This document shows positions 1-64,000 of a stretch of DNA of 64,000 bases, in pieces. This DNA comes from a virus, in the IMG/VR virus record IMGVR_UViG_3300026484_000351, positions 32,769 through 96,768 of that record; one strand, 5' to 3'. Position 1 is the first letter of the stretch. Each line of letters starts with the position of its first letter. A model generated the notes under the pieces. The model saw only the letters and a program-made list of their open reading frames with translations. It was not told where the DNA came from and did not search any database. A program made the translations under genes and the position numbers.

Positions 1-227
1 ATAGTTTAATTAATGTAGGATTAGCACTCGTTTCAAAAACGGGTTACTATAAAACACTTACAGGAATAGCAGACTCCACTAATGAAAAATTGGATGAGGT
101 CACATCACTTGAAGTTCTTGATGAAGATGGAGATAAACCAGTTTCTAAAAAGGCAAGTAAAAAGGCAAAAGCTCAAGAAGCAGAAGCACCGGCTAAAAAA
201 CCAGCATCAAGTTGGGATGCTTTTTAA
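1..227 (+). CDS. C-terminal part of an unidentified protein
   Basis: An open frame enters from the left edge (first full codon at base 3) and stops at TAA 225-227. About 74 residues are visible: a hydrophobic stretch with a GYYKTL segment, an acidic patch, then a Lys/Ala/Pro-rich linker and the ending SSWDAF. A flexible charged linker followed by a short aromatic/acidic tip resembles tails used for partner docking in single-stranded-DNA-binding or replication proteins, but nothing visible proves this. The fold-bearing part lies outside the window, so the function is unknown. Confidence 0.7.
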   Translation, partial: SLINVGLALVSKTGYYKTLTGIADSTNEKLDEVTSLEVLDEDGDKPVSKKASKKAKAQEAEAPAKKPASSWDAF

Positions 228-249
228 AAAACTCTAGATTTTATCTTTC

Positions 250-275
250 TTTAAGGTTATTATGTTATAATTATA
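250..275 (+). promoter_or_regulatory. Promoter of the repeated phage family
   Basis: This is a copy of the recurring motif TTAAGGTTATTATGTTATAAT followed by TATA. TATAAT is an extended -10 box (TGTTATAAT), and no good -35 hexamer lies upstream. It sits about 25 bases before the start codon of the gene at 299. Confidence 0.8.
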
Positions 276-298
276 CTATTTAAAAAGAAGGATAGAAA

Positions 299-517
299 AT
301 GTCAGAATTAATAAAAACAACAACACCAGAATTACAAGAATTAGAAAAAGATTATAAAGAAACAATGAGTAGTCCTTGGGATATGTATAATAATTTATCT
401 TGGAATGAGGTAATTTGTACATTTAATAAAAAAGGTTACGAAGTAGCAAAAGAATTAATTAGAAGAAGTGATATAACTGCTTATAGAAGAGAAGAAGCTG
501 CCTGTGGGTGTATATAA
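299..517 (+). CDS. Unknown 72-residue protein
   Basis: The start ATG follows an AGAAGGA ribosome site and a strong promoter, so this is the first gene of a transcript. The product is soluble and charged, with an N-terminal Glu/Lys-rich helix and a Cys-containing end (EEAACGCI). I do not recognise a family. Its stop codon overlaps the next start (TAATG), which suggests translational coupling to the 52-residue gene at 517. Confidence 0.75.
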   Translation: MSELIKTTTPELQELEKDYKETMSSPWDMYNNLSWNEVICTFNKKGYEVAKELIRRSDITAYRREEAACGCI

Positions 518-675
518 TGGAAATAACAAAAAGCTTTATAGCACTTATGAATATTAGGAACAAAGTTGTTAATGCTGGCATTTTGAATAGAAATTTATCA
601 GACGGCGGAATTGAATGTATGGTTGAAGATTATGGATATACTTATACTAAAAATTATTTGAAAGGACTTTTATGA
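517..675 (+). CDS. Unknown 52-residue protein
   Basis: A short gene fits between its neighbours with a TAATG overlap upstream and an ATGA overlap (672-675) downstream, the usual arrangement in this genome. The product begins MEITKSFIALMNIRNK and ends NYLKGLL. It is mostly helical in composition with no recognisable domain. Its position and exact overlaps are the main evidence that it is translated. Confidence 0.65.
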   Translation: MEITKSFIALMNIRNKVVNAGILNRNLSDGGIECMVEDYGYTYTKNYLKGLL

Positions 676-1025
676 TATTATATTTACCAGGTGTAGAAAA
701 TATAGAAACGAATACCTTTGGTGAATATTTATGGCAAGTTGATAGTACAGATATTGTTGAAATAAAATGTACAGATAGACTTAGACAAGGTCCACCTAAA
801 ATTGTAAATGGATATTTTGGTGATGATGATGGATATAGAACTGGTTGGAATATTGATATAATGCACTATATTATGGAAGTATATACTTCAAAAGGCAAAA
901 AAGAAATATATTTTAATGAACCATTTGCGAGAAGCCAAGCAATTAATGAAATAGCAGACCGCATGCAAAATAAAAATTTAAATGATAAAAATAATGATTT
1001 TTATTTAAAAAATAAAAAAAATTAG
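672..1025 (+). CDS. Unknown 117-residue protein
   Basis: The start overlaps the previous stop by four bases. The product is acidic to neutral with an aromatic core (GYFGDDDGYRTGWNIDIMHYIMEVY) that has a beta/alpha look and an Asn/Lys-rich, probably disordered tail after residue 95. The mid-region resembles small phage proteins of alpha/beta type, but I cannot name a family. Confidence 0.75.
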   Translation: MILYLPGVENIETNTFGEYLWQVDSTDIVEIKCTDRLRQGPPKIVNGYFGDDDGYRTGWNIDIMHYIMEVYTSKGKKEIYFNEPFARSQAINEIADRMQNKNLNDKNNDFYLKNKKN

Positions 1026-1050
1026 CTGAGGCTTTTTAAAAAGGAATATA

Positions 1051-1290
1051 ATGGAAAATTTAGGAGAAGATTTAAGAGATTATTTTTATGATGAAAATAA
1101 TGTAGATTTACAAGTTGAAACTGATGAAGATGAAATTACTGTTTATTTGGATTTACCAAGTACAGACAATTATGATAATCATATAACTGAAATAGAAAGA
1201 TTTTTTAAATTTAGTGAATATGATGTTGAAGATTATGAAATTGACGGAGATTATGAAGGTATAATCACTGTAACATATATAGGAGAATAA
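1051..1290 (+). CDS. Unknown acidic 79-residue protein
   Basis: The gene is preceded by AAAAAGGAATATA. The product is extremely acidic (about a third Asp/Glu) with alternating hydrophobic strands such as EITVYLDLP and GIITVTYIGE. Small acidic proteins like this can mimic nucleic acid or cap a partner, but no specific target can be read from the sequence. It lies directly upstream of a membrane protein gene. Confidence 0.75.
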   Translation: MENLGEDLRDYFYDENNVDLQVETDEDEITVYLDLPSTDNYDNHITEIERFFKFSEYDVEDYEIDGDYEGIITVTYIGE

Positions 1291-1291
1291 A

Positions 1292-1600
1292 ATGATAATT
1301 GATTATTTAATTATGGGATTTATTCTTATATTGGGAACTTTATTTGTTGGTTTTTTGCTTGGACTTAAAAAACCAATTGATTCAGATAAGTATTTTCAAG
1401 CAATGTTTACAGGATATGAAGAATCAAAATTAAGATGGCTTTGGAAAACTTTAATATTTGGTGTTGAATATATTGTGGGTGTTCTTATATTATTCATTAT
1501 CAATACTACTTTTTATCCTGCAGATTTAATTAGAACAATTATTAAATATTTATTCGTTAGTTCAAATGACACAGAATCAAAAACGCCAAAAGCTAATTAG
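1292..1600 (+). CDS. Small membrane protein, two transmembrane helices
   Basis: The product has 102 residues. A first hydrophobic helix spans about residues 3-24 (IDYLIMGFILILGTLFVGFL) and a second about 55-75. A basic linker lies between them and the tail is polar. There is a ribosome site TAGGAG eight bases upstream. The role is unknown. The 3' end overlaps the next gene by 35 bases. Confidence 0.75.
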   Translation: MIIDYLIMGFILILGTLFVGFLLGLKKPIDSDKYFQAMFTGYEESKLRWLWKTLIFGVEYIVGVLILFIINTTFYPADLIRTIIKYLFVSSNDTESKTPKAN

Positions 1601-1850
1601 TTTAATTTTTGGTGGTAAAAATCTTCTCAACCAAAGTCAAATTGATATTTTAGTTCAAGAAATTACAGTCAATAAAAGCAAAGATTACTCGGATAAAATT
1701 TATTTGACTTATAATGATTTGGCAGAACAATTTAAATATTTTGGGCCTGAAATAAGTTTATCAAGAATGAAAAAAAGACAACACCTCGTTCTTAATTATG
1801 AAACACTTATTAAAAATGTTGAGACAAAGTTGCCGGAATTTTTTATTTAA
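1566..1850 (+). CDS. Unknown protein with YPE-type C-terminal tail (KLPEFFI)
   Basis: The 94-residue product starts inside the 3' end of the preceding membrane protein gene in another frame. No good ribosome site is visible, so the start is uncertain. It is basic at the N-terminus, then has an acidic middle. It ends KLPEFFI, a variant of the Y-P-E-x-F-[I/L] tail shared by many small proteins in this window. Here the Tyr is replaced by Leu, while Pro-Glu and the final Phe-Ile are kept. The function is unknown. Confidence 0.65.
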   Translation: MTQNQKRQKLISLIFGGKNLLNQSQIDILVQEITVNKSKDYSDKIYLTYNDLAEQFKYFGPEISLSRMKKRQHLVLNYETLIKNVETKLPEFFI

Positions 1851-2059
1851 AGAAGAATAGACTTTTCACACAATGAAAATGTTTAAACAGCAAATGTGGT
1901 ACAAAAATTAGATTAAATTACGAGAAAAACTTATAAGTTAAACTGACTTAGAAATGTATTAGAAACAAGAATAAAAAAGAGAACCAGAATATGTCTTAAG
2001 TAAAAAAGATAGATATATTGAAACTAAAAATTAAAGATACAATATAAAAGGAAAGAAAA

Positions 2060-2494
2060 ATGTCACTTTTAGAAGATATTAAGAAAGCACAATTACAAGC
2101 AAGAAAAGAAAAAGATAAATTTAGAGCAGGCGTATTGACTTGTTTATACGGTGAAGTAAGTATTATAGGCAAAAATGAGGGTAATAGAGAAACTACTGAC
2201 GAAGAATGTATTAGGATTGTTACCAAATTTAAAAAAGGTGTTGAAGAAAACATTAGATTAAAAAGAGATTCTGGGTGTAATGCAAGAGACCTTGCTAAAT
2301 TTTTTCAAGAAATAGAATTTTATAATACTTTTCTTCCACAGCAAATGACTAAAGATGAATTAACAGAATACATTAAAAAAACTATTGCACTTGGTGCTAA
2401 TAATATTGGAGCGGTAATGAAAGTTATGAAAGCTGAAATTAATGGATTATATGATGGGAAAATGGCTTCAGAGTTAATCAAAAAGTTACTATAA
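2060..2494 (+). CDS. YqeY/GatB-tail domain protein
   Basis: The 144-residue product matches the YqeY family along its full length: an N-terminal helix LLEDIKKAQLQARKEKD, a middle ETTDEECIRIVTKFKKGVEE, then FLPQQMTKDELTEYIKK and the C-terminal DGKMASELIKKLL. YqeY shares a helical domain with the tail of GatB, the tRNA-dependent amidotransferase subunit that contacts tRNA. The exact role of the stand-alone protein is unclear. The start has a strong AAAAGGAAAG site. It lies just upstream of thyX. A phage copy may act on tRNA or an aminoacylation complex, which is inference. Confidence 0.8.
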   Translation: MSLLEDIKKAQLQARKEKDKFRAGVLTCLYGEVSIIGKNEGNRETTDEECIRIVTKFKKGVEENIRLKRDSGCNARDLAKFFQEIEFYNTFLPQQMTKDELTEYIKKTIALGANNIGAVMKVMKAEINGLYDGKMASELIKKLL

Positions 2495-2523
2495 ATTTAA
2501 GTAAGATTACTATATAATAAATA
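2494..2523 (+). promoter_or_regulatory. Possible weak promoter before thyX
   Basis: TTTAAGTAAGATTACTATATAAT resembles the family motif (AAGATTA then TATAAT) but lacks the TGT extension. It sits about 20 bases before the thyX start and could give thyX extra expression. Confidence 0.4.
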
Positions 2524-2534
2524 AAAGGAAATTA

Positions 2535-3398
2535 ATGGAAACAGTTTACGGAATAGATTACACAAAACCAGAAGTTATGTTACTTCAAGAAACAGGATTG
2601 GGTGTACCTGAAATGGCCGCAAGGACTTGTTATGACTCTTTTAATGCATCAGAAAATGAATGTATACCGAGATTAAATAATGCCATTAAAGCTCAGGATC
2701 TGACAGCGGCAACTCATTATTTAACCGAAGTTAATAATATTGAACACTCAGAATTACTTGATACTTTAGCTTGGACTCACTTCCATCACAGCATACTAGA
2801 ACATACAAATTTATCATTTTTAATTAAAGGCACTTCTAGAGGGGTTCTTCAGGAGCATGCTAGACACAGAATCCAAAATATATCTGTAAGAAGTACAAGA
2901 TACACAATGAGCGGAATTATTAATGCATTTGCTGCAACAGTTAAAGAATCTTCAGGAAAAAATGCTTTTATTAGTTTGGTTTTGCCAATGAATATGTTTG
3001 TGACTTCGGATGATAGTTATAACAGAATAGAAATTGGTGGAATATTTGACAAATTGATGTATCAATATAGATTACTTGGTAGAGAAAAATTTATGGAGAT
3101 AGCAGTAGCAAAATCTAGTTTAGATTATGTTAATAGTACAGAGCCTTATGCAATTAAATTTCAATTACTTCAAGATGGTAAGAAAAAAAGAAATGTTGGA
3201 GATGCGCTTAAGCACATCGTCACGGATAACTGGAAGGTTGATATGATTGTTACCATGAACCTAAGAGGATTAAAAAATTATTTCAATTTAAGAGATAGTG
3301 GAGCAGCATTTTTTCAAATAAGATGGTTAGCAAAAGCAATGAAAGAAGTTACACCTTCAAAGTATTTGGATCTGATAGTAAGAAACAAAGGTAAATAA
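2535..3398 (+). CDS. thyX: Flavin-dependent thymidylate synthase ThyX
   Basis: The enzyme makes dTMP from dUMP using FAD, NADPH and methylene-tetrahydrofolate. The ThyX signature is at about residues 110-124 as EHARHRIQNISVRSTRY, with the RHR triad and the terminal S-x-R-Y kept. The canonical Ser and Asn-Glu inside the motif are replaced, giving an RHRxxNxSVRSTRY form. My recollection is that SV-x-S-x-RY variants occur in Campylobacterota ThyX. Upstream are conserved pieces ARTCYDSF and HHSILEHTNLSFLIKGTSR. At 287 residues it is longer than most ThyX (about 220-250). The gene supports phage DNA synthesis. Confidence 0.93.
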   Translation: METVYGIDYTKPEVMLLQETGLGVPEMAARTCYDSFNASENECIPRLNNAIKAQDLTAATHYLTEVNNIEHSELLDTLAWTHFHHSILEHTNLSFLIKGTSRGVLQEHARHRIQNISVRSTRYTMSGIINAFAATVKESSGKNAFISLVLPMNMFVTSDDSYNRIEIGGIFDKLMYQYRLLGREKFMEIAVAKSSLDYVNSTEPYAIKFQLLQDGKKKRNVGDALKHIVTDNWKVDMIVTMNLRGLKNYFNLRDSGAAFFQIRWLAKAMKEVTPSKYLDLIVRNKGK

Positions 3399-3615
3399 TG
3401 TAAGATAATAAAATCGTCTGTTAAAAAGTGAATGAAAGTGTTGTGTAGATGCAAACATCAAATAACAATAGGTAACATCCAAGCAATAAAGATGATTTCT
3501 ATTATGGATTTTTTGGGATATGTTTGTCATATAAATGGCAAAAATAGGGTAATTTTCACAGACAGAAAACATAGTTTTTGTGAAGAATCTGAAAGAAAAG
3601 ATAAAAGGGAAAATA

Positions 3616-4311
3616 ATGAAATATAAAACATTTGAAAGTTTGTTAAATACTTGTAAAAAATTATATGAAGATGGTAGCAAAAAAGATGAACAATTAACTA
3701 AAGCATTTGGTGGTGATACTACTATATTACAAGACTGGTGGGATAATTCAATAGTAGATATTCTTAATTCAATATCAAATGAATTTGGATTAGACACAGA
3801 AAATGATAATACAATCGATTGGTTATTCTGGGATAGTATGTGCGGATATGATATGAACAATAGATATTTAAGTTTTAATGTAGATGGAATTGAATATGTT
3901 GGCTCTCCCAAAAATGTTTACTTAGATTTGAATAATATGTTAGATGAAAGATTAGGGATAACAAAAGTAAATAGTGAACCGAAAAAATACGAAATTGATA
4001 AAGATTATAAAGAAGAAAAAATTGAAACTCATTTTATACAGACAAAAGAAATAAAAGATGTTTTAAACGGTGAAACTGTTAAAGAAACCCCAAGAGAAAG
4101 AATTATTAGATATTTTATATCGGCCGGGATAGAAGTATTACAAAAAATAACAGATTTTCCTAAAGAGACTGTCTTAAGTGCTGAGATAAATGTAGATAAT
4201 TTGTATGACGAAATTAAAGAGTTAGGTTACGATAAACAACTTTTTAGAATTAATCTTTTAGATGTAAAGACTTTAAATAACAAATATAATATAGATTATA
4301 TAAAGCTTTAA
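3616..4311 (+). CDS. Unknown 231-residue protein
   Basis: I choose ATG 3616 (MKYKTFESLL) because AAAAGGGAAAATA precedes it. A longer in-frame start at 3580 lacks a ribosome site. The protein is soluble and acidic, with a Trp-rich region near residues 45-90 (DWWDNSIVDILNSI, DWLFWDSMCGYDMNN) followed by a Lys/Glu-rich second half. I do not recognise a family. The 217 bases before it show no convincing gene. Confidence 0.75.
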   Translation: MKYKTFESLLNTCKKLYEDGSKKDEQLTKAFGGDTTILQDWWDNSIVDILNSISNEFGLDTENDNTIDWLFWDSMCGYDMNNRYLSFNVDGIEYVGSPKNVYLDLNNMLDERLGITKVNSEPKKYEIDKDYKEEKIETHFIQTKEIKDVLNGETVKETPRERIIRYFISAGIEVLQKITDFPKETVLSAEINVDNLYDEIKELGYDKQLFRINLLDVKTLNNKYNIDYIKL

Positions 4312-4312
4312 A

Positions 4313-4693
4313 ATGATAATAGAAAAGAAAGAAGTTAAAACAGTATGTGATTGCTGTTTAAAAGAATTAACAGATATTGATATATGGGCAAATAACGAAA
4401 GTTTTCGAGAACTGTACTTAAAACGAACACAAGATAATATTGATTTATGCTATACTTGTGCTGGTAAAATATTTTATAGAGAAGTTCAACAAAAAGTTCC
4501 AACTGAAAAAATGCGGGAATGGATAAAAAGTCTTAGAAAAGTGGAAGGCTCAAACTTAGTTGAAAGTGCTGGTGAAACGGGAAATAGGGAGAATGACAAT
4601 TGTTCAAAGGAAATATTAGTTAAATCTAGTCCAAACAGTTCAAGTAATTCATTAAAGTCAATTGATGACCCGAAAAGTATAAAGGATTTATAA
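4313..4693 (+). CDS. Small zinc-ribbon-like protein
   Basis: The product has 126 residues. Two cysteine pairs near the N-terminus (CDCC at about 12-15 and CYTC at about 48-51) could bind one zinc ion. The second half is Ser/Asn-rich and probably disordered. The stop overlaps the start of the CYTH gene (TAATG). Zinc ribbons of this type often mediate protein or nucleic-acid contacts. No catalytic motif is visible. Confidence 0.7.
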   Translation: MIIEKKEVKTVCDCCLKELTDIDIWANNESFRELYLKRTQDNIDLCYTCAGKIFYREVQQKVPTEKMREWIKSLRKVEGSNLVESAGETGNRENDNCSKEILVKSSPNSSSNSLKSIDDPKSIKDL

Positions 4694-5166
4694 TGGGGAT
4701 AGAAATAGAAAGAAAATTTTTAGTTAAAATGAAAAAAGGGCCAATGATAAGTAATAGAAAATATGAAATAACTCAAGGTTACATTTTAAATTTACCTGAA
4801 AAAGTTATAAGAATTAGAATATTTGATAATAGTACAGCTTATATAACTATTAAAGGTAAAAATGAAAATATGACAAGACCAGAATATGAGTATAATATTC
4901 CCTGCGCAGAGGGTGCAGAACTTATAAAAGTAATGTGTACAGATATTATCACTAAAACGAGATATATATGCAATGTGAAAAATAGTAAATGGGAAGTTGA
5001 TTTTTTCCACGGAGATAATGAAGGTTTAATTGTCGCAGAAATTGAGTTAAAAGATGAAGATGATCCTATAGATTACCCAGAGTGGATAGGAAAAGAAGTA
5101 ACTGGCAAGAAGAAATATTATAACAATAATTTAATTAAAAATCCTTATAAAGATTGGAGTAAATAA
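4693..5166 (+). CDS. CYTH-domain protein, probable triphosphatase
   Basis: The family starts with the ExExK motif, and here the protein opens MGIEIERKFLV. Other tunnel residues are visible as RIRIFDNSTAYITIKGK, RPEYEYNIP, KTRYICN, WEVDFFHGDNEGLIVAEIEL and, near the C-terminus, GKEVTGKKKYYNNNL. CYTH enzymes hydrolyse inorganic tripolyphosphate, thiamine triphosphate or RNA 5' triphosphates inside a beta tunnel using metal ions. At 157 residues it has the usual size of a bacterial single-domain CYTH protein. The substrate cannot be decided from sequence. RNA 5' ends or tripolyphosphate are both plausible. Confidence 0.88.
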   Translation: MGIEIERKFLVKMKKGPMISNRKYEITQGYILNLPEKVIRIRIFDNSTAYITIKGKNENMTRPEYEYNIPCAEGAELIKVMCTDIITKTRYICNVKNSKWEVDFFHGDNEGLIVAEIELKDEDDPIDYPEWIGKEVTGKKKYYNNNLIKNPYKDWSK

Positions 5167-5408
5167 TGGAAGTTTATGCAGATAAACTAGGCATTCCACT
5201 AAATGTCGGAGATAGAGTTATAATAGCCAGTGGTGAAACACAAGATTCTTCTATTTATTTAGGAACAGTTAGTGAATTATCTGTATCAAGATATGGTTCA
5301 AAACAAGTTAAAGTAAAAAAAGATGGTGGTTCAATAAATAAAAGAGAACCTGAAGATGTTTTAAGTTTAGTTATTTATGGGAATAATTGTCCCGAAGTTT
5401 TTATATAG
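5166..5408 (+). CDS. SH3-like small protein with YPE-type tail (CPEVFI)
   Basis: The 80-residue product starts in a TAATG overlap with GGAG upstream. The middle, NVGDRVIIASG through KQVKVKKDGG, looks like a small beta-barrel (KOW/SH3-like). It ends NNCPEVFI, a YPE tail with Cys in the Tyr position. The stop codon fuses with the next gene's ribosome site (TAGGAG). The function is unknown. Confidence 0.75.
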   Translation: MEVYADKLGIPLNVGDRVIIASGETQDSSIYLGTVSELSVSRYGSKQVKVKKDGGSINKREPEDVLSLVIYGNNCPEVFI

Positions 5409-5416
5409 GAGATAAT

Positions 5417-5758
5417 ATGGCAGATATTTTAAGTCAAGATGAAATTAATGCTCTTTTAGATATTCCTGATGAAAACTCAGGTGAACCAGATTTTGGTTCA
5501 CCTGAGTTTAAAAAATTATCAGATGCTTTTAACAAAGCATTTCACAAAGTATTTAAGAGAACAGATTTTTATAGAGAAAAAGTGGAACAGAGTGGTTATA
5601 TTCCTAGAATCCGGGGAACAAATCCTAAAGATATGATGGACAGTTTAAAGTGCGAAGAAGAATATTTTCAGAGTACATTAAAGAATTATAAAAAATTTAA
5701 AGAATTTCACAAGAAATTTAAGAAGATAGCAGATGAACAACCTGAAATTTTTATTTAG
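5417..5758 (+). CDS. FliM N-terminal mimic with YPE-type tail (QPEIFI)
   Basis: ATG 5417 follows TATAGGAGATAAT. It is preferred to an upstream in-frame start at 5387 that lies inside the previous gene. The product (113 residues) opens MADILSQDEINALLDIPDEN. This closely matches the N-terminus of the flagellar switch protein FliM (LSQxEIDALL), the peptide that binds phosphorylated CheY. The rest of FliM is absent. Instead there is a helical, Lys-rich body and the ending EQPEIFI. The design suggests a CheY-P-binding or switch-binding decoy that would alter host motility, which is inference. The resemblance itself is plain in the sequence. Confidence 0.8.
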   Translation: MADILSQDEINALLDIPDENSGEPDFGSPEFKKLSDAFNKAFHKVFKRTDFYREKVEQSGYIPRIRGTNPKDMMDSLKCEEEYFQSTLKNYKKFKEFHKKFKKIADEQPEIFI

Positions 5759-5852
5759 GAAAATAACCACAAGATATTTATAACTATATAAAAGAGACAT
5801 TTAAAATAAAAACTAGAGATTTGTATCTAAAAGTTAGTAATTTAATATTAAA

Positions 5853-5878
5853 TTAAGATTAATATGTTATAATTATAT
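5853..5878 (+). promoter_or_regulatory. Promoter of the repeated phage family
   Basis: TTAAGATTAATATGTTATAAT then TATA matches the family motif. It lies about 20 bases before the gene at 5899, in an otherwise empty 140-base gap. Confidence 0.8.
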
Positions 5879-5898
5879 AAACAAAAAAAGGATATAAT

Positions 5899-6096
5899 AT
5901 GGCATTTAGTTACAAAGATTTAATGAGAAGCATCAAAGCAACACAAGCAAACATTGATGAGATTCAAGAACAAATTAGTTTATGTGATAGTGAATACGAA
6001 TTGGCTCAATTAACAGCAGAGTTAGACCATTATGAAACTCAATTAAAGGTAACTGAAGATTATATTGATCGAATAGTGGCTAGAGGAAGATATTAG
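5899..6096 (+). CDS. Short coiled-coil protein
   Basis: The product has 65 residues and is almost entirely helical with heptad-like spacing (TQANIDEIQEQISLCDSEYELAQL, split by no proline). The gene has its own promoter and ribosome site AAAAAGGATATAAT, so it is probably expressed as a single-gene unit. It may dimerise and bind a partner. The function is unknown. Confidence 0.75.
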   Translation: MAFSYKDLMRSIKATQANIDEIQEQISLCDSEYELAQLTAELDHYETQLKVTEDYIDRIVARGRY

Positions 6097-6423
6097 TGTT
6101 TCTCTTCCACTTGAAATTACCTAAATTGAGAAAATCGGTTATAATCGGAAAAACATGGATAAGGTTTTTTGAAACCTTAAAAGAAGAACAAATATATCAG
6201 AACTGAAGTAATATTATCGGTAGAACTATTTAATAGAAGATTATTCAAGAGATATACCACACAGCATTACGAGGAGATTTATACAAAAATAATGTTACTT
6301 AAACTTTTGTATTAGCACAAGATGCTAAAGTTGTAATTGAGTGTGTATTGGTTAGAGGAACAAATGAAAATTTGCAACTTTAATAAGCAATTCGATTAAT
6401 ACTCCAAAATAGAAAGGAAAAAT
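6097..6423 (+). other. 327-base gap with no intact gene
   Basis: No open frame of note is present. An 18-base perfect inverted repeat AAGGTTTTTTGAAACCTT lies near 6163-6180 and may act as a weak terminator or processing hairpin. The remaining bases have stop codons in all frames and look like eroded coding sequence, as in several other gaps of this window. Confidence 0.6.
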
Positions 6424-6696
6424 ATGTCTAAAAACTCATGGGTAGTAATTATTGGTGGAGGTTTAATAGGGTTAGGTTTGGGTGTAATGGGAATAACTTT
6501 TAATATGCCATTATGGTGGTTTTTAAATTTACCATTAATTATGTTATTAAATCAGTTTAGCGGAGAAATAGGTGACTTTTTCTCAGATTGGTACAACGAT
6601 ATCATAAAAGGTGAGGTAGTAAATATAATTATTCCCAGAGAAGAGATTAAAGAAAAGCGAAAAGAACAAGCAAAATCTAAGAAAAAATATATTTAA
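6424..6696 (+). CDS. Small membrane protein ending KKKYI
   Basis: The 90-residue product has two hydrophobic segments (about 7-27 and 30-45) separated by a MPLWWF turn, then a polar amphipathic region and a strongly basic tail ending KSKKKYI. This basic-Tyr-Ile ending recurs in other small proteins of the window (17537, 28165, 40298, 59663). The start has AGAAAGGAAAAAT. The gene directly precedes the MoxR-like ATPase. The function is unknown. Confidence 0.75.
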   Translation: MSKNSWVVIIGGGLIGLGLGVMGITFNMPLWWFLNLPLIMLLNQFSGEIGDFFSDWYNDIIKGEVVNIIIPREEIKEKRKEQAKSKKKYI

Positions 6697-6714
6697 CAGA
6701 AAAGGAAAGAAAGA

Positions 6715-8007
6715 ATGAACATAACACAAGTATTACCTATAATGGCGGCAAGTAAAAAGACGGGCGATGTTGTACTAATGAGAGGACTGCATGGAATAGG
6801 TAAAAGCGCTATAACAGTACAATATGCAGATCAGTATAATCTTGGTCTAGAGATATTAATATTATCTCTAATGGAACAAGGCGATTTAATCGGAATACCA
6901 AACATTACTAATAATACAACTACTTGGGCAGCACCTGACTGGTTAAATAATTTAAGAGATAAAGCATGGCCTAAAAGATTTAATTTTGAAGATTTAGAAT
7001 TTAAAGATAAAAATTTTGAAGAAGAAGTCAACAAACATTCAAAAAATGCAATACTTAGAGAAAATTTAAATAAATTATATAACGAGTTTTATAATGTTAA
7101 TTTAATTGAGCCTGTTTTAACAAAACAGGATAATGTTTCTTGTAGATTGTCTAAAGAAACTGTATTATTTGTTGATGAATATTCAAGAGCTGGTGCAGAC
7201 ATACATAACAGCACAATGCAATTAATATTAGACAAAAGACTTCATAATCATGTATTGCCTTATGTTAATGGTGTACAAACACAGATAATTGCTGCAGATA
7301 ATCCCGCTGACGGTGATTACCATGTAACTGAATTAGACCCAGCCAAATTAGATAGATTTTTAATTATTGATGTAGAAGTTGATGCAAAAGCGTGGTTGGC
7401 TTGGGCAAGAGAAAATGAGGTTAATTCTATTGTAAGAGATTTTATTATGAATAACCTAACAAAAATCCATTATGTTCCGGAAGACCAAAGTCAAACAGGA
7501 GCAACACCGAGGTCTTGGACTATGCTAGGAAAATTTGTAAACCTTTTTGAAACTATTCCTGAAGAAAGTATTTTTCCAATTATTAGAGGTAAAGTGGGTA
7601 GCTCATTAGGAGCACAATTCTATACATATTACAATGATTATAATAAAAATGTAAGTATTGAAGACATTCAAAAGATTATAGACCAAGAATTCTTTAAACA
7701 AGGCGATAATATTGACTTAGAGAAAATTGGAAAAGTTGTTAAGGAACTAACAAAAGAAATGGAAGGCGTAACTAAAATGGAGTATGCAGAAGAATTATTT
7801 TCGGCCATTAAAACTGAAATTAACGATGCTAAAGGGGTTGAAAATGTAATCCATGTTCTTGGCTTTTTATACTCACTTGATTTGGAAATCCTAACTTCAT
7901 TACTTAAAGAATGGAAAAACAATGAAAAAGAAGCATTTTATGGATTAATGAAACTTGATCCTAAGAAGGCACTTGCCTTAAAAATTAAAAGTAAAGTTCA
8001 AAAATAA
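6715..8007 (+). CDS. MoxR-type AAA+ ATPase
   Basis: The protein (430 residues) is an AAA+ ATPase of the MoxR clade. The Walker A motif is GLHGIGKS (residues 24-31), Walker B is LFVDEYSRAG (about 151-160), and the following IIAADNPADGDYHVTELDPAKLDRF contains the sensor and the arginine-finger region typical of MoxR. The C-terminal third is helical. MoxR ATPases act as chaperones or remodelers together with VWA-domain partners that recognise clients through a metal site. The matching VWA partner is encoded at 12885. The stop overlaps the start of a YPE-tail gene (8007). Confidence 0.88.
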   Translation: MNITQVLPIMAASKKTGDVVLMRGLHGIGKSAITVQYADQYNLGLEILILSLMEQGDLIGIPNITNNTTTWAAPDWLNNLRDKAWPKRFNFEDLEFKDKNFEEEVNKHSKNAILRENLNKLYNEFYNVNLIEPVLTKQDNVSCRLSKETVLFVDEYSRAGADIHNSTMQLILDKRLHNHVLPYVNGVQTQIIAADNPADGDYHVTELDPAKLDRFLIIDVEVDAKAWLAWARENEVNSIVRDFIMNNLTKIHYVPEDQSQTGATPRSWTMLGKFVNLFETIPEESIFPIIRGKVGSSLGAQFYTYYNDYNKNVSIEDIQKIIDQEFFKQGDNIDLEKIGKVVKELTKEMEGVTKMEYAEELFSAIKTEINDAKGVENVIHVLGFLYSLDLEILTSLLKEWKNNEKEAFYGLMKLDPKKALALKIKSKVQK

Positions 8008-8255
8008 TGAATAAAATACTTTTAAATGATGTTTTAAAAGTTAAAAATGATTTTTGGGAGGGAAGGAACCCAGAAATTATAGGTTTAGTATCAGAAGTTC
8101 ATACCGATTCTAAAGTATATTTTATGAATTTTATAAATGGTATAGATGCACTCCCAACTGTTTCTAATGGGTTTTATATTAAAGAAAATGATATAATTGA
8201 AAATTTTGGAAATATCAAAGTTTTTAAAGATAAGTATCCAGAATATTTTTTATAA
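8007..8255 (+). CDS. Unknown protein with YPE tail (KYPEYFL)
   Basis: The 82-residue product is translationally coupled to the MoxR gene by a TAATG overlap. The first part (KVKNDFWEG to KVYFMNFING) looks like a small beta-barrel. A short linker leads to the C-terminal DKYPEYFL. This gene is followed by no close ribosome site, which shows that the tail is not just a by-product of an overlapping Shine-Dalgarno sequence. The function is unknown. Confidence 0.75.
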   Translation: MNKILLNDVLKVKNDFWEGRNPEIIGLVSEVHTDSKVYFMNFINGIDALPTVSNGFYIKENDIIENFGNIKVFKDKYPEYFL

Positions 8256-8320
8256 TTTTTCTTATGAGCATAAGTTAGATAGTTATGGAAAAATAAATAA
8301 TAAAAATATGTTGGTCGATT

Positions 8321-8437
8321 ATGGCAACTAAAACAAGTCCGGGTATAGGTGATTTTCTACTACACTCAAGTAAATCTGGTAGAAATATGATAGTTGAGAT
8401 TATGGAAATTTTTATAACGGATTCTTGTAGTGTTATA
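8321..8437 (+). pseudogene. Small gene cut by the IS607-like insertion
   Basis: An open frame MATKTSPGIGDFLLHSSKSG... reads into the transposon edge with SCSVII. Joining base about 8437 to about 10481 restores SVIIIGAK-stop, with that stop overlapping (TAATG) the start of the gene at 10498. The same join restores the phage promoter core TGTTATAATTATA. So the element appears to have landed in the last codons of a roughly 43-residue gene. No clear ribosome site precedes ATG 8321. Confidence 0.5.
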
Positions 8438-8640
8438 ATAGCAAAGAAATATAAATTTATATAAAGAATATAAATCTATATAATAGTATAAAAAGTTATA
8501 CTATCCTTATTTACTGCTTCTAAGTAACTTCTATAGAACAATTTCTATAGTGGTATAAGAACTCCACAGTCATTAATTTTTTATACTGGTTAGGTACTAT
8601 TCTATCCTAGCCAGTCTTAATGCTTCATTTAGTATGTTTA
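8438..8640 (-). ncRNA. Predicted omega (re)RNA at the tnpB 3' end
   Basis: In IS605/IS607 elements the guide RNA of TnpB spans the 3' end of tnpB and the right end, and its guide is copied from the flank. This stretch contains strong hairpins, CTATAGAAATTGTTCTATAG and AGTATAACTTTTTATACT. It is nearly identical to the other copy at 53100-53284. The guide would be the flanking bases read outward, about ACACTACAAGAATCCGTTAT. The RNA is predicted from family knowledge, not shown. Confidence 0.5.
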
Positions 8641-9775
8641 TAGAAGCATTTATATCTCTATCTTCTTCAAAACTGCATTCAGAACATGAGTATATTCGCT
8701 CTTCGAGCGATAAACTCTCTTTTACTGAACCACATCTTGAACAGGTTTTAGAGGAAGGATAATAAGTATCTATTCTAGATATACTAACTTGGTTTTCGTT
8801 AGCTTTATACTCTATTTTAGATACTAAATCACTCCATGCTATATTAGATATAGCTTTAGACAATCTTCTATTTTTAATCATATTTTTTACTTGAAGACTT
8901 TCTAAACCTATAAAATCATATAGATTGATTAGTTTTTTGGATACCTGATGATTTATAGTGTTTCTTGAATTCTTTATTTTATTATGCACCCTAGCTACTT
9001 TTAATCTAGCTTTATTTCTATTTTTGCTTCCTTTCTTCTTTTTACTTAGTTTTCTTTGTTCTAATTTAAGTTTTCTTTGGTACTTATATGTTAATTTATG
9101 ATTTTCTATAGTATATCCATCAGAACATATTATCATATCTTTAAGACCTAAATCTATACCTACTTTCTTATTGGTTTTCTTTCTATTATTCTTTACTTCT
9201 ATCTTATGTGTTATGGTTATTCAGTACTTATCTAGGTTATCTTTTTCTATAGTAAAACCTGTTATTTTACCTATATTATGGTTTGTTTTATGTTTCTTAA
9301 ATTTTATTTTATGGTCTTCTTTAGTATAAGATGACTTATTGCTTTTATTTAATTGTATATGGTTATCTTCTATTTTAACTCTAGAACCAGCCTTCATACC
9401 TATAGTCTTTTTAGATGTCTTTTTACTCTTAAATTTAGGATATCCTCTATCTGGTTGTTTTATAAATTCCTTCATACCAAGATATAAATTAGATAAACTA
9501 GATTGTATAAAATCATTAGGTAATTTATTAATAAAAGAATATTCTTCTTTTAATTTAGTACTAAAACCTACTATACCAGTTTGATTAGGTATCTTAGGTC
9601 TCACTTGACCTTTATTTTTGCCTTTTTCTATAGTGTACACACCAAAATAATTATCTTGTATCTTACCTAAAACATTATTATAGGTAAATCTATAGAGGTT
9701 AAATTGTTTATCTAATAATGCTTTTTGTTTAGCATTAGGATATAGTCTATATTTGTTTGTTCTTACTAATTCCAT
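8597..9775 (-). pseudogene. tnpB: TnpB nuclease interrupted by an in-frame TGA
   Basis: The N-terminal 184 residues (MELVRTNKYRLYPNAKQ...) stop at TGA 9223-9221. The same frame continues with ITITHKIEV, so the lesion is a single nonsense codon, probably TGG to TGA in a K-Y-W context. The RuvC catalytic residues are present downstream: the Asp in VGIDLGLKD, the Glu in GLESLQVK and the Asp in DRDINASINI. The zinc finger CSRC...CSEC is also intact. TnpB is an RNA-guided DNA endonuclease. A restart at ATG 9136 would give only the C-terminal half. Confidence 0.88.
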
Positions 9776-9808
9776 ATTTAACCCCTTTATATTTATTTAT
9801 ACAATTAT

Positions 9809-10408
9809 TTATATAATATTATTTTTAAGATTTTCTTGTACAGATTTTAACATCTTTCTTCTATTACTATACATTTTCATACTAAAATGATGTATTATAG
9901 ATATTAAATCCTGTGTTAATTCAGTTTGAAAATCTTCTTCTTTGGTAAAATTTATATATACTATATCTGTTCCATAACTACTAAACCATTTTTCTATATA
10001 ATTATAGCCAAATCTAGTAAGTCTATCTTTATAAGAAATATATATAGTATCTATATTACCATTTTGTACTTCTTTAATAAGAGCATTAAAACCCTTCCTA
10101 TCTTCATTCATTCCAGAAGCTATATCTTTATATACCTTATCTACTATAATACCTTTAGAAGCAATAAATTCCCTTAATATTTTTTCTTGCTTTTCTAAGT
10201 CTTCTTTTTGTTTAGTATTACTTACTCTACAATATATAACTTGATTTTTATCTTTGGGTTTTGTGAGCATTAAACTATCTATATCATATAAGAAATTCCT
10301 ACTATTTAATTCTTTGTATTTAACCTTTCCTTGTCTTCTATAATTATTTAAAGTTTGACTTGTAATGCCCAAAATCTCTTTTATTTTCTTAGCGTTTATA
10401 TAACTCAT
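9809..10408 (-). CDS. tnpA: IS607-family serine recombinase TnpA
   Basis: The 199-residue product starts with a MerR-like helix-turn-helix (INAKKIKEILGITSQTLNNYRRQG, split by none) and continues with a resolvase-type serine recombinase domain. The catalytic serine is in IYCRVSNTKQ (about residue 63), with EKQEKILREF and SYKDRLTRFG downstream. This order (HTH before the catalytic domain) is typical of IS607 TnpA. The gene looks intact, so the element may still be mobilised even though tnpB carries a stop codon. Confidence 0.92.
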   Translation of the reverse strand: MSYINAKKIKEILGITSQTLNNYRRQGKVKYKELNSRNFLYDIDSLMLTKPKDKNQVIYCRVSNTKQKEDLEKQEKILREFIASKGIIVDKVYKDIASGMNEDRKGFNALIKEVQNGNIDTIYISYKDRLTRFGYNYIEKWFSSYGTDIVYINFTKEEDFQTELTQDLISIIHHFSMKMYSNRRKMLKSVQENLKNNII

Positions 10409-10497
10409 TTATTTCCTTTTATATTTATTTATATATTAAGTAATTTTATTATATAATTTATTATAGATAGAAAGTTATTAATTATAGGTGCAAAATA

Positions 10498-10626
10498 ATG
10501 TTTATTATTGGAGAAAAAGGTCCGGCACCTCTTAAAGGTACTATTGCTTATGTTACTAATTATGATTTATGGATAAATTGCAATTTAGAAGAAATCCCTA
10601 GTAAATATCCGGAGGTATATATTTGA
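10498..10626 (+). CDS. 42-residue protein with YPE tail (KYPEVYI)
   Basis: This short gene sits directly after the left end of the IS607-like element. It begins MFIIGEKGPAPLKGTIAYV and ends SKYPEVYI. The GGAGG inside the tail codons is the ribosome site of the next gene, whose TTG start (10623) overlaps the stop. The barrel-like beginning is very short, so it may be a minimal version of the SH3-like plus YPE-tail layout. Confidence 0.65.
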   Translation: MFIIGEKGPAPLKGTIAYVTNYDLWINCNLEEIPSKYPEVYI

Positions 10627-11102
10627 AAATAAATGAATTAAAAATAACTCACACCAATGGAGATTTATATTCCGGATATACGATTGAACTTAACAATATT
10701 ACTAAATATTTTGAACACAATGAGAAATTTCAAGAAGCAGGAATGTTCACAACTAGAAAAATGAAACAACTTTTAGAGGACCCAGAATTCCTAGACTTTG
10801 TAATAAGTAATTACAAGTCTTCAGAACCAGTTGTTGATTTTGATTCTCTAATAGTAGAAAAGGGAGTATCAAAATCAATGCAGGTGCTATTTTATCGTTC
10901 TAGAATAGCAATGAATTATTTTGGAGTGATAACCGAAATGTTAATGAAACTCCGAAATCGAAAAACGATTTTAATTAAACTAGAAGACCCCTTAAAAAAC
11001 TTTAATATAGAAACAATCGTAAAACTACAAAATAAAGAAGAAATGAAGGAGTTTTTTGATTATCAATATATTGAAAACAAATACCCGGAGATGTATATAT
11101 GA
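10623..11102 (+). CDS. Unknown 159-residue protein with YPE tail (KYPEMYI)
   Basis: The start is TTG 10623, eight bases after GGAGG and overlapping the previous stop. No in-frame ATG is nearby. The product is alpha/beta with helix-rich centre (TTRKMKQLLEDPEFLDFVI) and ends in a helix leading to ENKYPEMYI. The next gene starts within the stop codon (ATGA). No family is recognised. Confidence 0.75.
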   Translation: MKINELKITHTNGDLYSGYTIELNNITKYFEHNEKFQEAGMFTTRKMKQLLEDPEFLDFVISNYKSSEPVVDFDSLIVEKGVSKSMQVLFYRSRIAMNYFGVITEMLMKLRNRKTILIKLEDPLKNFNIETIVKLQNKEEMKEFFDYQYIENKYPEMYI

Positions 11103-11365
11103 AAAAAAGAGAAGTATTAAAAGGTGATTATGTTTTAATAAAAGACCGTAATGATATTCAGCATGTTGTAAGAGTAGATGCTGTTGTAAAAATAGATACG
11201 ATAAAACCTTCAAAAAAAGTCCAAGCGTATGCAAGTACTATTATTAAAAGTATAGATAAAAGTAATCTTAATACCACCACATTTTATGATAAAGATGTAC
11301 AACTAATATTAGGAGCTATAAATGCTCGAACACTAGAAACAGAATATCCTGAGATATTTCTATGA
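11099..11365 (+). CDS. SH3-like protein with YPE tail (EYPEIFL)
   Basis: The 88-residue product begins with a barrel-like motif (LKGDYVLIKDRND...VVRVDAVVKI). A helical linker and the ending ETEYPEIFL follow. ATGA overlaps tie it to the genes on both sides. The function is unknown. It belongs to the same run of tail-bearing genes. Confidence 0.75.
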   Translation: MKKREVLKGDYVLIKDRNDIQHVVRVDAVVKIDTIKPSKKVQAYASTIIKSIDKSNLNTTTFYDKDVQLILGAINARTLETEYPEIFL

Positions 11366-11631
11366 TTGGTAAATTTGTATTAATAAAAACAGATAATATT
11401 ATTGAAAAAGGTTCGAAGCACTCAGAAGATCAACCTTGTTATTTTGTGGTAAATATAATAGAAAAGAGTAAAATTGGCAGAGATTGGAAATCAAAAGTTC
11501 TTTGGTTTTATGATGTTGCATATAATGAATTACATTTTTTTAAAAAAGATATATTGTTTGAATTTGAAAAAGAACCATCTTGGAGAGAGATGGAAAACAT
11601 GGAAGGAACACATCCAGAGTACTGGTTATAA
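11362..11631 (+). CDS. SH3-like protein with YPE-type tail (HPEYWL)
   Basis: The 89-residue product starts MIGKFVLIKTDN and has beta-strand-rich composition through VLWFYDVAYNEL. The last helix REMENMEG runs into THPEYWL, a tail with His for Tyr and Trp for Phe. The stop is followed at once by AAAGGA. No family is recognised. Confidence 0.75.
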   Translation: MIGKFVLIKTDNIIEKGSKHSEDQPCYFVVNIIEKSKIGRDWKSKVLWFYDVAYNELHFFKKDILFEFEKEPSWREMENMEGTHPEYWL

Positions 11632-11653
11632 AGGATTAAAAATAGTTTATGCA

Positions 11654-11974
11654 ATGGTAGATGACCAACTGAATATTTTAAAAATATATTCAGAAAAGGG
11701 TTTAGATGACATTAGAAAATTAAGAACTATCCATGTAAGTAAATTTGAAAAATTAAAATTTAATGGAAATTATGGAAGTTCAACTGTTTTTCCGTTTTAT
11801 GATATTAATGAGGCAAAAATAGTTACTGCTATTAAACAGGTTCAGGGATTAAAGGAACAAGCAATTAATTATGAGAATAACGACTGGAAAATTAATGAAA
11901 ATTTCAAAAGTATAGATAAAACTCAAGAGTGGTTGAAAAAGAAGGAAAAAATTTATCCAGAGTACTTCGTTTAA
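11654..11974 (+). CDS. Unknown protein with YPE tail (IYPEYFV)
   Basis: The frame is open far upstream into the previous gene. I take ATG 11654 (MVDDQLNILK) as start because AAAGGA lies ahead of it, although the spacing (about 17 bases) is long. The 106-residue product contains a beta-rich first half, a helix with KIVTAIKQVQGLKEQA, and ends KEKIYPEYFV. It is followed by a promoter rather than by an overlapping gene. Confidence 0.6.
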   Translation: MVDDQLNILKIYSEKGLDDIRKLRTIHVSKFEKLKFNGNYGSSTVFPFYDINEAKIVTAIKQVQGLKEQAINYENNDWKINENFKSIDKTQEWLKKKEKIYPEYFV

Positions 11975-11977
11975 TCT

Positions 11978-12006
11978 TATTTTAATATTTATTATGTTAT
12001 AATTAT
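11978..12006 (+). promoter_or_regulatory. Promoter of the repeated phage family
   Basis: TATTTTAATATTTATTATGTTATAAT is a slightly diverged copy (AATATTT for AAGGTTA) ahead of the 44-residue gene at 12034. Confidence 0.75.
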
Positions 12007-12033
12007 TATAGAAAAACACATAAAGGTTATATA

Positions 12034-12168
12034 ATGACAAAAGCGATAAACAACTACAGAATAAGTATTAATTCAAATGACAGATTAACTGGAGAGTTTA
12101 CAGGTGGAAAAGAATATTTTGAAACTGAAGCAGAAGCAGTGATAGTTTTTAATAAATTTGTTTTATAA
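12034..12168 (+). CDS. 44-residue unknown protein
   Basis: The gene has its own promoter and ribosome site TAAAGGTTATATA. The product, MTKAINNYRISINSNDRLTG..., has a beta-hairpin-like start and an acidic helix EAEAVIVFNK, ending FVL. Its small size leaves the function open, but its signals support real expression. Confidence 0.65.
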   Translation: MTKAINNYRISINSNDRLTGEFTGGKEYFETEAEAVIVFNKFVL

Positions 12169-12254
12169 GAATTAGCACCAAATAATAACTTTCTATTTAT
12201 AGAGAAATATATAAAAATGAAATTTTAGCAAGTTTTGATACAACAGGAATATAA

Positions 12255-12875
12255 ATGATACATAATTTTTTAATAGAGTCTTTGAATGATATTGAAGGTA
12301 TTAATAAAATACAGCATAAACTACAAGATACTTTGTTAAGACCAGCAAAAATCCCTAAGGGAACAGCGGCATTATATTTTAGTGCAAGTGAACTTTCTCG
12401 AATAGTTACTAAATTTTTAGATATTAAAAAGAAGTTTATTGAATTAGATTTATTTAAAGATGAGTTTGATAGATGTAATTATTTTAAAGTTTCTGAATTA
12501 GATACACTTACTTTAATAGAACATAATTTGATGCTTTGGGATTTAAATTATGAAAGTTTATTTGCCACTTTAAAGTATGAAATAAACGATTTAACAGAAA
12601 GAATAAAAAGAGCACCATTAAATTGGTATAATAAGCATGCTTATTTAATAAATAATGAGACTTATATTGACAAAAAATATTTTAGTATTTACAGAATAGT
12701 TGATAAAAATTGGGATACTTTAACAATCACCTTAGAATGTTGTAAGTATAGTACCCATTCGAAAAGTCTTTCAATAGATATAGTTAAAATTAAATGTGAT
12801 AGTATTAGAGATATATATCAAGAACAGTTTTTAAGTGAAGAAATAGGGAAGATTTACCCCGAATGGTTTTTATAA
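12255..12875 (+). CDS. Unknown 206-residue protein with YPE tail (IYPEWFL)
   Basis: This is the largest tail-bearing protein. The first 130 residues are helical (ESLNDIEGINKIQHKLQDTL, SELSRIVTKFLDIKKKFIEL). A beta-rich segment around SIYRIVDKNWDTLTITLECC has the barrel look of the smaller relatives, and the end is GKIYPEWFL. The stop merges with TAAGGAGA, the ribosome site of the metallopeptidase/VWA gene, so the two are likely co-translated. Confidence 0.75.
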   Translation: MIHNFLIESLNDIEGINKIQHKLQDTLLRPAKIPKGTAALYFSASELSRIVTKFLDIKKKFIELDLFKDEFDRCNYFKVSELDTLTLIEHNLMLWDLNYESLFATLKYEINDLTERIKRAPLNWYNKHAYLINNETYIDKKYFSIYRIVDKNWDTLTITLECCKYSTHSKSLSIDIVKIKCDSIRDIYQEQFLSEEIGKIYPEWFL

Positions 12876-12884
12876 GGAGAAATA

Positions 12885-14228
12885 GTGGAAAAAGCAACAG
12901 TAGAGAAATTATATAACGAGCAGGATAGGGAATGTATAGATTCCACCTTTGCTAATATGTTTTCTAGTCCAGCATACAGAGAAGATTATGTTTTTTATGC
13001 TCATATATTGGCGCAATGTAAAGTAATTATGACAAGCGATGTTGATTTAGCAGGAGTAAATTTTACAATTAACAAGTATAACCTTTTTATTAATCCAGAA
13101 AGATTTCTTGAATTACCCCTTTTGGAAAGAATGTCAGTACTTAAACACGAATCGCTTCATATTCTTTATGGGCATATTTCAAGAAAGGGAGACAGAAACC
13201 ATAAATTATTCAATAACTCTTCAGATGTTGCAATTAACCAGCTTATCACGAGAGAACATTTACCTGAAGGCTGTCTTTACCCTGATACTCTTGAAAAGGC
13301 TCTAAAGGAACAAGGTTATAAAATAAAAGTACCTGAAATGCTTTCAGCAGAACATTATTATGATTTACTTCCTTCAGAAATAAAAGATAATGCCGAGAAT
13401 GGACAATGTAATAGTGGAGAAGGAAATCCTCAAAATTGTGAAAAATGTGGTGGAGCTGGTAAAGAAGAAGACGGAAAACCTTGTAAACATTGTAATGGAA
13501 CGGGTAAAGAATTCTACAAAGGTTTATTTAAAGATAATCCACTTGATGACCATAGCAAATGGAATGAGTCAGAAGGAGAATCTGACTTACAACAGGACAT
13601 CACAAAAAGAATGATTGATAAAAGTATTGAAAAATCAAGAGGAAACACGCCTTCTCATTTAGAGTATTTTATGGAATTATGGGGGAAAAAAGCACAAATT
13701 AGTTGGAAAAAAGTTCTTAGAAATATCGCAAGTAATAAAAAAGCAAATAAAGTAACAACTATTATGAGAAAATCAAGACGGTTCCCAAATAGACTTGAAA
13801 TTAGAGGCCATAAGAAAGACAAAATCTTTGATATTGTAGTTATATTAGATGTTTCGGGGAGTATGTCAGATAAAGAAATTATTACTGGACTGGCAGAAAT
13901 TCGTGAAGTAGCAAAACTTACGGCAAGTACTGTTAAAATTATTCAAGTTGATACAGAAGTGCATGCAGTAGAGGATTTTACGCCAGGCAAATTTAATAGA
14001 AGTGCAGGTGGTGGAACAGAAATGCTACCAGGATTTAGATACATTAAGGAGAATAAGGTATCGCATGATGCTATTATTTTAATTACAGATGGATGGATAG
14101 AGGATATTTCATACTGGGCAAAAGAAGGTGTAGCACCAAAATGTCCTTTAATGATTCTTAGCACTGAAGCAGATATTGATGTTTCAGGATACAGAAATTA
14201 TAGATTTTTCAAACTAGATCAAGCGTAG
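12885..14228 (+). CDS. Metallopeptidase-like and VWA domain protein (MoxR partner)
   Basis: The start is GTG after TAAGGAGAAATA. The 447 residues show an N-terminal zinc-peptidase-like domain with HESLHILYGH (HExxH, about residue 88), a DnaJ-type zinc module with two CxxCxGxG repeats (about 185-210), and a C-terminal VWA domain. The VWA metal site is complete: DVSGS (about 322), the Thr of GGGTEM and the Asp of LITDGW. This layout matches the COG3864/DUF2201 family, which accompanies MoxR ATPases. It probably works with the ATPase at 6715, using the metal site to grip an acidic residue of a client. Confidence 0.88.
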   Translation: MEKATVEKLYNEQDRECIDSTFANMFSSPAYREDYVFYAHILAQCKVIMTSDVDLAGVNFTINKYNLFINPERFLELPLLERMSVLKHESLHILYGHISRKGDRNHKLFNNSSDVAINQLITREHLPEGCLYPDTLEKALKEQGYKIKVPEMLSAEHYYDLLPSEIKDNAENGQCNSGEGNPQNCEKCGGAGKEEDGKPCKHCNGTGKEFYKGLFKDNPLDDHSKWNESEGESDLQQDITKRMIDKSIEKSRGNTPSHLEYFMELWGKKAQISWKKVLRNIASNKKANKVTTIMRKSRRFPNRLEIRGHKKDKIFDIVVILDVSGSMSDKEIITGLAEIREVAKLTASTVKIIQVDTEVHAVEDFTPGKFNRSAGGGTEMLPGFRYIKENKVSHDAIILITDGWIEDISYWAKEGVAPKCPLMILSTEADIDVSGYRNYRFFKLDQA

Positions 14229-14238
14229 GAAAAACATT

Positions 14239-14502
14239 ATGAATTATTATGAAAATGCTAATATGCAATTTGAAAAAAGAGAACCAATTAGATATTATTT
14301 TGATGGTAAAGATCTCAAAGGAATTTATAATATAGATTCTGGAAAAAATCTAAAAAAATCTATTTTAAAAAGAAAATTCAAGATAGGCTCATTAAAAAGT
14401 GTTGATATAGCCGAATATAGAGAACTAGGATTATTTCATAGTTATCATAAAAGTATTTCAAAAGAAAAGGCAGAAAAATTATATCCAGAATTTTTTATAT
14501 AA
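14239..14502 (+). CDS. Unknown protein with YPE tail (LYPEFFI)
   Basis: The 87-residue product follows the VWA gene after ten bases with a TAGGAAAA site. The N-terminal half is rich in aromatic and charged residues (REPIRYYFDGKDLKGIYN). The tail helix SKEKAEKLYPEFFI is a clean example. Neighbours on both sides carry tails or bind tails in the proposed model. No known family. Confidence 0.75.
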   Translation: MNYYENANMQFEKREPIRYYFDGKDLKGIYNIDSGKNLKKSILKRKFKIGSLKSVDIAEYRELGLFHSYHKSISKEKAEKLYPEFFI

Positions 14503-14511
14503 GGAAAAAAT

Positions 14512-14793
14512 ATGAGTTTAAAGAATATTAAAGTATTTAATCAAAATGAATATATTGGTAAAATTATCAAACTTCAAATGAAAGGTACTAACAATATAGG
14601 TTTTTATGAAGTTGTTAAATTTAACAGTTATATATCTTGTAGATTAATTTATACTATTGAGAAAGGAACAATAAGAAAACAATTTAAAACTAATAGATGT
14701 GTCTTATTTGACATTAAAGATTTTTTTAATAGTGAATTCTTAAATTGTAAACCAGAGGAATTTGAAATTAAATACCCTGAATATTTTATATAG
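14512..14793 (+). CDS. SH3-like protein with YPE tail (KYPEYFI)
   Basis: The 93-residue product has a barrel-like first part (YIGKIIKLQMKGTNNIGFYEVVKF, split around NNIG) and a helical second part (FDIKDFFNSEFL) ending KYPEYFI. Its ribosome site is TAAGGAAAAAAT. The downstream stop fuses with TAGGAGAG. Confidence 0.75.
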   Translation: MSLKNIKVFNQNEYIGKIIKLQMKGTNNIGFYEVVKFNSYISCRLIYTIEKGTIRKQFKTNRCVLFDIKDFFNSEFLNCKPEEFEIKYPEYFI

Positions 14794-14801
14794 GAGAGAA
14801 A

Positions 14802-15017
14802 ATGAATGAATTAGATAAATATTTTAATAAAAAAATGTCATTCAAAGACATATTTACTAAAGATGGAAGTGGTTCTTTTAGTGAAGATTTTGATGTCCGT
14901 ACTATAAAGGACAGAAAAATGGAAAATATAAAAAATTATATCAAAGAACATTATGATATGAGTTTGGATGAATTAGATGAATTTATAATGAAATATGAAC
15001 CTGAAAGGACTGTATAA
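14802..15017 (+). CDS. Acidic 71-residue protein without tail
   Basis: This gene interrupts the run of tail-bearing genes. The product is acidic and helical (NIKNYIKEHYDMSLDELDEF) and ends PERTV, so it lacks the YPE tail. It overlaps the next gene by one base (TAATG). The function is unknown. Confidence 0.75.
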   Translation: MNELDKYFNKKMSFKDIFTKDGSGSFSEDFDVRTIKDRKMENIKNYIKEHYDMSLDELDEFIMKYEPERTV

Positions 15018-15460
15018 TGGGTAAAATCTTATACGCAATTAAACCAATAGGTGTCACAAAGGGGTTTGGGCGAGTATATAACAAACAGTTATATATTGGT
15101 AAGTATGAAGTTATTAATGGTACTGACATTAAATTAGTAGAAGTGCAGGACTTTAATAAAAATATAATTAAAAGACATTCATTTCCAGCGTCACTAAAAT
15201 ATGGCTCATACAATGGAATACAAACAGAAGATGTTGGTAGTGAAAATATCTATTCTGGAATGCCCAACACCAATTCGGTAATATTATTTGTAACATTAGT
15301 CGAAGCCAAATTACAAAAATTAATAGATATAAAATATATTAAGATATATTTTGAAAAGGAACTAAGAAAACTTCAAGAAAGAGCAGAAAATAATCTACCT
15401 AAAAATATTGAAGAAATTTTTGAGGAATATAGTGGTAAATACCCGGAATATTTAATATGA
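15017..15460 (+). CDS. SH3-like protein with YPE tail (KYPEYLI)
   Basis: The 147-residue product begins with a barrel-like region (MGKILYAIKPIGVTKGFGRV through IKLVEVQDF) and continues with a long helix (FEKELRKLQERAENNLPKNI) before EEYSGKYPEYLI. It is joined to its neighbours by TAATG and ATGA overlaps. No family is recognised. Confidence 0.75.
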   Translation: MGKILYAIKPIGVTKGFGRVYNKQLYIGKYEVINGTDIKLVEVQDFNKNIIKRHSFPASLKYGSYNGIQTEDVGSENIYSGMPNTNSVILFVTLVEAKLQKLIDIKYIKIYFEKELRKLQERAENNLPKNIEEIFEEYSGKYPEYLI

Positions 15461-16020
15461 TTAATTCAGGTGAGCATTTTGAAAATTATATTAGTCACAA
15501 AGATATTAAAATTTATTTTGATAACAATAAAGATAAAACCCAAATGAAATTATTTACCTCTTATTATGGATATATAACTGTTAATGGCAGAAAAACATCC
15601 CTTCAAGAAGATTATAAAGTTGAACCAGTTGAAATTGTATTATCTGTAGAAAATAAAGAACTTTGTGACCCGTTCAGAAATATGGATAATCTTATGAATG
15701 GATTAGATGAAAAACATAATACAGGTTTAAGCTCAGATAGTTTTAAAAACCCCGAGTTGACAGAATGGCAACCTTTACCCAAAGATACATTAACCTATTT
15801 TGATTGGCATGTAACTTTAACAACTCAAAATTCAGATATAGAAATTGATAAAGGAATTATAGAAAGACTTAAATTTTTTCATACAATGGAACAGGCAGAA
15901 ATGAATTATATTAAAATGATGGAATATAAATTTAAAGAATTAGGAATATTTGAAGCATTTGATAAATATAATGAATTATATAATTCATTAAGTAATAAAT
16001 ATCCTGAAGAATTTATATAA
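15457..16020 (+). CDS. Unknown 187-residue protein with YPE tail (KYPEEFI)
   Basis: The start overlaps the previous stop (ATGA). The protein has an alpha/beta first half and a helical second half (HTMEQAEMNYIKMMEYKFKE), ending NKYPEEFI, the only copy with an acidic residue in the variable position. The function is unknown. Confidence 0.75.
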   Translation: MINSGEHFENYISHKDIKIYFDNNKDKTQMKLFTSYYGYITVNGRKTSLQEDYKVEPVEIVLSVENKELCDPFRNMDNLMNGLDEKHNTGLSSDSFKNPELTEWQPLPKDTLTYFDWHVTLTTQNSDIEIDKGIIERLKFFHTMEQAEMNYIKMMEYKFKELGIFEAFDKYNELYNSLSNKYPEEFI

Positions 16021-16060
16021 AAATGAACAATTACTTAAAAAACTTTATTTAAGGAACTAT

Positions 16061-16258
16061 ATGAATACAGAAATAATTATTGAACCTTTAAATTTTCAAA
16101 GCAATTATTTTATTTGTGAAGTAAGATATAAAGTTGGTAAAAGTATAGTCGTTGCCGAAGGAATTGTAATGCTTACATTAAAAGACTTAACTAAAACAGT
16201 TCCTTTGCATTGTACTTTAAAGAACTTTGAGGAAGAGCATCCAGAGTTTTTCTTATAA
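16061..16258 (+). CDS. Small beta-rich protein with YPE-type tail (HPEFFL)
   Basis: The 65-residue product is strand-rich (YFICEVRYKVGKSIVVAEGIV) and ends EEEHPEFFL. It follows an AAGGAAC site. The gene is followed by the remains of another gene of the same type (16257-16425). Confidence 0.7.
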   Translation: MNTEIIIEPLNFQSNYFICEVRYKVGKSIVVAEGIVMLTLKDLTKTVPLHCTLKNFEEEHPEFFL

Positions 16259-16425
16259 CTGGATACAATTATCAGAGAATAAGTGGCATTTTTGAAGATA
16301 GAGAAATATATTATAATGTAGAAATTCTTAGGGAAGAGAATGGATGCAATATTTGAAAATCAATTTGAATCCTAAAACTCTATAATTAAATTAATGAAAA
16401 GGGCTGTCCGGAATGTTCTATCTAA
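16257..16425 (+). pseudogene. Remnant of another YPE-tail gene
   Basis: A frame without start codon reads GYNYQRISGIFEDREIYY...ENGCNI and stops. In another frame the bases 16393-16425 read NEKGCPECSI-stop, a decayed form of the tail. Together they look like one small SH3-like tail-bearing gene broken by a frameshift and point mutations. Confidence 0.5.
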
Positions 16426-16428
16426 AGT

Positions 16429-16457
16429 TATTTTAAGGTTATTGTGTTATAATTATA
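16429..16457 (+). promoter_or_regulatory. Promoter of the repeated phage family
   Basis: TTATTTTAAGGTTATTGTGTTATAAT followed by TATA precedes the HAD-like gene at 16474 by about 20 bases. This is one of the best matches to the family consensus. Confidence 0.82.
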
Positions 16458-16473
16458 TTTACAAAGGACAAAA

Positions 16474-17043
16474 ATGAAACAATATTTTGTAGACATAGAC
16501 GAAACTTTAATTTTTACTAAAGCTAAAATACATATTATTAAAAACAATAAAATTATTAGAAAGTTATCTAATCGAGAATATAATGCATATTCTCTACAGC
16601 AAGGCGAGAGTTATGACTTTGTAGAATTTACTTCTACAAAAATTTTCACTGAGACTTCTCAACCCAATCTAACAATGATAAAAGTCCTTGAAAAAATTAG
16701 CAAGGAAACTAAAAATATAGCTTTACTTACAGCGAGAAGAGATTTTGATGATAAAAAATCTCTTCTTAAGTACCTTAGGACTCATAAGATAAATGTAGGG
16801 CATTATAGGGATGGTCAAATTCATATAATCAGATCAGGCAATATTACTAATAAACGCACTAACACTGCACAAGCGAAGATTAAAATGATAGACAACATAG
16901 TTAAGAAAAACCCTAAAATAACTGAAATTGTTATATATGATGACTGTATTAAGAATCTTAACGCCGTTAAACAATATGCTTTAGAAAAAGGTTTGAAGTC
17001 TTCAACTTTCAAAGTAAAAGAGGGAAACATAAATTTGGTTTAA
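16474..17043 (+). CDS. HAD-superfamily phosphatase-like protein
   Basis: The 189-residue protein opens MKQYFVDIDETLIF, with DIDET the HAD nucleophile motif (DxDxT). It continues with ALLTARRDFDDK (motif II region) and EIVIYDDCIKNL (motif IV acidic pair). The family includes nucleotide, sugar and polynucleotide 3'-phosphatases. In T4-like phages HAD domains occur in Pnkp-type repair enzymes, but no kinase domain is attached here. The gene has its own promoter. The substrate is unknown. Confidence 0.8.
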   Translation: MKQYFVDIDETLIFTKAKIHIIKNNKIIRKLSNREYNAYSLQQGESYDFVEFTSTKIFTETSQPNLTMIKVLEKISKETKNIALLTARRDFDDKKSLLKYLRTHKINVGHYRDGQIHIIRSGNITNKRTNTAQAKIKMIDNIVKKNPKITEIVIYDDCIKNLNAVKQYALEKGLKSSTFKVKEGNINLV

Positions 17044-17077
17044 AGTTAATATGTTGCATTTATACAAAAGGGAAAAA

Positions 17078-17185
17078 ATGGAAAAGACAACACCGGTATC
17101 TTTAAATCAAGAGACAAACAAAGTGTTTAATGAAACAATAGAAAATAATTTAGATACAAGAAGCAATTCTTCTAAAACTTTATAA
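17078..17185 (+). CDS. Possible 35-residue peptide gene
   Basis: ATG 17078 follows AAAAGGGAAAAA. The product is MEKTTPVSLNQETNKVFNE..., polar and Asn/Thr-rich. It ends SSKTL. Strength of evidence rests on the ribosome site and its fit between flanking genes. It may be non-essential or a decayed leader. Confidence 0.45.
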   Translation: MEKTTPVSLNQETNKVFNETIENNLDTRSNSSKTL

Positions 17186-17210
17186 TAGAAAAAATGAAAA
17201 GGAAGTATTA

Positions 17211-17537
17211 ATGGAAACATTTACATCATCAACGGTATTTACTTTATCACTAAGTAATCCTTTAATGGTATTAGGTATGGTAGCAGTATTATGGTCAAAA
17301 TCATTTAGGAATTTTGTAGAAAATTGGGGATTCTTATTTATGATTTTGTGTTGGTATTTTTATGGAATTATAGGATGGTTATTGCTTTGGATATTTTATG
17401 AATTAGTAGTTTTTATGCATAACAATACTAAAGCAAAAACTAAAAAAGTTAAGAAAAAGACAAAAGATACTAATGACCAGTTTTTTGATGATTTGAAAAA
17501 CAAGAAAAGAAAACAAGAAGCAAAAAAATATATTTAA
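17211..17537 (+). CDS. Small membrane protein ending AKKYI
   Basis: The 108-residue product has two hydrophobic segments (about 5-25 and 34-62, rich in Trp and Phe), then a strongly basic cytoplasmic-type tail (KAKTKKVKKKTKD...) ending EAKKYI. This basic plus Tyr-Ile ending recurs in the window. The role is unknown. A membrane anchor for a nucleic acid or protein partner is possible. Confidence 0.75.
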   Translation: METFTSSTVFTLSLSNPLMVLGMVAVLWSKSFRNFVENWGFLFMILCWYFYGIIGWLLLWIFYELVVFMHNNTKAKTKKVKKKTKDTNDQFFDDLKNKKRKQEAKKYI

Positions 17538-17546
17538 GGAAATAGA

Positions 17547-17822
17547 ATGAGTAAAATAATTAAAGGTTTAAGAATAAACCAAGTACCTTCGAAAAATTAT
17601 ATTAATAAAGATGAATATACAAAAGAGTTTAATAATGATATAATTCCTGAATATGAATTTTTATATTTGGAAAATGGGAAATTATATAGTGAATGCTTTG
17701 CATTAGAATATGGAGAATGTAGTTCGGGATATTGTGGCGCAGAATGGATTAAAAAAGGAAATAAAAAACAAGTATCAAGTTTAGGAACATTGCATTATAT
17801 ACTAAAGGAAAATTGGAAATAG
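17547..17822 (+). CDS. Unknown 91-residue protein
   Basis: The protein has a Cys-containing acidic/aromatic middle (LYSECFALEYGECSSGYCGAEW), suggestive of metal binding or disulfides, and ends LKENWK. It overlaps the TTG start of the next gene. No family is recognised. Confidence 0.7.
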   Translation: MSKIIKGLRINQVPSKNYINKDEYTKEFNNDIIPEYEFLYLENGKLYSECFALEYGECSSGYCGAEWIKKGNKKQVSSLGTLHYILKENWK

Positions 17823-18193
17823 ATCATTTTATTACAAGTAATTATGATGGTAATGATTATTTCATTATTTATGAAAATGACTGTCGATGGTATCCAAATG
17901 CCAATATTCAGATAAAATTTGATAATTGGATAGATACAAAACGAGGCAAAGACAAAAAACAAATTTATATATTTAAGGGACCGAGTGCAATAGGAAAGTC
18001 TTATATAGCAAATTCAACTAATTTGGAGGTTTTTGAAACAGATGGACGACCGTTAAATGAATTAAATATTTCTTTTGATATTATAGTTGTAGGAAACAAA
18101 CACGGATATACAACAAGAAATATTATATCTGAGTTTAAGGAGGATAATTTAAAAAATATAGAGTTTATATTAGTTGGATTCAAGAAAATCTAG
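17813..18193 (+). CDS. Small P-loop protein (kinase-like)
   Basis: I use TTG 17813 as start because AAAGGAAAA precedes it directly. The 126 residues contain a Walker A motif FKGPSAIGKSYIAN (about 62-75) followed by a short remainder with hydrophobic strands (DIIVVGNKH, EFILVGFKK). It is shorter than a full nucleotide or polynucleotide kinase, so it may be a minimal or truncated P-loop protein. The substrate is unknown. Confidence 0.65.
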   Translation: MEIDHFITSNYDGNDYFIIYENDCRWYPNANIQIKFDNWIDTKRGKDKKQIYIFKGPSAIGKSYIANSTNLEVFETDGRPLNELNISFDIIVVGNKHGYTTRNIISEFKEDNLKNIEFILVGFKKI

Positions 18194-18245
18194 ATTACTA
18201 GGTTATTAAGTTAAACAAAGTTATAATATATTATAAAGGAATATA

Positions 18246-18671
18246 ATGGTAAGAGAAAAATTAAATCAAGTACCATATTTTAAAAATGTTGAAGAAAGCG
18301 ACAGCATTTTTGGATTAGTATTTGGTAAAGGCAAAGTAGCAAATGTATGGGAAAATAGTCATTATACATTTGAAATTGAATTTGAAAATGGATTTACTGT
18401 TCCATATACATCAGATGGAATTCCTGGATGGAGCGGAAAATTGGATTATCAAACAGTGTTTTATTCAGAAGATATAGATTTAACAGATGTTGATTTTAGT
18501 CCAAGTGAAGAAGTTCTTAATGTTAAGAAAATTATTAAATTAAGAGATAAGGGAAAACTGGATGCTAGGTGTCCTAGTGGAGTTTGGATAAATATTAAAC
18601 AATGTCCTAATTATATTATAGAAGAATATCTTGAAAATAACAAATTACATTTATTTAGAAAAGCAAGGTAA
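18246..18671 (+). CDS. Conserved-looking phage protein, 141 residues
   Basis: The first half is beta-rich with Gly-punctuated strands (FGKGKVANVWEN, YTFEIEFENGFTVPYTSDGI) and aromatic clusters, a style seen in small phage structural or regulatory proteins. The second half is helical with CPSGVWINIKQCPNY. The ribosome site is AAAGGAATATA, and an extended TTATAAT box lies just ahead. The function is unknown. Confidence 0.75.
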   Translation: MVREKLNQVPYFKNVEESDSIFGLVFGKGKVANVWENSHYTFEIEFENGFTVPYTSDGIPGWSGKLDYQTVFYSEDIDLTDVDFSPSEEVLNVKKIIKLRDKGKLDARCPSGVWINIKQCPNYIIEEYLENNKLHLFRKAR

Positions 18672-18680
18672 TTTAACTTT

Positions 18681-18709
18681 GTTTTAAGGAAATTATGTTA
18701 TAATATATT
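18681..18709 (+). promoter_or_regulatory. Promoter of the repeated phage family
   Basis: GTTTTAAGGAAATTATGTTATAAT precedes the gene at 18732. The upstream ATTTAACTTT recurs ahead of other copies (24541, 54669), so the conserved block is longer than the -10 box. Confidence 0.8.
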
Positions 18710-18731
18710 ATATAAAAAGAAGGATTACAAT

Positions 18732-19031
18732 ATGTTGGAACATTATTTTAATATAGTAGAACTTACATTTGAAGAAGTGAAATTAAGAATTAAACAATTA
18801 TATAAAGATAGAAAATTTTATGGTGAAACTCCTCAAGAATATCTTAAGGCAGTTGTTTATGAAACTAAAATTAAGGATACTATAATTGTAATGAAAATGG
18901 ACGGTTTTACAAAAGAAGATAAAGAAAATTTTTATTGGGACGATTGGAAAGAGATTCAACTAAATGTTTTTAAATGGTTGAATCCCAATACAGGTAATAT
19001 ATTTATAATTGATGGAAGTGAAATAAAATAA
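18732..19031 (+). CDS. Unknown 99-residue protein
   Basis: The product is alpha/beta with many Lys, Glu and Trp residues (EVKLRIKQLYKDRKFYG, FYWDDWKEIQLNVFKWL). It is the first gene after a strong promoter and overlaps the next start (TAATG). No family is recognised. Confidence 0.75.
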   Translation: MLEHYFNIVELTFEEVKLRIKQLYKDRKFYGETPQEYLKAVVYETKIKDTIIVMKMDGFTKEDKENFYWDDWKEIQLNVFKWLNPNTGNIFIIDGSEIK

Positions 19032-19258
19032 TGGGTACTGCTATTCAAGTTCAAGAAATTATGGAAATAATGAATGAAAGACTTAACAATTTTGAAGTTA
19101 ATGTTTTTTTCAATAGAGGAAAAGAATACGCAAGTTGTTATTTAGCAGACTTTAGTGATTATGAAAAAGATCAAGTTCCAGGTGTCCCACCAGCAGGAAG
19201 AACACTTAAACAACATAACCTTATTTTAAGTTTAAACAAAAAAGGAAGGAAATATTGA
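19031..19258 (+). CDS. Unknown 75-residue protein
   Basis: The product begins MGTAIQVQEIMEIMNERLN and contains a short aromatic region (YASCYLADFSDYEKDQ) and a basic end. Its last codons (AAAGGAAGG) form the ribosome site of the following TTG-initiated membrane protein. Confidence 0.7.
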   Translation: MGTAIQVQEIMEIMNERLNNFEVNVFFNRGKEYASCYLADFSDYEKDQVPGVPPAGRTLKQHNLILSLNKKGRKY

Positions 19259-19434
19259 ATAGTTTATTAAAACCGGTAAATATGATTATGTTACATCCAG
19301 TATCAATTTTTATTAATATTATGGGTGTTATAGCATCTGTTTCAGTATTTCCAATATGGGTGAATTTAATATTAATTCTATTAATACTTCCAAATTTTGT
19401 AGAACAATACAATAAATTAAGTAGGGTTAGATAA
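19255..19434 (+). CDS. Small membrane protein, TTG start
   Basis: TTG 19255 follows AAAGGAAGGAAATA and overlaps the preceding TGA stop. The 59-residue product MNSLLKPVNMIMLHPVSIF... has one or two hydrophobic segments between residues 12 and 47 and a polar end NKLSRVR. The function is unknown. Confidence 0.65.
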   Translation: MNSLLKPVNMIMLHPVSIFINIMGVIASVSVFPIWVNLILILLILPNFVEQYNKLSRVR

Positions 19435-19636
19435 GAATAATATTTATTATCTAGTATCCAGAGAAGAATTCAAAAACAATTCTAATTTATTTGGAATAAG
19501 CACAAGTCACAAAAATCCAAATAATAAAGGAAAGGTTACGGTAGTTATTGATGGTGAATATTATCAAATAACCAAAGAAGAATTTGATAATAATAAAACA
19601 TTATATCAAGGAATACAGAAGGGAAGGAAGGTAAAT

Positions 19637-20308
19637 ATGGAAAAAAGAAATGCTAATTCAAAAAAATATAATATATTAAAAAATGGCATAATAATTGAAA
19701 ATAATATTTATGCCAAGGATGTAAGAAAAATATCTCAAGCGTTAATTAAAACATCTAAAGAATTACCATTAGGAAATTCTAAAATTAATCTTATAGCGTT
19801 AGACATTGATGATTGCATTCTTCCTAGTAATCAAAATTATTTTGGGAAAACAACAGACGCTTTAGAAATTTTTGAAATCAATCTTAAAAGACTTGTAATG
19901 ATTTTAGAAAAATACAATTTAAAATTATTTATGACATCTAGTTGGTATCATTTATATGAAATTGAAGCAGTTTCAAAAGGTAATTTAAAACCAAAAGACT
20001 CTACTTTAAAACAATTTCAGTATGATAAAGAAATTAAAAGTGCTCATAATCTAATGGTAAAATATATTGAAAAATATTTTATTGGTATGAGTTCTGGAGA
20101 TAGGAGCCAAGATATTATAAATCTTTTACAAAATGAAAAATATGATAAAATTATTGTTATGGATGATTGGGACTTACAAAAAGAATGTAATTTATCAGAC
20201 AGAGCATTGTATATTCCAATGTACGGTTATATAGATGGAAATGTTGGATTTATGATACACAAACTAATAACAGAAAATAAGAAAGTGGCAAGAAGAAGTT
20301 ATTACTAA
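19637..20308 (+). CDS. HAD-like protein, second copy type
   Basis: The 223-residue protein carries LIALDIDDCILPSN (HAD motif I, DxD), LFMTSSWYHLY (motif II Ser/Thr) and KIIVMDDWDLQ (motif IV). This is a HAD-fold layout distinct from the protein at 16474. I use ATG 19637 with GGAAGGAAGG upstream, but the frame is open back to about 19418 with coding-like residues (YYLVSREEFKNN...) and no ATG, GTG or TTG. The true start may therefore have been lost or may be unusual. The substrate is unknown. Confidence 0.72.
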   Translation: MEKRNANSKKYNILKNGIIIENNIYAKDVRKISQALIKTSKELPLGNSKINLIALDIDDCILPSNQNYFGKTTDALEIFEINLKRLVMILEKYNLKLFMTSSWYHLYEIEAVSKGNLKPKDSTLKQFQYDKEIKSAHNLMVKYIEKYFIGMSSGDRSQDIINLLQNEKYDKIIVMDDWDLQKECNLSDRALYIPMYGYIDGNVGFMIHKLITENKKVARRSYY

Positions 20309-20311
20309 TGA

Positions 20312-20383
20312 AACAGCGAAATTTTACAAGATAAAGCAGAAGTTTTAATATTTGTTATTGAGGACTATGAGGTTAGTAAATAA
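20312..20383 (+). pseudogene. Short coding remnant
   Basis: A frame without start reads NSEILQDKAEVLIFVIEDYEV and stops. The composition is protein-like and unlike random AT-rich DNA, so this is probably the end of a lost gene. Confidence 0.4.
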
Positions 20384-20487
20384 CCAAGTGAAAATATTAA
20401 ATGCCGGGAGTGAAAGCATTTGTTGAGAATGTTAGAGAAAATGTATTCCCATAACCATCTGTTGTGGAGATGTAAAAAGGAAATATA

Positions 20488-20880
20488 ATGGATTTTTGGT
20501 TAGAAATACTTGGATTAGTAGGATTTGCAATAGGATATAGCGTTCCTTTTACTTGGGCTATAATTGCTTTAGTTTGTTTTATACTTATGTTATTTAGGAT
20601 TAAAGATGAAATGGCAAAAGCAATAATCGCCGAATTAGGCAAGTATTTGTTTATAGGTATAGCACTCGGAAATGGTTGGACTTATTATCAGACAGAACCA
20701 GAATTAGTCTTAACTAATTCTGGTACGGCTCAAGAGCACCCAAAACATTACAAAGTTATTGATGGTGTTGTTTATGTTAAAGCAACAGATATTTCAGAAA
20801 CAGTAGAAATTAAAAAAATAGAAAAGAGCACTTGGGAAAATTTAAAAACTTGGAAACCATTTGCAAAAGAAGGAGAATAA
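20488..20880 (+). CDS. Membrane-anchored unknown protein
   Basis: The 130-residue product has two hydrophobic segments in the first 70 residues (LEILGLVGFAIGYSVPF, WAIIALVCFILMLF) and a soluble C-terminal part with strands KVIDGVVYVKATDIS. The ribosome site is AAAAAGGAAATATA. It may place its C-terminal part at the inner membrane. No family is recognised. Confidence 0.75.
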   Translation: MDFWLEILGLVGFAIGYSVPFTWAIIALVCFILMLFRIKDEMAKAIIAELGKYLFIGIALGNGWTYYQTEPELVLTNSGTAQEHPKHYKVIDGVVYVKATDISETVEIKKIEKSTWENLKTWKPFAKEGE

Positions 20881-20881
20881 G

Positions 20882-21075
20882 ATGGATAAAATCTCAACTA
20901 GAAGAAAGATCTGTACAACTATAATTTTAAAATTAGATAGCAGCGAAATAGGAACTTTGCCAGGTGTAAAAACATTAGATAATTATTACTGCAATTAAGG
21001 ATTGAGTTCAAGGATGTGGTGTTCTCAGACCACGGAAGAATTTGTGAGGTTAAGGATAAAGATTTTAAAGACTAA
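20882..21075 (+). pseudogene. Small gene broken by a frameshift
   Basis: ATG 20882, after GGAGAATAAG, gives 38 residues (MDKISTRRKICTTIILKLDS...NYYCN) and stops. Two bases later another frame reads IEFKDVVFSDHGRICEVKDKD... up to TAA 21075, clearly protein-like. A single indel would join them into a roughly 62-residue protein. The 5' part may still be translated. Confidence 0.5.
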
Positions 21076-21179
21076 TTTTTATAACAGAAATTCTCACTAA
21101 TTAGCAAAAACGAGCAGTTAAATATAGATAGAACGCTTAATAGGATATTATTTAGAAAAAATTAATTAAGGAAAAAGAA

Positions 21180-21857
21180 ATGAACAAGGATATATTAGAT
21201 AGAATAGATGAAAATACTTGGATAATTTCAGATACGCATATAGGTCACGGTAAAGAGGGAACGGGTATTTTGTCCTTTGAACCTGGTAGATTAACTCAAA
21301 TGAGGGTTGATGGATATAAAGCAAATGAGCATGATAAATGGGTAATTGACAATTGGAATGCTAAAGTAAAGCCAGGAGAAACTGTTCTGCATTTAGGAGA
21401 TTTTAGTTTTAAGGCGGTTGCTGATAACATCCAAAAATTAAATGGAAACATTATCTTAATTCTCGGGAATCACGACGGGAAAGGAACAGAACAAAAATAT
21501 CAAGGAGTTGAAGCAATTAAAGGTTTTTACTTTGAAGATGAAGTAGGGTTATTAAATAAAATTTATAATCCAATTCCGAATGATAGAATGCTATCAGGAT
21601 TAATTAAAGAGATTAATGGCGAAAAATTATTATTTTGTCATTATGAAATTCATACTACTGATCCTTGGGATTATCAAAACAAAAGAATAGCACCGAGAAT
21701 AGAGGTCCTTAAAAATATTTTTGAAAATCATAAATGCAAATATAATATTCATGGACATACACATTCTAGTCCTAGTAGTACTAATTTTTCAAAAAATGTT
21801 TCGTTTGAGCAAATAGGATTTGCTCCAATTAGATTAGGAGAATTACTTAGCAAATAG
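21180..21857 (+). CDS. Calcineurin-like metallophosphoesterase
   Basis: All metal-binding blocks of the superfamily are present in order: SDTHIGH (DxH, about residue 18), HLGDFSF (GD), LGNHDGKG (GNHD, about 98), FCHYEIH (His) and NIHGHTHS (GHTH, about 195). The protein has 225 residues, the size of a single-domain bacterial phosphodiesterase. Phage members include nucleotide, RNA-end and cyclic-nucleotide phosphodiesterases. The substrate cannot be told. The gene follows an AAGGAAAAAGA site. Confidence 0.88.
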   Translation: MNKDILDRIDENTWIISDTHIGHGKEGTGILSFEPGRLTQMRVDGYKANEHDKWVIDNWNAKVKPGETVLHLGDFSFKAVADNIQKLNGNIILILGNHDGKGTEQKYQGVEAIKGFYFEDEVGLLNKIYNPIPNDRMLSGLIKEINGEKLLFCHYEIHTTDPWDYQNKRIAPRIEVLKNIFENHKCKYNIHGHTHSSPSSTNFSKNVSFEQIGFAPIRLGELLSK

Positions 21858-21865
21858 TTAAGTAA

Positions 21866-21890
21866 TTTTTTAGTATAATAATTAATATAA
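21866..21890 (+). promoter_or_regulatory. Probable promoter, diverged
   Basis: ATTTTTTAGTATAATAATTAATATAAT contains a good -10 box (TAGTATAAT) 25-30 bases before the gene at 21906. It does not carry the AAGGTTA block. Confidence 0.5.
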
Positions 21891-21905
21891 TATAAAAGGA
21901 AGAAA

Positions 21906-22412
21906 ATGAAAGACTTATTAACTTTTGAAGTAAAAGAAGTAATGAGAGAAAATGCACATTCTCTAGTGGAAACGTTAATACTGGAGGAAGTACCATTTAG
22001 GATAGTACTTTGGAATAACGACAATTGGGATTCTCCATTACCCAAGAAAATAATGGAAACATTTCCTAAACAATTAGTTTTAGATATTAAAGAAATGGCA
22101 CTAAGAACTTCCTACTTAAATGAATCAACAGGTGAAATAATTCTAAGTACAGCTTTTGAAAGTAGAGAATACAGTAAAATTTTACACTATGATGAAATAA
22201 TTGCTGTTTTAGACCTTAAAGGGCAACCATATCTATTAAACAATTTTCCTCAAGATACTGTTAAAGACATTAAAACCCTTTTTAGAGAACCTGCAAGTAA
22301 AAAAGAATGGATAGAAATAGCAACTAGCGGCGGGATAACTGCAGAAGCTGCAGAGAGAAGTATTAGTGCTTTTATTAAACATAACCCTAATCTTAGCTAT
22401 TTGGACAAATAA
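21906..22412 (+). CDS. Unknown 168-residue protein, possibly SspB-like
   Basis: The central part (PFRIVLWNNDNW, QLVLDIKEMALRTSYLN, GEIILSTAFESREYSK, ILHYDEIIAVLDLKG) has a beta-sandwich pattern reminiscent of SspB, the adaptor that hands tagged proteins to ClpXP. The match is loose and I cannot claim homology. The C-terminus is helical (ASKKEWIEIATSGGITAEAA). It is otherwise unrecognised. Confidence 0.7.
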   Translation: MKDLLTFEVKEVMRENAHSLVETLILEEVPFRIVLWNNDNWDSPLPKKIMETFPKQLVLDIKEMALRTSYLNESTGEIILSTAFESREYSKILHYDEIIAVLDLKGQPYLLNNFPQDTVKDIKTLFREPASKKEWIEIATSGGITAEAAERSISAFIKHNPNLSYLDK

Positions 22413-22429
22413 TAGGAACTTTCGGTTAA

Positions 22430-22554
22430 GCACCAGATTTAGTTGACATTTTAAATATAGTAAATGAATCAAATTTTACATTAGGTAAAGAACTAGAAAC
22501 TGTTATCCTTTGAAACTACCTAAAATAACAGAACTAAACAAAGAAGAAATATAA
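22430..22554 (+). pseudogene. Eroded gene in a 354-base gap
   Basis: One frame reads APDLVDILNIVNESNFTLGK..TVIL and stops, and a neighbouring frame continues KLPKITELNKEEI-stop. A frameshift therefore split what was probably the 3' half of a gene. Outside this remnant the gap 22413-22766 holds a family promoter at 22624 and no other recognisable gene. Confidence 0.5.
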
Positions 22555-22623
22555 GTGTTCTTTTACACTCTTGTAATGTAAAAACTTAAGAAAGTAATCT
22601 TAGTGAAATACTAATTTAATATA

Positions 22624-22652
22624 ATATTAAAGTTAATATGTTATAATTATAT
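22624..22652 (+). promoter_or_regulatory. Promoter of the repeated phage family
   Basis: ATATTAAAGTTAATATGTTATAAT followed by TATA. It lies about 115 bases before the metallo-beta-lactamase-fold gene, leaving an unusually long 5' leader. Confidence 0.78.
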
Positions 22653-22766
22653 AAGTAAATAGATTTGATACAAATAATAAGATCGAAACATTTTTCTTAT
22701 GTTTGTTAAAAATCATATTTAGAGCGGTAGTAAGTTACCGATATACAAAGACAATAAAGGAAAAGA

Positions 22767-23651
22767 ATGAAAATTAAATTTTTAGGAAGTGGCTCTGCAT
22801 TTACATTAGCAGAAGAAAATTATCAAAGTAATATTTTAATTAGTAAAAATATTGAGAATTTTAAAGTATCTGAACAATGTATAAATGGTGGGCCGACTAT
22901 TTTAGAAGATAGAAAACAAACAAAAAGACTCCTTTATGATGCAGGGAGCTCAATAGCAGAAGCACTAAATGCTTATGATTTAAAACCCCAGGACTTGGAT
23001 TCAATTTATATTTCTCATTTACACGACGATCATGCTGGTGGTATTGAATATATTGGCTTCAAAACTTATTTCGAAGTACATCAGTTTGGAGAAACAGTAT
23101 TTGGATCTATGAAACCTAAATTAATTGGACATTCTGATATTCTTAGAGAAGGTTGGGACACTTGCTGGAAAGGCGGACTTCAGTCAATTCAAGGTCAAAC
23201 AAATTCTTTAGAAACATATTTTGATACAAATTATATGCCGAATAATGGCACTTTTGATTTTTATGGTGCAACAATGATGCCTATTCAAACAGTGCATGCG
23301 GTTGATAGCCGAAGAATAGTGCCAAGTTATGGTTTAATGTTTATTGAAAATAATACAAAAGTTTTTATCACTGGAGATACACAATTTGCGCTAAATTTAA
23401 TGATTACATATTATATTCAAAGTGATATTATATTCCATGATTGTGAATTAATATTTGAAGAAAAAGATGGATATAAAAATGGAGTTCATGCTCAATATTG
23501 GCAGTTAAATACTCTAAGTAAAGATATTAAGAAAAAGATGTGGTTATACCATTATTCTCTTAATGGTAGAACTTATGAAGAATGCGAGGATAGAGTTATA
23601 ACTGATGGTTTTGCAGGTTTAGTAAAAAGAGGACAGGAGTTTGAAATATAA
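22767..23651 (+). CDS. Metallo-beta-lactamase-fold phosphodiesterase/RNase Z-like protein
   Basis: The 294-residue product starts MKIKFLGSGSAFTLAEENYQ, an RNase Z-type opening. It carries ISHLHDDHAGG (HxHxDH, about residue 87), TVHAV, FITGDTQF, FHDCEL and LYHYS, the full set of metal ligands. It lacks an obvious RNase Z exosite arm. The family covers tRNA 3' endonucleases and cyclic-nucleotide phosphodiesterases, including the phage anti-Pycsar enzyme Apyc1. A counter-defence phosphodiesterase is therefore possible but unproven. Confidence 0.85.
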   Translation: MKIKFLGSGSAFTLAEENYQSNILISKNIENFKVSEQCINGGPTILEDRKQTKRLLYDAGSSIAEALNAYDLKPQDLDSIYISHLHDDHAGGIEYIGFKTYFEVHQFGETVFGSMKPKLIGHSDILREGWDTCWKGGLQSIQGQTNSLETYFDTNYMPNNGTFDFYGATMMPIQTVHAVDSRRIVPSYGLMFIENNTKVFITGDTQFALNLMITYYIQSDIIFHDCELIFEEKDGYKNGVHAQYWQLNTLSKDIKKKMWLYHYSLNGRTYEECEDRVITDGFAGLVKRGQEFEI

Positions 23652-23690
23652 GATAACTAAAGGAAAAAGTTAAAAAATATTTACAAATAA

Positions 23691-23723
23691 GTTGATAAAA
23701 ATTATCCAGAAATACTAATATAA
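23691..23723 (+). pseudogene. Remnant of a YPE-tail gene end
   Basis: The bases read VDKNYPEILI-stop directly after an in-frame stop. This is the YPE tail without an upstream gene body, so a further tail-bearing gene has probably been lost here. Confidence 0.45.
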
Positions 23724-23740
23724 TCTCACTTTTTAATCTT

Positions 23741-23770
23741 GTTTTAAGATTAATATGTTATAATATATTA
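23741..23770 (+). promoter_or_regulatory. Promoter of the repeated phage family
   Basis: GTTTTAAGATTAATATGTTATAAT precedes the small gene at 23786, giving a transcript that includes the sigma-region-4-like gene. Confidence 0.8.
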
Positions 23771-23785
23771 TAACAAAGGATTAAA

Positions 23786-23929
23786 ATGTCAGATTTTATT
23801 ATAGATATAACTAATTATATATCAAGTTTAGAGGATATTAGTTCTGAAAATGCACAAAATATTGTGTTTAATATAAGTGAACCAGAAATAAAAAATATAT
23901 TAAATATAAAGGTTTTAGAAAATGTTTAA
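23786..23929 (+). CDS. 47-residue unknown protein
   Basis: ATG 23786 follows AAAGGATTAAA and a strong promoter. The product MSDFIIDITNYISSLEDISS... is acidic and helical. It overlaps the next gene by eight bases. No family is recognised. Confidence 0.65.
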   Translation: MSDFIIDITNYISSLEDISSENAQNIVFNISEPEIKNILNIKVLENV

Positions 23930-24170
23930 TAAATCACAAGATAAAAGAAACTTAGTGATTGCATTAGCAAAGTTTAATAGGATGTATGCACAAGTTACAG
24001 TTCAAGAACGAACAACAGATGAGCTTGAAACAGTTGCTAATTATGGCAAAAATATGTTAAAATTATTTTTTGATTTCTTTAAGAATGAAGACGAAATATT
24101 AAGTAAGGTTAAGACTTTACAAAAAGCATTACAAACAAGAAAAAATAAAGGCCAAGAAGGAATTAAATAA
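23922..24170 (+). CDS. Helical 82-residue protein
   Basis: The product is basic and helical (RNLVIALAKFNRMYAQ, GKNMLKLFFDFFKNED). Its stop overlaps the start of the sigma-like gene, suggesting that the two are made together and perhaps form a complex. No family is recognised. Confidence 0.75.
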   Translation: MFNKSQDKRNLVIALAKFNRMYAQVTVQERTTDELETVANYGKNMLKLFFDFFKNEDEILSKVKTLQKALQTRKNKGQEGIK

Positions 24171-24355
24171 TGAAAGTAGCAAATACTACAACTTTAGGAA
24201 CGGAAACAAATCCAAATATATCTATGAGTTATGGAGAAATAGCGAAAGAATTAGGTATTACAGTTAAAGAAGTTAAAGACGCAGAAGCAAGTGCTTTTAA
24301 AAAAATAAGACACCCAAAAATTGGGAAAGCTTTTAAACAATACTTAGGTTTATAA
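24170..24355 (+). CDS. Sigma70 region-4-like DNA-binding protein
   Basis: Of 61 residues, positions 19-59 match sigma70 region 4 closely: SYGEIAKELGITVKEVKDAE, then ASAFKKIRHPKIGKAFKQYL, including the KxRHP motif after the recognition helix. In sigma factors this domain binds the -35 element and the beta flap of RNA polymerase. Here no other sigma region is present. It could replace or block region 4, fitting a phage whose promoters have a strong -10 and no -35. That role is inference. Confidence 0.78.
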   Translation: MKVANTTTLGTETNPNISMSYGEIAKELGITVKEVKDAEASAFKKIRHPKIGKAFKQYLGL

Positions 24356-24375
24356 ACAGCTGTAAAGGAGAGAAA

Positions 24376-24540
24376 ATGAAAAAAGGCAATATGGTCATTT
24401 ATATAGATATTTCTAATAACACTTTAGAAAATGGAAAAGAATATAAAATTAATAAAGTGCTTAAAGACGGGGCACTTCAAGTTGAAATTGTTACTGGTTT
24501 TGCGGGATTAACTTCTGATAGATTTAAATTAGTAAAATAG
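24376..24540 (+). CDS. 54-residue SH3-like protein
   Basis: ATG 24376 follows AAAGGAGAGAAA. The product MKKGNMVIYIDISNNTLENG... has a small-barrel pattern (KEYKINKVLKDGALQVEIV, ending SDRFKLVK). It resembles the protein at 53590 in style. The function is unknown. Confidence 0.7.
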   Translation: MKKGNMVIYIDISNNTLENGKEYKINKVLKDGALQVEIVTGFAGLTSDRFKLVK

Positions 24541-24562
24541 TAATTTTATTATTTTAACTTTG

Positions 24563-24590
24563 TTTTAAGATTATTATGTTATAATTAAGT
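24563..24590 (+). promoter_or_regulatory. Promoter of the repeated phage family
   Basis: GTTTTAAGATTATTATGTTATAAT precedes the tRNA nucleotidyltransferase-like gene at 24609. Confidence 0.82.
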
Positions 24591-24608
24591 ATACAAAAAG
24601 GATATAAA

Positions 24609-25568
24609 ATGTTTATCAGAACACAATTAATGAACCAATTTAAAAATGAAGTATTTAAAAGAAAATTACAAGGCAAAGTAAATACATTTATTAATATTTC
24701 AGCACAGAACTTAAATGAAACTATATTATATGCAACAAAAAGTCAATTAATTGAATTAGAAAATGATGAAACTCAATTATGTAAATTATTAGAAGATCTA
24801 ATTATTACTTTTAAAAATAGAAAAACATCAGTACAAAATTTTAATAGTAATATGGGTCGAGATTTAAAAAATACTCAGGTTATTGCAGATACAACAGTTC
24901 AGAGAATAATTAAAAATTCAACAGAAGTCACAAAAGAATTAGCAGGTATCCTAAAAACAATTAGTTCAAATTCAGTTATTGTTGGTGGCTGTGTTAGAGA
25001 TGCAATTCTTGGAAGAGAAGCAAAAGATATTGACTTTGCTACAGATGCTCATTATGATAATGTAGAAAAAGCTGTTTCGTCAAATGGTTTTAAAGTAAAA
25101 GAAGCAGGAAAACAATTTTTAGTTATGATTGTTAGCAAAACAAATACAGAAGGCAAAACAGAAGATTTTGAAATTGCAATGTTTCGTAAAGATGGAAATT
25201 ATACAGATGGTCGAAGACCAGACAGTGTTGAAATTGGTACAATCTATGACGATTCTAGGAGAAGGGATTTCACGATCAATTCCCTTTATTTTAACCTTAC
25301 TACTCAAGTAGTACAAGACCCAAACGGAACTGGACTACAAGATTTAAGTGATAAAGTCCTTAGATTTGTTGGAAAAGCAGATGATAGAATCAAAGAAGAT
25401 AAGTTGCGTGTAATGAGGTTTTATAGATTTTTAGGAAGATATAAAGACCTTGAAATGACGGCTGATAACAAAAGTCTTAAAGCATGTAGAGCTAATTTTG
25501 CAGCAATGCAATCAAGTGTAGCACCTGAAAGACTTAAAATGGAAATAGAAAAAATGGTGGGATTTTAA
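24609..25568 (+). CDS. CCA-adding/poly(A) polymerase-type tRNA nucleotidyltransferase
   Basis: Residues 120-319 match class II nucleotidyltransferases: VIVGGCVRDAILGREAKDID (GG-x-x-R-D plus DxD), then DDSRRRDFTINSLYFN, PNGTGLQDLSDKVLRFVG and EDKLRVMRFYRFLGRY. The first 115 residues are a helical extension not usual for the family. The C-terminal tRNA-binding body is shorter than in cellular CCA enzymes. It probably repairs or tails RNA 3' ends. Repair of tRNAs damaged by host defence is a reasonable role but not shown. Confidence 0.87.
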   Translation: MFIRTQLMNQFKNEVFKRKLQGKVNTFINISAQNLNETILYATKSQLIELENDETQLCKLLEDLIITFKNRKTSVQNFNSNMGRDLKNTQVIADTTVQRIIKNSTEVTKELAGILKTISSNSVIVGGCVRDAILGREAKDIDFATDAHYDNVEKAVSSNGFKVKEAGKQFLVMIVSKTNTEGKTEDFEIAMFRKDGNYTDGRRPDSVEIGTIYDDSRRRDFTINSLYFNLTTQVVQDPNGTGLQDLSDKVLRFVGKADDRIKEDKLRVMRFYRFLGRYKDLEMTADNKSLKACRANFAAMQSSVAPERLKMEIEKMVGF

Positions 25569-25569
25569 A

Positions 25570-26271
25570 ATGAATTTAGATACAGCACAAATGGAAACAA
25601 GAATATTAGTAAAAATACTTACTACCCCAACAAGTGATTATAATAGTGTTAAAATTATTAAAGATGAAATTTTAGGATTATATGTTTACGGTTCAAAATT
25701 ATGGGGAACTAATAATGAAAATTCCGACTCAGATTATGCAGTTGTTTTAAGTGATACAGCATCTGTTTGGAAATTTTATGAAAAACAATATGTTCAAAGT
25801 GAATCTGAGGATGTTGATATTCATATTATGTCCGAAAGTTATTATAAAAATTTGGTTATAGAATGTGATGAATTTGGTTTAAGTTTATTTGTACAAGAAT
25901 ATCCTTTAATTAAATATGAAACTGATATTGAATACAAAGATCTAAGTTTGCAGAATCTTAGAAAATCATTTAGTTCAAAAGCAAATAATAGTTATGTAAA
26001 GGCAAAGAAGAAACTGATAGACGGCGAAATAAATATTGCTTATAAAAGTATGTATCACAGCCTAAGAATTTTAGATTTAGGAAAAGATATTGCTACTGCA
26101 ATAAAAGAAGAAGGAAAGATATATGATTTAACAAGTTATGGTGAAAATATCGAATACATAGCAGACTTATTCGAACAGCAATATGAAAATTGGGATTATA
26201 TTCACAAGATATGCAAACCTTTATTTAATGCTTATGCAACAGAGTTTAGAAAAATGGCTCCAAAAGCTTAG
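25570..26271 (+). CDS. Pol-beta-fold nucleotidyltransferase (MNT-like)
   Basis: The catalytic motif is visible as LYVYGSKLWGTNNENSDSDY (GS followed by DxD, about residues 38-57), with a third acidic candidate in EDVDIHIMSES. The C-terminal half is helical with KANNSYVKAKKKLI and YKSMYHSLRIL, as in nucleotidyltransferases with a HEPN-like or substrate-binding helix bundle. It lies two bases after the tRNA nucleotidyltransferase gene, so the pair may act in one RNA-modifying process. The substrate is unknown. Confidence 0.8.
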   Translation: MNLDTAQMETRILVKILTTPTSDYNSVKIIKDEILGLYVYGSKLWGTNNENSDSDYAVVLSDTASVWKFYEKQYVQSESEDVDIHIMSESYYKNLVIECDEFGLSLFVQEYPLIKYETDIEYKDLSLQNLRKSFSSKANNSYVKAKKKLIDGEINIAYKSMYHSLRILDLGKDIATAIKEEGKIYDLTSYGENIEYIADLFEQQYENWDYIHKICKPLFNAYATEFRKMAPKA

Positions 26272-26281
26272 GGAGGATAGA

Positions 26282-27004
26282 ATGAAAGAAATATTTAATG
26301 TTATAATGGGCTTTTTTTACATTATAGGCGATTTACTTAAGCAATTAGTCTTAATTATTGTCGGTTCAGTGACAATGTTTTTCACAGAGAATAGAAAAAA
26401 TAATGCGTTTTTACGAATGTTGGGACAGAATTGTTTTCTGAATTTATTCGTAACAGGTTTTATATTATTTTGGCTAATAGGGCATATATCTGTAATAGCG
26501 GGGTTAGTGGCAGTTATCCTTTGGTTCTTTATATTTACAGAAATAAGAAAATATTTATATTTTAAGTATGTTAATGAGAATGAATATACTGACGAATATG
26601 ATATATTGGGTCGTTTTTCCTTAGGTGTAACATTATTTTTAACAATACTCGTAAGTAATATTAACAGTGCCTATAAATACCAAGAAGTTGGTAGTTACGC
26701 ATTCAAGAAATCAGATTTTGTTGGAAAGAAAACAGAACAATTTACTGTAGAAGAAGAAAGTGGTGAGAGTGTTAAAAAAAGTAGAACTGTTCCTTATTAT
26801 TATATAAAGAATACAATGGTATTAGACGGACAAGAGAAAAAGGTATATGTCAAAGGTTGTAAGGATGCAGGCAAATATAAAATACTTGAAGAAACGCTAC
26901 CAGTAACTTATATACCAGGTGTTAAGTATGCATATACAAGTTTTTATGCTGAATGTTCATCTATGTATCAAAAATATAAAAATATTGAAAAGAAGATTAA
27001 ATAA
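26282..27004 (+). CDS. Integral membrane protein, about three helices
   Basis: ATG 26282 follows TAGGGAGGATAG. A longer frame would overlap the nucleotidyltransferase gene. The 240-residue product has hydrophobic segments near residues 7-30, 50-85 and 118-135, then a polar domain containing EKKVYVKGCKDAGKYK and ending with Cys-containing AECSSMYQKYK. It is paired with a second membrane protein downstream. The function is unknown. Confidence 0.78.
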   Translation: MKEIFNVIMGFFYIIGDLLKQLVLIIVGSVTMFFTENRKNNAFLRMLGQNCFLNLFVTGFILFWLIGHISVIAGLVAVILWFFIFTEIRKYLYFKYVNENEYTDEYDILGRFSLGVTLFLTILVSNINSAYKYQEVGSYAFKKSDFVGKKTEQFTVEEESGESVKKSRTVPYYYIKNTMVLDGQEKKVYVKGCKDAGKYKILEETLPVTYIPGVKYAYTSFYAECSSMYQKYKNIEKKIK

Positions 27005-27588
27005 TGAAAGCGTTTTTAGGATTATTTTTAGTAGTATTTGATTTATTAAAAGGATTGGGGATACCAAATTTAGGAAAGAAAATTAAACATTTTTTTCTTG
27101 TTCAATCCTGGTGGAGATTGTTAATTATATTAATATCTGCAGGTTGCATAGGGTTTGGTTATAATATATTTGGTGCAGGTATTTTAATTGGTGTTACTAT
27201 TTGGTATTTAACAGAAAAACAAGAACAATATGCCAAAAAAAGAGGTAATTGGAATACTGTAGAAAGAAATGACCATTTTATTATTCCCAGTATTTTATCA
27301 TTAGTTACTATGATAATCATACAAAGTGTTTTGGTTTATAAAGCGGTTCCTAAATATGAGGTTATTAAAAATATTACTTTAAATGAAAAAACAGTAACAG
27401 AAAAATCTTATGTTTATTTAAATGTAAAAGGCACATCTGTAAAATTAGACACCGGAAGTAAATGTAAATGGGGTCAGTCAACTGAACTTTATAAGGAAAC
27501 AAAAGATGTTTTTTGGTTTAACCCAAATATTATAGGCAAATATTATTTAAATTGCAATAGACCAATGAAAAAATATACAAAGATTTAG
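27004..27588 (+). CDS. Integral membrane protein, partner of the preceding gene
   Basis: The 194-residue product starts in a TAATG overlap. It has hydrophobic segments near 3-20, 38-65 and 97-115 and an extracytoplasmic-looking C-terminal domain with two Cys (GSKCKWG, YYLNCNRP). Its layout parallels the preceding gene (membrane helices, then a polar Cys-bearing domain), so the two may form one complex. No family is recognised. Confidence 0.78.
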   Translation: MKAFLGLFLVVFDLLKGLGIPNLGKKIKHFFLVQSWWRLLIILISAGCIGFGYNIFGAGILIGVTIWYLTEKQEQYAKKRGNWNTVERNDHFIIPSILSLVTMIIIQSVLVYKAVPKYEVIKNITLNEKTVTEKSYVYLNVKGTSVKLDTGSKCKWGQSTELYKETKDVFWFNPNIIGKYYLNCNRPMKKYTKI

Positions 27589-27590
27589 AA

Positions 27591-27803
27591 ATGATATATA
27601 AAGTTAGAAAATTTGATACAGATGAATTGCTTCTTGAATTTCTTGAGAAAAACATAGGAAAAATAGATATTATTTCAACTCATAATACACCTTTTCAAGA
27701 AGACAGAAGATTTGGTGGTAGTTACCGAGACATATACACCGAGAGTGTAAGAGTTTCGGTGATATATAAAGAAATTTCAGAAATTAAAAGAAAGGAAATA
27801 TAA
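27591..27803 (+). CDS. Unknown 70-residue protein
   Basis: The small alpha/beta product MIYKVRKFDTDELLLEFLEK... includes DIISTHNTPFQEDRRFGGSY and a strand ESVRVSVIYKEI. Its last codons double as the ribosome site (AAAGGAAATATAATG) of the next gene. No family is recognised. Confidence 0.7.
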   Translation: MIYKVRKFDTDELLLEFLEKNIGKIDIISTHNTPFQEDRRFGGSYRDIYTESVRVSVIYKEISEIKRKEI

Positions 27804-28165
27804 TGCAAGAGTTTGGATTTAGCACAATTGAGGCTTTTCCAGAGCCAAAAGCTAAACTAACAAAAAGGACTATTATTGGATATTCTTCGCCAAAAATGTT
27901 TTATACACCAGATGAAATAGAGCAGGACATCCCAGTTATTAAATTAGCATTTACGAATAACAATGTTATAAAACTGTTTTTAAGGGAGTTTTATAAACCA
28001 ACTGATATTCAAATTATACAATACTTGTTGACTTATAAAAAAGTTATCTTAACAAACTGTGAATATGAGTTTGTGTATGTACAAGAAGGCCAAGAGGAAT
28101 TATTCCTGGAAATGTATATGGGAATAAAACACGAAGAAAAACAAAAATTTAAAAAATATATTTAA
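27803..28165 (+). CDS. Unknown 120-residue protein ending FKKYI
   Basis: The product is mixed alpha/beta (VIKLAFTNNNVIKLFLREF, YLLTYKKVILTNCEYEFV) with the basic-Tyr-Ile ending KQKFKKYI found on other small proteins of the window. The function is unknown. Confidence 0.72.
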   Translation: MQEFGFSTIEAFPEPKAKLTKRTIIGYSSPKMFYTPDEIEQDIPVIKLAFTNNNVIKLFLREFYKPTDIQIIQYLLTYKKVILTNCEYEFVYVQEGQEELFLEMYMGIKHEEKQKFKKYI

Positions 28166-28174
28166 GGAAAAGAA

Positions 28175-28429
28175 ATGACAGCAGAAAATTTTACATATTG
28201 GTTACAAGGGTTTATGGAAGTACAAAATCCAGAAAATCTTAATAAAACGCAAGTTCAGATTATCAAAGACCATTTGGCTTTAGTTATGACTAAAGTTACA
28301 CCAGATAGATATAAGTCAGAAGAAAATGACAATGTAGATGAAATAGGGGAAGAAGCAGGTCAGTATGCAGAAGATTCTTCACTTCAACCTGACATTATTC
28401 CTGATTGTTTTCCGGATACAATTTGCTAA
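28175..28429 (+). CDS. Acidic 84-residue protein
   Basis: The N-terminal half is a helix-turn-helix-like helical segment (NFTYWLQGFMEVQNPENLNK, VQIIKDHLALVMTKVTP), and the C-terminal half is acidic and disordered, ending PDTIC. The first half resembles short phage proteins of the YWLQGFFE type that are common in tailed phages and of unknown role. Confidence 0.75.
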   Translation: MTAENFTYWLQGFMEVQNPENLNKTQVQIIKDHLALVMTKVTPDRYKSEENDNVDEIGEEAGQYAEDSSLQPDIIPDCFPDTIC

Positions 28430-28528
28430 GCACGAGGTAAAAACAACAAATGGGAGAGGTGCAGTTTCAGGAATTGCTTAAGAAAAAAACATAATAAAGT
28501 AAGATTAAATAATACAAAGGATTAAAAA

Positions 28529-29014
28529 ATGACAGAGTCAAGCAGAATAGTAGATTGGAATGAAAAAAGAGGGTTAATCAAAACACCAGAAGATATGGTA
28601 ATTGAAAACGAAATGAGTTACGTTGTTGAGGAAGTTATAGAGTCTATGACAGCAATGACATCTAAAGAAGCAAGACCATTTGCAAGAGCAATCTGTTTAG
28701 CAATTAGAAATGGTAATATAAAAATATTAGGGCACTTAATTGATGAAAATGAACTAACAGTTTCTCAAGATGGGAGTGATGAAGTTATTGAACCTACAGG
28801 AGAACAAATTGCTGATGCTTGTGGAGATATTAAAGTATTCGCAACTGGTACAATTAGAAAAGCGGGCTATAACCCAGACATTGTAATGGATGAAGTACAA
28901 AGAGAAATAGATTCAAGAATAGGCAGAATCGAAGATGGTAAATTTATAAAAGACTCTTCACCTGAAGCACAAGCAAATTGGTATAAAGCTGATTTTACAA
29001 AAGCAAAAATATAA
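28529..29014 (+). CDS. MazG-like NTP pyrophosphohydrolase
   Basis: The 161-residue product has the layout of phage MazG-like all-alpha NTPases: an N-terminal acidic helix ENEMSYVVEEVIESM, then ADACGDIKVFATGTIRKAGYN and DEVQREIDSRIGR. The ending is the typical GKFIKDSSPEAQANWYKADF. MazG-family enzymes hydrolyse (d)NTPs to monophosphates and can lower alarmones. The metal site would use the Glu/Glu/Asp set in the first two helices. A role in nucleotide-pool control during infection is expected from the family. Confidence 0.75.
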   Translation: MTESSRIVDWNEKRGLIKTPEDMVIENEMSYVVEEVIESMTAMTSKEARPFARAICLAIRNGNIKILGHLIDENELTVSQDGSDEVIEPTGEQIADACGDIKVFATGTIRKAGYNPDIVMDEVQREIDSRIGRIEDGKFIKDSSPEAQANWYKADFTKAKI

Positions 29015-29025
29015 GGATTGTTTAA

Positions 29026-30171
29026 ATGGGAATAAAATTTGCAACAATAGGAAATCAAGTAAATGTTTATGACTTAAATGAGGAAACATTTTCTGACTTT
29101 TTAAAACCAAGAGTTTACACACTAGAATATAGCCCAAGTTCAGGATTTTATTTAAGAATTTTTAAAGCAAAATTTGATACTCCAAAGAGGTTATATGGTA
29201 GTATTAAAAAAAGAGCAAGGAAGGTAATAGACACTTATAAGTCAAGAGTAAATAGCACGGGAGTTTTACTAACTGGGAATAAAGGTTCAGGTAAAACAAT
29301 GGTATCAGAATATATTGCAAACCAAATGATAAATGATGGCAAAGCAGTTATTTTAATAAATCAAAACTTTAATGGACAAAGTTTTACTAACTTTATTAAT
29401 ATGCTGGGTGAATGTGTTTTGTTTTTTGATGAGTTCGGAAAAACTTTTGAAACTCAAAATAACCCTAACTCTAATAGAAAAAATAACGACCAAAATGAGT
29501 TGCTAACTTTAATGGATGGAACATCTAGCCTTAAAAGAATGTTTCTTTTAACTGAAAATGAAAAAAGAAATATTAATGAGTACATGATTGATAGACCTAG
29601 TAGAATTTATTATCATTTTAAATATAATACATTAGAAGAATCTATTGTACATGAATATTGTGATGATTTTAAGATACCTGATGATAAAAAATATGAAATA
29701 ATTGAGGTTTCAAGACAAATAAGTCAATTTAGTTTTGATATTCTTAAGTGTATTGTTGATGAATACTTAAGATATGGTGGAACTATTACAAATATTGTTC
29801 AAGACTTAAATATCACTTATAAAGAAACAAAATTTGAATTAGTTCTTGAGAAATTTATTGAGAAAGAAACTAATAAAGAATTAAAAACAAAAACAAAAAC
29901 AATTGATTACGAAGATGATAAAACTTTTGAATTTAATGTAATATATTATCCACAGCCAAACCAACAAGAGGATCTTTTGCCAGAGTCAGATATGGAAGGG
30001 ATATTTGACAGAATAGATGAACCAGTAGAAGAAGGTTGTGATAGCACTTGGTTTAGAAGAGTTAATCTAACTTATAATATGAGAGATAATATGGTATTTG
30101 ATAATAAACATTATATAGTAATAGGCAGTCTTCAAGAGAAGACTGTTAAGTTTGACTATAAGTCTTTATAA
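29026..30171 (+). CDS. P-loop AAA-type ATPase
   Basis: The protein (381 residues) has Walker A LTGNKGSGKTMVSEY (about 83-97), Walker B CVLFFDEFGKTF (about 131-142), a polar sensor-like RMFLLTENEKRNIN and an Arg-containing DRPSRIYYHF. After about residue 215 comes a helical lid region and an acidic C-terminal domain with GCDSTWFRRVNLTYNM. Such AAA proteins occur in large phages and are often uncharacterised. It is probably a remodeler or DNA-linked ATPase. The partner is unknown. Confidence 0.82.
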   Translation: MGIKFATIGNQVNVYDLNEETFSDFLKPRVYTLEYSPSSGFYLRIFKAKFDTPKRLYGSIKKRARKVIDTYKSRVNSTGVLLTGNKGSGKTMVSEYIANQMINDGKAVILINQNFNGQSFTNFINMLGECVLFFDEFGKTFETQNNPNSNRKNNDQNELLTLMDGTSSLKRMFLLTENEKRNINEYMIDRPSRIYYHFKYNTLEESIVHEYCDDFKIPDDKKYEIIEVSRQISQFSFDILKCIVDEYLRYGGTITNIVQDLNITYKETKFELVLEKFIEKETNKELKTKTKTIDYEDDKTFEFNVIYYPQPNQQEDLLPESDMEGIFDRIDEPVEEGCDSTWFRRVNLTYNMRDNMVFDNKHYIVIGSLQEKTVKFDYKSL

Positions 30172-30204
30172 TACGATTACACTCTTTAACCCACAGTTAA
30201 TCTT

Positions 30205-30231
30205 ATTTTAAGGTTGTTATGTTATAATTAT
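30205..30231 (+). promoter_or_regulatory. Promoter of the repeated phage family
   Basis: ATTTTAAGGTTGTTATGTTATAAT followed by TATA precedes the gene at 30253. Confidence 0.82.
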
Positions 30232-30252
30232 ATAAACAAAAAGGATAATATA

Positions 30253-30507
30253 ATGAAAAGAGCAACAGCTTGTAAAGTAAAACAATCAAATGGATTTGAA
30301 TTTGACTATGGCATTAAATTAAAAATTAATAGATTTTTTATTACTTGTGTTCATGTTCAACCATCGTGTGGAGTGACTCAGAAAAAGTTAAGAGAAGCTT
30401 ATATTAATAGTATTAACGCTTTTAATAAGAAAAATGATGCAATCGATTATATTAACAAAGAGATTGAAATGGGTTATTTAACTACAGAAGGGTTAATAGC
30501 TTTATAA
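30253..30507 (+). CDS. Unknown 84-residue protein
   Basis: ATG 30253 follows AAAAAGGATAATATA. An upstream in-frame ATG lies inside the promoter -10 region and is rejected. The product is small and mixed (GFEFDYGIKLKINRFFITCV, then helix KKLREAYINSINAFNKK). No family is recognised. Confidence 0.72.
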   Translation: MKRATACKVKQSNGFEFDYGIKLKINRFFITCVHVQPSCGVTQKKLREAYINSINAFNKKNDAIDYINKEIEMGYLTTEGLIAL

Positions 30508-30570
30508 AGGAAAGATTTTTTATATAACCGAGATAATAAATGGCAACAGAAAATATTGGGTTCAATTAAA

Positions 30571-30657
30571 ATGCAGGAGACTTTTAAAGAAGCCTGTAAT
30601 GCATCTTTTGATAAGTATAAAATTAATAGACAGTTAGAGGAGAAAAGGAATGAGTAA
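30571..30657 (+). CDS. Possible 28-residue peptide or gene remnant
   Basis: ATG 30571 gives MQETFKEACNASFDKYKINR..., ending in the ribosome site of the next gene. The bases just upstream (30515-30570) read FYITEIINGNRKYWVQLK in another frame without a standard start. The region is therefore more likely a gene broken by frameshift than an intact one. Confidence 0.35.
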   Translation: MQETFKEACNASFDKYKINRQLEEKRNE

Positions 30658-30871
30658 TACAGATGTTATAAGATTTGAGGCAAAATTTAATTTAAAGTAC
30701 ATGAACGGCAATTATTTGTTAAGCGGTTTCACTCATATAAAAGGTATTCAGATGAATGAAAAAGAATTTGATATTGTTATGAGTTCTGGTATAGAACGAA
30801 TGAATGAAAAAGAGTGGAACGATTTTGTTGAAGATTATCCAGATTTACAAGAAACTATGAGGAAGTATTAA
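30650..30871 (+). CDS. Unknown 73-residue protein
   Basis: ATG 30650 has GAGGAGAAAAGG upstream. The product MSNTDVIRFEAKFNLKYMNG... is strand-rich first and acidic-helical later (NEKEWNDFVEDYPDLQETM). The DYPDLQ segment only loosely resembles the YPE tail and is internal. It overlaps the next gene by one base. Confidence 0.7.
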   Translation: MSNTDVIRFEAKFNLKYMNGNYLLSGFTHIKGIQMNEKEFDIVMSSGIERMNEKEWNDFVEDYPDLQETMRKY

Positions 30872-31392
30872 TGAAATATTTAATGATTATAGTTGTTCCT
30901 TTTAGGGAACTTTTTAAAAAAATACCTAAACCTAGAAACTTAGGAAATTTGTTTTTTATGTTTATTTTTCCACCTGCACTTTTGTTGTTTATTGGTTGGA
31001 TTAGTTTAGCTGTCTTGCAAATTATATTGGCTATAACATTTATAGTTATAGTTATAGTTATTTTAGTATTACCCACAATTGGAGACAGTTGGAATAAAGA
31101 ATTTATAATGATGATAGTTATGTATATTATATCAGGAGTTGTTTTTTTAAATTCAGTTCAAATAAAAACTATTTCAGAATCAAAAAATGTTAATTTAACA
31201 GAAAATACAATAGAGTATAAAGGCTTTACAAAAGATGTAACATATAAAAGAGAAAATTGTAAAACTAAAAAATATAATTTAAAACATTATAGTTTAAATT
31301 TATATGGTATTTCTCAAGAAAGTATTAGTGTTACTTGTGTTAAAGCACCTAAAAAAATTCAAGAAATTAAAGAAATTAAAGAAATAAATTAA
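30871..31392 (+). CDS. Integral membrane protein
   Basis: The 173-residue product has hydrophobic segments near 24-70 (likely two helices, IFPPALLLFIGWISLAVLQI and a Val/Ile-rich one) and 82-100. A polar C-terminal domain with two Cys (RENCKTKKY, ISVTCVKAP) follows, as in the membrane proteins at 26282 and 27004. It ends with the repeat EIKEIKEIN. The function is unknown. Confidence 0.75.
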   Translation: MKYLMIIVVPFRELFKKIPKPRNLGNLFFMFIFPPALLLFIGWISLAVLQIILAITFIVIVIVILVLPTIGDSWNKEFIMMIVMYIISGVVFLNSVQIKTISESKNVNLTENTIEYKGFTKDVTYKRENCKTKKYNLKHYSLNLYGISQESISVTCVKAPKKIQEIKEIKEIN

Positions 31393-31402
31393 AAGGAAAA
31401 TA

Positions 31403-31978
31403 ATGAAAAAAATTAATACAGTAGAAACTCTTTGGGAATCACCAGGAAAAAATCACGAAGGGAAGCCTTTCTTTTCAGTAAAACAGTCAAGAGATTATTA
31501 CACCTATGGGGAAAGAGTGGGAAAAGATTCAATAGCATTTATTCTATATGATGACAAAATCAAGAAATTTGCCTTAATCCTAGAAAGTAAACCACCACTT
31601 GACACTGAAACAGAACTTTGTAAAATGACAACTGCATTTGGTGGAAGTATTGATATGGGTGAAAATACAACTTATCAAGAAATATGCCAAACAGAGGTAA
31701 AAGAGGAGGCAGGATATATAGTACCACTTGATAAAATTTATGATTGTGGAAAAACTCTTGTAAGTACTCAAATGTCACAAATGTGCTATACATATCTTGT
31801 AGATGTTACTGGAATTCAGAAAACAGAAATAGCTGAATATGAAACTAAAGATGAAAATAATGAATTTAACGGAAATGAAGTAAGATGGATGAATATAAAT
31901 GAAATGATGGATAATGGAGATTGGAAATCTATATATATTTGGACACAAGCTGTATATAAAGAAATAATTAAAAAATAG
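31403..31978 (+). CDS. Nudix hydrolase-like protein
   Basis: The Nudix region is at about residues 77-105: GGSIDMGENTTYQEICQTEV then KEEAGYIVP. Compared with the consensus GX5EX7REUXEEXGU, the second part is spaced by two extra residues and the Arg is replaced by Thr, while the catalytic Glu pair (KEEAG) is kept. The 191-residue size fits a single-domain enzyme. Likely substrates are nucleoside-diphosphate compounds such as ADP-ribose or NAD, of interest given the NAD module downstream, but this is unproven. Confidence 0.8.
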   Translation: MKKINTVETLWESPGKNHEGKPFFSVKQSRDYYTYGERVGKDSIAFILYDDKIKKFALILESKPPLDTETELCKMTTAFGGSIDMGENTTYQEICQTEVKEEAGYIVPLDKIYDCGKTLVSTQMSQMCYTYLVDVTGIQKTEIAEYETKDENNEFNGNEVRWMNINEMMDNGDWKSIYIWTQAVYKEIIKK

Positions 31979-32067
31979 TTTGCTATTATATTCCAATTTA
32001 TTATTACTAATATCTAAAATTTGGAACTTTTGCCTTAGGGAGAAAATCTTAAAAAAGGAAAAATAAA

Positions 32068-32616
32068 ATGAGAAAAAATTTAATAGAATTTATTGGTTTA
32101 GTAATATTATATTTGGTAGTATTACTTTTTATAGTATTTGAAGAATTGCTATGGAAAAAAATAGGTTTACCAGTTCACTTAAAAATCAAATCACTAAAAA
32201 TTATGATGAGATTTGAAGAATGGGTTAAAGATGTAAACAATAGATATGTTCTTTTGACGGTATTTTTAGCACCTTTTGTGCTTATGGAAATTGTTGGTAC
32301 ACTTGGGATAATGGCAATAGGTAGTGGTGCTATTATCACCGGTCTTGGTTTTTATGTTATCAAGGGATTATTGACTATTCCAGTTGTAAGTATTTTTAAC
32401 ACAGGGAAAAAAGAACTTACATCTTTTCAGCTTATTAGACAAGGTTATTATGTGATTATTTGGTTTAAAAGAGACAGAACATACCGAAAAGCAAAAAGGG
32501 CAATTAAAGTTATTATAAAGAATTTATCAGAATTTTCAGAAGAAGTTTTTGATGGAGATGCCAGAATAAAAAATAGTTTTATAAAAATTTATAAAAATAT
32601 AAAGAAAGAATTATAA
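32068..32616 (+). CDS. Membrane protein, two to three helices
   Basis: The 182-residue product has hydrophobic segments near 5-28 (FIGLVILYLVVLLFIVFEEL) and 62-105, and a basic C-terminal domain. The fragment LKIKSLKIMMRFEEWVKDVNNRYVLL between the helices (shown here only by its ends, LKIKS and YVLL) is amphipathic. The role is unknown. Confidence 0.75.
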   Translation: MRKNLIEFIGLVILYLVVLLFIVFEELLWKKIGLPVHLKIKSLKIMMRFEEWVKDVNNRYVLLTVFLAPFVLMEIVGTLGIMAIGSGAIITGLGFYVIKGLLTIPVVSIFNTGKKELTSFQLIRQGYYVIIWFKRDRTYRKAKRAIKVIIKNLSEFSEEVFDGDARIKNSFIKIYKNIKKEL

Positions 32617-32624
32617 TTAATATT

Positions 32625-32652
32625 ATTTTAAGGTCATTATGTTATAATTATA
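32625..32652 (+). promoter_or_regulatory. Promoter of the repeated phage family
   Basis: ATTATTTTAAGGTCATTATGTTATAAT precedes the gene at 32676. Confidence 0.82.
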
Positions 32653-32675
32653 CTATAACAAAGAAGGACTTTAAA

Positions 32676-33281
32676 ATGAGAGTAATAGAAATAGAAATAG
32701 AAATTGGTACTTATATGGAATGGAAAGCAGTAAATGATAGTGTTGCAGAAAAAATTTTAGAAATAAACAGAGATATTAATACTGACTATGATTGGTATTC
32801 TTGTTCTATAGAAAAATTTTGTGAAAATATTAAAAAAATTGGTTTTGAAACAGATTTTGAAGAAGTTCAATTTACAGGTTTTTACTCTCAAGGTGACGGT
32901 GCAAGTTTTACAAGTTCGATTGACATATTAGAATACTTAAAAGGAACAAAACAACTCACAAAGTATTCAGCTTTAAGAAGAGCAATAGATAATGATAAAA
33001 TTGAAAACCGTGTTTGTATTGTAAGAGACTCTTATCATTATAGTCACGAAAATACCTGCTCTGTAGAACAAATCGATGTTTATACTGATAATATTACAGA
33101 TTTAGTTGACTCACAAATTGCTGAATTAGAATGCGAATTAGAGGAAAAAAGATTAGAATTAAGCACAGAACTATATAGAGAACTTTATAATGAATATGAA
33201 TATTTATGTTCAGATAAAGCGTTAATTGAAACCTTTGTTACAAATGAGTATGAATTCGATAAAGATGGTGATATGGTTTGA
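32676..33281 (+). CDS. Conserved-looking phage protein with SQGDGASF motif
   Basis: The 201-residue acidic protein contains VQFTGFYSQGDGASFTSS at about residues 68-85, a motif I associate with hypothetical proteins of many tailed phages. It also has a central YHYSHENTCSVEQIDVY region and a C-terminal coiled-coil-like stretch (IAELECELEEKRLELSTELY). The function is unknown. The gene has a strong promoter and leads a two-gene unit with 33306. Confidence 0.78.
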   Translation: MRVIEIEIEIGTYMEWKAVNDSVAEKILEINRDINTDYDWYSCSIEKFCENIKKIGFETDFEEVQFTGFYSQGDGASFTSSIDILEYLKGTKQLTKYSALRRAIDNDKIENRVCIVRDSYHYSHENTCSVEQIDVYTDNITDLVDSQIAELECELEEKRLELSTELYRELYNEYEYLCSDKALIETFVTNEYEFDKDGDMV

Positions 33282-33305
33282 ATAAATATATATAAAGGAA
33301 TTAAT

Positions 33306-33968
33306 ATGGAAAAGTTTAAAGAATATTTAGAAAATAATGAATATGGTAAAATAGATGAATCTGGAGCAGGTATAGCAAGAGTATTATCTAAATTAGAATC
33401 GGGAGATGACTTTTTAATAATTACAGCTTTTAGAGGTAATTTAACAAAAAAAGAGAATCAGTCAAATAATAATAAATTGATTAAAGATTTAAGAACGCAA
33501 GTAGGCAAAAAAATTGGTGCTTATAAATTAGTTGGCCATTGGAAAGAGTGTTCAGAACCACTAAAAGATGACGAAAAAATAAACGATTGTAAAGGTTTAA
33601 TAAAAGATTCATTAGAGGAAAGTTGGCTAATAATAAGACCTTCTACTATTAGCCAAGAAATCTTTATAAAAGTTGCGAATAATATAGCCAGAAAATTTGA
33701 ACAGGACGCTTATGTTATTAGAATTAATAATAAATTAACCCTTAATGGTAAAGATGGAACAGAATGGGGAGATTTGGGTAAAGCAGATAAAAAATCTATT
33801 TCTAATGGTTTTGGCAGAATATTAGGTATTCAAGGATATTCTGAATTAAAGAAAAATAGAAGTAAGGGCAAAAATATTAATATAATATTTGAAGATATTA
33901 ATATAAAAGTTCCTGATAATACAATCTCTTCAAAAAGACTATTTGATTATGCTAAAATACTATATTAA
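33306..33968 (+). CDS. DUF3293-like phage protein
   Basis: The 220-residue product contains DDFLIITAFRGNLTKKENQS (about 34-53) followed by NKLIKDLRTQVG and GAYKLVGHWKE. This is the layout of DUF3293-type phage proteins, and SWLIIRPSTISQEIFIKVAN comes later. The biochemical function of the family is unknown to me. It follows 32676 with an AAAGGAATTAAT site. Confidence 0.7.
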   Translation: MEKFKEYLENNEYGKIDESGAGIARVLSKLESGDDFLIITAFRGNLTKKENQSNNNKLIKDLRTQVGKKIGAYKLVGHWKECSEPLKDDEKINDCKGLIKDSLEESWLIIRPSTISQEIFIKVANNIARKFEQDAYVIRINNKLTLNGKDGTEWGDLGKADKKSISNGFGRILGIQGYSELKKNRSKGKNINIIFEDINIKVPDNTISSKRLFDYAKILY

Positions 33969-33978
33969 GGAGAATAAA

Positions 33979-34059
33979 ATGACATATATAAACACGATTA
34001 TAATTAACTTATATTTAAATTGGATATATCCTATATGTAGTACAATAGGATTAAAATAA
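33979..34059 (+). CDS. Possible 26-residue peptide
   Basis: ATG 33979 has a strong AAGGAGAATAAA site. The product MTYINTIIINLYLNWIYPIC... is hydrophobic. It may be a small membrane peptide or a leader for the NAD module downstream. Length alone makes it uncertain. Confidence 0.4.
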   Translation: MTYINTIIINLYLNWIYPICSTIGLK

Positions 34060-34087
34060 TTAAGTAAAGTTAGGATATTATATCCTA
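34022..34087 (+). promoter_or_regulatory. Two related palindromes upstream of the NAMPT gene
   Basis: GGATATATCC (34022-34031) and TAGGATATTATATCCTA (34071-34087) share the half-site GGATAT. They lie 96-160 bases before the NAMPT start, where no family promoter is seen. A repressor or other regulator of the NAD genes could bind here. Confidence 0.4.
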
Positions 34088-34182
34088 TAAGAAATGAAAG
34101 AATGACAGTGTCTAAACAGGGTTTTAGGCTTATATTTTATGACAGGGTTCATAGCAAAAAATATAAAAAGAAGGATTCAAAA

Positions 34183-35670
34183 ATGAATACAAACAACAGA
34201 AAAACAAACAACACAGTAACAGGTTCTCCAAGAATTACGGATTTCACACCATATATGAATAGAGAAAACAGAGTTATGTACGCAGACTCTTACAAATACT
34301 CACACGCATTTCAATATCCAACAATGAGTTCGATGTTTGACTATATGTCAAGTAGAGGCGGAGTATATCCAGCAACGATATTCGTAGGTGGACAAATAAT
34401 TTCTAAAAAATTTACAGCACCAATAGAACAATGGGAAGTAGATGAAGCATTTGCTGATGCACAAGCTCATGGAGTTTCCTTTGATGTTGAAGGTTGGGAT
34501 TATATAGTTCAAACACTTAAAGGTAAAATTCCAGTAAGAATTAAATCAGTTGAAGAAGGAAAACTTATTCCAGTAAATATGGTACTTATGACTTTTGAAA
34601 GTACAGATCCAAAAGTAGCATGGATTGCAGGTTGGATGGAAACAGTATATATGAAAGTATGGTACCCAACGACAGTAGCAACAAAATCTTACTTTGTAAG
34701 AGAAATGCTTGAGGAATTTGGTTCACCAGAATGGGCTCAATTTGCTTTTCACAATTTTGGGGATAGAAGTTCAAGTTCAGTAGAATCAGCAGCAATAGGT
34801 GGGTTTGCACATAGTTCAATTTTTATGGGAACAGATAACTTTAACAGTCTTAGATTTTGTAGAAATATGTACGGAATGAAAAATATAGCAAGTTACTCAG
34901 TATTTGCAACAGAACACAGCACTACAACTGCAAATGCGGATGGCTCAACAAAGAAAGAAATCGTATTTATTGAAAGAATGCTTATTGAAAATCCAGATGC
35001 TCCAATAATGAGTTTTGTTGCGGATAGTTACGATGTGTTTAATTTTACAGATAAAGTAACAGCACCTAGTTCTTGGATTAGAGAAACAATAGAGTCAAGA
35101 CCAAACCAAAAATTTATAATTAGACCAGATTCAGGAAAAGCAAAAAAAGTTATTAAACAAATGATTGAGATTATGGACTCTAATGGAGTATTCGATATTG
35201 AGATTATGGGCCAAGATGGTATAATGAGAAAAGCATCAAGTAATTATGGTATTCTTTGGGGAGATGGTATTACACCAAAAACAATTAAAAAAATCCTTAA
35301 AATGGTAATCAAAATGGGATATGCAGCAGAGAATATGGTTTTTGGTTCTGGTGGTGATATTATGCAAAATCTAAATCGTGATTCTCAAAGATTCGCCATC
35401 AAATGTTCAAGTATTACAAGACCAGATGGAACAGAACAAGATGTATTTAAAAACCCAATTACAGACCCATCAAAAGCGTCTAAGAAAGGTAGGATTACAA
35501 CAGTATATGATGTAATTTCTAAACAATACAGAGTTGATAGAATTGAAAACTCAGATGGAAATGGTGTATTCGGTGGAAATGAAATAGATGCACTTGTAAC
35601 AGTATTTGAAAATGGTGCTATGGTAAGAGAATTTACTATGGATGAAATTAGAAAAAATACGAGAGGTTAA
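34183..35670 (+). CDS. nadV: Nicotinamide phosphoribosyltransferase (NAMPT/NadV)
   Basis: The enzyme joins nicotinamide and PRPP to make NMN. I choose ATG 34183, preceded by AAGAAGGATTCAAA, over an in-frame ATG at 34102. The 495 residues contain the NAMPT landmarks: NRVMYADSYKYSHAFQYP at the start, FHNFGDRSSSSVESAAIGG, VFATEHSTTTAN, SFVADSYDVFN, FIIRPDSGKAKK, ILWGDGITPK and FGSGGDIMQNLNRDS. Length equals that of cellular NAMPT. With the NMNAT gene at 36381 it makes the two-step NAD salvage known in phages as NARP2. Confidence 0.96.
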   Translation: MNTNNRKTNNTVTGSPRITDFTPYMNRENRVMYADSYKYSHAFQYPTMSSMFDYMSSRGGVYPATIFVGGQIISKKFTAPIEQWEVDEAFADAQAHGVSFDVEGWDYIVQTLKGKIPVRIKSVEEGKLIPVNMVLMTFESTDPKVAWIAGWMETVYMKVWYPTTVATKSYFVREMLEEFGSPEWAQFAFHNFGDRSSSSVESAAIGGFAHSSIFMGTDNFNSLRFCRNMYGMKNIASYSVFATEHSTTTANADGSTKKEIVFIERMLIENPDAPIMSFVADSYDVFNFTDKVTAPSSWIRETIESRPNQKFIIRPDSGKAKKVIKQMIEIMDSNGVFDIEIMGQDGIMRKASSNYGILWGDGITPKTIKKILKMVIKMGYAAENMVFGSGGDIMQNLNRDSQRFAIKCSSITRPDGTEQDVFKNPITDPSKASKKGRITTVYDVISKQYRVDRIENSDGNGVFGGNEIDALVTVFENGAMVREFTMDEIRKNTRG

Positions 35671-35672
35671 TT

Positions 35673-36080
35673 ATGGGATTTTTTGGTAACTTTAATAGTT
35701 TTAGTAATACGATATCACATAGTAATACTTCTGGTACAGTTTTTAGTACCGGGAGTGCAATACAAATCAATGGACAAGATTTTAGCGGTGGAAATGTATC
35801 AATTATAAACGGAAAAGTAATAATTGATGGAGAAGAAGTTCAATATGAAAATAATTCTTCACAAATTAATATAGTTGTACAGGGAAATTGTGGAGATATT
35901 ACTTCAGACAATGGGAATATAACAGTTAATCAAAATACTAATAATGTTGAAAGCAAAAATGGTACGATTAATATTAAAGGTTCTGTTGGTGGAAGCGTTG
36001 AAAATAAAAACGGTAATATCAAAGTTTATGGAAATGTACAAGGAAATTGTACAACTAAGAATGGTAATATTTCAAAATAA
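35673..36080 (+). CDS. Repetitive Asn/Gly-rich beta-solenoid-like protein
   Basis: The 135-residue product has short repeats built on x-N-G-[N/T]-I-x-V/I: SDNGNITVNQ, SKNGTINIKG, NKNGNIKVYG and TKNGNISK. This suggests a small beta-solenoid or adhesin-like fold. The first 50 residues are Ser/Thr/Gly-rich. The gene lies three bases after the NAMPT gene. The function is unknown and a link with NAD metabolism is not evident. Confidence 0.72.
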   Translation: MGFFGNFNSFSNTISHSNTSGTVFSTGSAIQINGQDFSGGNVSIINGKVIIDGEEVQYENNSSQINIVVQGNCGDITSDNGNITVNQNTNNVESKNGTINIKGSVGGSVENKNGNIKVYGNVQGNCTTKNGNISK

Positions 36081-36094
36081 AATTAAGGAGACAA

Positions 36095-36361
36095 ATGTTT
36101 ATAGTTATTAAAAATACAGAATTGGGTGATATGCCCTTAATGATACCTGATGATGTTACCTTTTGGGTTAATTCTAATTTAACAAATAAAACATTAAAAG
36201 TTTATATTTACTTTACAAATATAACTACTAAAGAATTAAAATATGAGTTTGAAACACTTGATTTTCTAAAGGAAGCAGCAAATGATGTTTCAAGACAAGT
36301 CCTGGAAATTCAAAAAAGAATAAATAATAAGACTTTTTTTGAAGGTAGGAAAGCAATTTAA
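36095..36361 (+). CDS. Unknown 88-residue protein
   Basis: The product is strand-rich at first (LMIPDDVTFWVNSNLTNKTLK) and helical later (FLKEAANDVSRQVLEIQKRI). It follows TAAGGAGAC. It sits between NAMPT and NMNAT in the same transcript. No family is recognised. Confidence 0.72.
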   Translation: MFIVIKNTELGDMPLMIPDDVTFWVNSNLTNKTLKVYIYFTNITTKELKYEFETLDFLKEAANDVSRQVLEIQKRINNKTFFEGRKAI

Positions 36362-36380
36362 GTAATCTAAGGAGATTATT

Positions 36381-37205
36381 ATGGGATACAATATAAGGCA
36401 AAGAGTAAATGCACTTTCAAAAGAATTTAAATATTCTGCAGAACAAGAAAAAGAACTCGAATATTTTGTAAATATTCACTGTGAACTTTATGGTAAAAGT
36501 GTTGCAAATAAATATGAAGATATTTTTTCTGATTTTAAACAGAACAGAAAACTAAAATACACAAATGAACAAGATTATTCAGCAATGGATTATATTGATT
36601 ATTACTTTAGAAAATACTTTGAAAATAAAAAGGAATATGGTGTATTTGTGGGACGATGCATGCCATTTACAAATGGGCATAATGCAATTATTCAAGATAT
36701 TATCAGAGATGGGAAGATTCCCATTATGATACTTGGTGGTAAGGGCAAAAATGATGAAAGGCACCCACTTTCATATGAAGATCGTGTAAGAATAATTAAA
36801 AAAGTTTATGCGATGGATGGAATAGTCTTTATTGGACTTGAAGATAAAAATAATTGGACTGATTGGTATAATTCTGTAAAACAGGGTTTTATTGATAAAG
36901 GAATCCAAAAAGAACAGATAACGCTTTATAGTCACAATAAAGAAGTAGATAGAACAGATTTTGAATACAGAGGAAAACACTATAAATCAGAACATTATAC
37001 AATAATGTTCAAAGAAAATGGGGTAAAAATAAAAGAACTTTCAGAAGTTCTTTGTTCTGAAGGTAGGGTAATTCATGCTAGTGATGTCAGAAAAGAAGAA
37101 GAAGTGGCAAAAAGAAACTTAGATGCTAGAATATATAGAATTCTAAAGGAAAAATATGAATGGTGGTCAGGTGCCAATAACAGAAACAATAGTGAAAGGA
37201 TATAA
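36381..37205 (+). CDS. Nicotinamide-mononucleotide adenylyltransferase (NMNAT)
   Basis: The enzyme would convert NMN and ATP to NAD. The nucleotidyltransferase motif is at about residues 88-106 as YGVFVGRCMPFTNGHNAII (GR-x-x-P-x-x-x-GH type). MILGGKGKNDERHPLSYEDR and VFIGLEDKNNWTDWYNSVKQ follow, and VIHASDVRKEEE lies at the C-terminus in place of the usual ISSTxxR. The first 85 residues are a helical extension. It is co-directional with NAMPT and NAD kinase, supporting a dedicated NAD salvage unit. Confidence 0.9.
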   Translation: MGYNIRQRVNALSKEFKYSAEQEKELEYFVNIHCELYGKSVANKYEDIFSDFKQNRKLKYTNEQDYSAMDYIDYYFRKYFENKKEYGVFVGRCMPFTNGHNAIIQDIIRDGKIPIMILGGKGKNDERHPLSYEDRVRIIKKVYAMDGIVFIGLEDKNNWTDWYNSVKQGFIDKGIQKEQITLYSHNKEVDRTDFEYRGKHYKSEHYTIMFKENGVKIKELSEVLCSEGRVIHASDVRKEEEVAKRNLDARIYRILKEKYEWWSGANNRNNSERI

Positions 37206-37460
37206 ATGGTAATGGGTAAACAAATAAGAACAATAGGGTTAGTATTAAGTGATTATTGGTTATTGGTATTAATCGGATTTTATTTAATTATATTTTTAAG
37301 TTTTCCTACTATCAATTACAAATATTCCGTAGCAGCACCCGGTTTCTCAATGAGAGGTGTTGATACCTTTGTAGAAGATAACGAAAGTAAAACACTTGAT
37401 TTTAATAAAAATGGAAAGCATTATAAATTTGTAGGAACTTACGAAATTAGAACCAATTAA
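37206..37460 (+). CDS. Single-pass membrane protein
   Basis: The 84-residue product has one hydrophobic helix (about 12-33, VLSDYWLLVLIGFYLIIFL) and a polar C-terminal part with strand KHYKFVGTYEIRTN. It ends the first half of the NAD region, and a promoter follows at once. The function is unknown. Confidence 0.72.
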   Translation: MVMGKQIRTIGLVLSDYWLLVLIGFYLIIFLSFPTINYKYSVAAPGFSMRGVDTFVEDNESKTLDFNKNGKHYKFVGTYEIRTN

Positions 37461-37465
37461 TTTCG

Positions 37466-37492
37466 TCTTAAGGTTATTATGTTATAATTATA
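37466..37492 (+). promoter_or_regulatory. Promoter of the repeated phage family
   Basis: CGTCTTAAGGTTATTATGTTATAAT followed by TATA drives the unit 37518 to NAD kinase. Confidence 0.82.
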
Positions 37493-37517
37493 TTATATAA
37501 AAAGACGGATAATAAAA

Positions 37518-37889
37518 ATGATAATTAAAATAACAAATGAAAAAGAGCGAATAAACGCACAAGAGATGGTGGATTTATTAGGAATAACATTATTTGATGA
37601 ATTACAAATAGCAGAGTTTATACTAGATAAAGAAAATACTTTAAGATTAGTTAAACAAGATAACAACACTATGACGCCTTCAGAAGTAATAGAAGAAGTA
37701 AAAAGAATGGCAGACTTAATTACTGAAAATGACAAAGCAGAAAGAAAAGCAATTAAAAATAAAAATTGGGATTTGGCTTTACCATTAGAAGAGAGTAAAT
37801 TAGCACTTAAATACAAAGATGATTTTTCATTTAAATACAATGTTTTTTATGCAGAAGTATTAGATAGAATGTACAAAAGGGAAATATAA
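37518..37889 (+). CDS. Unknown helical 123-residue protein
   Basis: The product has a helix-rich sequence (INAQEMVDLLGITLFDELQI, TPSEVIEEVKRMADLITE). After its TAA stop the same frame continues for 20 coding-like residues (EVPDFDRNIAQQYKQYKMKV) to the next stop. Either the gene was recently shortened by a nonsense change or limited readthrough occurs. The function is unknown. Confidence 0.72.
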   Translation: MIIKITNEKERINAQEMVDLLGITLFDELQIAEFILDKENTLRLVKQDNNTMTPSEVIEEVKRMADLITENDKAERKAIKNKNWDLALPLEESKLALKYKDDFSFKYNVFYAEVLDRMYKREI

Positions 37890-37961
37890 GAAGTTCCAGA
37901 TTTTGACAGAAATATAGCCCAACAATATAAACAATATAAAATGAAAGTCTAAAAGGAAATT

Positions 37962-38465
37962 ATGATGGATAATATAATTATTAATAATCTATTAATAAAT
38001 AAAGAACAAATAACAAAAATAGAATATAAGATGGAATATAATAAAATTTCAGGTATTTTATATACTATTAGTCCTTTCTTATGTTATTATAAAGATGATG
38101 AAGGTTATAACCATAAAAGATATATTCGCTCAAATAGTGTATGGCATGAAGAATATATAGAAGGCGAAGAAGTTAATAAAATGTATAATGAAATTCAGAA
38201 GTTCCAAGCACAAACAAATTTTATCGAGTCATCCGGAAGTGTTTACGCTTGGATTGAACTTTCTTCGGGTGCAGAAATAAAGACAAATATTTTTAAATTT
38301 AAAAACGAAAGATGGTTTGATAGATTTAGAACACATGAAAGCGTTTTTCCTATAACAGAAAAACGTGAAGGTATAGAATTTAAATCTGAAGATATTAATA
38401 TTGAATATATAAGTGATTTAATATTTAAGAACAAAAAGCATAAAGTAACAAAAAGGGAAATATAA
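37962..38465 (+). CDS. Unknown 167-residue protein
   Basis: A tandem ATGATG follows AAAAGGAAATT. The product is alpha/beta (ISPFLCYYKDDEGYNHKRYI, VYAWIELSSGAEIKTNIFKF). Its last codons (AAAAGGGAAATATAATG) form the ribosome site of the NAD kinase gene, so the two are translationally coupled. No family is recognised. Confidence 0.74.
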   Translation: MMDNIIINNLLINKEQITKIEYKMEYNKISGILYTISPFLCYYKDDEGYNHKRYIRSNSVWHEEYIEGEEVNKMYNEIQKFQAQTNFIESSGSVYAWIELSSGAEIKTNIFKFKNERWFDRFRTHESVFPITEKREGIEFKSEDINIEYISDLIFKNKKHKVTKREI

Positions 38466-39307
38466 TGGGAAAAATAAAAAAATGTCCAAAATGTGGAAAT
38501 ACAACAGATTTAGGAATGGATAGAAGCCCTTGGGGAAAGAGTTACTGTAATGTTTGTGGTTTTTCTGGACCTCATGCTTTATTATATACTAAGGAAATAA
38601 AAGATAACCTTTATATTAAAGACGAATATGATAAAAATAAATATATTAATGCCAATGAATCAATTATCATTGCTCAAGGCGGAGATGGTACAATGCTTAA
38701 AGCAATTAATAAGTTCCGGCATTTAAATAAACCATTTTATGGGATTGGAGTGGGCACAGAAAACTTTCTTATGAACCCTGCAAGTGATACTGATATTTGC
38801 GAAACAGCAAAATATAAAAAATTTAATCTAATTAAAATTAAGGTATATTATAAATCCTCCCATAGATTTCATGACGGAACTCATTCTGAAATAATTAAGG
38901 AGTTTCAAGCATTTAATGAAGTTATGATGGGCGGAGACATGAACACTTGGGCAGAATACAATGTTCATGATAAAGATAAGATTATAGGTAAGTTTAAAGG
39001 TGGAGGGGTTTCAATTTGTACAGCTCAGGGTAGTACAGGATTTAATATGGGGAACGGTGGTTCAGTTCTTCCATTAAGTTCAGACCAATGGTTTGTAACT
39101 TCAGCATTTTCAAAAAGAAATATTAAAGTTCCAATTGAACCAAAAAGAACCTCAATAACAGTGGAAAGTAGGAGCCCAATAACAGTATGGGTAGATGGAC
39201 AAAATCATATTATTGAAAATGTACAAAAGATAGAAATTTCTAAAGGTGATATTGTTACTGTTATCTTTAATGATTATGAAGCATTTAAGAGAAAAAGGAG
39301 AGTATAA
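38465..39307 (+). CDS. NAD kinase with N-terminal zinc ribbon
   Basis: The kinase phosphorylates NAD to NADP. Its signature IIAQGGDGTMLKAIN is at about residues 67-81, followed by FYGIGVGTENFLMNP and the C-terminal motif CTAQGSTGFNMGNGG. Residues 4-36 are an extra zinc ribbon (CPKCGN...CNVCGF), which I do not know from cellular NAD kinases. At 280 residues the kinase part is complete. Encoded 1.3 kb after the NMNAT gene, it would extend the salvage path from NAD to NADP. Confidence 0.9.
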   Translation: MGKIKKCPKCGNTTDLGMDRSPWGKSYCNVCGFSGPHALLYTKEIKDNLYIKDEYDKNKYINANESIIIAQGGDGTMLKAINKFRHLNKPFYGIGVGTENFLMNPASDTDICETAKYKKFNLIKIKVYYKSSHRFHDGTHSEIIKEFQAFNEVMMGGDMNTWAEYNVHDKDKIIGKFKGGGVSICTAQGSTGFNMGNGGSVLPLSSDQWFVTSAFSKRNIKVPIEPKRTSITVESRSPITVWVDGQNHIIENVQKIEISKGDIVTVIFNDYEAFKRKRRV

Positions 39308-39484
39308 ATGAAAAAATTGCCATATATAGTTGATAATGAAACAGAAATAAATATAGTGTTGGAAAAGGGAATAGAATCAATTCAAATGAACGCCATTATG
39401 AAGGATAAACAATATAAAAAACATTTTATTTTTCCTGAGAAAAATTCAGAAGATTTTGAAATAGTTATAAGGAAAATAAAATGA
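39308..39484 (+). CDS. 58-residue unknown protein
   Basis: ATG 39308 lies directly after the NAD kinase stop (TATAAATG). The product MKKLPYIVDNETEINIVLEK... is alpha/beta, and ends with an ATGA overlap to the next gene. Its fit between the two genes supports translation. No family is recognised. Confidence 0.62.
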   Translation: MKKLPYIVDNETEINIVLEKGIESIQMNAIMKDKQYKKHFIFPEKNSEDFEIVIRKIK

Positions 39485-39945
39485 TTAGAGTAATTTACGC
39501 ACAAGAGGAACTAGATGCTCTTGATAATTGTAATTTAATTTTATTCCTTGCTGGACCAACACCAAGAGATGAAAACACTAAAAGCTGGAGACAAGAATTT
39601 TTAAAAGTTCTTGAGGATTCCGATTTTCATGGAACAGTCCTTATTCCGGAAATGAGAAACCCTAAAGATTGGAAAGAAAATTTTGCTTATGATAAACAAA
39701 TTGAATGGGAACATAATGCAATGGGAATAGCAACTGATATAATCTTTTGGATACCTAGAGAGTTAAAAAAGATGCCCGCATTCACTACTAACATAGAGTT
39801 TGGGTATTGGTTAGCGAAAGACTATAATAAAATGATAGTTGGTTTTCCTGAAGGAACTCCTAAGAATGATTATATTAAATACCAATGCATAAAAAATAGA
39901 ATTCCATTATTTAAAGATATGAAATCTCTTGCAGAGTATTTATGA
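39481..39945 (+). CDS. Nucleoside 2-deoxyribosyltransferase-like protein
   Basis: The 154-residue product shows LILFLAGPTPRDENTKSWRQ, IEWEHNAMGIATDIIFWIPR and FTTNIEFGYWLAKDYNK, the layout of nucleoside 2-deoxyribosyltransferase-like proteins (PF15891 type). The Glu of TNIEFG is in the position of the catalytic residue. Such enzymes cleave or exchange N-glycosidic bonds of nucleosides, and the fold is related to TIR and SLOG proteins that handle NAD. Its place beside NAD kinase suggests a role in nucleotide or NAD chemistry. Confidence 0.8.
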   Translation: MIRVIYAQEELDALDNCNLILFLAGPTPRDENTKSWRQEFLKVLEDSDFHGTVLIPEMRNPKDWKENFAYDKQIEWEHNAMGIATDIIFWIPRELKKMPAFTTNIEFGYWLAKDYNKMIVGFPEGTPKNDYIKYQCIKNRIPLFKDMKSLAEYL

Positions 39946-40003
39946 AACTGAATAAAAACAGGGAGCTGTTTTTAAGCGTTTTAAACTAGATGTTTTCAAA
40001 ACT

Positions 40004-40144
40004 ATGAAATATAATAAAGGCAAAAGTTACTCTATTGAAAGTATTTTAAGAATGTTTAAAGTCAATAATAGTAGATGTGTTAGGAGAGAAAACTTTTTGA
40101 AGAACAGTATTCGGAGCATTTTATATGAAGCAAAAAACAATTGA
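40004..40144 (+). CDS. Possible 46-residue basic protein
   Basis: ATG 40004 lacks a ribosome site, but the frame is open from 39956 with coding-like residues (GAVFKRFKLDVFKTMKYNKG) and continues YSIESILRMFKVNNSRCVRR. The sequence AAAAACAGGGAGCTGTTTTT at 39954-39973 could be a terminator for the preceding gene or simply part of this frame. It overlaps the next gene by 20 bases. Confidence 0.45.
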   Translation: MKYNKGKSYSIESILRMFKVNNSRCVRRENFLKNSIRSILYEAKNN

Positions 40145-40298
40145 TGAAGGATTAAATGAATTTATGAAAATAACAAATGGTATGAGATTAGACAAAGCCA
40201 TAAAACTTGTTATGATTGAAGTACTTTCTTTAAAACAAGAAATCCAAAAACTAAAGGAACATACACTTGAGCCTAAAACTGTTAGGAAATATATTTAA
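40125..40298 (+). CDS. 57-residue helical protein ending RKYI
   Basis: The product MKQKTIDEGLNEFMKITNGM... is helical with a short coiled-coil-like stretch (MIEVLSLKQEIQKLKEH) and the ending TVRKYI, another basic-Tyr-Ile end. No good ribosome site is visible (GGAGCATTTTAT lies nine bases ahead). The function is unknown. Confidence 0.6.
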   Translation: MKQKTIDEGLNEFMKITNGMRLDKAIKLVMIEVLSLKQEIQKLKEHTLEPKTVRKYI

Positions 40299-40328
40299 GT
40301 AGAATATGTTAATCTGCAAAGGAAAAAG

Positions 40329-40877
40329 ATGACAAAAGAATTAAAAGCACTTGAAAATTTAAGAGAATATAATTCAAAAATCAAAAAACTTGATAAACAA
40401 TTAATTTATAATTATGATTATACTTATTATAATTTGGTTGGTGAAGATATAGTACCAAATGAAGATTTTAATGAAAAATATGGTAGTACAAGAAAAGGTT
40501 ATGAGTTATTTGGTAAAGATAATTCTAATTTACTTGGTGTAGGATATTCAGGTTTAGTATCTTTGCGAGAAGTTTATGTAAGAGATACTTTGGATTTGGT
40601 CGGATATATTACTGAAGCAAAAAGACCAATGAGACCTTATTTAAAAGAGGCAGAAGATTTATATGAAAGTACACTTGAAGATTTTAAGGTTGCACTTAAT
40701 GTAAAGGATGAAGAATCGTTTAAATATTATATCAATGAAAATGGGCCAGGTTATGATTTATATAATAAAGACAGGGTTCAAAATGAGTCAAGGAAAATTG
40801 GATATTTAGTAGATTTAATGGAACAGTATTTTGAAGATGACGATTTTAAAAAATTCTTTGATAAAATTATAAAGTAG
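40329..40877 (+). CDS. Unknown 182-residue protein
   Basis: The product is rich in Tyr, Asp and Lys, mostly helical (LENLREYNSKIKKLDKQLIY, KEAEDLYESTLEDFKVALNV). It follows a CAAAGGAAAAAG site and lies ahead of the sirtuin remnant. No family is recognised. Confidence 0.74.
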   Translation: MTKELKALENLREYNSKIKKLDKQLIYNYDYTYYNLVGEDIVPNEDFNEKYGSTRKGYELFGKDNSNLLGVGYSGLVSLREVYVRDTLDLVGYITEAKRPMRPYLKEAEDLYESTLEDFKVALNVKDEESFKYYINENGPGYDLYNKDRVQNESRKIGYLVDLMEQYFEDDDFKKFFDKIIK

Positions 40878-40915
40878 GATATTATAGAAAAGATAAATAA
40901 GATAAAGGAAAAATA

Positions 40916-41197
40916 ATGTATATACCAAGAGCAAATTTTACAGGAGATAGTAAAAGAATACCCGAGAAAAAGATTATAATATTTTCTGGAGCTGGGTTAG
41001 ACGCCCCATCAGGAATCCAGACTTTTCGAGGTACAGATGGTTTATGGAATAACCATAAAATAGAAGATATATGTGATGAAAGAACTTGGAAAAAGAATTT
41101 TCAAAAAGTGCATAATTTTTATAACGAGCGTAGAGTGCAATTAAAAGATGTAAAACCAAATGAGGCTCATAAAGTGGTATATTATTTGGTTATGTAG
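40916..41197 (+). pseudogene. N-terminal fragment of a Sir2/CobB-like sirtuin
   Basis: The frame starts normally (AAAGGAAAAATAATG) and shows the NAD-binding start of sirtuins: KKIIIFSGAGLDAPSGIQTF, then GLWNNHKIEDICDERTWKKN and VHNFYNERRVQLKDVKPNEAHK. It breaks off after AHKVVYYLVM at residue 93. The catalytic His, zinc cysteines and second half are missing. A C-terminal-like piece is found after the GIY-YIG gene (42433-42558). The gene has therefore lost its middle and is probably inactive. Confidence 0.8.
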
Positions 41198-41301
41198 TTT
41201 TTAATTAATTTAGCAATACGGTCATATTCTTCGGAATTGGTGGTATTTTTTAATTTTTCTATTTCATTTTCAAATATAAAAATATTTATATTTAAAGACA
41301 T
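41182..41301 (-). CDS. Possible 39-residue minus-strand protein
   Basis: On the minus strand ATG 41301 opens MSLNINIFIFENEIEKLKNT and ends NYITK. The composition is protein-like and unusual for a shadow frame. It spans the junction where the sirtuin frame ends. It may have arrived with the GIY-YIG cassette. No clear ribosome site is seen. Confidence 0.4.
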   Translation of the reverse strand: MSLNINIFIFENEIEKLKNTTNSEEYDRIAKLIKNYITK

Positions 41302-41375
41302 AGTATATAAAATTCTTTAAATAAATTATCAACATTCAAATTTTAATTTTATAAATAATATAAAAGGAAAATACT

Positions 41376-42443
41376 ATGGGACTAATTTATAAACATACTT
41401 TCAATAACTCAAATAAATCATATATAGGTTTAACAAAATACACAATGGAAGAAAGATTGAAGGGCCACCTAAAAGCTGTCAAAAATGGTTCAGCTTTGCA
41501 TTTTCATAATGCAATTAGAAAATATGGAGTAGAAAATATTATTTCAGAAATACTAGAAGATAATATTGAAATAAAAAATTTGACAGACAAGGAAATCTTT
41601 TATATAGATAAATTTGATACTTTTTTAAATGGTTATAATATGACTTTAGGAGGGGAAGGTAATTTTGGTTTGGAACATTCAAACGAAGCCAAACAAAAAA
41701 TTTCCGAAGCAAATAAAGGATATAAAGTGGTGGTGAATAAAATAACTAGAAAAACTTTGAAAATAAAAGTGGAAGATTTTGATAATGAGTTATATGATAC
41801 TTTTATGAAAGGTAAAATTAATGTTTATAATAAAAAAGCAGGTGAACATATAATAGTTTCATTAAACTATTTCAATAATAATAGAAAGGATTTTATCACT
41901 AATTATGAAAATAAGGTAGTTGTTAGAGATGGTTTAGAAATTAAAGTTGTTTCTACCGAAGATTTTAAATCTGGTGATTTTGAAAGTATTCATAAGAATA
42001 AATCAACTTTTAAGGATAAAAACGGCAAAACTTATAATATAGATAAGGATAGCAAATTAATTTCCGAATTAGGATTGGTTGGAATTAATGATGGAATAGG
42101 TAATTATATTGATGAATGTGGTAATAAAATTAGACTTTCTACAAAAGAGGCCAAATTAAGAAATCTGAAAGGTATTAATACTGGTACATTTCATAAAGAA
42201 TGTGCTAAAAATATACTAATTTATGATGAAAAGGGAATTATTAGATACAAATGTTTTGGGAATTTCGCGACAGTTTGTAAAGAGAATGGTTTACCTCCAA
42301 CAGCTTTTGGTGATTCTTATAGAGCAAAAGGAGAGAAATTATATGAAAATTTGACACACAACTCGAGTATATCTAGATTAAAAAATAAAAATTACTGGCG
42401 ATTTAAAGGATGGTCAGCAAAATTAAGCGAAGATGTTAAATAA
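41376..42443 (+). CDS. GIY-YIG homing endonuclease with NUMOD3
   Basis: The protein has 355 residues. The GIY-YIG domain is at residues 1-95 as MGLIYKHTFNNSNKSYIGLT, with EERLKGHLK, AIRKYG and the catalytic Glu in LGGEGNFG. A NUMOD3 motif HSNEAKQKISEANKG follows. The long C-terminal part probably binds DNA, with repeats around STKEAKLRNLKG. Such free-standing phage endonucleases spread themselves by cutting unoccupied alleles. The gene replaces the middle of the sirtuin gene. Confidence 0.9.
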   Translation: MGLIYKHTFNNSNKSYIGLTKYTMEERLKGHLKAVKNGSALHFHNAIRKYGVENIISEILEDNIEIKNLTDKEIFYIDKFDTFLNGYNMTLGGEGNFGLEHSNEAKQKISEANKGYKVVVNKITRKTLKIKVEDFDNELYDTFMKGKINVYNKKAGEHIIVSLNYFNNNRKDFITNYENKVVVRDGLEIKVVSTEDFKSGDFESIHKNKSTFKDKNGKTYNIDKDSKLISELGLVGINDGIGNYIDECGNKIRLSTKEAKLRNLKGINTGTFHKECAKNILIYDEKGIIRYKCFGNFATVCKENGLPPTAFGDSYRAKGEKLYENLTHNSSISRLKNKNYWRFKGWSAKLSEDVK

Positions 42444-42558
42444 TATGAATGAATCAGTTGATTTGCCTGAAAAGTTATTTGATAAAATATATTATGAAAG
42501 TTGTGAAACAGCAATGCAAAAAATTGAAAAAGATATTGATGAATTATGGAATAAATAG
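42433..42558 (+). pseudogene. C-terminal fragment of the sirtuin gene
   Basis: The frame MLNNMNESVDLPEKLFDKIYYES...DELWNK overlaps the end of the GIY-YIG gene. A sequence of N-x-x-x-LFD-x-x-x-Y-x-x-x-x-E-x-x-x-x followed by an acidic helix is typical for the last strand and helix of bacterial sirtuins. It could still be translated as a 37-41-residue peptide, but most likely it is the leftover 3' end of the gene at 40916. Confidence 0.5.
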
Positions 42559-42575
42559 TGTTACTTTTTGTAACA
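42559..42575 (+). promoter_or_regulatory. Perfect palindrome upstream of the chaperone genes
   Basis: TGTTACTTTTTGTAACA is a six-base inverted repeat with a five-base spacer, directly after the previous stop codon and 142 bases ahead of the Hsp20 gene. It may be a small terminator or an operator. The remaining leader is AT-rich with a weak TATAAT but no family promoter and no CIRCE element. Confidence 0.45.
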
Positions 42576-42717
42576 TTAGTAGTAATTTTTTTTAAAAAAT
42601 CAAATATTTTTTAAGTAAAAATATATATAATAATAAATAGCGAATATTAAATAAAGATTAAAAGCGTTCGACCGAAAAGTCAAAAAACTAAACAATTTTA
42701 CTTAAATAAGGAGATTA

Positions 42718-43155
42718 ATGTTTTTAACTAAATTAGACAGACCAAATTTGTATCCGATGGGAACAAGTTTAGAAAAGGTTTTCGATGAGTTTTTTGAAAA
42801 CTCATTTAAAGAAATGGGAAATAATAAATATCCGATGACAGATATTTATACCGAAAATGGTGTTACTCACATTAGGGTAGCAGTAACAGGTTTTTTCGAT
42901 AAGGAAATAGAAATATTTTTAGAAAACAATCTACTAACAATTAAAGCTTCTCATGAAGACAAATCCGGAAGAGATTCAAGAATTTACCATATTAAAAATA
43001 TAGCAACAAGAAGCTTTATTAGGAAATTTGCAGTATCAAATATAGTAGAAGATATCAAAGCAGAAATAAAAAATGGTGTATTACATCTTGAGTTAATAGA
43101 AAAAGAAAAAGAAATAACTAAAAAAGTTATTCAAATAGATACAATTAAAAAATAA
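42718..43155 (+). CDS. Small heat-shock protein (Hsp20 family)
   Basis: The 145-residue protein has the alpha-crystallin domain from about residue 38: YPMTDIYTENGVTHIRVAVT, LENNLLTIKASHED, SFIRKFAVSNIVEDIKAEIK and the hallmark NGVLHLELIEKE. Small heat-shock proteins hold unfolding proteins for refolding by DnaK. It leads a run with dnaK, grpE and a dnaJ-like gene, all with AAGGAG-type sites, which indicates one operon. Confidence 0.92.
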   Translation: MFLTKLDRPNLYPMGTSLEKVFDEFFENSFKEMGNNKYPMTDIYTENGVTHIRVAVTGFFDKEIEIFLENNLLTIKASHEDKSGRDSRIYHIKNIATRSFIRKFAVSNIVEDIKAEIKNGVLHLELIEKEKEITKKVIQIDTIKK

Positions 43156-43185
43156 AACTAACTTAAAATATAAGGAGATTTAAAA

Positions 43186-45045
43186 ATGGCAACAATAGGA
43201 ATAGATTTAGGAACTACAAATAGTGCGGTAGCAGTATATGAAGCAGGGGAAGCAAAAATCATCCCAAATGCAGAGGGCAAAAATACAACACCATCAATAG
43301 TAGCGTTTACAAATAAAGGTGATGTTTTAGTTGGTGAACCAGCAAAAAGACAGGCCGTAACAAACCCAACAGGAACAATTGAAGCGGTAAAAAGAATTAT
43401 GGGTATGCAATTTAATGAACCAAAATGCAAAGAAGCTCAAGAAAAAGTACAGTATAAGATTGTAAATAAAAATGGACTGGCTGCAGTTGAAATTGATGGC
43501 AAATCATACACCCCACAAGAAATTTCGGCTAAGATTTTATCGAAATTAAAAGACGATGCAGAAAGTTATTTAGGTACAACTGTAACAGATGCAGTTATTA
43601 CAGTACCAGCATACTTTAATGATGCTCAAAGAAAAGCGACACAAGAAGCAGGGACAATTGCAGGACTTAATGTATTAAGAATTATAAATGAACCAACATC
43701 TGCTTCACTAGCTTATGGACTTGATAAAAAAGGTGAAGAAAAAGTAGCCATTGTAGATTTAGGCGGCGGCACATATGATGTTTCTGTAATGGAAATAGGT
43801 GATGGGACTTTTGAAGTTTTATCGACAGATGGAAATGCTTTTTTTGGTGGAAAAGATTATGATCAAGATATTGTTAATTATTTAGCTGGAGATTTTAAGT
43901 CTAATAATGGGGTAGATTTAAGAAATGATAGTATGGCAATGCAAAGATTATTTGATGCAGCTGAAAATGCTAAGAAAGAGTTAAGTTCAACAATGGAAAC
44001 AGAGATAAACTTACCATTTATTACAGCAGATGCAACAGGACCAAAACATTTAGTCGTATCTTTAACAAAAGCAAAATTTGAAGAGTTAATTAGTGAAAGA
44101 ACAAAAGAGGTTACAACTCACTTAGAAACTGCTTTAACTGATGCAGGTTTAACACCAAATGATATTAACGAAGTTATTATGGTTGGGGGTTCAACAAGGA
44201 TTCCGTTAGTGCAAGAGAAAGTCCAAAAATTCTTTGGTGGTAAAACATTAAATAATTCAGTTAATCCCGATGAAGTTGTTGCTGCTGGTGCAGCAATACA
44301 AGCAGGGGTATTAAGTGGAGATGTTAAAGATGTTCTTTTACTTGATGTTACACCATTAAGTCTTGGTATTGAAACAATGGGTGGTATTATGACTACTCTT
44401 ATTGAAAAAGGTACAACAATTCCAGTTAAAAAATCTCAAGTATTTAGTACAGCAGAAGATAATCAACCAGCAGTATCTGTAAGAATAGCACAGGGTGAAG
44501 CAAAATTATTTGAAGATAATAAAATGTTAGGTAATTTTGAATTAGGTGATATTGCTCCAGCTCCAAGAGGAACTCCTCAAATAGAAATCACACTTGATGT
44601 AGATGCTAATGGTGTATTAAATGTTTCAGCAAAAGATAAAGCGACAGGAAAAGAAAATAGTGTAACTATTACTGGTAGTACGGGTTTATCTGATAATGAA
44701 ATTGCTAAAATGGTGGCTGATGCCGAAAAAGCAAATGCTGATAAAAAAGATAAAGTTGAAGCAATTGAAGCAAGAAATGCGTTAGATAGTTTAATTTCAC
44801 AAGCAAGAAAAACTAATGATGAAGTTAAAGATGAAAGTCTTACGACGGCAATTAGTACAGCAGAAGAAAAATCAAAAAATGAGGTTTTAACTAAAAGTGA
44901 CTTAGAAACAGCTAAATCTGATTTAGAAAAAGTGCTTATGGAAGTAATGCAAAAACAAGCACAACACGGAACATCAAATGAAGCATCTGAACAAGCCGAA
45001 AAGGTTAATGATAGTAGCACCATTATTGATGCGGAGGTAGAGTAG
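43186..45045 (+). CDS. dnaK: Hsp70 chaperone DnaK
   Basis: The 619-residue protein is full length. It has the ATPase signatures [38 protein letters not shown] and [18 protein letters not shown], the substrate-binding domain start [17 protein letters not shown], and a lid ending TIIDAEVE as in bacterial DnaK. The nucleotide-binding loop [16 protein letters not shown] resembles Campylobacterota DnaK, which suggests acquisition from the host. A complete phage-encoded DnaK is rare. With GrpE and the J-protein downstream it could form an independent folding system for phage proteins. Confidence 0.96.
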
Positions 45046-45074
45046 GTTTATCCTACTCTACAAAAGAGTTAGAA

Positions 45075-45587
45075 ATGGCTACAAAAATTCACGAAGATTT
45101 AACTGAAAACGAAAAATTGGACACGGCTGAAGTAGAAGAAAGAGAGCAATCAGATGTTCCCTATGAAAATACAAAACTTAAAGATAAAATTAAAGCATTA
45201 GAAAGCGAAAATCTCAGAACTCATGCTGATTTCCAGAATGTAAAGAAAAGACTAGAAAAAGAAAAATTAAATTCTATAAAATTTGCACAAGAACAATTTT
45301 CTCTAGACTTATTAGAAGTATTGGATTCTTTATATATCGCAGTACAAGTTATACAAGATGCAAAAGAAAAGGAAGGTATAACAAACACAATTAAAAAACT
45401 AACAGATATTTTTAGTAAATATCATATTTCTGAAGTTACATATGAAGTATTTAACCCTAACTTACATCAAGCAGTACAGACAATTAAATCAGAAAAAGCT
45501 TCAGGAGAAATTGTTCAAGTTCTAAGGAAAGGTTATACAATCCATGATAAAATACTAAGACCAGCAATGGTGAGTATATCTCAATAA
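45075..45587 (+). CDS. grpE: Nucleotide-exchange factor GrpE
   Basis: The 170-residue protein has the long N-terminal helix ([21 protein letters not shown] then [16 protein letters not shown]) and the C-terminal beta domain with [20 protein letters not shown] and [17 protein letters not shown], the GrpE hallmark (R-x-A-x-V). GrpE releases ADP from DnaK. It follows dnaK by 29 bases. The ribosome site is weak (AAAAGAGTTAGAA). Confidence 0.93.
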
Positions 45588-45597
45588 AAGGAAGAAT

Positions 45598-46353
45598 ATG
45601 AAAGATTTATATAAGACATTAGAGATAAGTGAAAATGCAACCGAACAGGAAATTAAAAAAGCTTATAGAAAATTAGCAAAGAATTATCATCCTGATGTCA
45701 ATAAAACCAAAGAAGCCGAAGAAAAATTTAAAGAGATAAATGCAGCTTATGAAGTCTTAAGCGATAAAAATAAAAAAGCACAGTATGATAGATATGGTGA
45801 TCAAATGTTTAACCAAAACAATTATGCCGGCCATCAACAACATTCTGAAGATATTTTTGAACAGATGTTTAGAGCTAGCTTTGGGTTTAATAATCAAATT
45901 AATCTCGATAGAACCGTAAGGGTAAGAGTACCATTAGATAAAGCTATAAAAGGCGGCAAGATAACTATTGAAGGCAATACTATATCATTTCCTAAAAATA
46001 TTAGTAATGGCACAAAACTAAGAGTAAAAGGAAAAGGCAAAACTTTTCAAGGGCAAACTGGAGATTTATATGTACAGTTAGTTGTTGTCGGGGATAATAA
46101 CTTTGAAGTAAATTATAACACTATACATACAAGCGTTGAATTAAATCTAAAAGAAGCTATTTTTGGAACACATAAAGAAATAAATTTATATGGAGATATA
46201 ATAAAAATAAAAATTCCTAAAGATATTAAATATGGACAACAACTACGAATTAGAGGAAAAGGTCTACATAATGATAATATGATAGTTCATTGTATTTATG
46301 TTTTACCAAAGTCAGACGAAATAAAAGAAAGTGATTTAAACTTTGTAAAATAA
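45598..46353 (+). CDS. DnaJ/CbpA-type J-domain co-chaperone
   Basis: The J domain covers residues 1-70 with [20 protein letters not shown] (HPD motif) and ends [10 protein letters not shown] short linker leads to DnaJ C-terminal substrate-binding domains ([39 protein letters not shown]). The CxxCxGxG zinc repeats of true DnaJ are absent, so it is of the CbpA class. The 251 residues are slightly shorter than CbpA. It would activate the neighbouring DnaK. Confidence 0.93.
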
Positions 46354-46362
46354 AGGAAATAT

Positions 46363-46824
46363 ATGAAATTCTTCTCTAGTTATTATGCCCAAATACCAAA
46401 TATCCCAAAAGATTATATTCTTGTTAGCATATCTGGGGATATACCAGATTATATTAAAGATCAAATAAATATTTGGGACTGTCGATTAGCGCCAAATAGA
46501 GATTTATTCAGGGAGTATAAAAATTCCCCTAAAGGTCGACAAAGAGAGAATTTATTTGTCCAAAGATTTAAAAATGAAGTGCTTACCAAATATGATATAA
46601 CTGAAATATTAAAATCTTGGAGTGATAAATGTGGTCTTGAACAAAAATATGTTTTATTATGTTATGAAATGCCTAATTGTTTTTGTCACCGTCATATTGT
46701 CGCCGAAGCACTTGAAAAAAAGTACGGCATAGAAATTCCCGAATTTGGCATAGATAATTTAATTTATGAGAGAAGGGATTATAAAATCCAACTAAAAGAT
46801 ACTTTAAATGAAGAGGAATGGTAG
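46363..46824 (+). CDS. DUF488-family protein
   Basis: The 153-residue product has the family pattern: an N-terminal strand DYILVSISGDIPDYI, then LAPNRDLFREYKNSP in the position of the usual L-x-P, and the conserved KYVLLCYEMPNCFCHRHIVA with the C-x-H-R block. DUF488 proteins are uncharacterised in detail, and the conserved Cys/His/Arg block suggests an enzyme. It follows the J-protein gene by ten bases, so it may belong to the same transcript. Confidence 0.8.
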   Translation: MKFFSSYYAQIPNIPKDYILVSISGDIPDYIKDQINIWDCRLAPNRDLFREYKNSPKGRQRENLFVQRFKNEVLTKYDITEILKSWSDKCGLEQKYVLLCYEMPNCFCHRHIVAEALEKKYGIEIPEFGIDNLIYERRDYKIQLKDTLNEEEW

Positions 46825-46970
46825 CATTTAATACCTATTTAAAGTATTGTGATAAAGTAGATCTATAAAAGAATAACTTTGTACTACAAATTGACTAATA
46901 ATTTTTATTTCTTTCAATGTAAAGATACTAAATCAGCAGTTCAATAGACAACAAATAGGAAAGAGGAATA

Positions 46971-47195
46971 ATGAAAATACTAAAACATACAGAAAAAATT
47001 CTTTATTTAGAGGCTCATGGAGATATAATTAGCATTGGCTTACAAACAAACTTTAATATAAGTCTCATTAAAAATTTAATTAACATAAATGGAATTGAAA
47101 TTCCTTATTTTTCAAGAGAAATGGCGAAGGAAGATTATGAAATGTTAGAATCTTCAATACTTGAAGGGCCCAAACAGAAAAGGAAAGTAATATAA
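46971..47195 (+). CDS. Unknown 74-residue protein
   Basis: The gene follows GAAAGAGGAATA. The small mixed product (KILKHTEKILYLEAHGDIIS, ending PKQKRKVI) has no recognisable domain. It lies between two gaps with no other gene. Confidence 0.68.
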   Translation: MKILKHTEKILYLEAHGDIISIGLQTNFNISLIKNLININGIEIPYFSREMAKEDYEMLESSILEGPKQKRKVI

Positions 47196-47394
47196 AATCA
47201 AGCACAGATTGTTATAAGGAAATGAAGGGCAGCAAGTTCTATTACTAAATCTTTTAAAATTGGTTTAAATAATAAGAGCATCAGATTTATAAAATGGGGA
47301 TTCTTTATTACAGCCACAAATAAAATAGTGATTAAGAACTTGGATATAGTCTTTAATAATAGAATTTCTTTCTATTAACCCTCTAATTTAAACC

Positions 47395-47422
47395 TAGTTT
47401 AATAATAATTTGTTATAATTAT
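47395..47422 (+). promoter_or_regulatory. Promoter of the repeated phage family
   Basis: TAGTTTAATAATAATTTGTTATAAT is a diverged copy ahead of a broken gene (47449). The stretch 47196-47394 has no gene that I can support. Confidence 0.7.
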
Positions 47423-47448
47423 ATTAATAAAAACATAAAGGTTATAAG

Positions 47449-47633
47449 ATGACAAATTCAACAGAGTCAAATTATGAAAGAAATTTAGAGAATACTTAAG
47501 ATACAACAATGAAAGTAGAAGTTTAACTTAGACTTTAGATGAAGATACTTACTCTGTTTGGGCAACTTTTTATACTAGTGCTGATGAAAATACTGAAGAA
47601 TTTGAAGTTTTAAAAGAAAATGTAAGGTTTTAA
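47449..47633 (+). pseudogene. Broken small gene with intact promoter
   Basis: The start MTNSTESNYERNLENT after AAAGGTTATAAG runs into a stop. Further on, in another frame, LDEDTYSVWATFYTSADENT...ENVRF is clearly coding-like and ends TAA 47631-47633. Several stops and a frameshift separate the two parts. The gene retains its promoter and ribosome site, so decay is recent. Confidence 0.6.
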
Positions 47634-47690
47634 TAATGTATCTTTATTTAGTAAATTTAAAACAATTACTATTAGATTAAGGAAAGAAAG

Positions 47691-47948
47691 ATGAAATCTA
47701 TTAAAAATTTAGAATTAATACAAAGAGTAACAGCACAAAATTCATTTAAAAAAACGGCGTCTGATGTTAAAAGTTCTTCGCCAGTTTCTTTTGTTGGTTA
47801 TAGTTTAGGCGAACCAGTATATGAATTTAATAAAGAGGACAAATTTATAATTTTTGGTATTAGGGACGATAGAATTGCTACTGGTTATATGCAATATAAC
47901 CAGGTGTTTAAAATTATTATGCAAATTGAAGAAGGTTATCAACTATGA
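47691..47948 (+). CDS. Unknown 85-residue protein
   Basis: The product begins MKSIKNLELIQRVTAQNSFK and has a strand-rich C-terminal half (VSFVGYSLGEPVYEF, IFGIRDDRIATGYMQYN). It overlaps the next gene by four bases (ATGA-like). No family is recognised. Confidence 0.72.
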   Translation: MKSIKNLELIQRVTAQNSFKKTASDVKSSSPVSFVGYSLGEPVYEFNKEDKFIIFGIRDDRIATGYMQYNQVFKIIMQIEEGYQL

Positions 47949-48595
47949 ATAATGCTACGAAAGAACTCATAATTACCGGGAATATTGGTACAGGTAAAAG
48001 TACTGTAACTAAAATTTTTGAAGAAAGAGGTTACAAAATCATTTCAGCAGATGAGATATCTGCGGCAATTCTTAAAGAAAATCATAAAGAAATTTCAAAA
48101 ATGTTTAGTATGCCCCCTCAAAAATTTAATTCTTTTAAAAAAAGATTATCAAATATGGTTTTTAGTAAACAATGTACATTAGTAAATTATAAAGAAGAAC
48201 TTGAAAAATTTATGGTCCCAAAAATTCAAGAAGAAATCGAACATGAAAAACTTGCTTTATCTATGGCTGGGAGAAAATATGTTATAGAAATGCCTACATA
48301 TTTTGAAACAAGGGGCCTTAAAAAAGATAATGAAAGTTTAGTTATTATGGTGCAGGCGGATAAAGATATAAGACTTAAAAGGATTATGGAAAGAAATAAA
48401 CACTTAAGTATTCAAGATGTTTTGAACCGAATGAGAACACAAATTCAGCCATCAGAAAAAGTACAATATTGTGACGAAATTATTTGGAATAATGGAACTT
48501 ATGAAGAATTAAAAAATGAAACCCTAAGAGTAAAAAGAATTATAGAGAATGAATATTCTTATCCCATGAAGGAATATCATAAAAGTTCTAAATAG
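47945..48595 (+). CDS. CoaE-like dephospho-CoA/nucleotide kinase
   Basis: The 216-residue protein has Walker A ITGNIGTGKSTVTKIF (about 10-25) followed by YKIISADEISAAIL, the CoaE pattern. Later come LVIMVQADKDIRLKRIMERN and VQYCDEIIWNNGTYEELKNE, matching the lid and adenine-side blocks of CoaE. CoaE completes coenzyme A synthesis. Some phage proteins of this fold are deoxynucleotide kinases, so the substrate is not certain. A truncated CoaB-like gene lies downstream (53289), favouring a CoA link. Confidence 0.75.
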   Translation: MNNATKELIITGNIGTGKSTVTKIFEERGYKIISADEISAAILKENHKEISKMFSMPPQKFNSFKKRLSNMVFSKQCTLVNYKEELEKFMVPKIQEEIEHEKLALSMAGRKYVIEMPTYFETRGLKKDNESLVIMVQADKDIRLKRIMERNKHLSIQDVLNRMRTQIQPSEKVQYCDEIIWNNGTYEELKNETLRVKRIIENEYSYPMKEYHKSSK

Positions 48596-48667
48596 TTTTT
48601 AGATTGGATTATATGTTATTTAATTTTTATACTTTATGTCTTTTAGCGCTTATTGGTTAATTTGTAA

Positions 48668-48690
48668 CTTCTAGTTATGTTATAATCTTC
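48668..48690 (+). promoter_or_regulatory. Promoter-like site before a broken gene
   Basis: CTTCTAGTTATGTTATAAT keeps the TATGTTATAAT core but not the AAGGTTA block. It sits about 45 bases before the pseudogene at 48732. Confidence 0.55.
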
Positions 48691-48731
48691 ATAATCAGTT
48701 ATTTTATATACAGAATGCTTTAAGGAAAATA

Positions 48732-49017
48732 ATGAAAACAGAAAACAAAAAAATATTTTTTATAAAAAAAGGATATAAAAGGATTTAAAGCTTATATTTT
48801 TAAGAAACCAAATAGCAGGATTTATAGAACAAAAGATGAATTTTCTAAAATTGGTCTAGAAATAGAACCAGGCGATATGTTTTTTGAGAAAGAAGATTAT
48901 TGGGATAAAGTAGAATATAGAGCAATGCAAGCATTTATAAATGCTTTTGGTGATTTAAGACTATATGCTTTTGAATATAGTCCTTTAGAAAGAATGGAAA
49001 TTTATGCTCTATTTTAG
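48732..49017 (+). pseudogene. First copy of a duplicated small gene, frameshifted
   Basis: ATG 48732 opens MKTENKKIFFIKKGYK and soon stops. The next frame continues FKAYIFKKPNSRIYRTK... to KEDYWDKVEYRAMQAFINAF. The same gene recurs at 52302 as a direct repeat. Extra bases near 48752-48785 break the reading frame. The encoded protein is about 80 residues, and its function is unknown. Confidence 0.7.
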
Positions 49018-49250
49018 ATGCTAAATCACTCCATGCTATATTAGGTATAGCTTTAGACAATCTTCTATTTTTAAGCATATTTTTTACTTGAAGACTTTCT
49101 AAACTTATAAAATCATATAGATTAATTAATTTTTAGATGCTTTATGATTTATAGTGTTTCTTGTATTCTTTATTTTATTATGTACCTTAGCCACTTTTAA
49201 TCTAGCTTTATTTCTATTTTTACTTAGTTTTCTTTGGTACTTATATGTTA
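49001..49250 (-). mobile_element. TnpB fragment (middle part), inverted relative to its other half
   Basis: The minus strand matches the tnpB of 8597-9775 from the KLTYKYQRKL region to AWSDLASKI, with stops and a deletion of about 54 bases between short repeats. It ends where the plus-strand fragment at 52875 begins. The two share about 40 bases in inverted orientation (GCATGGAGTGATTT core). It is a decayed remnant only. Confidence 0.8.
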
Positions 49251-49352
49251 AGTAGTTTTATATGGATAAAAAGATTCGATAAATGTATAAATAATTTTAT
49301 TGAAACAAAATGTTTAGTGTTCCAATAAAATTACTAATAGGACGGAAATAAT

Positions 49353-52124
49353 ATGAATAAATTCTTAATAGATTTTTATGGTTTTGGAGATATACACAAC
49401 CCAAAAGAGGTACCTTTTTTGCCCAAAACAATTATTAATGATATAGATAAGTTAAAAGATAAAAAAGGAAATGACAACCAAATTATATATGTTTATGATA
49501 GTCTAAGAAGTGGTTTCTTTAGATATAATAAGGACCTTGCAAATTATGATGATAATTGTACTATAATAAAGGGATGGGAACGGATTTATGATGGCCATAT
49601 TAATATTGAATGGAGATTAGGTTATAATAATGAGGATTTAGGTTTAGCAGTCACTAAAATGGCTAGATTAATGCGAATGCACTCTGAGTATTATCGTTCA
49701 AAAACTATATATATTCCTAAAGGGGATTATCTACTAACTTACCCAATAACTTTGAGTCAAGGTGTTTCTCTACAAGGTGAGGGATATTTTACTAAATTAA
49801 TATGCGATTTTAGCGATGAGTTTATAAATGACCCGTCTTTATTCTATAAGAATTACGGAAATTTGTTTGGTACTTTTGATAATAAGCATGTTCACTATAC
49901 TTGTAGTTTAGATAACCCACCTATGATTTCAAACTGGTGGATGACTAATTACCAAAGCATTAAAGATATTCGCTTAGATGGCAATAATAAAAATGTTAAG
50001 GCTATATGGCTGAACGAAGTCTATTACTCTCAATTTGAAAATATAAACATTAGAAACTTTAAAGATTCAGGATTTACCATAATAAGAGGCCAGTTTAATT
50101 CTATAGAAAATTTAAGTGTAATCAACTCTTCAGCTGTTAGGTTTATATGTTGTTGTACTTTAAGTGTAGATGGTTTAGATATTGAAGGTTCTATTAGTCC
50201 CCAAAACCAATTAGAAATAGTGCATGACTCTAAATGGAAACAAGCTATTTCTTTAACAAACTTTCACCTCGAAGAGGCTTCTAGTGGAGTTTATAACGAT
50301 GGAGACGCTTTTTTAATATCGCAAGAAGGAGTATCTATATATTCTATGTTTGCTACTTATAATAATCATAACAAAGATAATAGGAATTTTCATATTTCAG
50401 CAGGCATGGAATATACCTTTGATAACTGTACAATTAATACTGTTGATGCCAATAACTTTTTAATTAACGATGGAAGTACAGGTTCGGGTATGGACTTTTT
50501 AGTGGATAATGGACTTAAAAAAGTTTTTATAAATGGGACTGCTTCAGAAAGGGTTAAATATTCTAATATAAGTAGAAATACAGAAGTATCACTAAATAAT
50601 AAAATGTTAAGTTCGGGATTCAAAGTTATATCAAATTCAAGTCCTAAGCTAAAAACTTTATGGTGTAGCTCTGATACCAAGATAAATCTTGGTAACAACC
50701 CTAATAGATATTTAGATTTTGGAAACGGATCATCTTTAGATGTCGTAAATTCATATGGTAGATTAAATATTAAAGCTGGTTCAGTTTTACCTGACATAAA
50801 TTTAGAAGCAAATACTCACACATTCAAAGATATAGATTCTAATACTATTATGAAGATAGGGAAAGAAACTATTGAACATAGCGGCATAATAGATTATCAA
50901 CATAAAGAAAAGCAAGTTTCTGAACAATTTTTGTCTTTTAAAAACAAAGATAATATAACATTAAAAAACCTCAAATTAACAACGTCTCACAAATACAATA
51001 CGATTGTTTTCAAAAATTGTTCTAATATTACTATTGATAATGTAGAAATATCTACAATTTATGAAAATGTATGGAGAGATACATTTTTGAAAGAGGGCAG
51101 TAAAGATGAGAATCGATTTATGAGAACTACTGCTATTTTAATAATAAATTCATTTAACATTAGAATAAAAAATTCTAAATTTAATAAAATACCAGGAGTT
51201 GGAATAGTAGTAGATAATTGCAGCAATGTTAATGTAGATTCTTGTACTTTTAGAGATATGGGAGGTAATTGTTTTAACTCTATTAATAATGGAGAGAAGG
51301 ATTTAAGCTTTACTAATAATTTTGTTTACGGTTGTTATGATTCATTTGTCGGGGTACATTTGGCAGATAATGTAATAATAAGTAATAATGTTTTACATAA
51401 AACAAGTGACTTAAGAAAAGTAAATACGGGTTATGGAATAGATATTCCTGGGGCTTCCAATGTTATTGTGTCTAATAACACAATAACAGGCAACGGAACG
51501 CAGAGTAATATACATACCGGAATTGGCATACACATTCACGGATATCTTAAAAAAAGTGGCGAAAACATAATAGTTTCTAATAATATTATTTCTGGGGTTA
51601 ATATAGGCTTACAAGTAGGGGAAGGAACTTCTATAATAAAAGTCCAAAGTAACATATTTACTAAAAATAACATAGGCATTAGAGTAGGGGATTCTAAAAA
51701 CCTAGATATTAGTAGTAATATTATAAATGAAAGCAATGTTAGTATAGATGCTTGGAGTAATACAAGGGTAGTAAATCTTAAAATACACGATAACACTTTA
51801 GAAACCAAAAAAGGGTTAAGTGTAGGACCCAACACAATTAATACAAAAGTGTATAATAACGATATTATTGAATTGGAAGAATCTGGAAGTATCTCTAAAA
51901 GTAAAGAAGTTTACTTGAGAAATAACAAAAACGGAGAATTGAATGAGACAATTTATTTAGAAGCCAAAGAAGAATTAGAAAAATGCCCTATTAATGCTAA
52001 ACGATACATAGTTAAAAATACTGATGAAGAGCTGGAATATATTTTCGATAGTGAACTTACTGAAGACGATGATGATGGTGATAATTATATTTTTAATAAT
52101 TCGGGCTGTTTTAAGAAAGTTTAA
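49353..52124 (+). CDS. Tail spike/receptor-binding protein, parallel beta-helix
   Basis: This 923-residue protein is the largest in the window. Residues about 95-260 match a pectate-lyase-3 type domain, with IYIPKGDYLLTYPITLSQG and SLQGEGYFTKLICD. Residues about 530-830 carry rungs of a right-handed beta-helix (ITIDNVEIST, VNVDSCTFRDMGGNCFNSIN, VIVSNNTITGNG, IIVSNNIISGVN). The end, CPINAKRYIVKNTDEE to a DDDDGD loop and CFKKV, looks like a terminal cap. It probably binds or cuts a surface polysaccharide. Repeats and transposon pieces on both sides mark it as a recently exchanged cassette. Confidence 0.88.
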   Translation: MNKFLIDFYGFGDIHNPKEVPFLPKTIINDIDKLKDKKGNDNQIIYVYDSLRSGFFRYNKDLANYDDNCTIIKGWERIYDGHINIEWRLGYNNEDLGLAVTKMARLMRMHSEYYRSKTIYIPKGDYLLTYPITLSQGVSLQGEGYFTKLICDFSDEFINDPSLFYKNYGNLFGTFDNKHVHYTCSLDNPPMISNWWMTNYQSIKDIRLDGNNKNVKAIWLNEVYYSQFENINIRNFKDSGFTIIRGQFNSIENLSVINSSAVRFICCCTLSVDGLDIEGSISPQNQLEIVHDSKWKQAISLTNFHLEEASSGVYNDGDAFLISQEGVSIYSMFATYNNHNKDNRNFHISAGMEYTFDNCTINTVDANNFLINDGSTGSGMDFLVDNGLKKVFINGTASERVKYSNISRNTEVSLNNKMLSSGFKVISNSSPKLKTLWCSSDTKINLGNNPNRYLDFGNGSSLDVVNSYGRLNIKAGSVLPDINLEANTHTFKDIDSNTIMKIGKETIEHSGIIDYQHKEKQVSEQFLSFKNKDNITLKNLKLTTSHKYNTIVFKNCSNITIDNVEISTIYENVWRDTFLKEGSKDENRFMRTTAILIINSFNIRIKNSKFNKIPGVGIVVDNCSNVNVDSCTFRDMGGNCFNSINNGEKDLSFTNNFVYGCYDSFVGVHLADNVIISNNVLHKTSDLRKVNTGYGIDIPGASNVIVSNNTITGNGTQSNIHTGIGIHIHGYLKKSGENIIVSNNIISGVNIGLQVGEGTSIIKVQSNIFTKNNIGIRVGDSKNLDISSNIINESNVSIDAWSNTRVVNLKIHDNTLETKKGLSVGPNTINTKVYNNDIIELEESGSISKSKEVYLRNNKNGELNETIYLEAKEELEKCPINAKRYIVKNTDEELEYIFDSELTEDDDDGDNYIFNNSGCFKKV

Positions 52125-52301
52125 GTAAGTTGTTGAATGCCTATAAAAACTGAAATGGAGTTAAGGTGTTAGGCATAGAAGTTAAAATAAGGTGTAAGAA
52201 CGGGTTCAAGAGAAGAAGTGGAAAATATCCACTTCAATAAAGACTATATCTGTCTCCACTTGAAGTAATTGACAAATGCGGCAGTATCATAGTGAAATAT
52301 A
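52125..52301 (+). terminator. Possible terminator region after the tail spike gene
   Basis: A hairpin AAGTGGAAAATATCCACTT lies at about 52216-52234, without a following T run. It may end tail-spike transcription or mark a recombination edge. No gene is visible in 52125-52301. Confidence 0.35.
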
Positions 52302-52547
52302 ATGAAAACAAAAAATATTTTTTATAAAAAAGGTTTTAAAGCTTATATTTTTAAGAAATTAAATAGCAGGATTTATAGAACAAAAGGCGAATCTTCTAAA
52401 ATTGGTTTAGAAATAGAACTGGGCGATATGTTTTTTGAGAAAGAAGATTATTGAGATGAAGTAGAATATAGAGCAATGCAAGCATTTATAAATGCTTTTG
52501 GTGATTTAAGACTATATGCTTTTGAATATAGGCCTATAGGAGAATAG
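52302..52547 (+). pseudogene. Second copy of the duplicated small gene, nonsense mutation
   Basis: MKTKNIFYKKGFKAYIFKKL... is in frame to TAG 52545 but carries an internal TGA where the copy at 48732 has TGG (KEDY-stop-DEVEY versus KEDYWDKVEY). The two copies are direct repeats of about 230 bases bracketing the tail spike gene. Confidence 0.72.
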
Positions 52548-52586
52548 AAACTTACACCCCTGAATTGTTTATTTAAAGGAATATAA

Positions 52587-52865
52587 ATGAATATTAAAAT
52601 ATTTAGAGAAGACTTTAGTGCATTTAATTTATTAGAACAAAATGAATTACTTTTATATTGTAAATTTTTTCTTAAATTGAAAATAAAATCTGCTGTTGCT
52701 AAAAAAGATTTTAATTCTATTTATTTTGACATAATGAGGGAACTATCTGAATTTGAAAATAAACTAATTCATAAGTTCAGAAAAGAAAAACTTCAATATA
52801 TAAAAATACAGAATAATATAAATTATAATTACATTAGAGATAAATACCCTGAAGTTTTTATTTAA
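52587..52865 (+). CDS. Helical protein with YPE tail (KYPEVFI)
   Basis: The 92-residue product is basic and helical (LLEQNELLLYCKFFLKLKIK, MRELSEFENKLIHKFRKE) and ends YIRDKYPEVFI. It lies 36 kb from the main YPE cluster and shares only the tail with its members, which shows that the tail is portable. The ribosome site is AAAGGAATATAA. Confidence 0.74.
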   Translation: MNIKIFREDFSAFNLLEQNELLLYCKFFLKLKIKSAVAKKDFNSIYFDIMRELSEFENKLIHKFRKEKLQYIKIQNNINYNYIRDKYPEVFI

Positions 52866-52874
52866 AAGGTTATT

Positions 52875-53120
52875 ATAGCATGGAGTGATTTGGTATCTAA
52901 AATAGGGCATAAAGCTAACGAAAACCAAGTTAGTACATCTAAAATAGATACTTATTATCCTTCCTCTAAAACCTGTTCAAATTGTAGTTCAGTAAAAGAG
53001 AGATTATTGCTCGAAGAGCGAATATTCTCGTGTTCTAAATGCAGTTTTGAAGAAGATAGAGGCATAAATGCTTCTATAAACGTACTAAATGAAGCATTAA
53101 GACTGGCTAGGATAGAATAG
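52875..53120 (+). mobile_element. TnpB C-terminal fragment
   Basis: AWSDLVSKIGHKANENQVST to ALRLARIE-stop matches the end of the TnpB at 8597. The zinc-finger cysteines are kept but the last RuvC Asp is Gly (DRGINASINV for DRDINASINI). About 13 of 76 residues differ from the other copy. Without the first two-thirds of the protein it cannot be a nuclease. Confidence 0.85.
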
Positions 53121-53284
53121 TACCAAACCAGTATAAAAAATTAATGACTGTGGGAGTTCTTATACCACTATAGAAATTGTTCTATAGAAGTTACTTAGAA
53201 GCAGTAAATAAGGATAGTATAACTTTTTATACTATTATATAGATTTATATTCTTTATATATATTTATATTTCTTTGCTATTATA
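53100..53284 (+). ncRNA. Right end and predicted omega RNA of the second element copy
   Basis: This noncoding stretch is almost identical to 8438-8640 read on the minus strand, with the same hairpins, and differs at only a few positions over about 190 bases. The adjoining tnpB fragment is much more diverged. The shared sequence ends TTGCTATTATA at 53284, which sets the element edge. A guide read from the flank would begin TTAAAATAAAAAGCC. Expression is unproven. Confidence 0.5.
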
Positions 53285-53288
53285 TTAA

Positions 53289-53520
53289 AATAAAAAGCCC
53301 TGGAATAAGTTTAATTTCTTTTAAGCTTATGAATAATGTTTCAGAAAATAAACTTAAACAAACAGCAAAAAGACAACTTCACAGAACAAATTCTGATGTG
53401 GTTATTTGCAATGATTTAAAAGTTATTAAAGAAGGAATTCATAAAGCATTTGCTGTTACTCAACATTCAACAAGAGAATTAAAAGGCAAACAAGATATTG
53501 CTAATTATATTGTAAGATAA
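53289..53520 (+). pseudogene. CoaB-like phosphopantothenate-cysteine ligase, 5' end lost
   Basis: The frame is open from the transposon edge: PGISLISFKLMNNVSENKLK, AKRQLHRTNSDVVICNDLKV, IKEGIHKAFAVTQHSTRELK and GKQDIANYIVR. This matches the C-terminal part of CoaB/Dfp-type ligases (FK-x-x..., D-x-V-x-x-ND-L). ATG 53329 could give a 63-residue product, but the nucleotide-binding N-terminal part is missing, removed where the IS607-like right end abuts it. It joins cysteine to phosphopantothenate in CoA synthesis when intact. Confidence 0.65.
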
Positions 53521-53534
53521 ACTGAAAATTAAAC

Positions 53535-53565
53535 TTATTTTAAGGTTAATGTGTTATAATTATAC
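53535..53565 (+). promoter_or_regulatory. Promoter of the repeated phage family
   Basis: TTATTTTAAGGTTAATGTGTTATAAT followed by TATA precedes the gene at 53590. Confidence 0.82.
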
Positions 53566-53589
53566 TAAGAAAATACAAAAGGATAAAAA

Positions 53590-53802
53590 ATGTTAAAAGC
53601 TGGAAGTAAAGTAAAAGTAATTTCAATAAATAAAGATAATCAAGGTCGTTTAAAGTTATATTCACCTAATATGGAAGACCTCATTGGAGAAACTGGTGTT
53701 GTAACTAAACGTAAAAATAAAAATGGATATGTTGAAGTTGACTTAGATGATTATGGACCTCATTGGTCATTTGAAAGAAGTGATTTAGAAGTAATTTCAT
53801 AA
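53590..53802 (+). CDS. Small KOW/SH3-like protein
   Basis: The 70-residue product MLKAGSKVKVISINKDNQGR... DLIGETGVVTKRKNKNGYVE has the alternation of a small beta-barrel with a KOW-like G-x-V. It ends FERSDLEVIS without a YPE tail. It is the only gene of its promoter unit. Binding of RNA or protein is possible. Confidence 0.74.
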   Translation: MLKAGSKVKVISINKDNQGRLKLYSPNMEDLIGETGVVTKRKNKNGYVEVDLDDYGPHWSFERSDLEVIS

Positions 53803-53837
53803 TAATATTAAAAGATTTTTAGAATAAAATTAGCGAA

Positions 53838-53866
53838 ACCTATTTTTTGTTTTCCAAAAAATAGGT
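53838..53866 (+). terminator. Strong hairpin, likely terminator or processing site
   Basis: ACCTATTTTTTG then TTTTC then CAAAAAATAGGT forms a perfect 12-base stem with a five-base loop, 36 bases after the stop of the gene at 53590. No T run follows, so factor-independent termination is only a possibility. Confidence 0.5.
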
Positions 53867-53897
53867 AAAAGTATATAGATAATTAAGGGATAGAAAA

Positions 53898-54668
53898 ATG
53901 ACATTAACAGTAAATGGAAACAAATTAACATTACATTATTTAACAGTAGTTGGAAGCACTTTACACGGTTTACACGGTGTAGATAGTGATACGGATGTTA
54001 AAGGAGTTTTTACTTGGGAACAAGATGTCCAAATGGGGTTATCGGATGCGCCAGAACAACTTGATAAAAGTATGAATAAAGAAGACAGAGCCGATTTAAT
54101 GAAACAATTATCAGAAAATTTTGGAAGAGAATTTGATAATGATTTGGATTTATTTGAAGCAAAGAAATTTTTTAAAAATGCGATGAAAACAGATCCTAAT
54201 ATGTTGGATATGTTAAATGCTGATAAAGTTCAAGGTATGGTTATGTACTGCACAAGAGAATTTAAAGCTGTTCTTGATAATAGACATTTATTTCTTAATT
54301 ATGAACTGGCCCATAAAAGGTTTACTGGAATGAGCTTCAATTGTCTTAAACTAGGCAAAAAAGAAAACAATAAAAATAAATTTAAAGACCTAGCAAAAAG
54401 CCTTCAAAGTTTATTTAGTTTTTGGAATTTGGTTAAAAATGGTTCATTTAATCCAAGATTAAATGAAACTCAAACTTTAACAGTTCTTGATGTTAAAATG
54501 AATTTAAGAGAAAAAAGTCATCAAGATTTATTTGAAGAAGTACAAGACTTTAGAAGTGCTTTTGAAGAAGAATGTAATGAACTTAATTTACCCAAATTAA
54601 CAGAAGAAAAGAAAAAAGAGAATTTCAAAAAAATAAATACAATGTTATTAAATTTGAGAAAAGTCTAA
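53898..54668 (+). CDS. RlaP-type nucleotidyltransferase
   Basis: The 256-residue protein has HYLTVVGSTLHGLHGVDSDT followed by DVKGVF at about residues 16-41: the GS and DxD catalytic pair of pol-beta-fold enzymes in the form seen in phage and RlaP-like nucleotidyltransferases. Further blocks are NDLDLFEAKKFFKNAMKTDP (third acidic residue), PNMLDMLNAD and FTGMSFNCLKLGKK. RlaP-type enzymes are associated with RNA repair by gene neighbourhood. The substrate is unknown. It is the third nucleotidyltransferase in this window. Confidence 0.83.
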   Translation: MTLTVNGNKLTLHYLTVVGSTLHGLHGVDSDTDVKGVFTWEQDVQMGLSDAPEQLDKSMNKEDRADLMKQLSENFGREFDNDLDLFEAKKFFKNAMKTDPNMLDMLNADKVQGMVMYCTREFKAVLDNRHLFLNYELAHKRFTGMSFNCLKLGKKENNKNKFKDLAKSLQSLFSFWNLVKNGSFNPRLNETQTLTVLDVKMNLREKSHQDLFEEVQDFRSAFEEECNELNLPKLTEEKKKENFKKINTMLLNLRKV

Positions 54669-54678
54669 TAATTTAACT

Positions 54679-54709
54679 TTGTTTTAAGGTCGATGTGTTA
54701 TAATTATAT
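54679..54709 (+). promoter_or_regulatory. Promoter of the repeated phage family
   Basis: GTTTTAAGGTCGATGTGTTATAAT preceded by ATTTAACTTT, ahead of the gene at 54730. Confidence 0.82.
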
Positions 54710-54729
54710 AAGACAGAAAGGAAGACAAT

Positions 54730-54924
54730 ATGAAAGACAATTACAGAATATACGGTAAATATGAAAGTATGAAACGATTTAGTCCATTAGATTTAACTGA
54801 AGGACAGTTTGTAACTAATTTAATTTACGCGAGTGTTTGGGCTGACTTAGATATTGTAACCAAAAAATGTAAGGAATTAAATGACATGAATAAAACGATG
54901 ACTTTTGAAGTGAGAAAAGTCTAA
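54730..54924 (+). CDS. Unknown 64-residue protein
   Basis: The product MKDNYRIYGKYESMKRFSPL... ends KKCKELNDMNKTMTFEVRKV. It has its own promoter and ribosome site AAAGGAAGACAAT. The layout (strand, then helix, then strand) fits a small alpha/beta protein. No family is recognised. Confidence 0.72.
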   Translation: MKDNYRIYGKYESMKRFSPLDLTEGQFVTNLIYASVWADLDIVTKKCKELNDMNKTMTFEVRKV

Positions 54925-54965
54925 AACAAGCAAAAAGTACGAGAAAAGTTGTTTAGTTACTAAAA

Positions 54966-54992
54966 ACATTAAATAAATGTTATAATACATTA
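54966..54992 (+). promoter_or_regulatory. Promoter-like site
   Basis: CATTAAATAAATGTTATAATACATTATAAA contains the TGTTATAAT core about 40 bases ahead of the gene at 55019. The AAGGTTA block is absent. Confidence 0.6.
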
Positions 54993-55018
54993 TAAAATAC
55001 ATTACAAAAGGAAATAAA

Positions 55019-55231
55019 ATGGCAAAGCAAAAAGGCGAAAGTATTCACAAAGAAAACGATAGAATGACATCATTGGGAAGTTCAGCAGTTTACAAAGAAT
55101 ACAAATTGAGAGATGCAATTTCTAAAGAGATGGAAAAAGATGGTGTAAGAGAAGCGGTTCTTGATTTTATATTTAGTGGAGACCCAGAAGCGGTGACACC
55201 GCTTCAAGAGATAAGAGACGCCCATAAATGA
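55019..55231 (+). CDS. Unknown 70-residue protein
   Basis: The product is charged and helical (MAKQKGESIHKENDRMTSLG, DAISKEMEKDGVREAVLDFI), overlapping the next gene by four bases (ATGA). No family is recognised. Confidence 0.72.
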   Translation: MAKQKGESIHKENDRMTSLGSSAVYKEYKLRDAISKEMEKDGVREAVLDFIFSGDPEAVTPLQEIRDAHK

Positions 55232-55464
55232 TATTAAGTAGTAAACTGAGAACTATATCTTATATAAAAAAACTACTTAGTAAAAGATATGGTATTTATC
55301 ACTTAAGGTGGCAAGTAAGCGCCTGGGTGATGCTTCCATTTATGATGTTATTAGAAGCGCACTTACCTTTATGGGGTAATTTAATGTTGGGACAATTTAT
55401 TGGAGCACTAATATTTTATCCGATAGACACTTATATCTTCAAAAGTGAATCAACTACTTCTTGA
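55228..55464 (+). CDS. Small membrane protein, two helices
   Basis: The 78-residue product has YHLRWQVSAWVMLPFMMLLE followed by GNLMLGQFIGALIFYPIDTY, two transmembrane segments with conserved-looking Trp, Pro and Gly residues. I believe similar short proteins occur in large phages and cellular genomes, but I cannot name a function. Confidence 0.74.
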   Translation: MILSSKLRTISYIKKLLSKRYGIYHLRWQVSAWVMLPFMMLLEAHLPLWGNLMLGQFIGALIFYPIDTYIFKSESTTS

Positions 55465-55819
55465 AATATAAATATTATAAAAGCGGTATTAAAATAACGA
55501 AACGATATAGTATTATCGTAAAAAGTTGAAAGATTAAGTTCTGACCCAGACAGTGGAGAACACCTTGTTTAATCATTGTTTATACAAAGTGTAAAAAGAA
55601 ATACAATAGTTCAGAAGTAATAGACTCATAAAACTATAAAGTAATTATTAAAAATAAAAGTTTTCAATAACCCAGCAGATACAATGTTTATAAAACAGCC
55701 TTACTTCGATATTTTTAAGTTAAGCAATAAGTTTTGAAATAAACTAAATTTGGAAGAATATATTGAATAGAAATTAAGTAAGATTAATATAGTATAAAGC
55801 GATAGACTAAAGGAAAATA
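55465..55819 (+). other. 355-base gap with eroded coding sequence
   Basis: No intact gene. Two frames show protein-like shreds: ERLSSDPDSGEHLV-stop near 55525-55572, and KVFNNPADTMFIKQPYFDIF..NKF-stop near 55660-55739. These look like pieces of one or two lost genes. A promoter-like site for the topoisomerase gene lies at the right edge. Confidence 0.55.
55774..55799 (+). promoter_or_regulatory. Diverged promoter before the topoisomerase gene
   Basis: TTAAGTAAGATTAATATAGTATAAAG keeps the TTAAG and AGATTAATAT blocks. The -10 reads AGTATAAA rather than TGTTATAAT, so it may be weaker or differently timed. Confidence 0.5.
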
Positions 55820-57613
55820 ATGAATAAAACAGAGAAAATAATTGAAGAAACACAACGAGAAGCAATAATTAACAGGCCTTATAATTTGGCCGGATCTATT
55901 AAAAGAGTAAAAAAAGATAGATTTAATATTACACAAGATAAAATTGAATTTTCAACATCAAATACCGTTCCTGCACTTATGAAATTATTTATGGAAGCTT
56001 TAGATAATCCTATTGATGTAGCGATTAAGGGCGGATGTGATACAATTGATATAAAAGTGGATAATAAATCAATAAGAATTAAAGATAATGGTTACGGTGT
56101 AAGTACAGAAATGCAAGGTGGCGAAAGTATATTATATAAAGCATTTTGTAAGTATAATACAAGTGCCAATTATCAAGAAAAAAAAGGTCAAGGTCAAAAA
56201 GGCGTAAATGGTATTGGTATTAAATTATGTACAACATTAAGTACATTATTTGAAGTAATCTCAGAAGATACAAATGGAAAGTTAAAAATAATAGCAACTG
56301 AAAATAATCTTAATCATAAAATAAAAGAACTTAAACCAACTGGAAAAACAGGTGTTGAGGTTTATTTTGAACCAGATTTTAATATTTTTGAAGTACAAGA
56401 AATAGATCAAGAACACATTAATAAAATGTATGAATATACATTGATGCAATCTTTAACATATTCAAATATAAATTTTAGATTTAATGGTAAAAATGTTAAA
56501 ATTAAGCCAAAACAATTTATAAAATTGCTTAGTGAAGATTCTGTTATTATAGAAGAAGAAAAATATTTTATTGCAGTATTACCATCTGAATCAGGTGAAT
56601 TTAGACAATTATCTTATATAAATGGTCTCGAAATCTCGAAAGGTGGATCACATATTGATTATATAGCCGATAATATTGTAAAATCATTAAGAAGTAAAAT
56701 AGTAAAAAAATATAAATCTATTAAACCTTCAGATATTAAGAATAAATTAAATTTTGTTATTATTGGTAAAGATATGAAAAATATTGATTGGGAAGGTCAA
56801 GTTAAAGATACTATTGCTTCTACACCAGCAAATATTAGAAAATATTTTGAAGACTTAGATTTAGATAAATTTGCAGAAAAAGTTTACAAAAATAAAAATA
56901 TCACAAATAGTATTATTGATTATTTTAGAATTGCTGAAGAGTTTAAGAAAAAACAAGAGATGGATAAACTTGGTAAAGTTAAGAAAAAAATTAAATCTGA
57001 AAAATATACTAGAGCAGTAGGAGAAAATATAATCCTTATAGTTTGTGAAGGTGCTTCAGCAAAAGGAGGGTTGATGCCAATTCTTGGTAGAGATGGAATT
57101 GCTTATTACGAATTAAAAGGCAAACCTTTAAATGCACTTGTAGCAACACAACAAAAATTTACAGGAAATAAAGAACTTACAGAATTATTTCAAATTATAA
57201 GACAAGAAGGTTTTAAATATGTTGTAACAGGAACAGATCAAGATTTAGACGGCATTCATATTGCTGCTTTAATTACCGGTTTTTATAAAAAATATTTTCC
57301 TAATGAATTAAAGAATGGAATGCTGGGTAGACTCCAAACGCCAGTGTTTTTTACAAGAGGAAAAGATAAAAATCCAAAAGAATGGTTTTATAATCTTAGA
57401 GATATACCAGATGAAAGAGGTGAATATATGAAAGGTCTTGGTTCTTGGGAACCCGAAGACTTAGAATACATTATCCAAAAAGATGGTCTTGAGTCCATGA
57501 TAAATATTTTTGAAGATACTTGTAATTTAACAATAGATGAATGGCTCGGAAAAGATAGTGAACCTCGGAAAAAATATATTCAAGCAAATGATTTCGAATT
57601 AATTAAACTATAG
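55820..57613 (+). CDS. Type II topoisomerase, ATPase/TOPRIM subunit (T4 gp39-like)
   Basis: The 597-residue protein has a GHKL ATPase domain with LFMEALDNPIDVA (Glu and Asn), SIRIKDNGYGV and GQGQKGVNGIGIK. A transducer region and a TOPRIM domain follow, with ILIVCEGASAKGGL (Glu), YVVTGTDQDLDGIHIAA (DxDxDG) and GRLQTPVF. Size and order match the large subunit of T4-like phage topoisomerase, made of separate ATPase and cleavage proteins. With the 57664 product it relaxes or decatenates phage DNA. Confidence 0.93.
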   Translation: MNKTEKIIEETQREAIINRPYNLAGSIKRVKKDRFNITQDKIEFSTSNTVPALMKLFMEALDNPIDVAIKGGCDTIDIKVDNKSIRIKDNGYGVSTEMQGGESILYKAFCKYNTSANYQEKKGQGQKGVNGIGIKLCTTLSTLFEVISEDTNGKLKIIATENNLNHKIKELKPTGKTGVEVYFEPDFNIFEVQEIDQEHINKMYEYTLMQSLTYSNINFRFNGKNVKIKPKQFIKLLSEDSVIIEEEKYFIAVLPSESGEFRQLSYINGLEISKGGSHIDYIADNIVKSLRSKIVKKYKSIKPSDIKNKLNFVIIGKDMKNIDWEGQVKDTIASTPANIRKYFEDLDLDKFAEKVYKNKNITNSIIDYFRIAEEFKKKQEMDKLGKVKKKIKSEKYTRAVGENIILIVCEGASAKGGLMPILGRDGIAYYELKGKPLNALVATQQKFTGNKELTELFQIIRQEGFKYVVTGTDQDLDGIHIAALITGFYKKYFPNELKNGMLGRLQTPVFFTRGKDKNPKEWFYNLRDIPDERGEYMKGLGSWEPEDLEYIIQKDGLESMINIFEDTCNLTIDEWLGKDSEPRKKYIQANDFELIKL

Positions 57614-57624
57614 TTTAATTAATT

Positions 57625-57651
57625 CTTAATAGTTAATATGTTATAATTATA
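57625..57651 (+). promoter_or_regulatory. Promoter of the repeated phage family
   Basis: TTCTTAATAGTTAATATGTTATAAT lies between the two topoisomerase genes, so the second subunit can be made separately from the first. Confidence 0.78.
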
Positions 57652-57663
57652 AAAAGGAAATAA

Positions 57664-59016
57664 ATGAATATCGATACACACAAATTTAGAAAGACTGAAA
57701 TTAAAGATTTTATGGAAACAGAATTAGTTGATTATGCTAGCTATTCTACTTTAAGGGCAATTGCATCTTTAGCTGATGGCCTTAAAAATTCAGGGAGAAA
57801 AATAATTCATACAGTCCAAAAAAAGAATATTATCAATAAAACAAAAGTTACTAACCTAAATAGTATTGCTTCACTTGAAACGGAATATTTACACGGCGAC
57901 CAAGTTTTAAATGGAGTAATTACAGGCTTAGCAAGAAATTTTGTGGGGACAAATAATATAAATGTGCTATATCCAAGCGGTAATTTTGGAACAAGATTTG
58001 AACCTGAAGCGTCTGCACCAAGATATATTTTTACATATAAAAATAATAACTTTGATAATATATTTAATAAAGAAGATTCAAATATTATTCTTCATCAAAC
58101 ATTTGAGGGAACTGACATTGAACCCAGATTTTTTGTACCAAGTTTACCGATGATTTTAGTTAATGGTGCTGAAGGAATAGCAACAGGTTTTGCACAAAAA
58201 ATTCTTCCAAGAAAAGTCGAAACATTAAAAGAATTTATTAATTGCTCACTTAATAATAATCCACTACCAGATTTGCCACCATTTTACAATGGTTTTAAAG
58301 GAGTTATTACAAAAGGTACCAACCCTAATCAATGGGAAATTGAGGGTGTTTTTGAAAGAAAAGGAAAATCTAAAATAACAATTATTGAGTTACCTATTGG
58401 CTATAATCTTGCGTCTTATACAAAAGTATTAGATGATTTAGAAGATAAAAAACTTATAAAAAGTTTTACAGATAAGTCAAATGCCAAAAAGGGAACTTTT
58501 GAATTCGATGTTACATTAGATTCTAAAATCCTTAAAGAAACTGATGCTGTAATTAGAGCAAGATTAAAATTAGTAAAAACAGTTACGGAAAATTTTACTG
58601 TTATTGATGAAAATAATAAAGTAGTAGTTTATAATTCACCTGAAGAGGTGGTTAATCATTATATTAGAATTAAAAATCATTTTTTACAAAAAAGAAAAAA
58701 TCATCTTGTTCAAAAGCTAAAAAATGATTTATTAATTCTTGCAAGCAAGTATATTTTTGTTCTAGGTGTAACTGATGGCCACATTAAAGTAAATAAAGTT
58801 AAAAAAGTAGATATTATTGCACAACTTAAGACTTATCCAAAACTAATTACTGTTGATGATTCTTATGACTACCTCCTTGCGATGAAAATTTATAATTTAA
58901 CTGAGGAAAAACTTAGTGAACTACTTCAACAAATTAAGAATAAAAAAATTGATTTAAATGAAATTCAAATAAAAGATATAAAAGAAATCTGGAGTGAGGA
59001 AATAAAGAAATGTTAA
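57664..59016 (+). CDS. Type II topoisomerase, DNA-cleavage subunit (T4 gp52-like)
   Basis: The 450-residue protein shows the GyrA/ParC/gp52 core: ELVDYASYSTLRAIASLADG, LKNSGRKIIHTVQKKN and SGNFGTRFEPEASAPRYIFT. In the last, the Tyr after PR is in the place of the active-site tyrosine. LPMILVNGAEGIATGFAQ and a C-terminal coiled region (LLILASKYIFVLGVTDGHIK) follow. It ends KKC and overlaps the next start by seven bases. It pairs with the 55820 subunit. Confidence 0.93.
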   Translation: MNIDTHKFRKTEIKDFMETELVDYASYSTLRAIASLADGLKNSGRKIIHTVQKKNIINKTKVTNLNSIASLETEYLHGDQVLNGVITGLARNFVGTNNINVLYPSGNFGTRFEPEASAPRYIFTYKNNNFDNIFNKEDSNIILHQTFEGTDIEPRFFVPSLPMILVNGAEGIATGFAQKILPRKVETLKEFINCSLNNNPLPDLPPFYNGFKGVITKGTNPNQWEIEGVFERKGKSKITIIELPIGYNLASYTKVLDDLEDKKLIKSFTDKSNAKKGTFEFDVTLDSKILKETDAVIRARLKLVKTVTENFTVIDENNKVVVYNSPEEVVNHYIRIKNHFLQKRKNHLVQKLKNDLLILASKYIFVLGVTDGHIKVNKVKKVDIIAQLKTYPKLITVDDSYDYLLAMKIYNLTEEKLSELLQQIKNKKIDLNEIQIKDIKEIWSEEIKKC

Positions 59017-59318
59017 TTGAAAATGTATATAAGGAAAAAGAAAAAATAAATTATATTATTTCAAATAGCATACAAGAGATTTTAAAAAAGGGGTTGAGAG
59101 TAGCAGAGAAATCACTTGGTTCTTTGGAAGATGATATAGGCATTATGTTAAGAGCGTTGCAGTTAAAAAATAAGATTTATGACTATGTGGTTTTTATTAA
59201 ATACAACGAATTATTTAAACGCTTTGAAGGTAAAGTTGTATATAGTCTTATTAATACAGAAAAAATGGATGCAAAAGAAGCTAAACAATGGGAAATTGAA
59301 TTAGAATTCTTTTTTTAG
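59010..59318 (+). CDS. Unknown 102-residue protein
   Basis: The product is helix-rich (NYIISNSIQEILKKGLRVAE) with a strand-rich second half (KIYDYVVFIKYNELFKRFEG, KVVYSLINTE). It overlaps the topoisomerase gene and is followed by TAGGAG. A topoisomerase-linked role is possible by position only. Confidence 0.74.
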   Translation: MLIENVYKEKEKINYIISNSIQEILKKGLRVAEKSLGSLEDDIGIMLRALQLKNKIYDYVVFIKYNELFKRFEGKVVYSLINTEKMDAKEAKQWEIELEFFF

Positions 59319-59327
59319 GAGAGCGAC

Positions 59328-59663
59328 ATGAATGATAAAATAACTAGAATAACTGCAGTAAAGTATTCAAAAAATTCTGAAGACAATAGATATAAGTTAT
59401 TTATGAATTTAGTTAATAAAGAGGAATTTGAAAAATTCCTCACTAATGAAGCAATAGATGTAGATATAACAGACAAAATTATTTGTGATTTTGTTATCGA
59501 TAGCCACAAAAATTTTGTAAAGAAACTCAAAAAAACATTAAAAACATTAGATGGTATTAATGCGTCAGTTAAAATCAAACAAGATATAATTAATATTTTT
59601 TTAAGTGAAAACGCACTTTTAGAAACAGACATTTCAATTAATAATAACAAGAGATATATATGA
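59328..59663 (+). CDS. Unknown 111-residue protein ending NKRYI
   Basis: The product is alpha/beta (RYKLFMNLVNKEEFEKFLTN, KNFVKKLKKTLKTLDGINAS) and ends SINNNKRYI, the basic-Tyr-Ile ending found elsewhere. It overlaps the SLOG gene start by four bases (ATGA). No family is recognised. Confidence 0.74.
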   Translation: MNDKITRITAVKYSKNSEDNRYKLFMNLVNKEEFEKFLTNEAIDVDITDKIICDFVIDSHKNFVKKLKKTLKTLDGINASVKIKQDIINIFLSENALLETDISINNNKRYI

Positions 59664-60034
59664 AAATAATAGTGGCTGGTTCAAGAGATTTTAACGATAA
59701 AAAGTTGCTGTTTTCAAAAGTTGATAAAATTAAAATTTCATTAAATATTTCTGAAATAGTATCAGGAACAGCAAGAGGTGCAGATACATTAGGAGAACAA
59801 TACGCTGTAGAAAATGGTCTTAAGTGCACTAAATTTTCAGCAGAATGGAATTTATATGGCAAAAGCGCTGGTCATAAGAGAAATTCGTTAATGGGTGAGT
59901 ACACTGATTATGCCTTAGTTTTTTGGGATGGAAAATCTAGAGGATCTAAAAATATGATTGACACCATGAAAAAATTTAAAAAACCAGTTATTACTATTAA
60001 ATATACTGAAATAGATATGTTTGAAGATTTCTAA
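59660..60034 (+). CDS. SLOG-fold (YspA/DUF2493-like) protein
   Basis: The 124-residue product starts MKIIVAGSRDFNDKKLLFSK and continues IVSGTARGADTLGEQYAVEN, KFSAEWNLYGKSAGHKRNSL and ALVFWDGKSRGSKNMIDTMK. These are the Gly-rich and charged blocks of the YspA-like SLOG family, which binds nucleotide ligands. SLOG domains often act as sensors or enzymes for NAD-, ADP-ribose- or alarmone-like molecules. Its exact ligand is unknown. Confidence 0.86.
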   Translation: MKIIVAGSRDFNDKKLLFSKVDKIKISLNISEIVSGTARGADTLGEQYAVENGLKCTKFSAEWNLYGKSAGHKRNSLMGEYTDYALVFWDGKSRGSKNMIDTMKKFKKPVITIKYTEIDMFEDF

Positions 60035-60046
60035 AAAGGATTAAAA

Positions 60047-60091
60047 ATGATAGAAAAAAAGTTACAGGCAGCACAAAATGGTTCATTTTAA
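60047..60091 (+). CDS. 14-residue leader peptide overlapping the GNAT start
   Basis: ATG 60047 follows a strong AAAAAGGATTAAAA site and encodes MIEKKLQAAQNGSF. It ends 14 bases inside the GNAT gene (start 60078), whose own ribosome site is weak. The arrangement suggests translational coupling, in which ribosomes finishing the leader restart at the GNAT gene. Confidence 0.5.
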   Translation: MIEKKLQAAQNGSF

Positions 60092-60914
60092 CTTTAAGAG
60101 TTTTAAGAAACCCGAACATACACTTGTGGTAAAAGAGGGGGAAAAATACTTATGGCCTCTTTTCCACAACCATCACTATATGACAAGTAATCAAAGTATT
60201 ATAGATTCTTTACCTCGTTCGTCTAAGTTCTTCACATTTTATTGGATTAGAGAAAATAAAGAAATACTCATAGGCTGCTTAGGTGTGCTCAATCAAATTT
60301 CAAAAAAACCAGCTAGGCGAGTTACCAGAATGGTAATATTACCAGAATATCAAGGATTGGGGTTCGCTCCAATAATGTTAAATAATATATCTGAGCTATA
60401 CTTAAAAGAAAATATTACAATGTATATTTCCACTTTTCATCCCAGGTTAGGAAATTATTTTGAAAACTCAAATTCTTGGGTAGCTTCAAATAATAATATG
60501 ACAACTTTTAGAACAGCAACTGTTGAAGAAGGCCCTCTTAAAGATACTTTAAGAGATGGCGTGGCAATGTACAGATATCACTATATTGGAGGAACTGGAT
60601 ATAAACTAAATTTTAATCCATTAACTATAACTAAATATGAAGCTGAGCTTAAGAAAATGGACAATAATAATAAGGAATATAAAAATCTAAAGAGAAAATT
60701 ACAATCTTTAAAAAAGATAGCAGAAACAGATTATAAAGAAACAACTCCTGAAGAGTTAAAGACTAGTTACCCTGAACATATCAAATCTAAAAAAGAGCAT
60801 AAGCAACTCTTTAAGAAAAATAAACGAAAAACGCTAACTACAGCAGAGAGAAAAGCCAAAAAATTAGAACTTAAAATTAAAAAAGAGCAAACAGATGCTT
60901 TTGATGATTTTTAA
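60078..60914 (+). CDS. GNAT acetyltransferase-like protein
   Basis: The 278-residue product has a GNAT core: EILIGCLGVLNQISKKPARR, VTRMVILPEYQGLGFAPIML (the acetyl-CoA-binding motif with Q-x-x-G-x-G/A) and ENITMYISTFHPRLGNYFEN. The last 90 residues are Lys/Glu-rich and helical, ending TDAFDDF. The ABC-type ATPase downstream lies in the same frame, and this pair resembles COG2401, in which an ABC-type ATPase is fused to a predicted acetyltransferase. The acceptor is unknown. Confidence 0.82.
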   Translation: MVHFNFKSFKKPEHTLVVKEGEKYLWPLFHNHHYMTSNQSIIDSLPRSSKFFTFYWIRENKEILIGCLGVLNQISKKPARRVTRMVILPEYQGLGFAPIMLNNISELYLKENITMYISTFHPRLGNYFENSNSWVASNNNMTTFRTATVEEGPLKDTLRDGVAMYRYHYIGGTGYKLNFNPLTITKYEAELKKMDNNNKEYKNLKRKLQSLKKIAETDYKETTPEELKTSYPEHIKSKKEHKQLFKKNKRKTLTTAERKAKKLELKIKKEQTDAFDDF

Positions 60915-60923
60915 AAAGGAAAT

Positions 60924-61565
60924 ATTATTAAAACAAAAATACAAGAAGATAAAATTACTAAGCAAATCTGTGAAAATTTTACTATTGAACATAATGGTGA
61001 AATAGAGTTTAAAGAGCATAAAATACCTAAAGATATGATTCCCAATGATTTTAATATTGGGTTAATTGTAGGTAAATCTGGAAGTGGCAAAACAACTCTT
61101 TTGTCTACTTTTGGAGATTGTAAGAAAGCAGTATGGGAAGAACATAAAGCGATAGCATCCCATTTTGAAGACTATAATGAAGCCGAAGAAAGATTACTAG
61201 GTGCAGGAATAGCAAGTATCCCAACTTGGTTAAAACCTTATAGTATTCTTAGTAATGGAGAAAAGCATAGAGCAGATTTGGCATTTACAATTGGTTCAGA
61301 TATGGTTATTGATGAGTTTGTTTCTTATGTTGATGATAATGCTGCAATGGGTGTTTCCAATAGTATTCAAAAATTTATAAGAAAACAAAATTTTACAGGT
61401 ATTGTATTTGCTTCACTTAATAAAAATCTTATTGAATATCTTCAACCAGATTGGGTATATGATGCAGATATTAAAACGCTAACAGTTAATTCTGAAATTT
61501 ATGATATAGAATCTCTAAGTCCGATGAAATACACCAAACGAAAAGCATTTATGGAAATTAAGTAA
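60924..61565 (+). CDS. ABC-type ATPase, probable AUU start
   Basis: The domain has Walker A VGKSGSGKTTLL, the ABC signature ILSNGEKHRADLA and Walker B MVIDEFVSYVD. ATG 61035 is the first standard start, but the frame is open from 60915 with coding-like residues (KTKIQEDKITKQICENFTIE, HNGEIEFKEHKI) and AAAAAGGAAAT directly ahead of two ATT codons (60924 and 60927). I therefore propose an AUU start. It continues in the same frame as the GNAT gene after its stop, as if split from a fused protein. Confidence 0.78.
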   Translation: MIKTKIQEDKITKQICENFTIEHNGEIEFKEHKIPKDMIPNDFNIGLIVGKSGSGKTTLLSTFGDCKKAVWEEHKAIASHFEDYNEAEERLLGAGIASIPTWLKPYSILSNGEKHRADLAFTIGSDMVIDEFVSYVDDNAAMGVSNSIQKFIRKQNFTGIVFASLNKNLIEYLQPDWVYDADIKTLTVNSEIYDIESLSPMKYTKRKAFMEIK

Positions 61566-61594
61566 TGTTTAAGTACAATTAAGAAAGGAATACT

Positions 61595-63361
61595 ATGATA
61601 TATAGAATATATGATATAAATGAAAGTTATTGTCAATTAGAATCTGATGATATACAATTTAAAAAGAAAGTAATAGAAACTCTTTCTGTTTTTGAAGAAG
61701 GTTACAAATTTAGTGCTCTTTTTAGGGCTGGCGTTTGGGACGGCAAAAAACATTTTTACACCATTGAATCTAATACTAATATCCAGTTTCCTAAAGGGCT
61801 AGTTCCTTATATAATTAAAGATCTCCACAAACATAACTATCAATATGAATATGCTCCTATTAGTACTAGCTACGAACTCGATTTTGAAGTATTCACGGAT
61901 TTTGTTAAAACATTAGGGTTACCTTTTGAGCCATATGATTACCAATTGAAGGCGGCACACGATATGCTTACACTCAGAAGATTAACTTTAAGAAGTGCTA
62001 CATCAAGTGGGAAATCTTTAATAGCGTATTTATTTTTTAGATATATGCTAGCGAATAATATGAATTCTCTTTTAGTAGTTCCATCAATTAATCTTGTAGA
62101 TCAAATGTTTACAGATTTTGAGGATTATGGTTTTAAAGACGCAGGGAAATATATTAAACAGATTGGTGGAGATCACAAAGGTTCAAAAGATTTATCAGAA
62201 AAGCCTATAGTGGTAAGTACTTGGCAATCTTTAATACGAATGAGTGCAAATGAATTCGAAATATTTGACGGAATCGTTATCGATGAAGCGCATTCTGTTA
62301 AGAGTAATTGTTTGGACAATATTATTAAAAGAGCCACTAAAGCAAAATGGAAATTAGGAATGACTGGGACTATACCAAGAACAAGGGTGGACAAGTTACA
62401 GCTGTTGGGTACCCTAGGTAGAGTACACCAGGTTATAAGCCCTCAAGGCTTAATAGACAGAGGGTTAGCTACCCCTATTAGAATAAATGCTTTGTATCTT
62501 AATTATAGTACAGGTGATAGGGATATGCTTAATAAAGGCAAAAAACCTGATTATACCAAAGAAACTAAATTTATTACTGAACACTATTATAGAAATCTTA
62601 AAGTAGCACAAATCCTTATAAAGTTAGCTAAGACTGGTAATGTTCTAGGTACTTTTGCGCATATAGCACATGGTGAAAAACTTTTAAAAATGTGTATTGA
62701 ATTAAGGACAGGAAAAACAAATGTAGAACTTCTTCATAAGATAACCCCGAAGCCGTTACAAGAGGCTTTTGAAAAATGGGAAAGAAATTCTGATTTAAAT
62801 TTTTATATGAATGCCCCTATAACCTTACTTGATAAGAAAAAGATTTTAAAAAATTTAGGGAAGATATCTACTATAGAAAGAGCTCACTTATTTTTAGAAA
62901 GAGTTCATTCTTTAGATGAGATAGGGATATTTCTTATAACGGGTGCAGTTTCGGGTTCTTCTAGGGAATATATCAGAAAGAATTTAGAGACAATTGATAA
63001 TAGCAAAACAAATGAAGGTGCCATTATTCTAGGAGGCTGGGCAGTTGTATCGACAGGAGTAAACTTCAAGAACTTGCATTCTATAGTATATTGCTCTAGC
63101 TTAAAATCTTATACAAAGATAATCCAATCAATTGGCCGTGGAATGAGATTGCATAAATCTAAATCTATGGTACAAATTTATGATATGGTTGATATTCTAA
63201 CAAGTAATAATCAGAGTGAAAGACCAAATTATGTTCTGAAACATTTTTATGAACGATTAGAATATTATCGTGAGGACGGCTACCCCATAGTAGAGAAAGA
63301 AATTATATTAGAAGGAGATACAAAAAGTCACGAAATCAAAAATTTTATGGAAGAATGGTAG
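61595..63361 (+). CDS. uvsW: UvsW-type DEAH helicase
   Basis: The 588-residue protein has an N-terminal UvsW-like domain (LFRAGVWDGKKHFYTIES), then the helicase motifs: Q-like PYDYQLKAA, I SATSSGKS, Ia LLVVPSINLVDQM, II VIDEAH, III MTGTIPR, a C-terminal GGWAVVSTGVNF and VI QSIGRGMRLH. T4 UvsW resolves branched DNA and R-loops during recombination-dependent replication. Length matches T4 UvsW (587 residues from memory). An insertion of about 60 residues lies between the two RecA domains. Confidence 0.94.
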   Translation: MIYRIYDINESYCQLESDDIQFKKKVIETLSVFEEGYKFSALFRAGVWDGKKHFYTIESNTNIQFPKGLVPYIIKDLHKHNYQYEYAPISTSYELDFEVFTDFVKTLGLPFEPYDYQLKAAHDMLTLRRLTLRSATSSGKSLIAYLFFRYMLANNMNSLLVVPSINLVDQMFTDFEDYGFKDAGKYIKQIGGDHKGSKDLSEKPIVVSTWQSLIRMSANEFEIFDGIVIDEAHSVKSNCLDNIIKRATKAKWKLGMTGTIPRTRVDKLQLLGTLGRVHQVISPQGLIDRGLATPIRINALYLNYSTGDRDMLNKGKKPDYTKETKFITEHYYRNLKVAQILIKLAKTGNVLGTFAHIAHGEKLLKMCIELRTGKTNVELLHKITPKPLQEAFEKWERNSDLNFYMNAPITLLDKKKILKNLGKISTIERAHLFLERVHSLDEIGIFLITGAVSGSSREYIRKNLETIDNSKTNEGAIILGGWAVVSTGVNFKNLHSIVYCSSLKSYTKIIQSIGRGMRLHKSKSMVQIYDMVDILTSNNQSERPNYVLKHFYERLEYYREDGYPIVEKEIILEGDTKSHEIKNFMEEW

Positions 63362-63371
63362 TTATTAAGAT

Positions 63372-63401
63372 TGTTCTAAGATTGTTATGTTATAATTATA
63401 C
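63372..63401 (+). promoter_or_regulatory. Promoter of the repeated phage family
   Basis: TTGTTCTAAGATTGTTATGTTATAAT followed by TATA precedes the gene at 63431. Confidence 0.82.
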
Positions 63402-63430
63402 AAACAAATTAGAACAACAAGGAAATTAAA

Positions 63431-63721
63431 ATGAGAAAAGCAACAGGAACAACTACAGTAAGTGTAGAGTTAGTGACAGAGTTTAAAAGAAAAATAGTAA
63501 ATTACATAACATTAATGAACAAAGCATTAAGTGGTGAAACATTATTTGGAAATAAAATACAGATGCCAACAAGAAACCTAAATGATATTAAAGCAGATTT
63601 CATTGTTAAAAGTACTATCATTTTAAACAAAGCAGGTTTAAATAAAAGTAGAGCTAAATCAATTTCTAAATATGTAATGGATAAAACTCTAGAAGAAACA
63701 ATGGTTGAAATCGGTTTGTAA
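63431..63721 (+). CDS. Unknown 96-residue helical protein
   Basis: The product is basic and helical (VSVELVTEFKRKIVNYITLM, LNKSRAKSISKYVMDKTLEE). It follows AAGGAAATTAAA and a strong promoter. Next to uvsW one might expect a recombination mediator, but I see no match to UvsY. A string of hairpins follows the gene. Confidence 0.74.
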   Translation: MRKATGTTTVSVELVTEFKRKIVNYITLMNKALSGETLFGNKIQMPTRNLNDIKADFIVKSTIILNKAGLNKSRAKSISKYVMDKTLEETMVEIGL

Positions 63722-63740
63722 GTATAACTAATTATAAATA

Positions 63741-63837
63741 TTAGTATATAAGAGGAAACTTTTATATACTAACTCTTTGCGGTCTTTAGTACATAAAAGT
63801 TTTAAACCGCAATTACTCTTATAAATTAATTTATAAG
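63741..63837 (+). other. Three consecutive stem-loops in a gap
   Basis: Stem 1 is TTAGTATATAA with TTATATACTAA (63741-63772, ten-base loop). Stem 2 is TTGCGGT with ACCGCAA (63777-63812). Stem 3 is the palindrome CTTATAAATTAATTTATAAG (63818-63837). Their spacing suggests one structured RNA, either a 3' end, a processing site or a regulatory leader for the next gene. It is not a tRNA. Confidence 0.5.
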
Positions 63838-63915
63838 AAACTACAATGAAAATTCCCCAAATAAAACAATATTTAAAATAAGGGCCTTTCAATTAGGTAG
63901 AGTAACTTCAGAGAT

Positions 63916-64000
63916 GACAAAAATTAAACTACGCAATAAACTCACGGGCCAAAAACGAACTCAAGAAGCTAAAGATAATAATAGTAGAGCCCAAACAGGC
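63916..64000 (+). CDS. Start of a gene leaving the window
   Basis: ATG 63916 opens MTKIKLRNKLTGQKRTQEAK and is still open at the edge. The same frame is open upstream to about 63855 with no clear start. A competing short frame begins at ATG 63846. The start choice is therefore uncertain. The product is basic so far. Confidence 0.45.

Follow-up and report, generated by a model that had tools for sequence, protein, structure and literature searches.

The rebuilding of NAD by phages is a recent chapter of the arms race between phages and bacteria. In the pathway called NARP2, a nicotinamide phosphoribosyltransferase (NAMPT) and an NMN adenylyltransferase (NMNAT) reconstitute NAD (Osterman et al. 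2024, as cited in PMC11984713 and PMC12028318), and its role in counter-defence is, according to the same papers, established elsewhere. Within the operon of NARP1, a glycosidase breaks down cADPR signals and supplies NAD synthesis (PMC13232231). NadV, NadM and NadR are listed in a 2022 survey of viral NAD systems, which has zero mentions of NAD kinase (PMC9503650), and our literature searches on phages and NAD kinase, covering part of the literature, returned no description of such an extension. Within the literature searched, published accounts stop at NAD, and the kinase step described here is unreported.

We analyzed a window of 64,000 nucleotides (the whole stretch of DNA considered here), bases 32769-96768 of a 96,768-base IMG/VR virus record. 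A preliminary description, made from the sequence alone, had claimed NAMPT, NMNAT, NAD kinase (NADK) and deoxyribosyltransferase-like genes in this window. All four are present, supported by profile, PDB-sequence and fold matches, and the gene names agree across Pfam, PHROG, NCBIfam, PDB-sequence and fold searches (Table 1). They share the + strand with a broken sirtuin gene and with the Nudix, MazG-like and SLOG-like genes of the same description. The topoisomerase large subunit of the window is 57-58% identical to those of Vibrio phages of ~191-196 kb, a likeness that points to a large phage with T4-like genes as the source. A megablast search of the locus against cultured phages gave zero matches, and PADLOC reported no defence match for the NAD module itself.

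Several other features of these sequences deserve mention in their own right. By sequence reading, the window encodes consecutive small heat-shock protein, DnaK, GrpE and DnaJ genes, a complete Hsp70 chaperone set (42718-46353), and an IS607-like element (8597-10408) with a serine recombinase and a TnpB apparently split in two open reading frames. The predicted proteins of the window include 14 (of 100) that end in a YPEYFI-like motif (P-E-x-aromatic/hydrophobic-I/L), most of them encoded at 1566-16258 (1.5-16.3 kb) and another at 52587-52865; similar endings occur in the viral contigs L016 and L020, and the motif is possibly a shared C-terminal signal. In contig L017, the topoisomerase large subunit (15502-17933) has an apparent intein-like insertion.

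Table 1. Features of the NAD module and its surroundings, in window coordinates
Feature	Position	Strand	Evidence or remark
MazG-like gene	28529-29014		
Nudix hydrolase	31403-31978	+	Pfam and profile searches
NAMPT (nicotinamide phosphoribosyltransferase)	34102-35670	+	Pfam, PHROG and PDB-sequence matches; GSGGDIMQNLNRD replaces the Namat motif
NMNAT (NMN adenylyltransferase)	36381-37205	+	NadM/archaeal-like core, N-terminal helical extension, no fused Nudix
Phage-type NAD kinase (NADK)	38465-39307	+	N-terminal CxxC..CxxC zinc-ribbon-like segment, residues 7-31
Nucleoside deoxyribosyltransferase-like gene (PF15891)	39481-39945	+	Pfam 3.4e-13; conserved Glu in TTNIEFG
Conserved gene between NADK and sirtuin, also in L017	40329-40877	+	Profile search and gene-order comparison
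Sirtuin remnant, N-terminal 92 residues	40916-41197 (residues to 41191)	+	Pfam, PHROG, L017 comparison
GIY-YIG homing-endonuclease-like gene, replacing the sirtuin middle	41376-42443	+	Sequence reading of the ORF
Probable C-terminal sirtuin remnant	42433-42561	+	Frame differs from the N-terminal part
SLOG-like gene	59660-60034		20 kb from the module

The NAMPT reading frame has an in-frame ATG at 34183 and homology from ~34255; the true start is likely 34183 or further downstream. The protein matches PF04095 (1.6e-30) and NAMPT_N (1.4e-15) in Pfam, phrog_448 in PHROG (5.7e-107) and the X. campestris NAMPT 7yqo (2.8e-97). In an alignment with the last of these, the histidine of catalysis (ATEHST), the aspartate of GTD and the RPDSG motif are all retained. 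Compared at the sequence level with the Namat motif GSX-Phi-X-Phi-X-Phi-TRD, the window's enzyme has GSGGDIMQNLNRD, without the aromatic clamp residues, and would belong to the PRPP-using type. A homologue of Adps (PRPP-synthetase-like, PF13793) was found in 0 of 3 records searched (the window's own, G001 and Sinorhizobium phage Phosso) and in all 14 control genomes. With neither an Adps homologue in the record nor the Namat clamp motif, membership of NARP1 was rejected, and the absence of both signatures indicates a NARP2-like route. The window appears to hold a PRPP-type NAMPT and an NMNAT in one locus, the NARP2 gene set that had been proposed for it.

The NMNAT carries the motifs PFTNGH and HASDVRK. 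Its single-sequence match lies below Pfam's cut-off; a four-sequence profile matches the NadM structure 2qjo (1.8e-11), and for the AlphaFold model (mean pLDDT 71.6) the best Foldseek matches are NadM and archaeal NMNAT (8.9e-8).

For the NADK, matches were found to NAD kinase in NCBIfam (6.5e-24), to the C-terminal domain in Pfam (4.3e-7) and, by hmmsearch, to solved NAD kinases (1e-11). The top 50 fold matches of its AlphaFold model (mean pLDDT 75.7) are all NAD kinases, L. monocytogenes NADK1 among them (Foldseek 2.3e-12), at modest TM-scores of ~0.53-0.60. The best NCBIfam model reaches 84.5 bits against an equivalog cut-off of 211, and the protein appears to be a NAD kinase at the level of family rather than equivalog. 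An ARAGORN tRNA-Leu within the gene (38992-39081) had no Rfam support and was rejected.

Together with its viral relatives, this kinase differs consistently from the other NADKs compared. The 15 phage-type kinases form a single clade in a quick tree (SH-aLRT 100), set apart from all NADKs sampled by a branch of 2.3 changes per site. Their GGDGT and N-D/E motifs are invariant, the choice of D or E aside. The GDG aspartate, present in 87 of 87 other NADKs compared, is G, A, S or C in 15/15; TPT is T(P/A)Q, again in 15/15, so that TPTGSTAY is replaced by T(P/A)QGSTG(I/F), and the tyrosine of STAY has become Ile or another residue. In solved NADKs these positions presumably line the dinucleotide pocket; with the pocket remodelled, substrate or regulation could differ, and given the lost GDG aspartate NAD is a predicted substrate. 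Human mitochondrial NADK2, a true NAD kinase, aligns SSG at the GDG position, so the aspartate is not strictly defining for the activity. The N-terminus of the phage-type kinases is short, with a CxxC...CxxC segment there in the window and L016. In a collection of species-representative genomes, the closest NADKs show just 21-31% identity.

With the kinase as the sole query, and no reference to NAMPT, three scans of viral sequences yielded 15 contigs in addition to the window (L007/G001, L016, L017, L018, L019, L020, L026, L027, L029, L031, L032, L034, G014 (L133/L199), G002 and L208). Since the final scan added L208 alone, these patterns are near saturation. Scanning viral contigs with single NADK and NMNAT proteins returned zero matches, and alignment queries were needed. 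By NAMPT and NMNAT profiles, 12 of the 16 contigs, window counted, have both genes within 10 kb of the kinase; in one of the 12, L020, NAMPT is interrupted. NMNAT is near the kinase without an intact NAMPT in two more: L208, which has a 31-residue NAMPT remnant, and L031, a 7.7-kb fragment where an NMNAT-Nudix gene adjoins the kinase. NADK lies ~98 kb from NAMPT in G002, and L016, a 17-kb fragment, has the kinase with neither partner. A Fisher combination of per-contig distances over the 11 contigs then known gave p = 0.0013 for closer than random placement, a value that is conservative because the contigs are short and that ignores shared ancestry.

Individual arrangements can be tighter still. 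NADK starts 4 bp past the NAMPT stop in L020, and Nudix, NAMPT, NMNAT and NADK are consecutive in L018. One 393-codon reading frame in L019 encodes an NMNAT domain followed by a kinase domain, with NCBIfam matches on both halves; the boundary has no methionine or start codon, which argues against a simple sequencing error, and the fusion is seen in this one contig. The preliminary description had singled out the kinase step as the unusual extension, and proposed a search of phage genomes for kinase genes within 10 kb of NAMPT and NMNAT. Its recurrence across viral contigs bears it out as real, and the cassette appears to be a recurrent NARP2 extension with a predicted flow from nicotinamide through NMN and NAD to NADP.

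The kinase is nevertheless a minority extension of a common pair: of the 80 viral NAMPT loci nearest to that of the window, NMNAT lies within 10 kb in 74 and NADK in 8, and a whole-record search of 44 other NAMPT records found NADK in 3. A quick NAMPT tree requires 7 gains or losses of the kinase label, or at least 5 if judged by the starred branches. Of the NADKs found in 50,697 cultured-phage records, just one plausibly belongs to the phage itself, that of Phosso, which has an NMN transporter and NMNAT less than 7 kb away. This kinase groups with alphaproteobacterial NADKs outside the phage-type clade (quick tree) and was probably a separate acquisition. The Phosso "NAMPT" match was set aside as a 440-aa nicotinate-type enzyme, judged by length and motifs. 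Searched by tblastn against cultured phages, the window kinase hit bacterial-looking contigs only (L002 and L003 carry chromosomal housekeeping genes); the Phosso query recovered many canonical NADKs, which indicates adequate search sensitivity for that kind. A large-phage island, G042 (L200, 5000-23000), holds a canonical NADK, NADAR, SLOG-like, PF15891 and NAMPT genes within 13 kb. NADKs outside the phage-type clade, in Phosso and G042, are linked to NAD genes as well.

The module was also said to have formerly held a sirtuin, and this proved correct. Remnants flank a GIY-YIG gene in the window: the N-terminal one shares 62% identity with an intact L017 homologue of 257 aa, and the C-terminal trace, near 42433-42546, is weak, matching residues 217-254 of the L017 sirtuin at 12 of 38 positions (E 0.002, with 2.5 kb searched). 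In L017 the intact gene lies directly 3' of NADK and a gene like that at 40329, matching the local order of the window. A spliced sirtuin was rejected, since no intron was matched and a search of the record did not recover the protein's middle part. On this reading of its sequence, the sirtuin is disrupted by insertion of a putative homing-endonuclease gene. In L020, NAMPT (7755-9979) is split by an HNH-endonuclease-like reading frame (8354-8983). Homing endonucleases appear to have struck NAD genes repeatedly, in the window sirtuin and the L020 NAMPT.

Companion genes recur as well. The PF15891 protein scores 50.3 bits against a family cut-off of 30, its Glu106 is invariant in 4 homologues, and relatives occur in L019, L199 (G014) and L200 (G042). 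A separate Nudix gene is found in the NAD clusters of L018, L019, L026 and L029, and more weakly in L032 and L208; Nudix is fused to NMNAT in L007, L020, L031 and L034. The preliminary description had placed Nudix, MazG-like and SLOG genes nearby, which holds for the first two (within 6 kb of NAMPT) and is wrong for the SLOG-like gene. The NARP1-operon glycosidase is a precedent for such passenger genes mattering. Just 5' of NAMPT lies an S-adenosylmethionine lyase-like gene (33306-33968; PF23780 2.9e-6, just under cut-off), and L016 has a similar gene upstream of NADK.

We consider it probable, with some reserve, that this is an extended NAD(P) salvage cassette of the NARP2 type, which rebuilds both coenzyme pools in infection. 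NAMPT would join nicotinamide, left by host effectors that cleave NAD, to PRPP to give NMN; NMNAT would adenylate NMN to NAD; and the phage-type kinase would convert part of the rebuilt NAD to NADP, whereby the phage would restore its NAD and NADP pools during infection. The Nudix and deoxyribosyltransferase-like proteins would likely be helpers that clear ADP-ribose-type or nucleotide by-products. We infer that the enzymes are active, that NAD flows on to NADP and that selection comes from NAD-destroying defence rather than general metabolism; the family-level gene identities, the NAMPT and kinase motifs, the recurrence of the cluster and the one NMNAT-kinase fusion are observed.

The same genes might instead serve general metabolism, with no part in defence: replicating phage would draw on the added NAD and NADPH to make thymidylate, deoxynucleotides and other products of reductive synthesis. 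NADPH-consuming pathways are at hand, by sequence reading, in a ThyX-like gene of the window (2535-3398) and ThyA- and DHFR-like genes of L007, but the kinase travels with NAMPT and NMNAT, and ribonucleotide reductase, a large indirect consumer of NADPH, is absent from the window's own record. That enzyme was found in 6 of 11 NADK-bearing against 12 of 13 NADK-less NAMPT records, all of these being fragments; its lack of enrichment with NADK counts mildly against a reading in terms of nucleotide synthesis alone, and we regard metabolic supply as unlikely, if a serious contender. A kinase that parks rebuilt NAD as NADP, perhaps a poor substrate for some NAD-cleaving effectors and drawn on later, would account for a phage NADK in NAD rebuilding when hosts possess the enzyme themselves, and fits the clustering and the fusion. 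Such a shield would also require a phosphatase to release NAD, however, and the bacterial NAD-degrading toxin NatT destroys NADP too (PMC11535050), although the NatT study argues against a phage-defence role for it (PMC11535050); because some toxins destroy both coenzymes, pool restoration fits better, and we find the shield distinctly doubtful.

A kinase that keeps the NAD-kinase fold and catalytic centre and acts on another pathway metabolite (NMN, ADP-ribose or a cyclic ADP-ribose signal, for example) would account for a pocket changed at GDG and TPT in 15/15 proteins and at the tyrosine of STAY, for the long branch and for the zinc-ribbon-like segment added in the window and L016. Its best profile and fold matches are nonetheless all NAD kinases, and NADK2 presumably manages without the same aspartate; a change of substrate therefore strikes us as improbable, though worth keeping in view. 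We would give similarly limited credence to the idea of a distinct, infection-tuned clade, no borrowed NAD kinase, that takes NAD or another intermediate directly from the phage NMNAT, its fusion partner in one contig, and yields a phosphorylated product out of reach of NAD-cleaving effectors or of host feedback; if true, it would give phages a protected coenzyme pool. Mere neighbourhood in a gene-dense region, or contamination with host DNA, is hardly credible: nearly all genes in the module region lie on one strand, so co-direction alone means nothing, but the arrangement recurs across 16 diverged contigs and includes the fusion, phage-type topoisomerase genes lie near the cluster in the window and L017, and the low identity to NADKs of species-representative genomes speaks against a host origin.

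The recurrence of the kinase step suggests that NADP, too, is managed by some phages, and raises the question of whether lost NADP(H) accounts for part of the killing by NAD-depleting defences or whether NAD is safer when held as NADP. The NMNAT-NADK fusion found in nature is a candidate bifunctional NMN-to-NADP enzyme.

Set against cellular NAD kinases such as LmNADK1 and NADK2, the phage kinases share the fold, GGDGT and the N-D/E motif, but they are short at the N-terminus, form a separate clade, lack the GDG aspartate and carry T(P/A)QGSTG(I/F) in place of TPTGSTAY. The KVP40-type nadV/NadM genes of large phages likewise salvage nicotinamide with NAMPT and a NadM-type NMNAT, with a Nudix domain fused or separate, whereas the window's NMNAT has no Nudix fusion. 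NARP1 (Adps plus Namat) also rebuilds NAD with a NAMPT-family enzyme, and its operon can include an accessory glycosidase gene (RyDEP, PMC13232231), but the window's record has neither an Adps homologue nor the Namat clamp motif. The closest likeness is to NARP2, with clustered NAMPT and NMNAT in a phage genome and Adps absent; beyond this set the window has a NAD kinase, a PF15891 protein and a Nudix gene that stands by itself.
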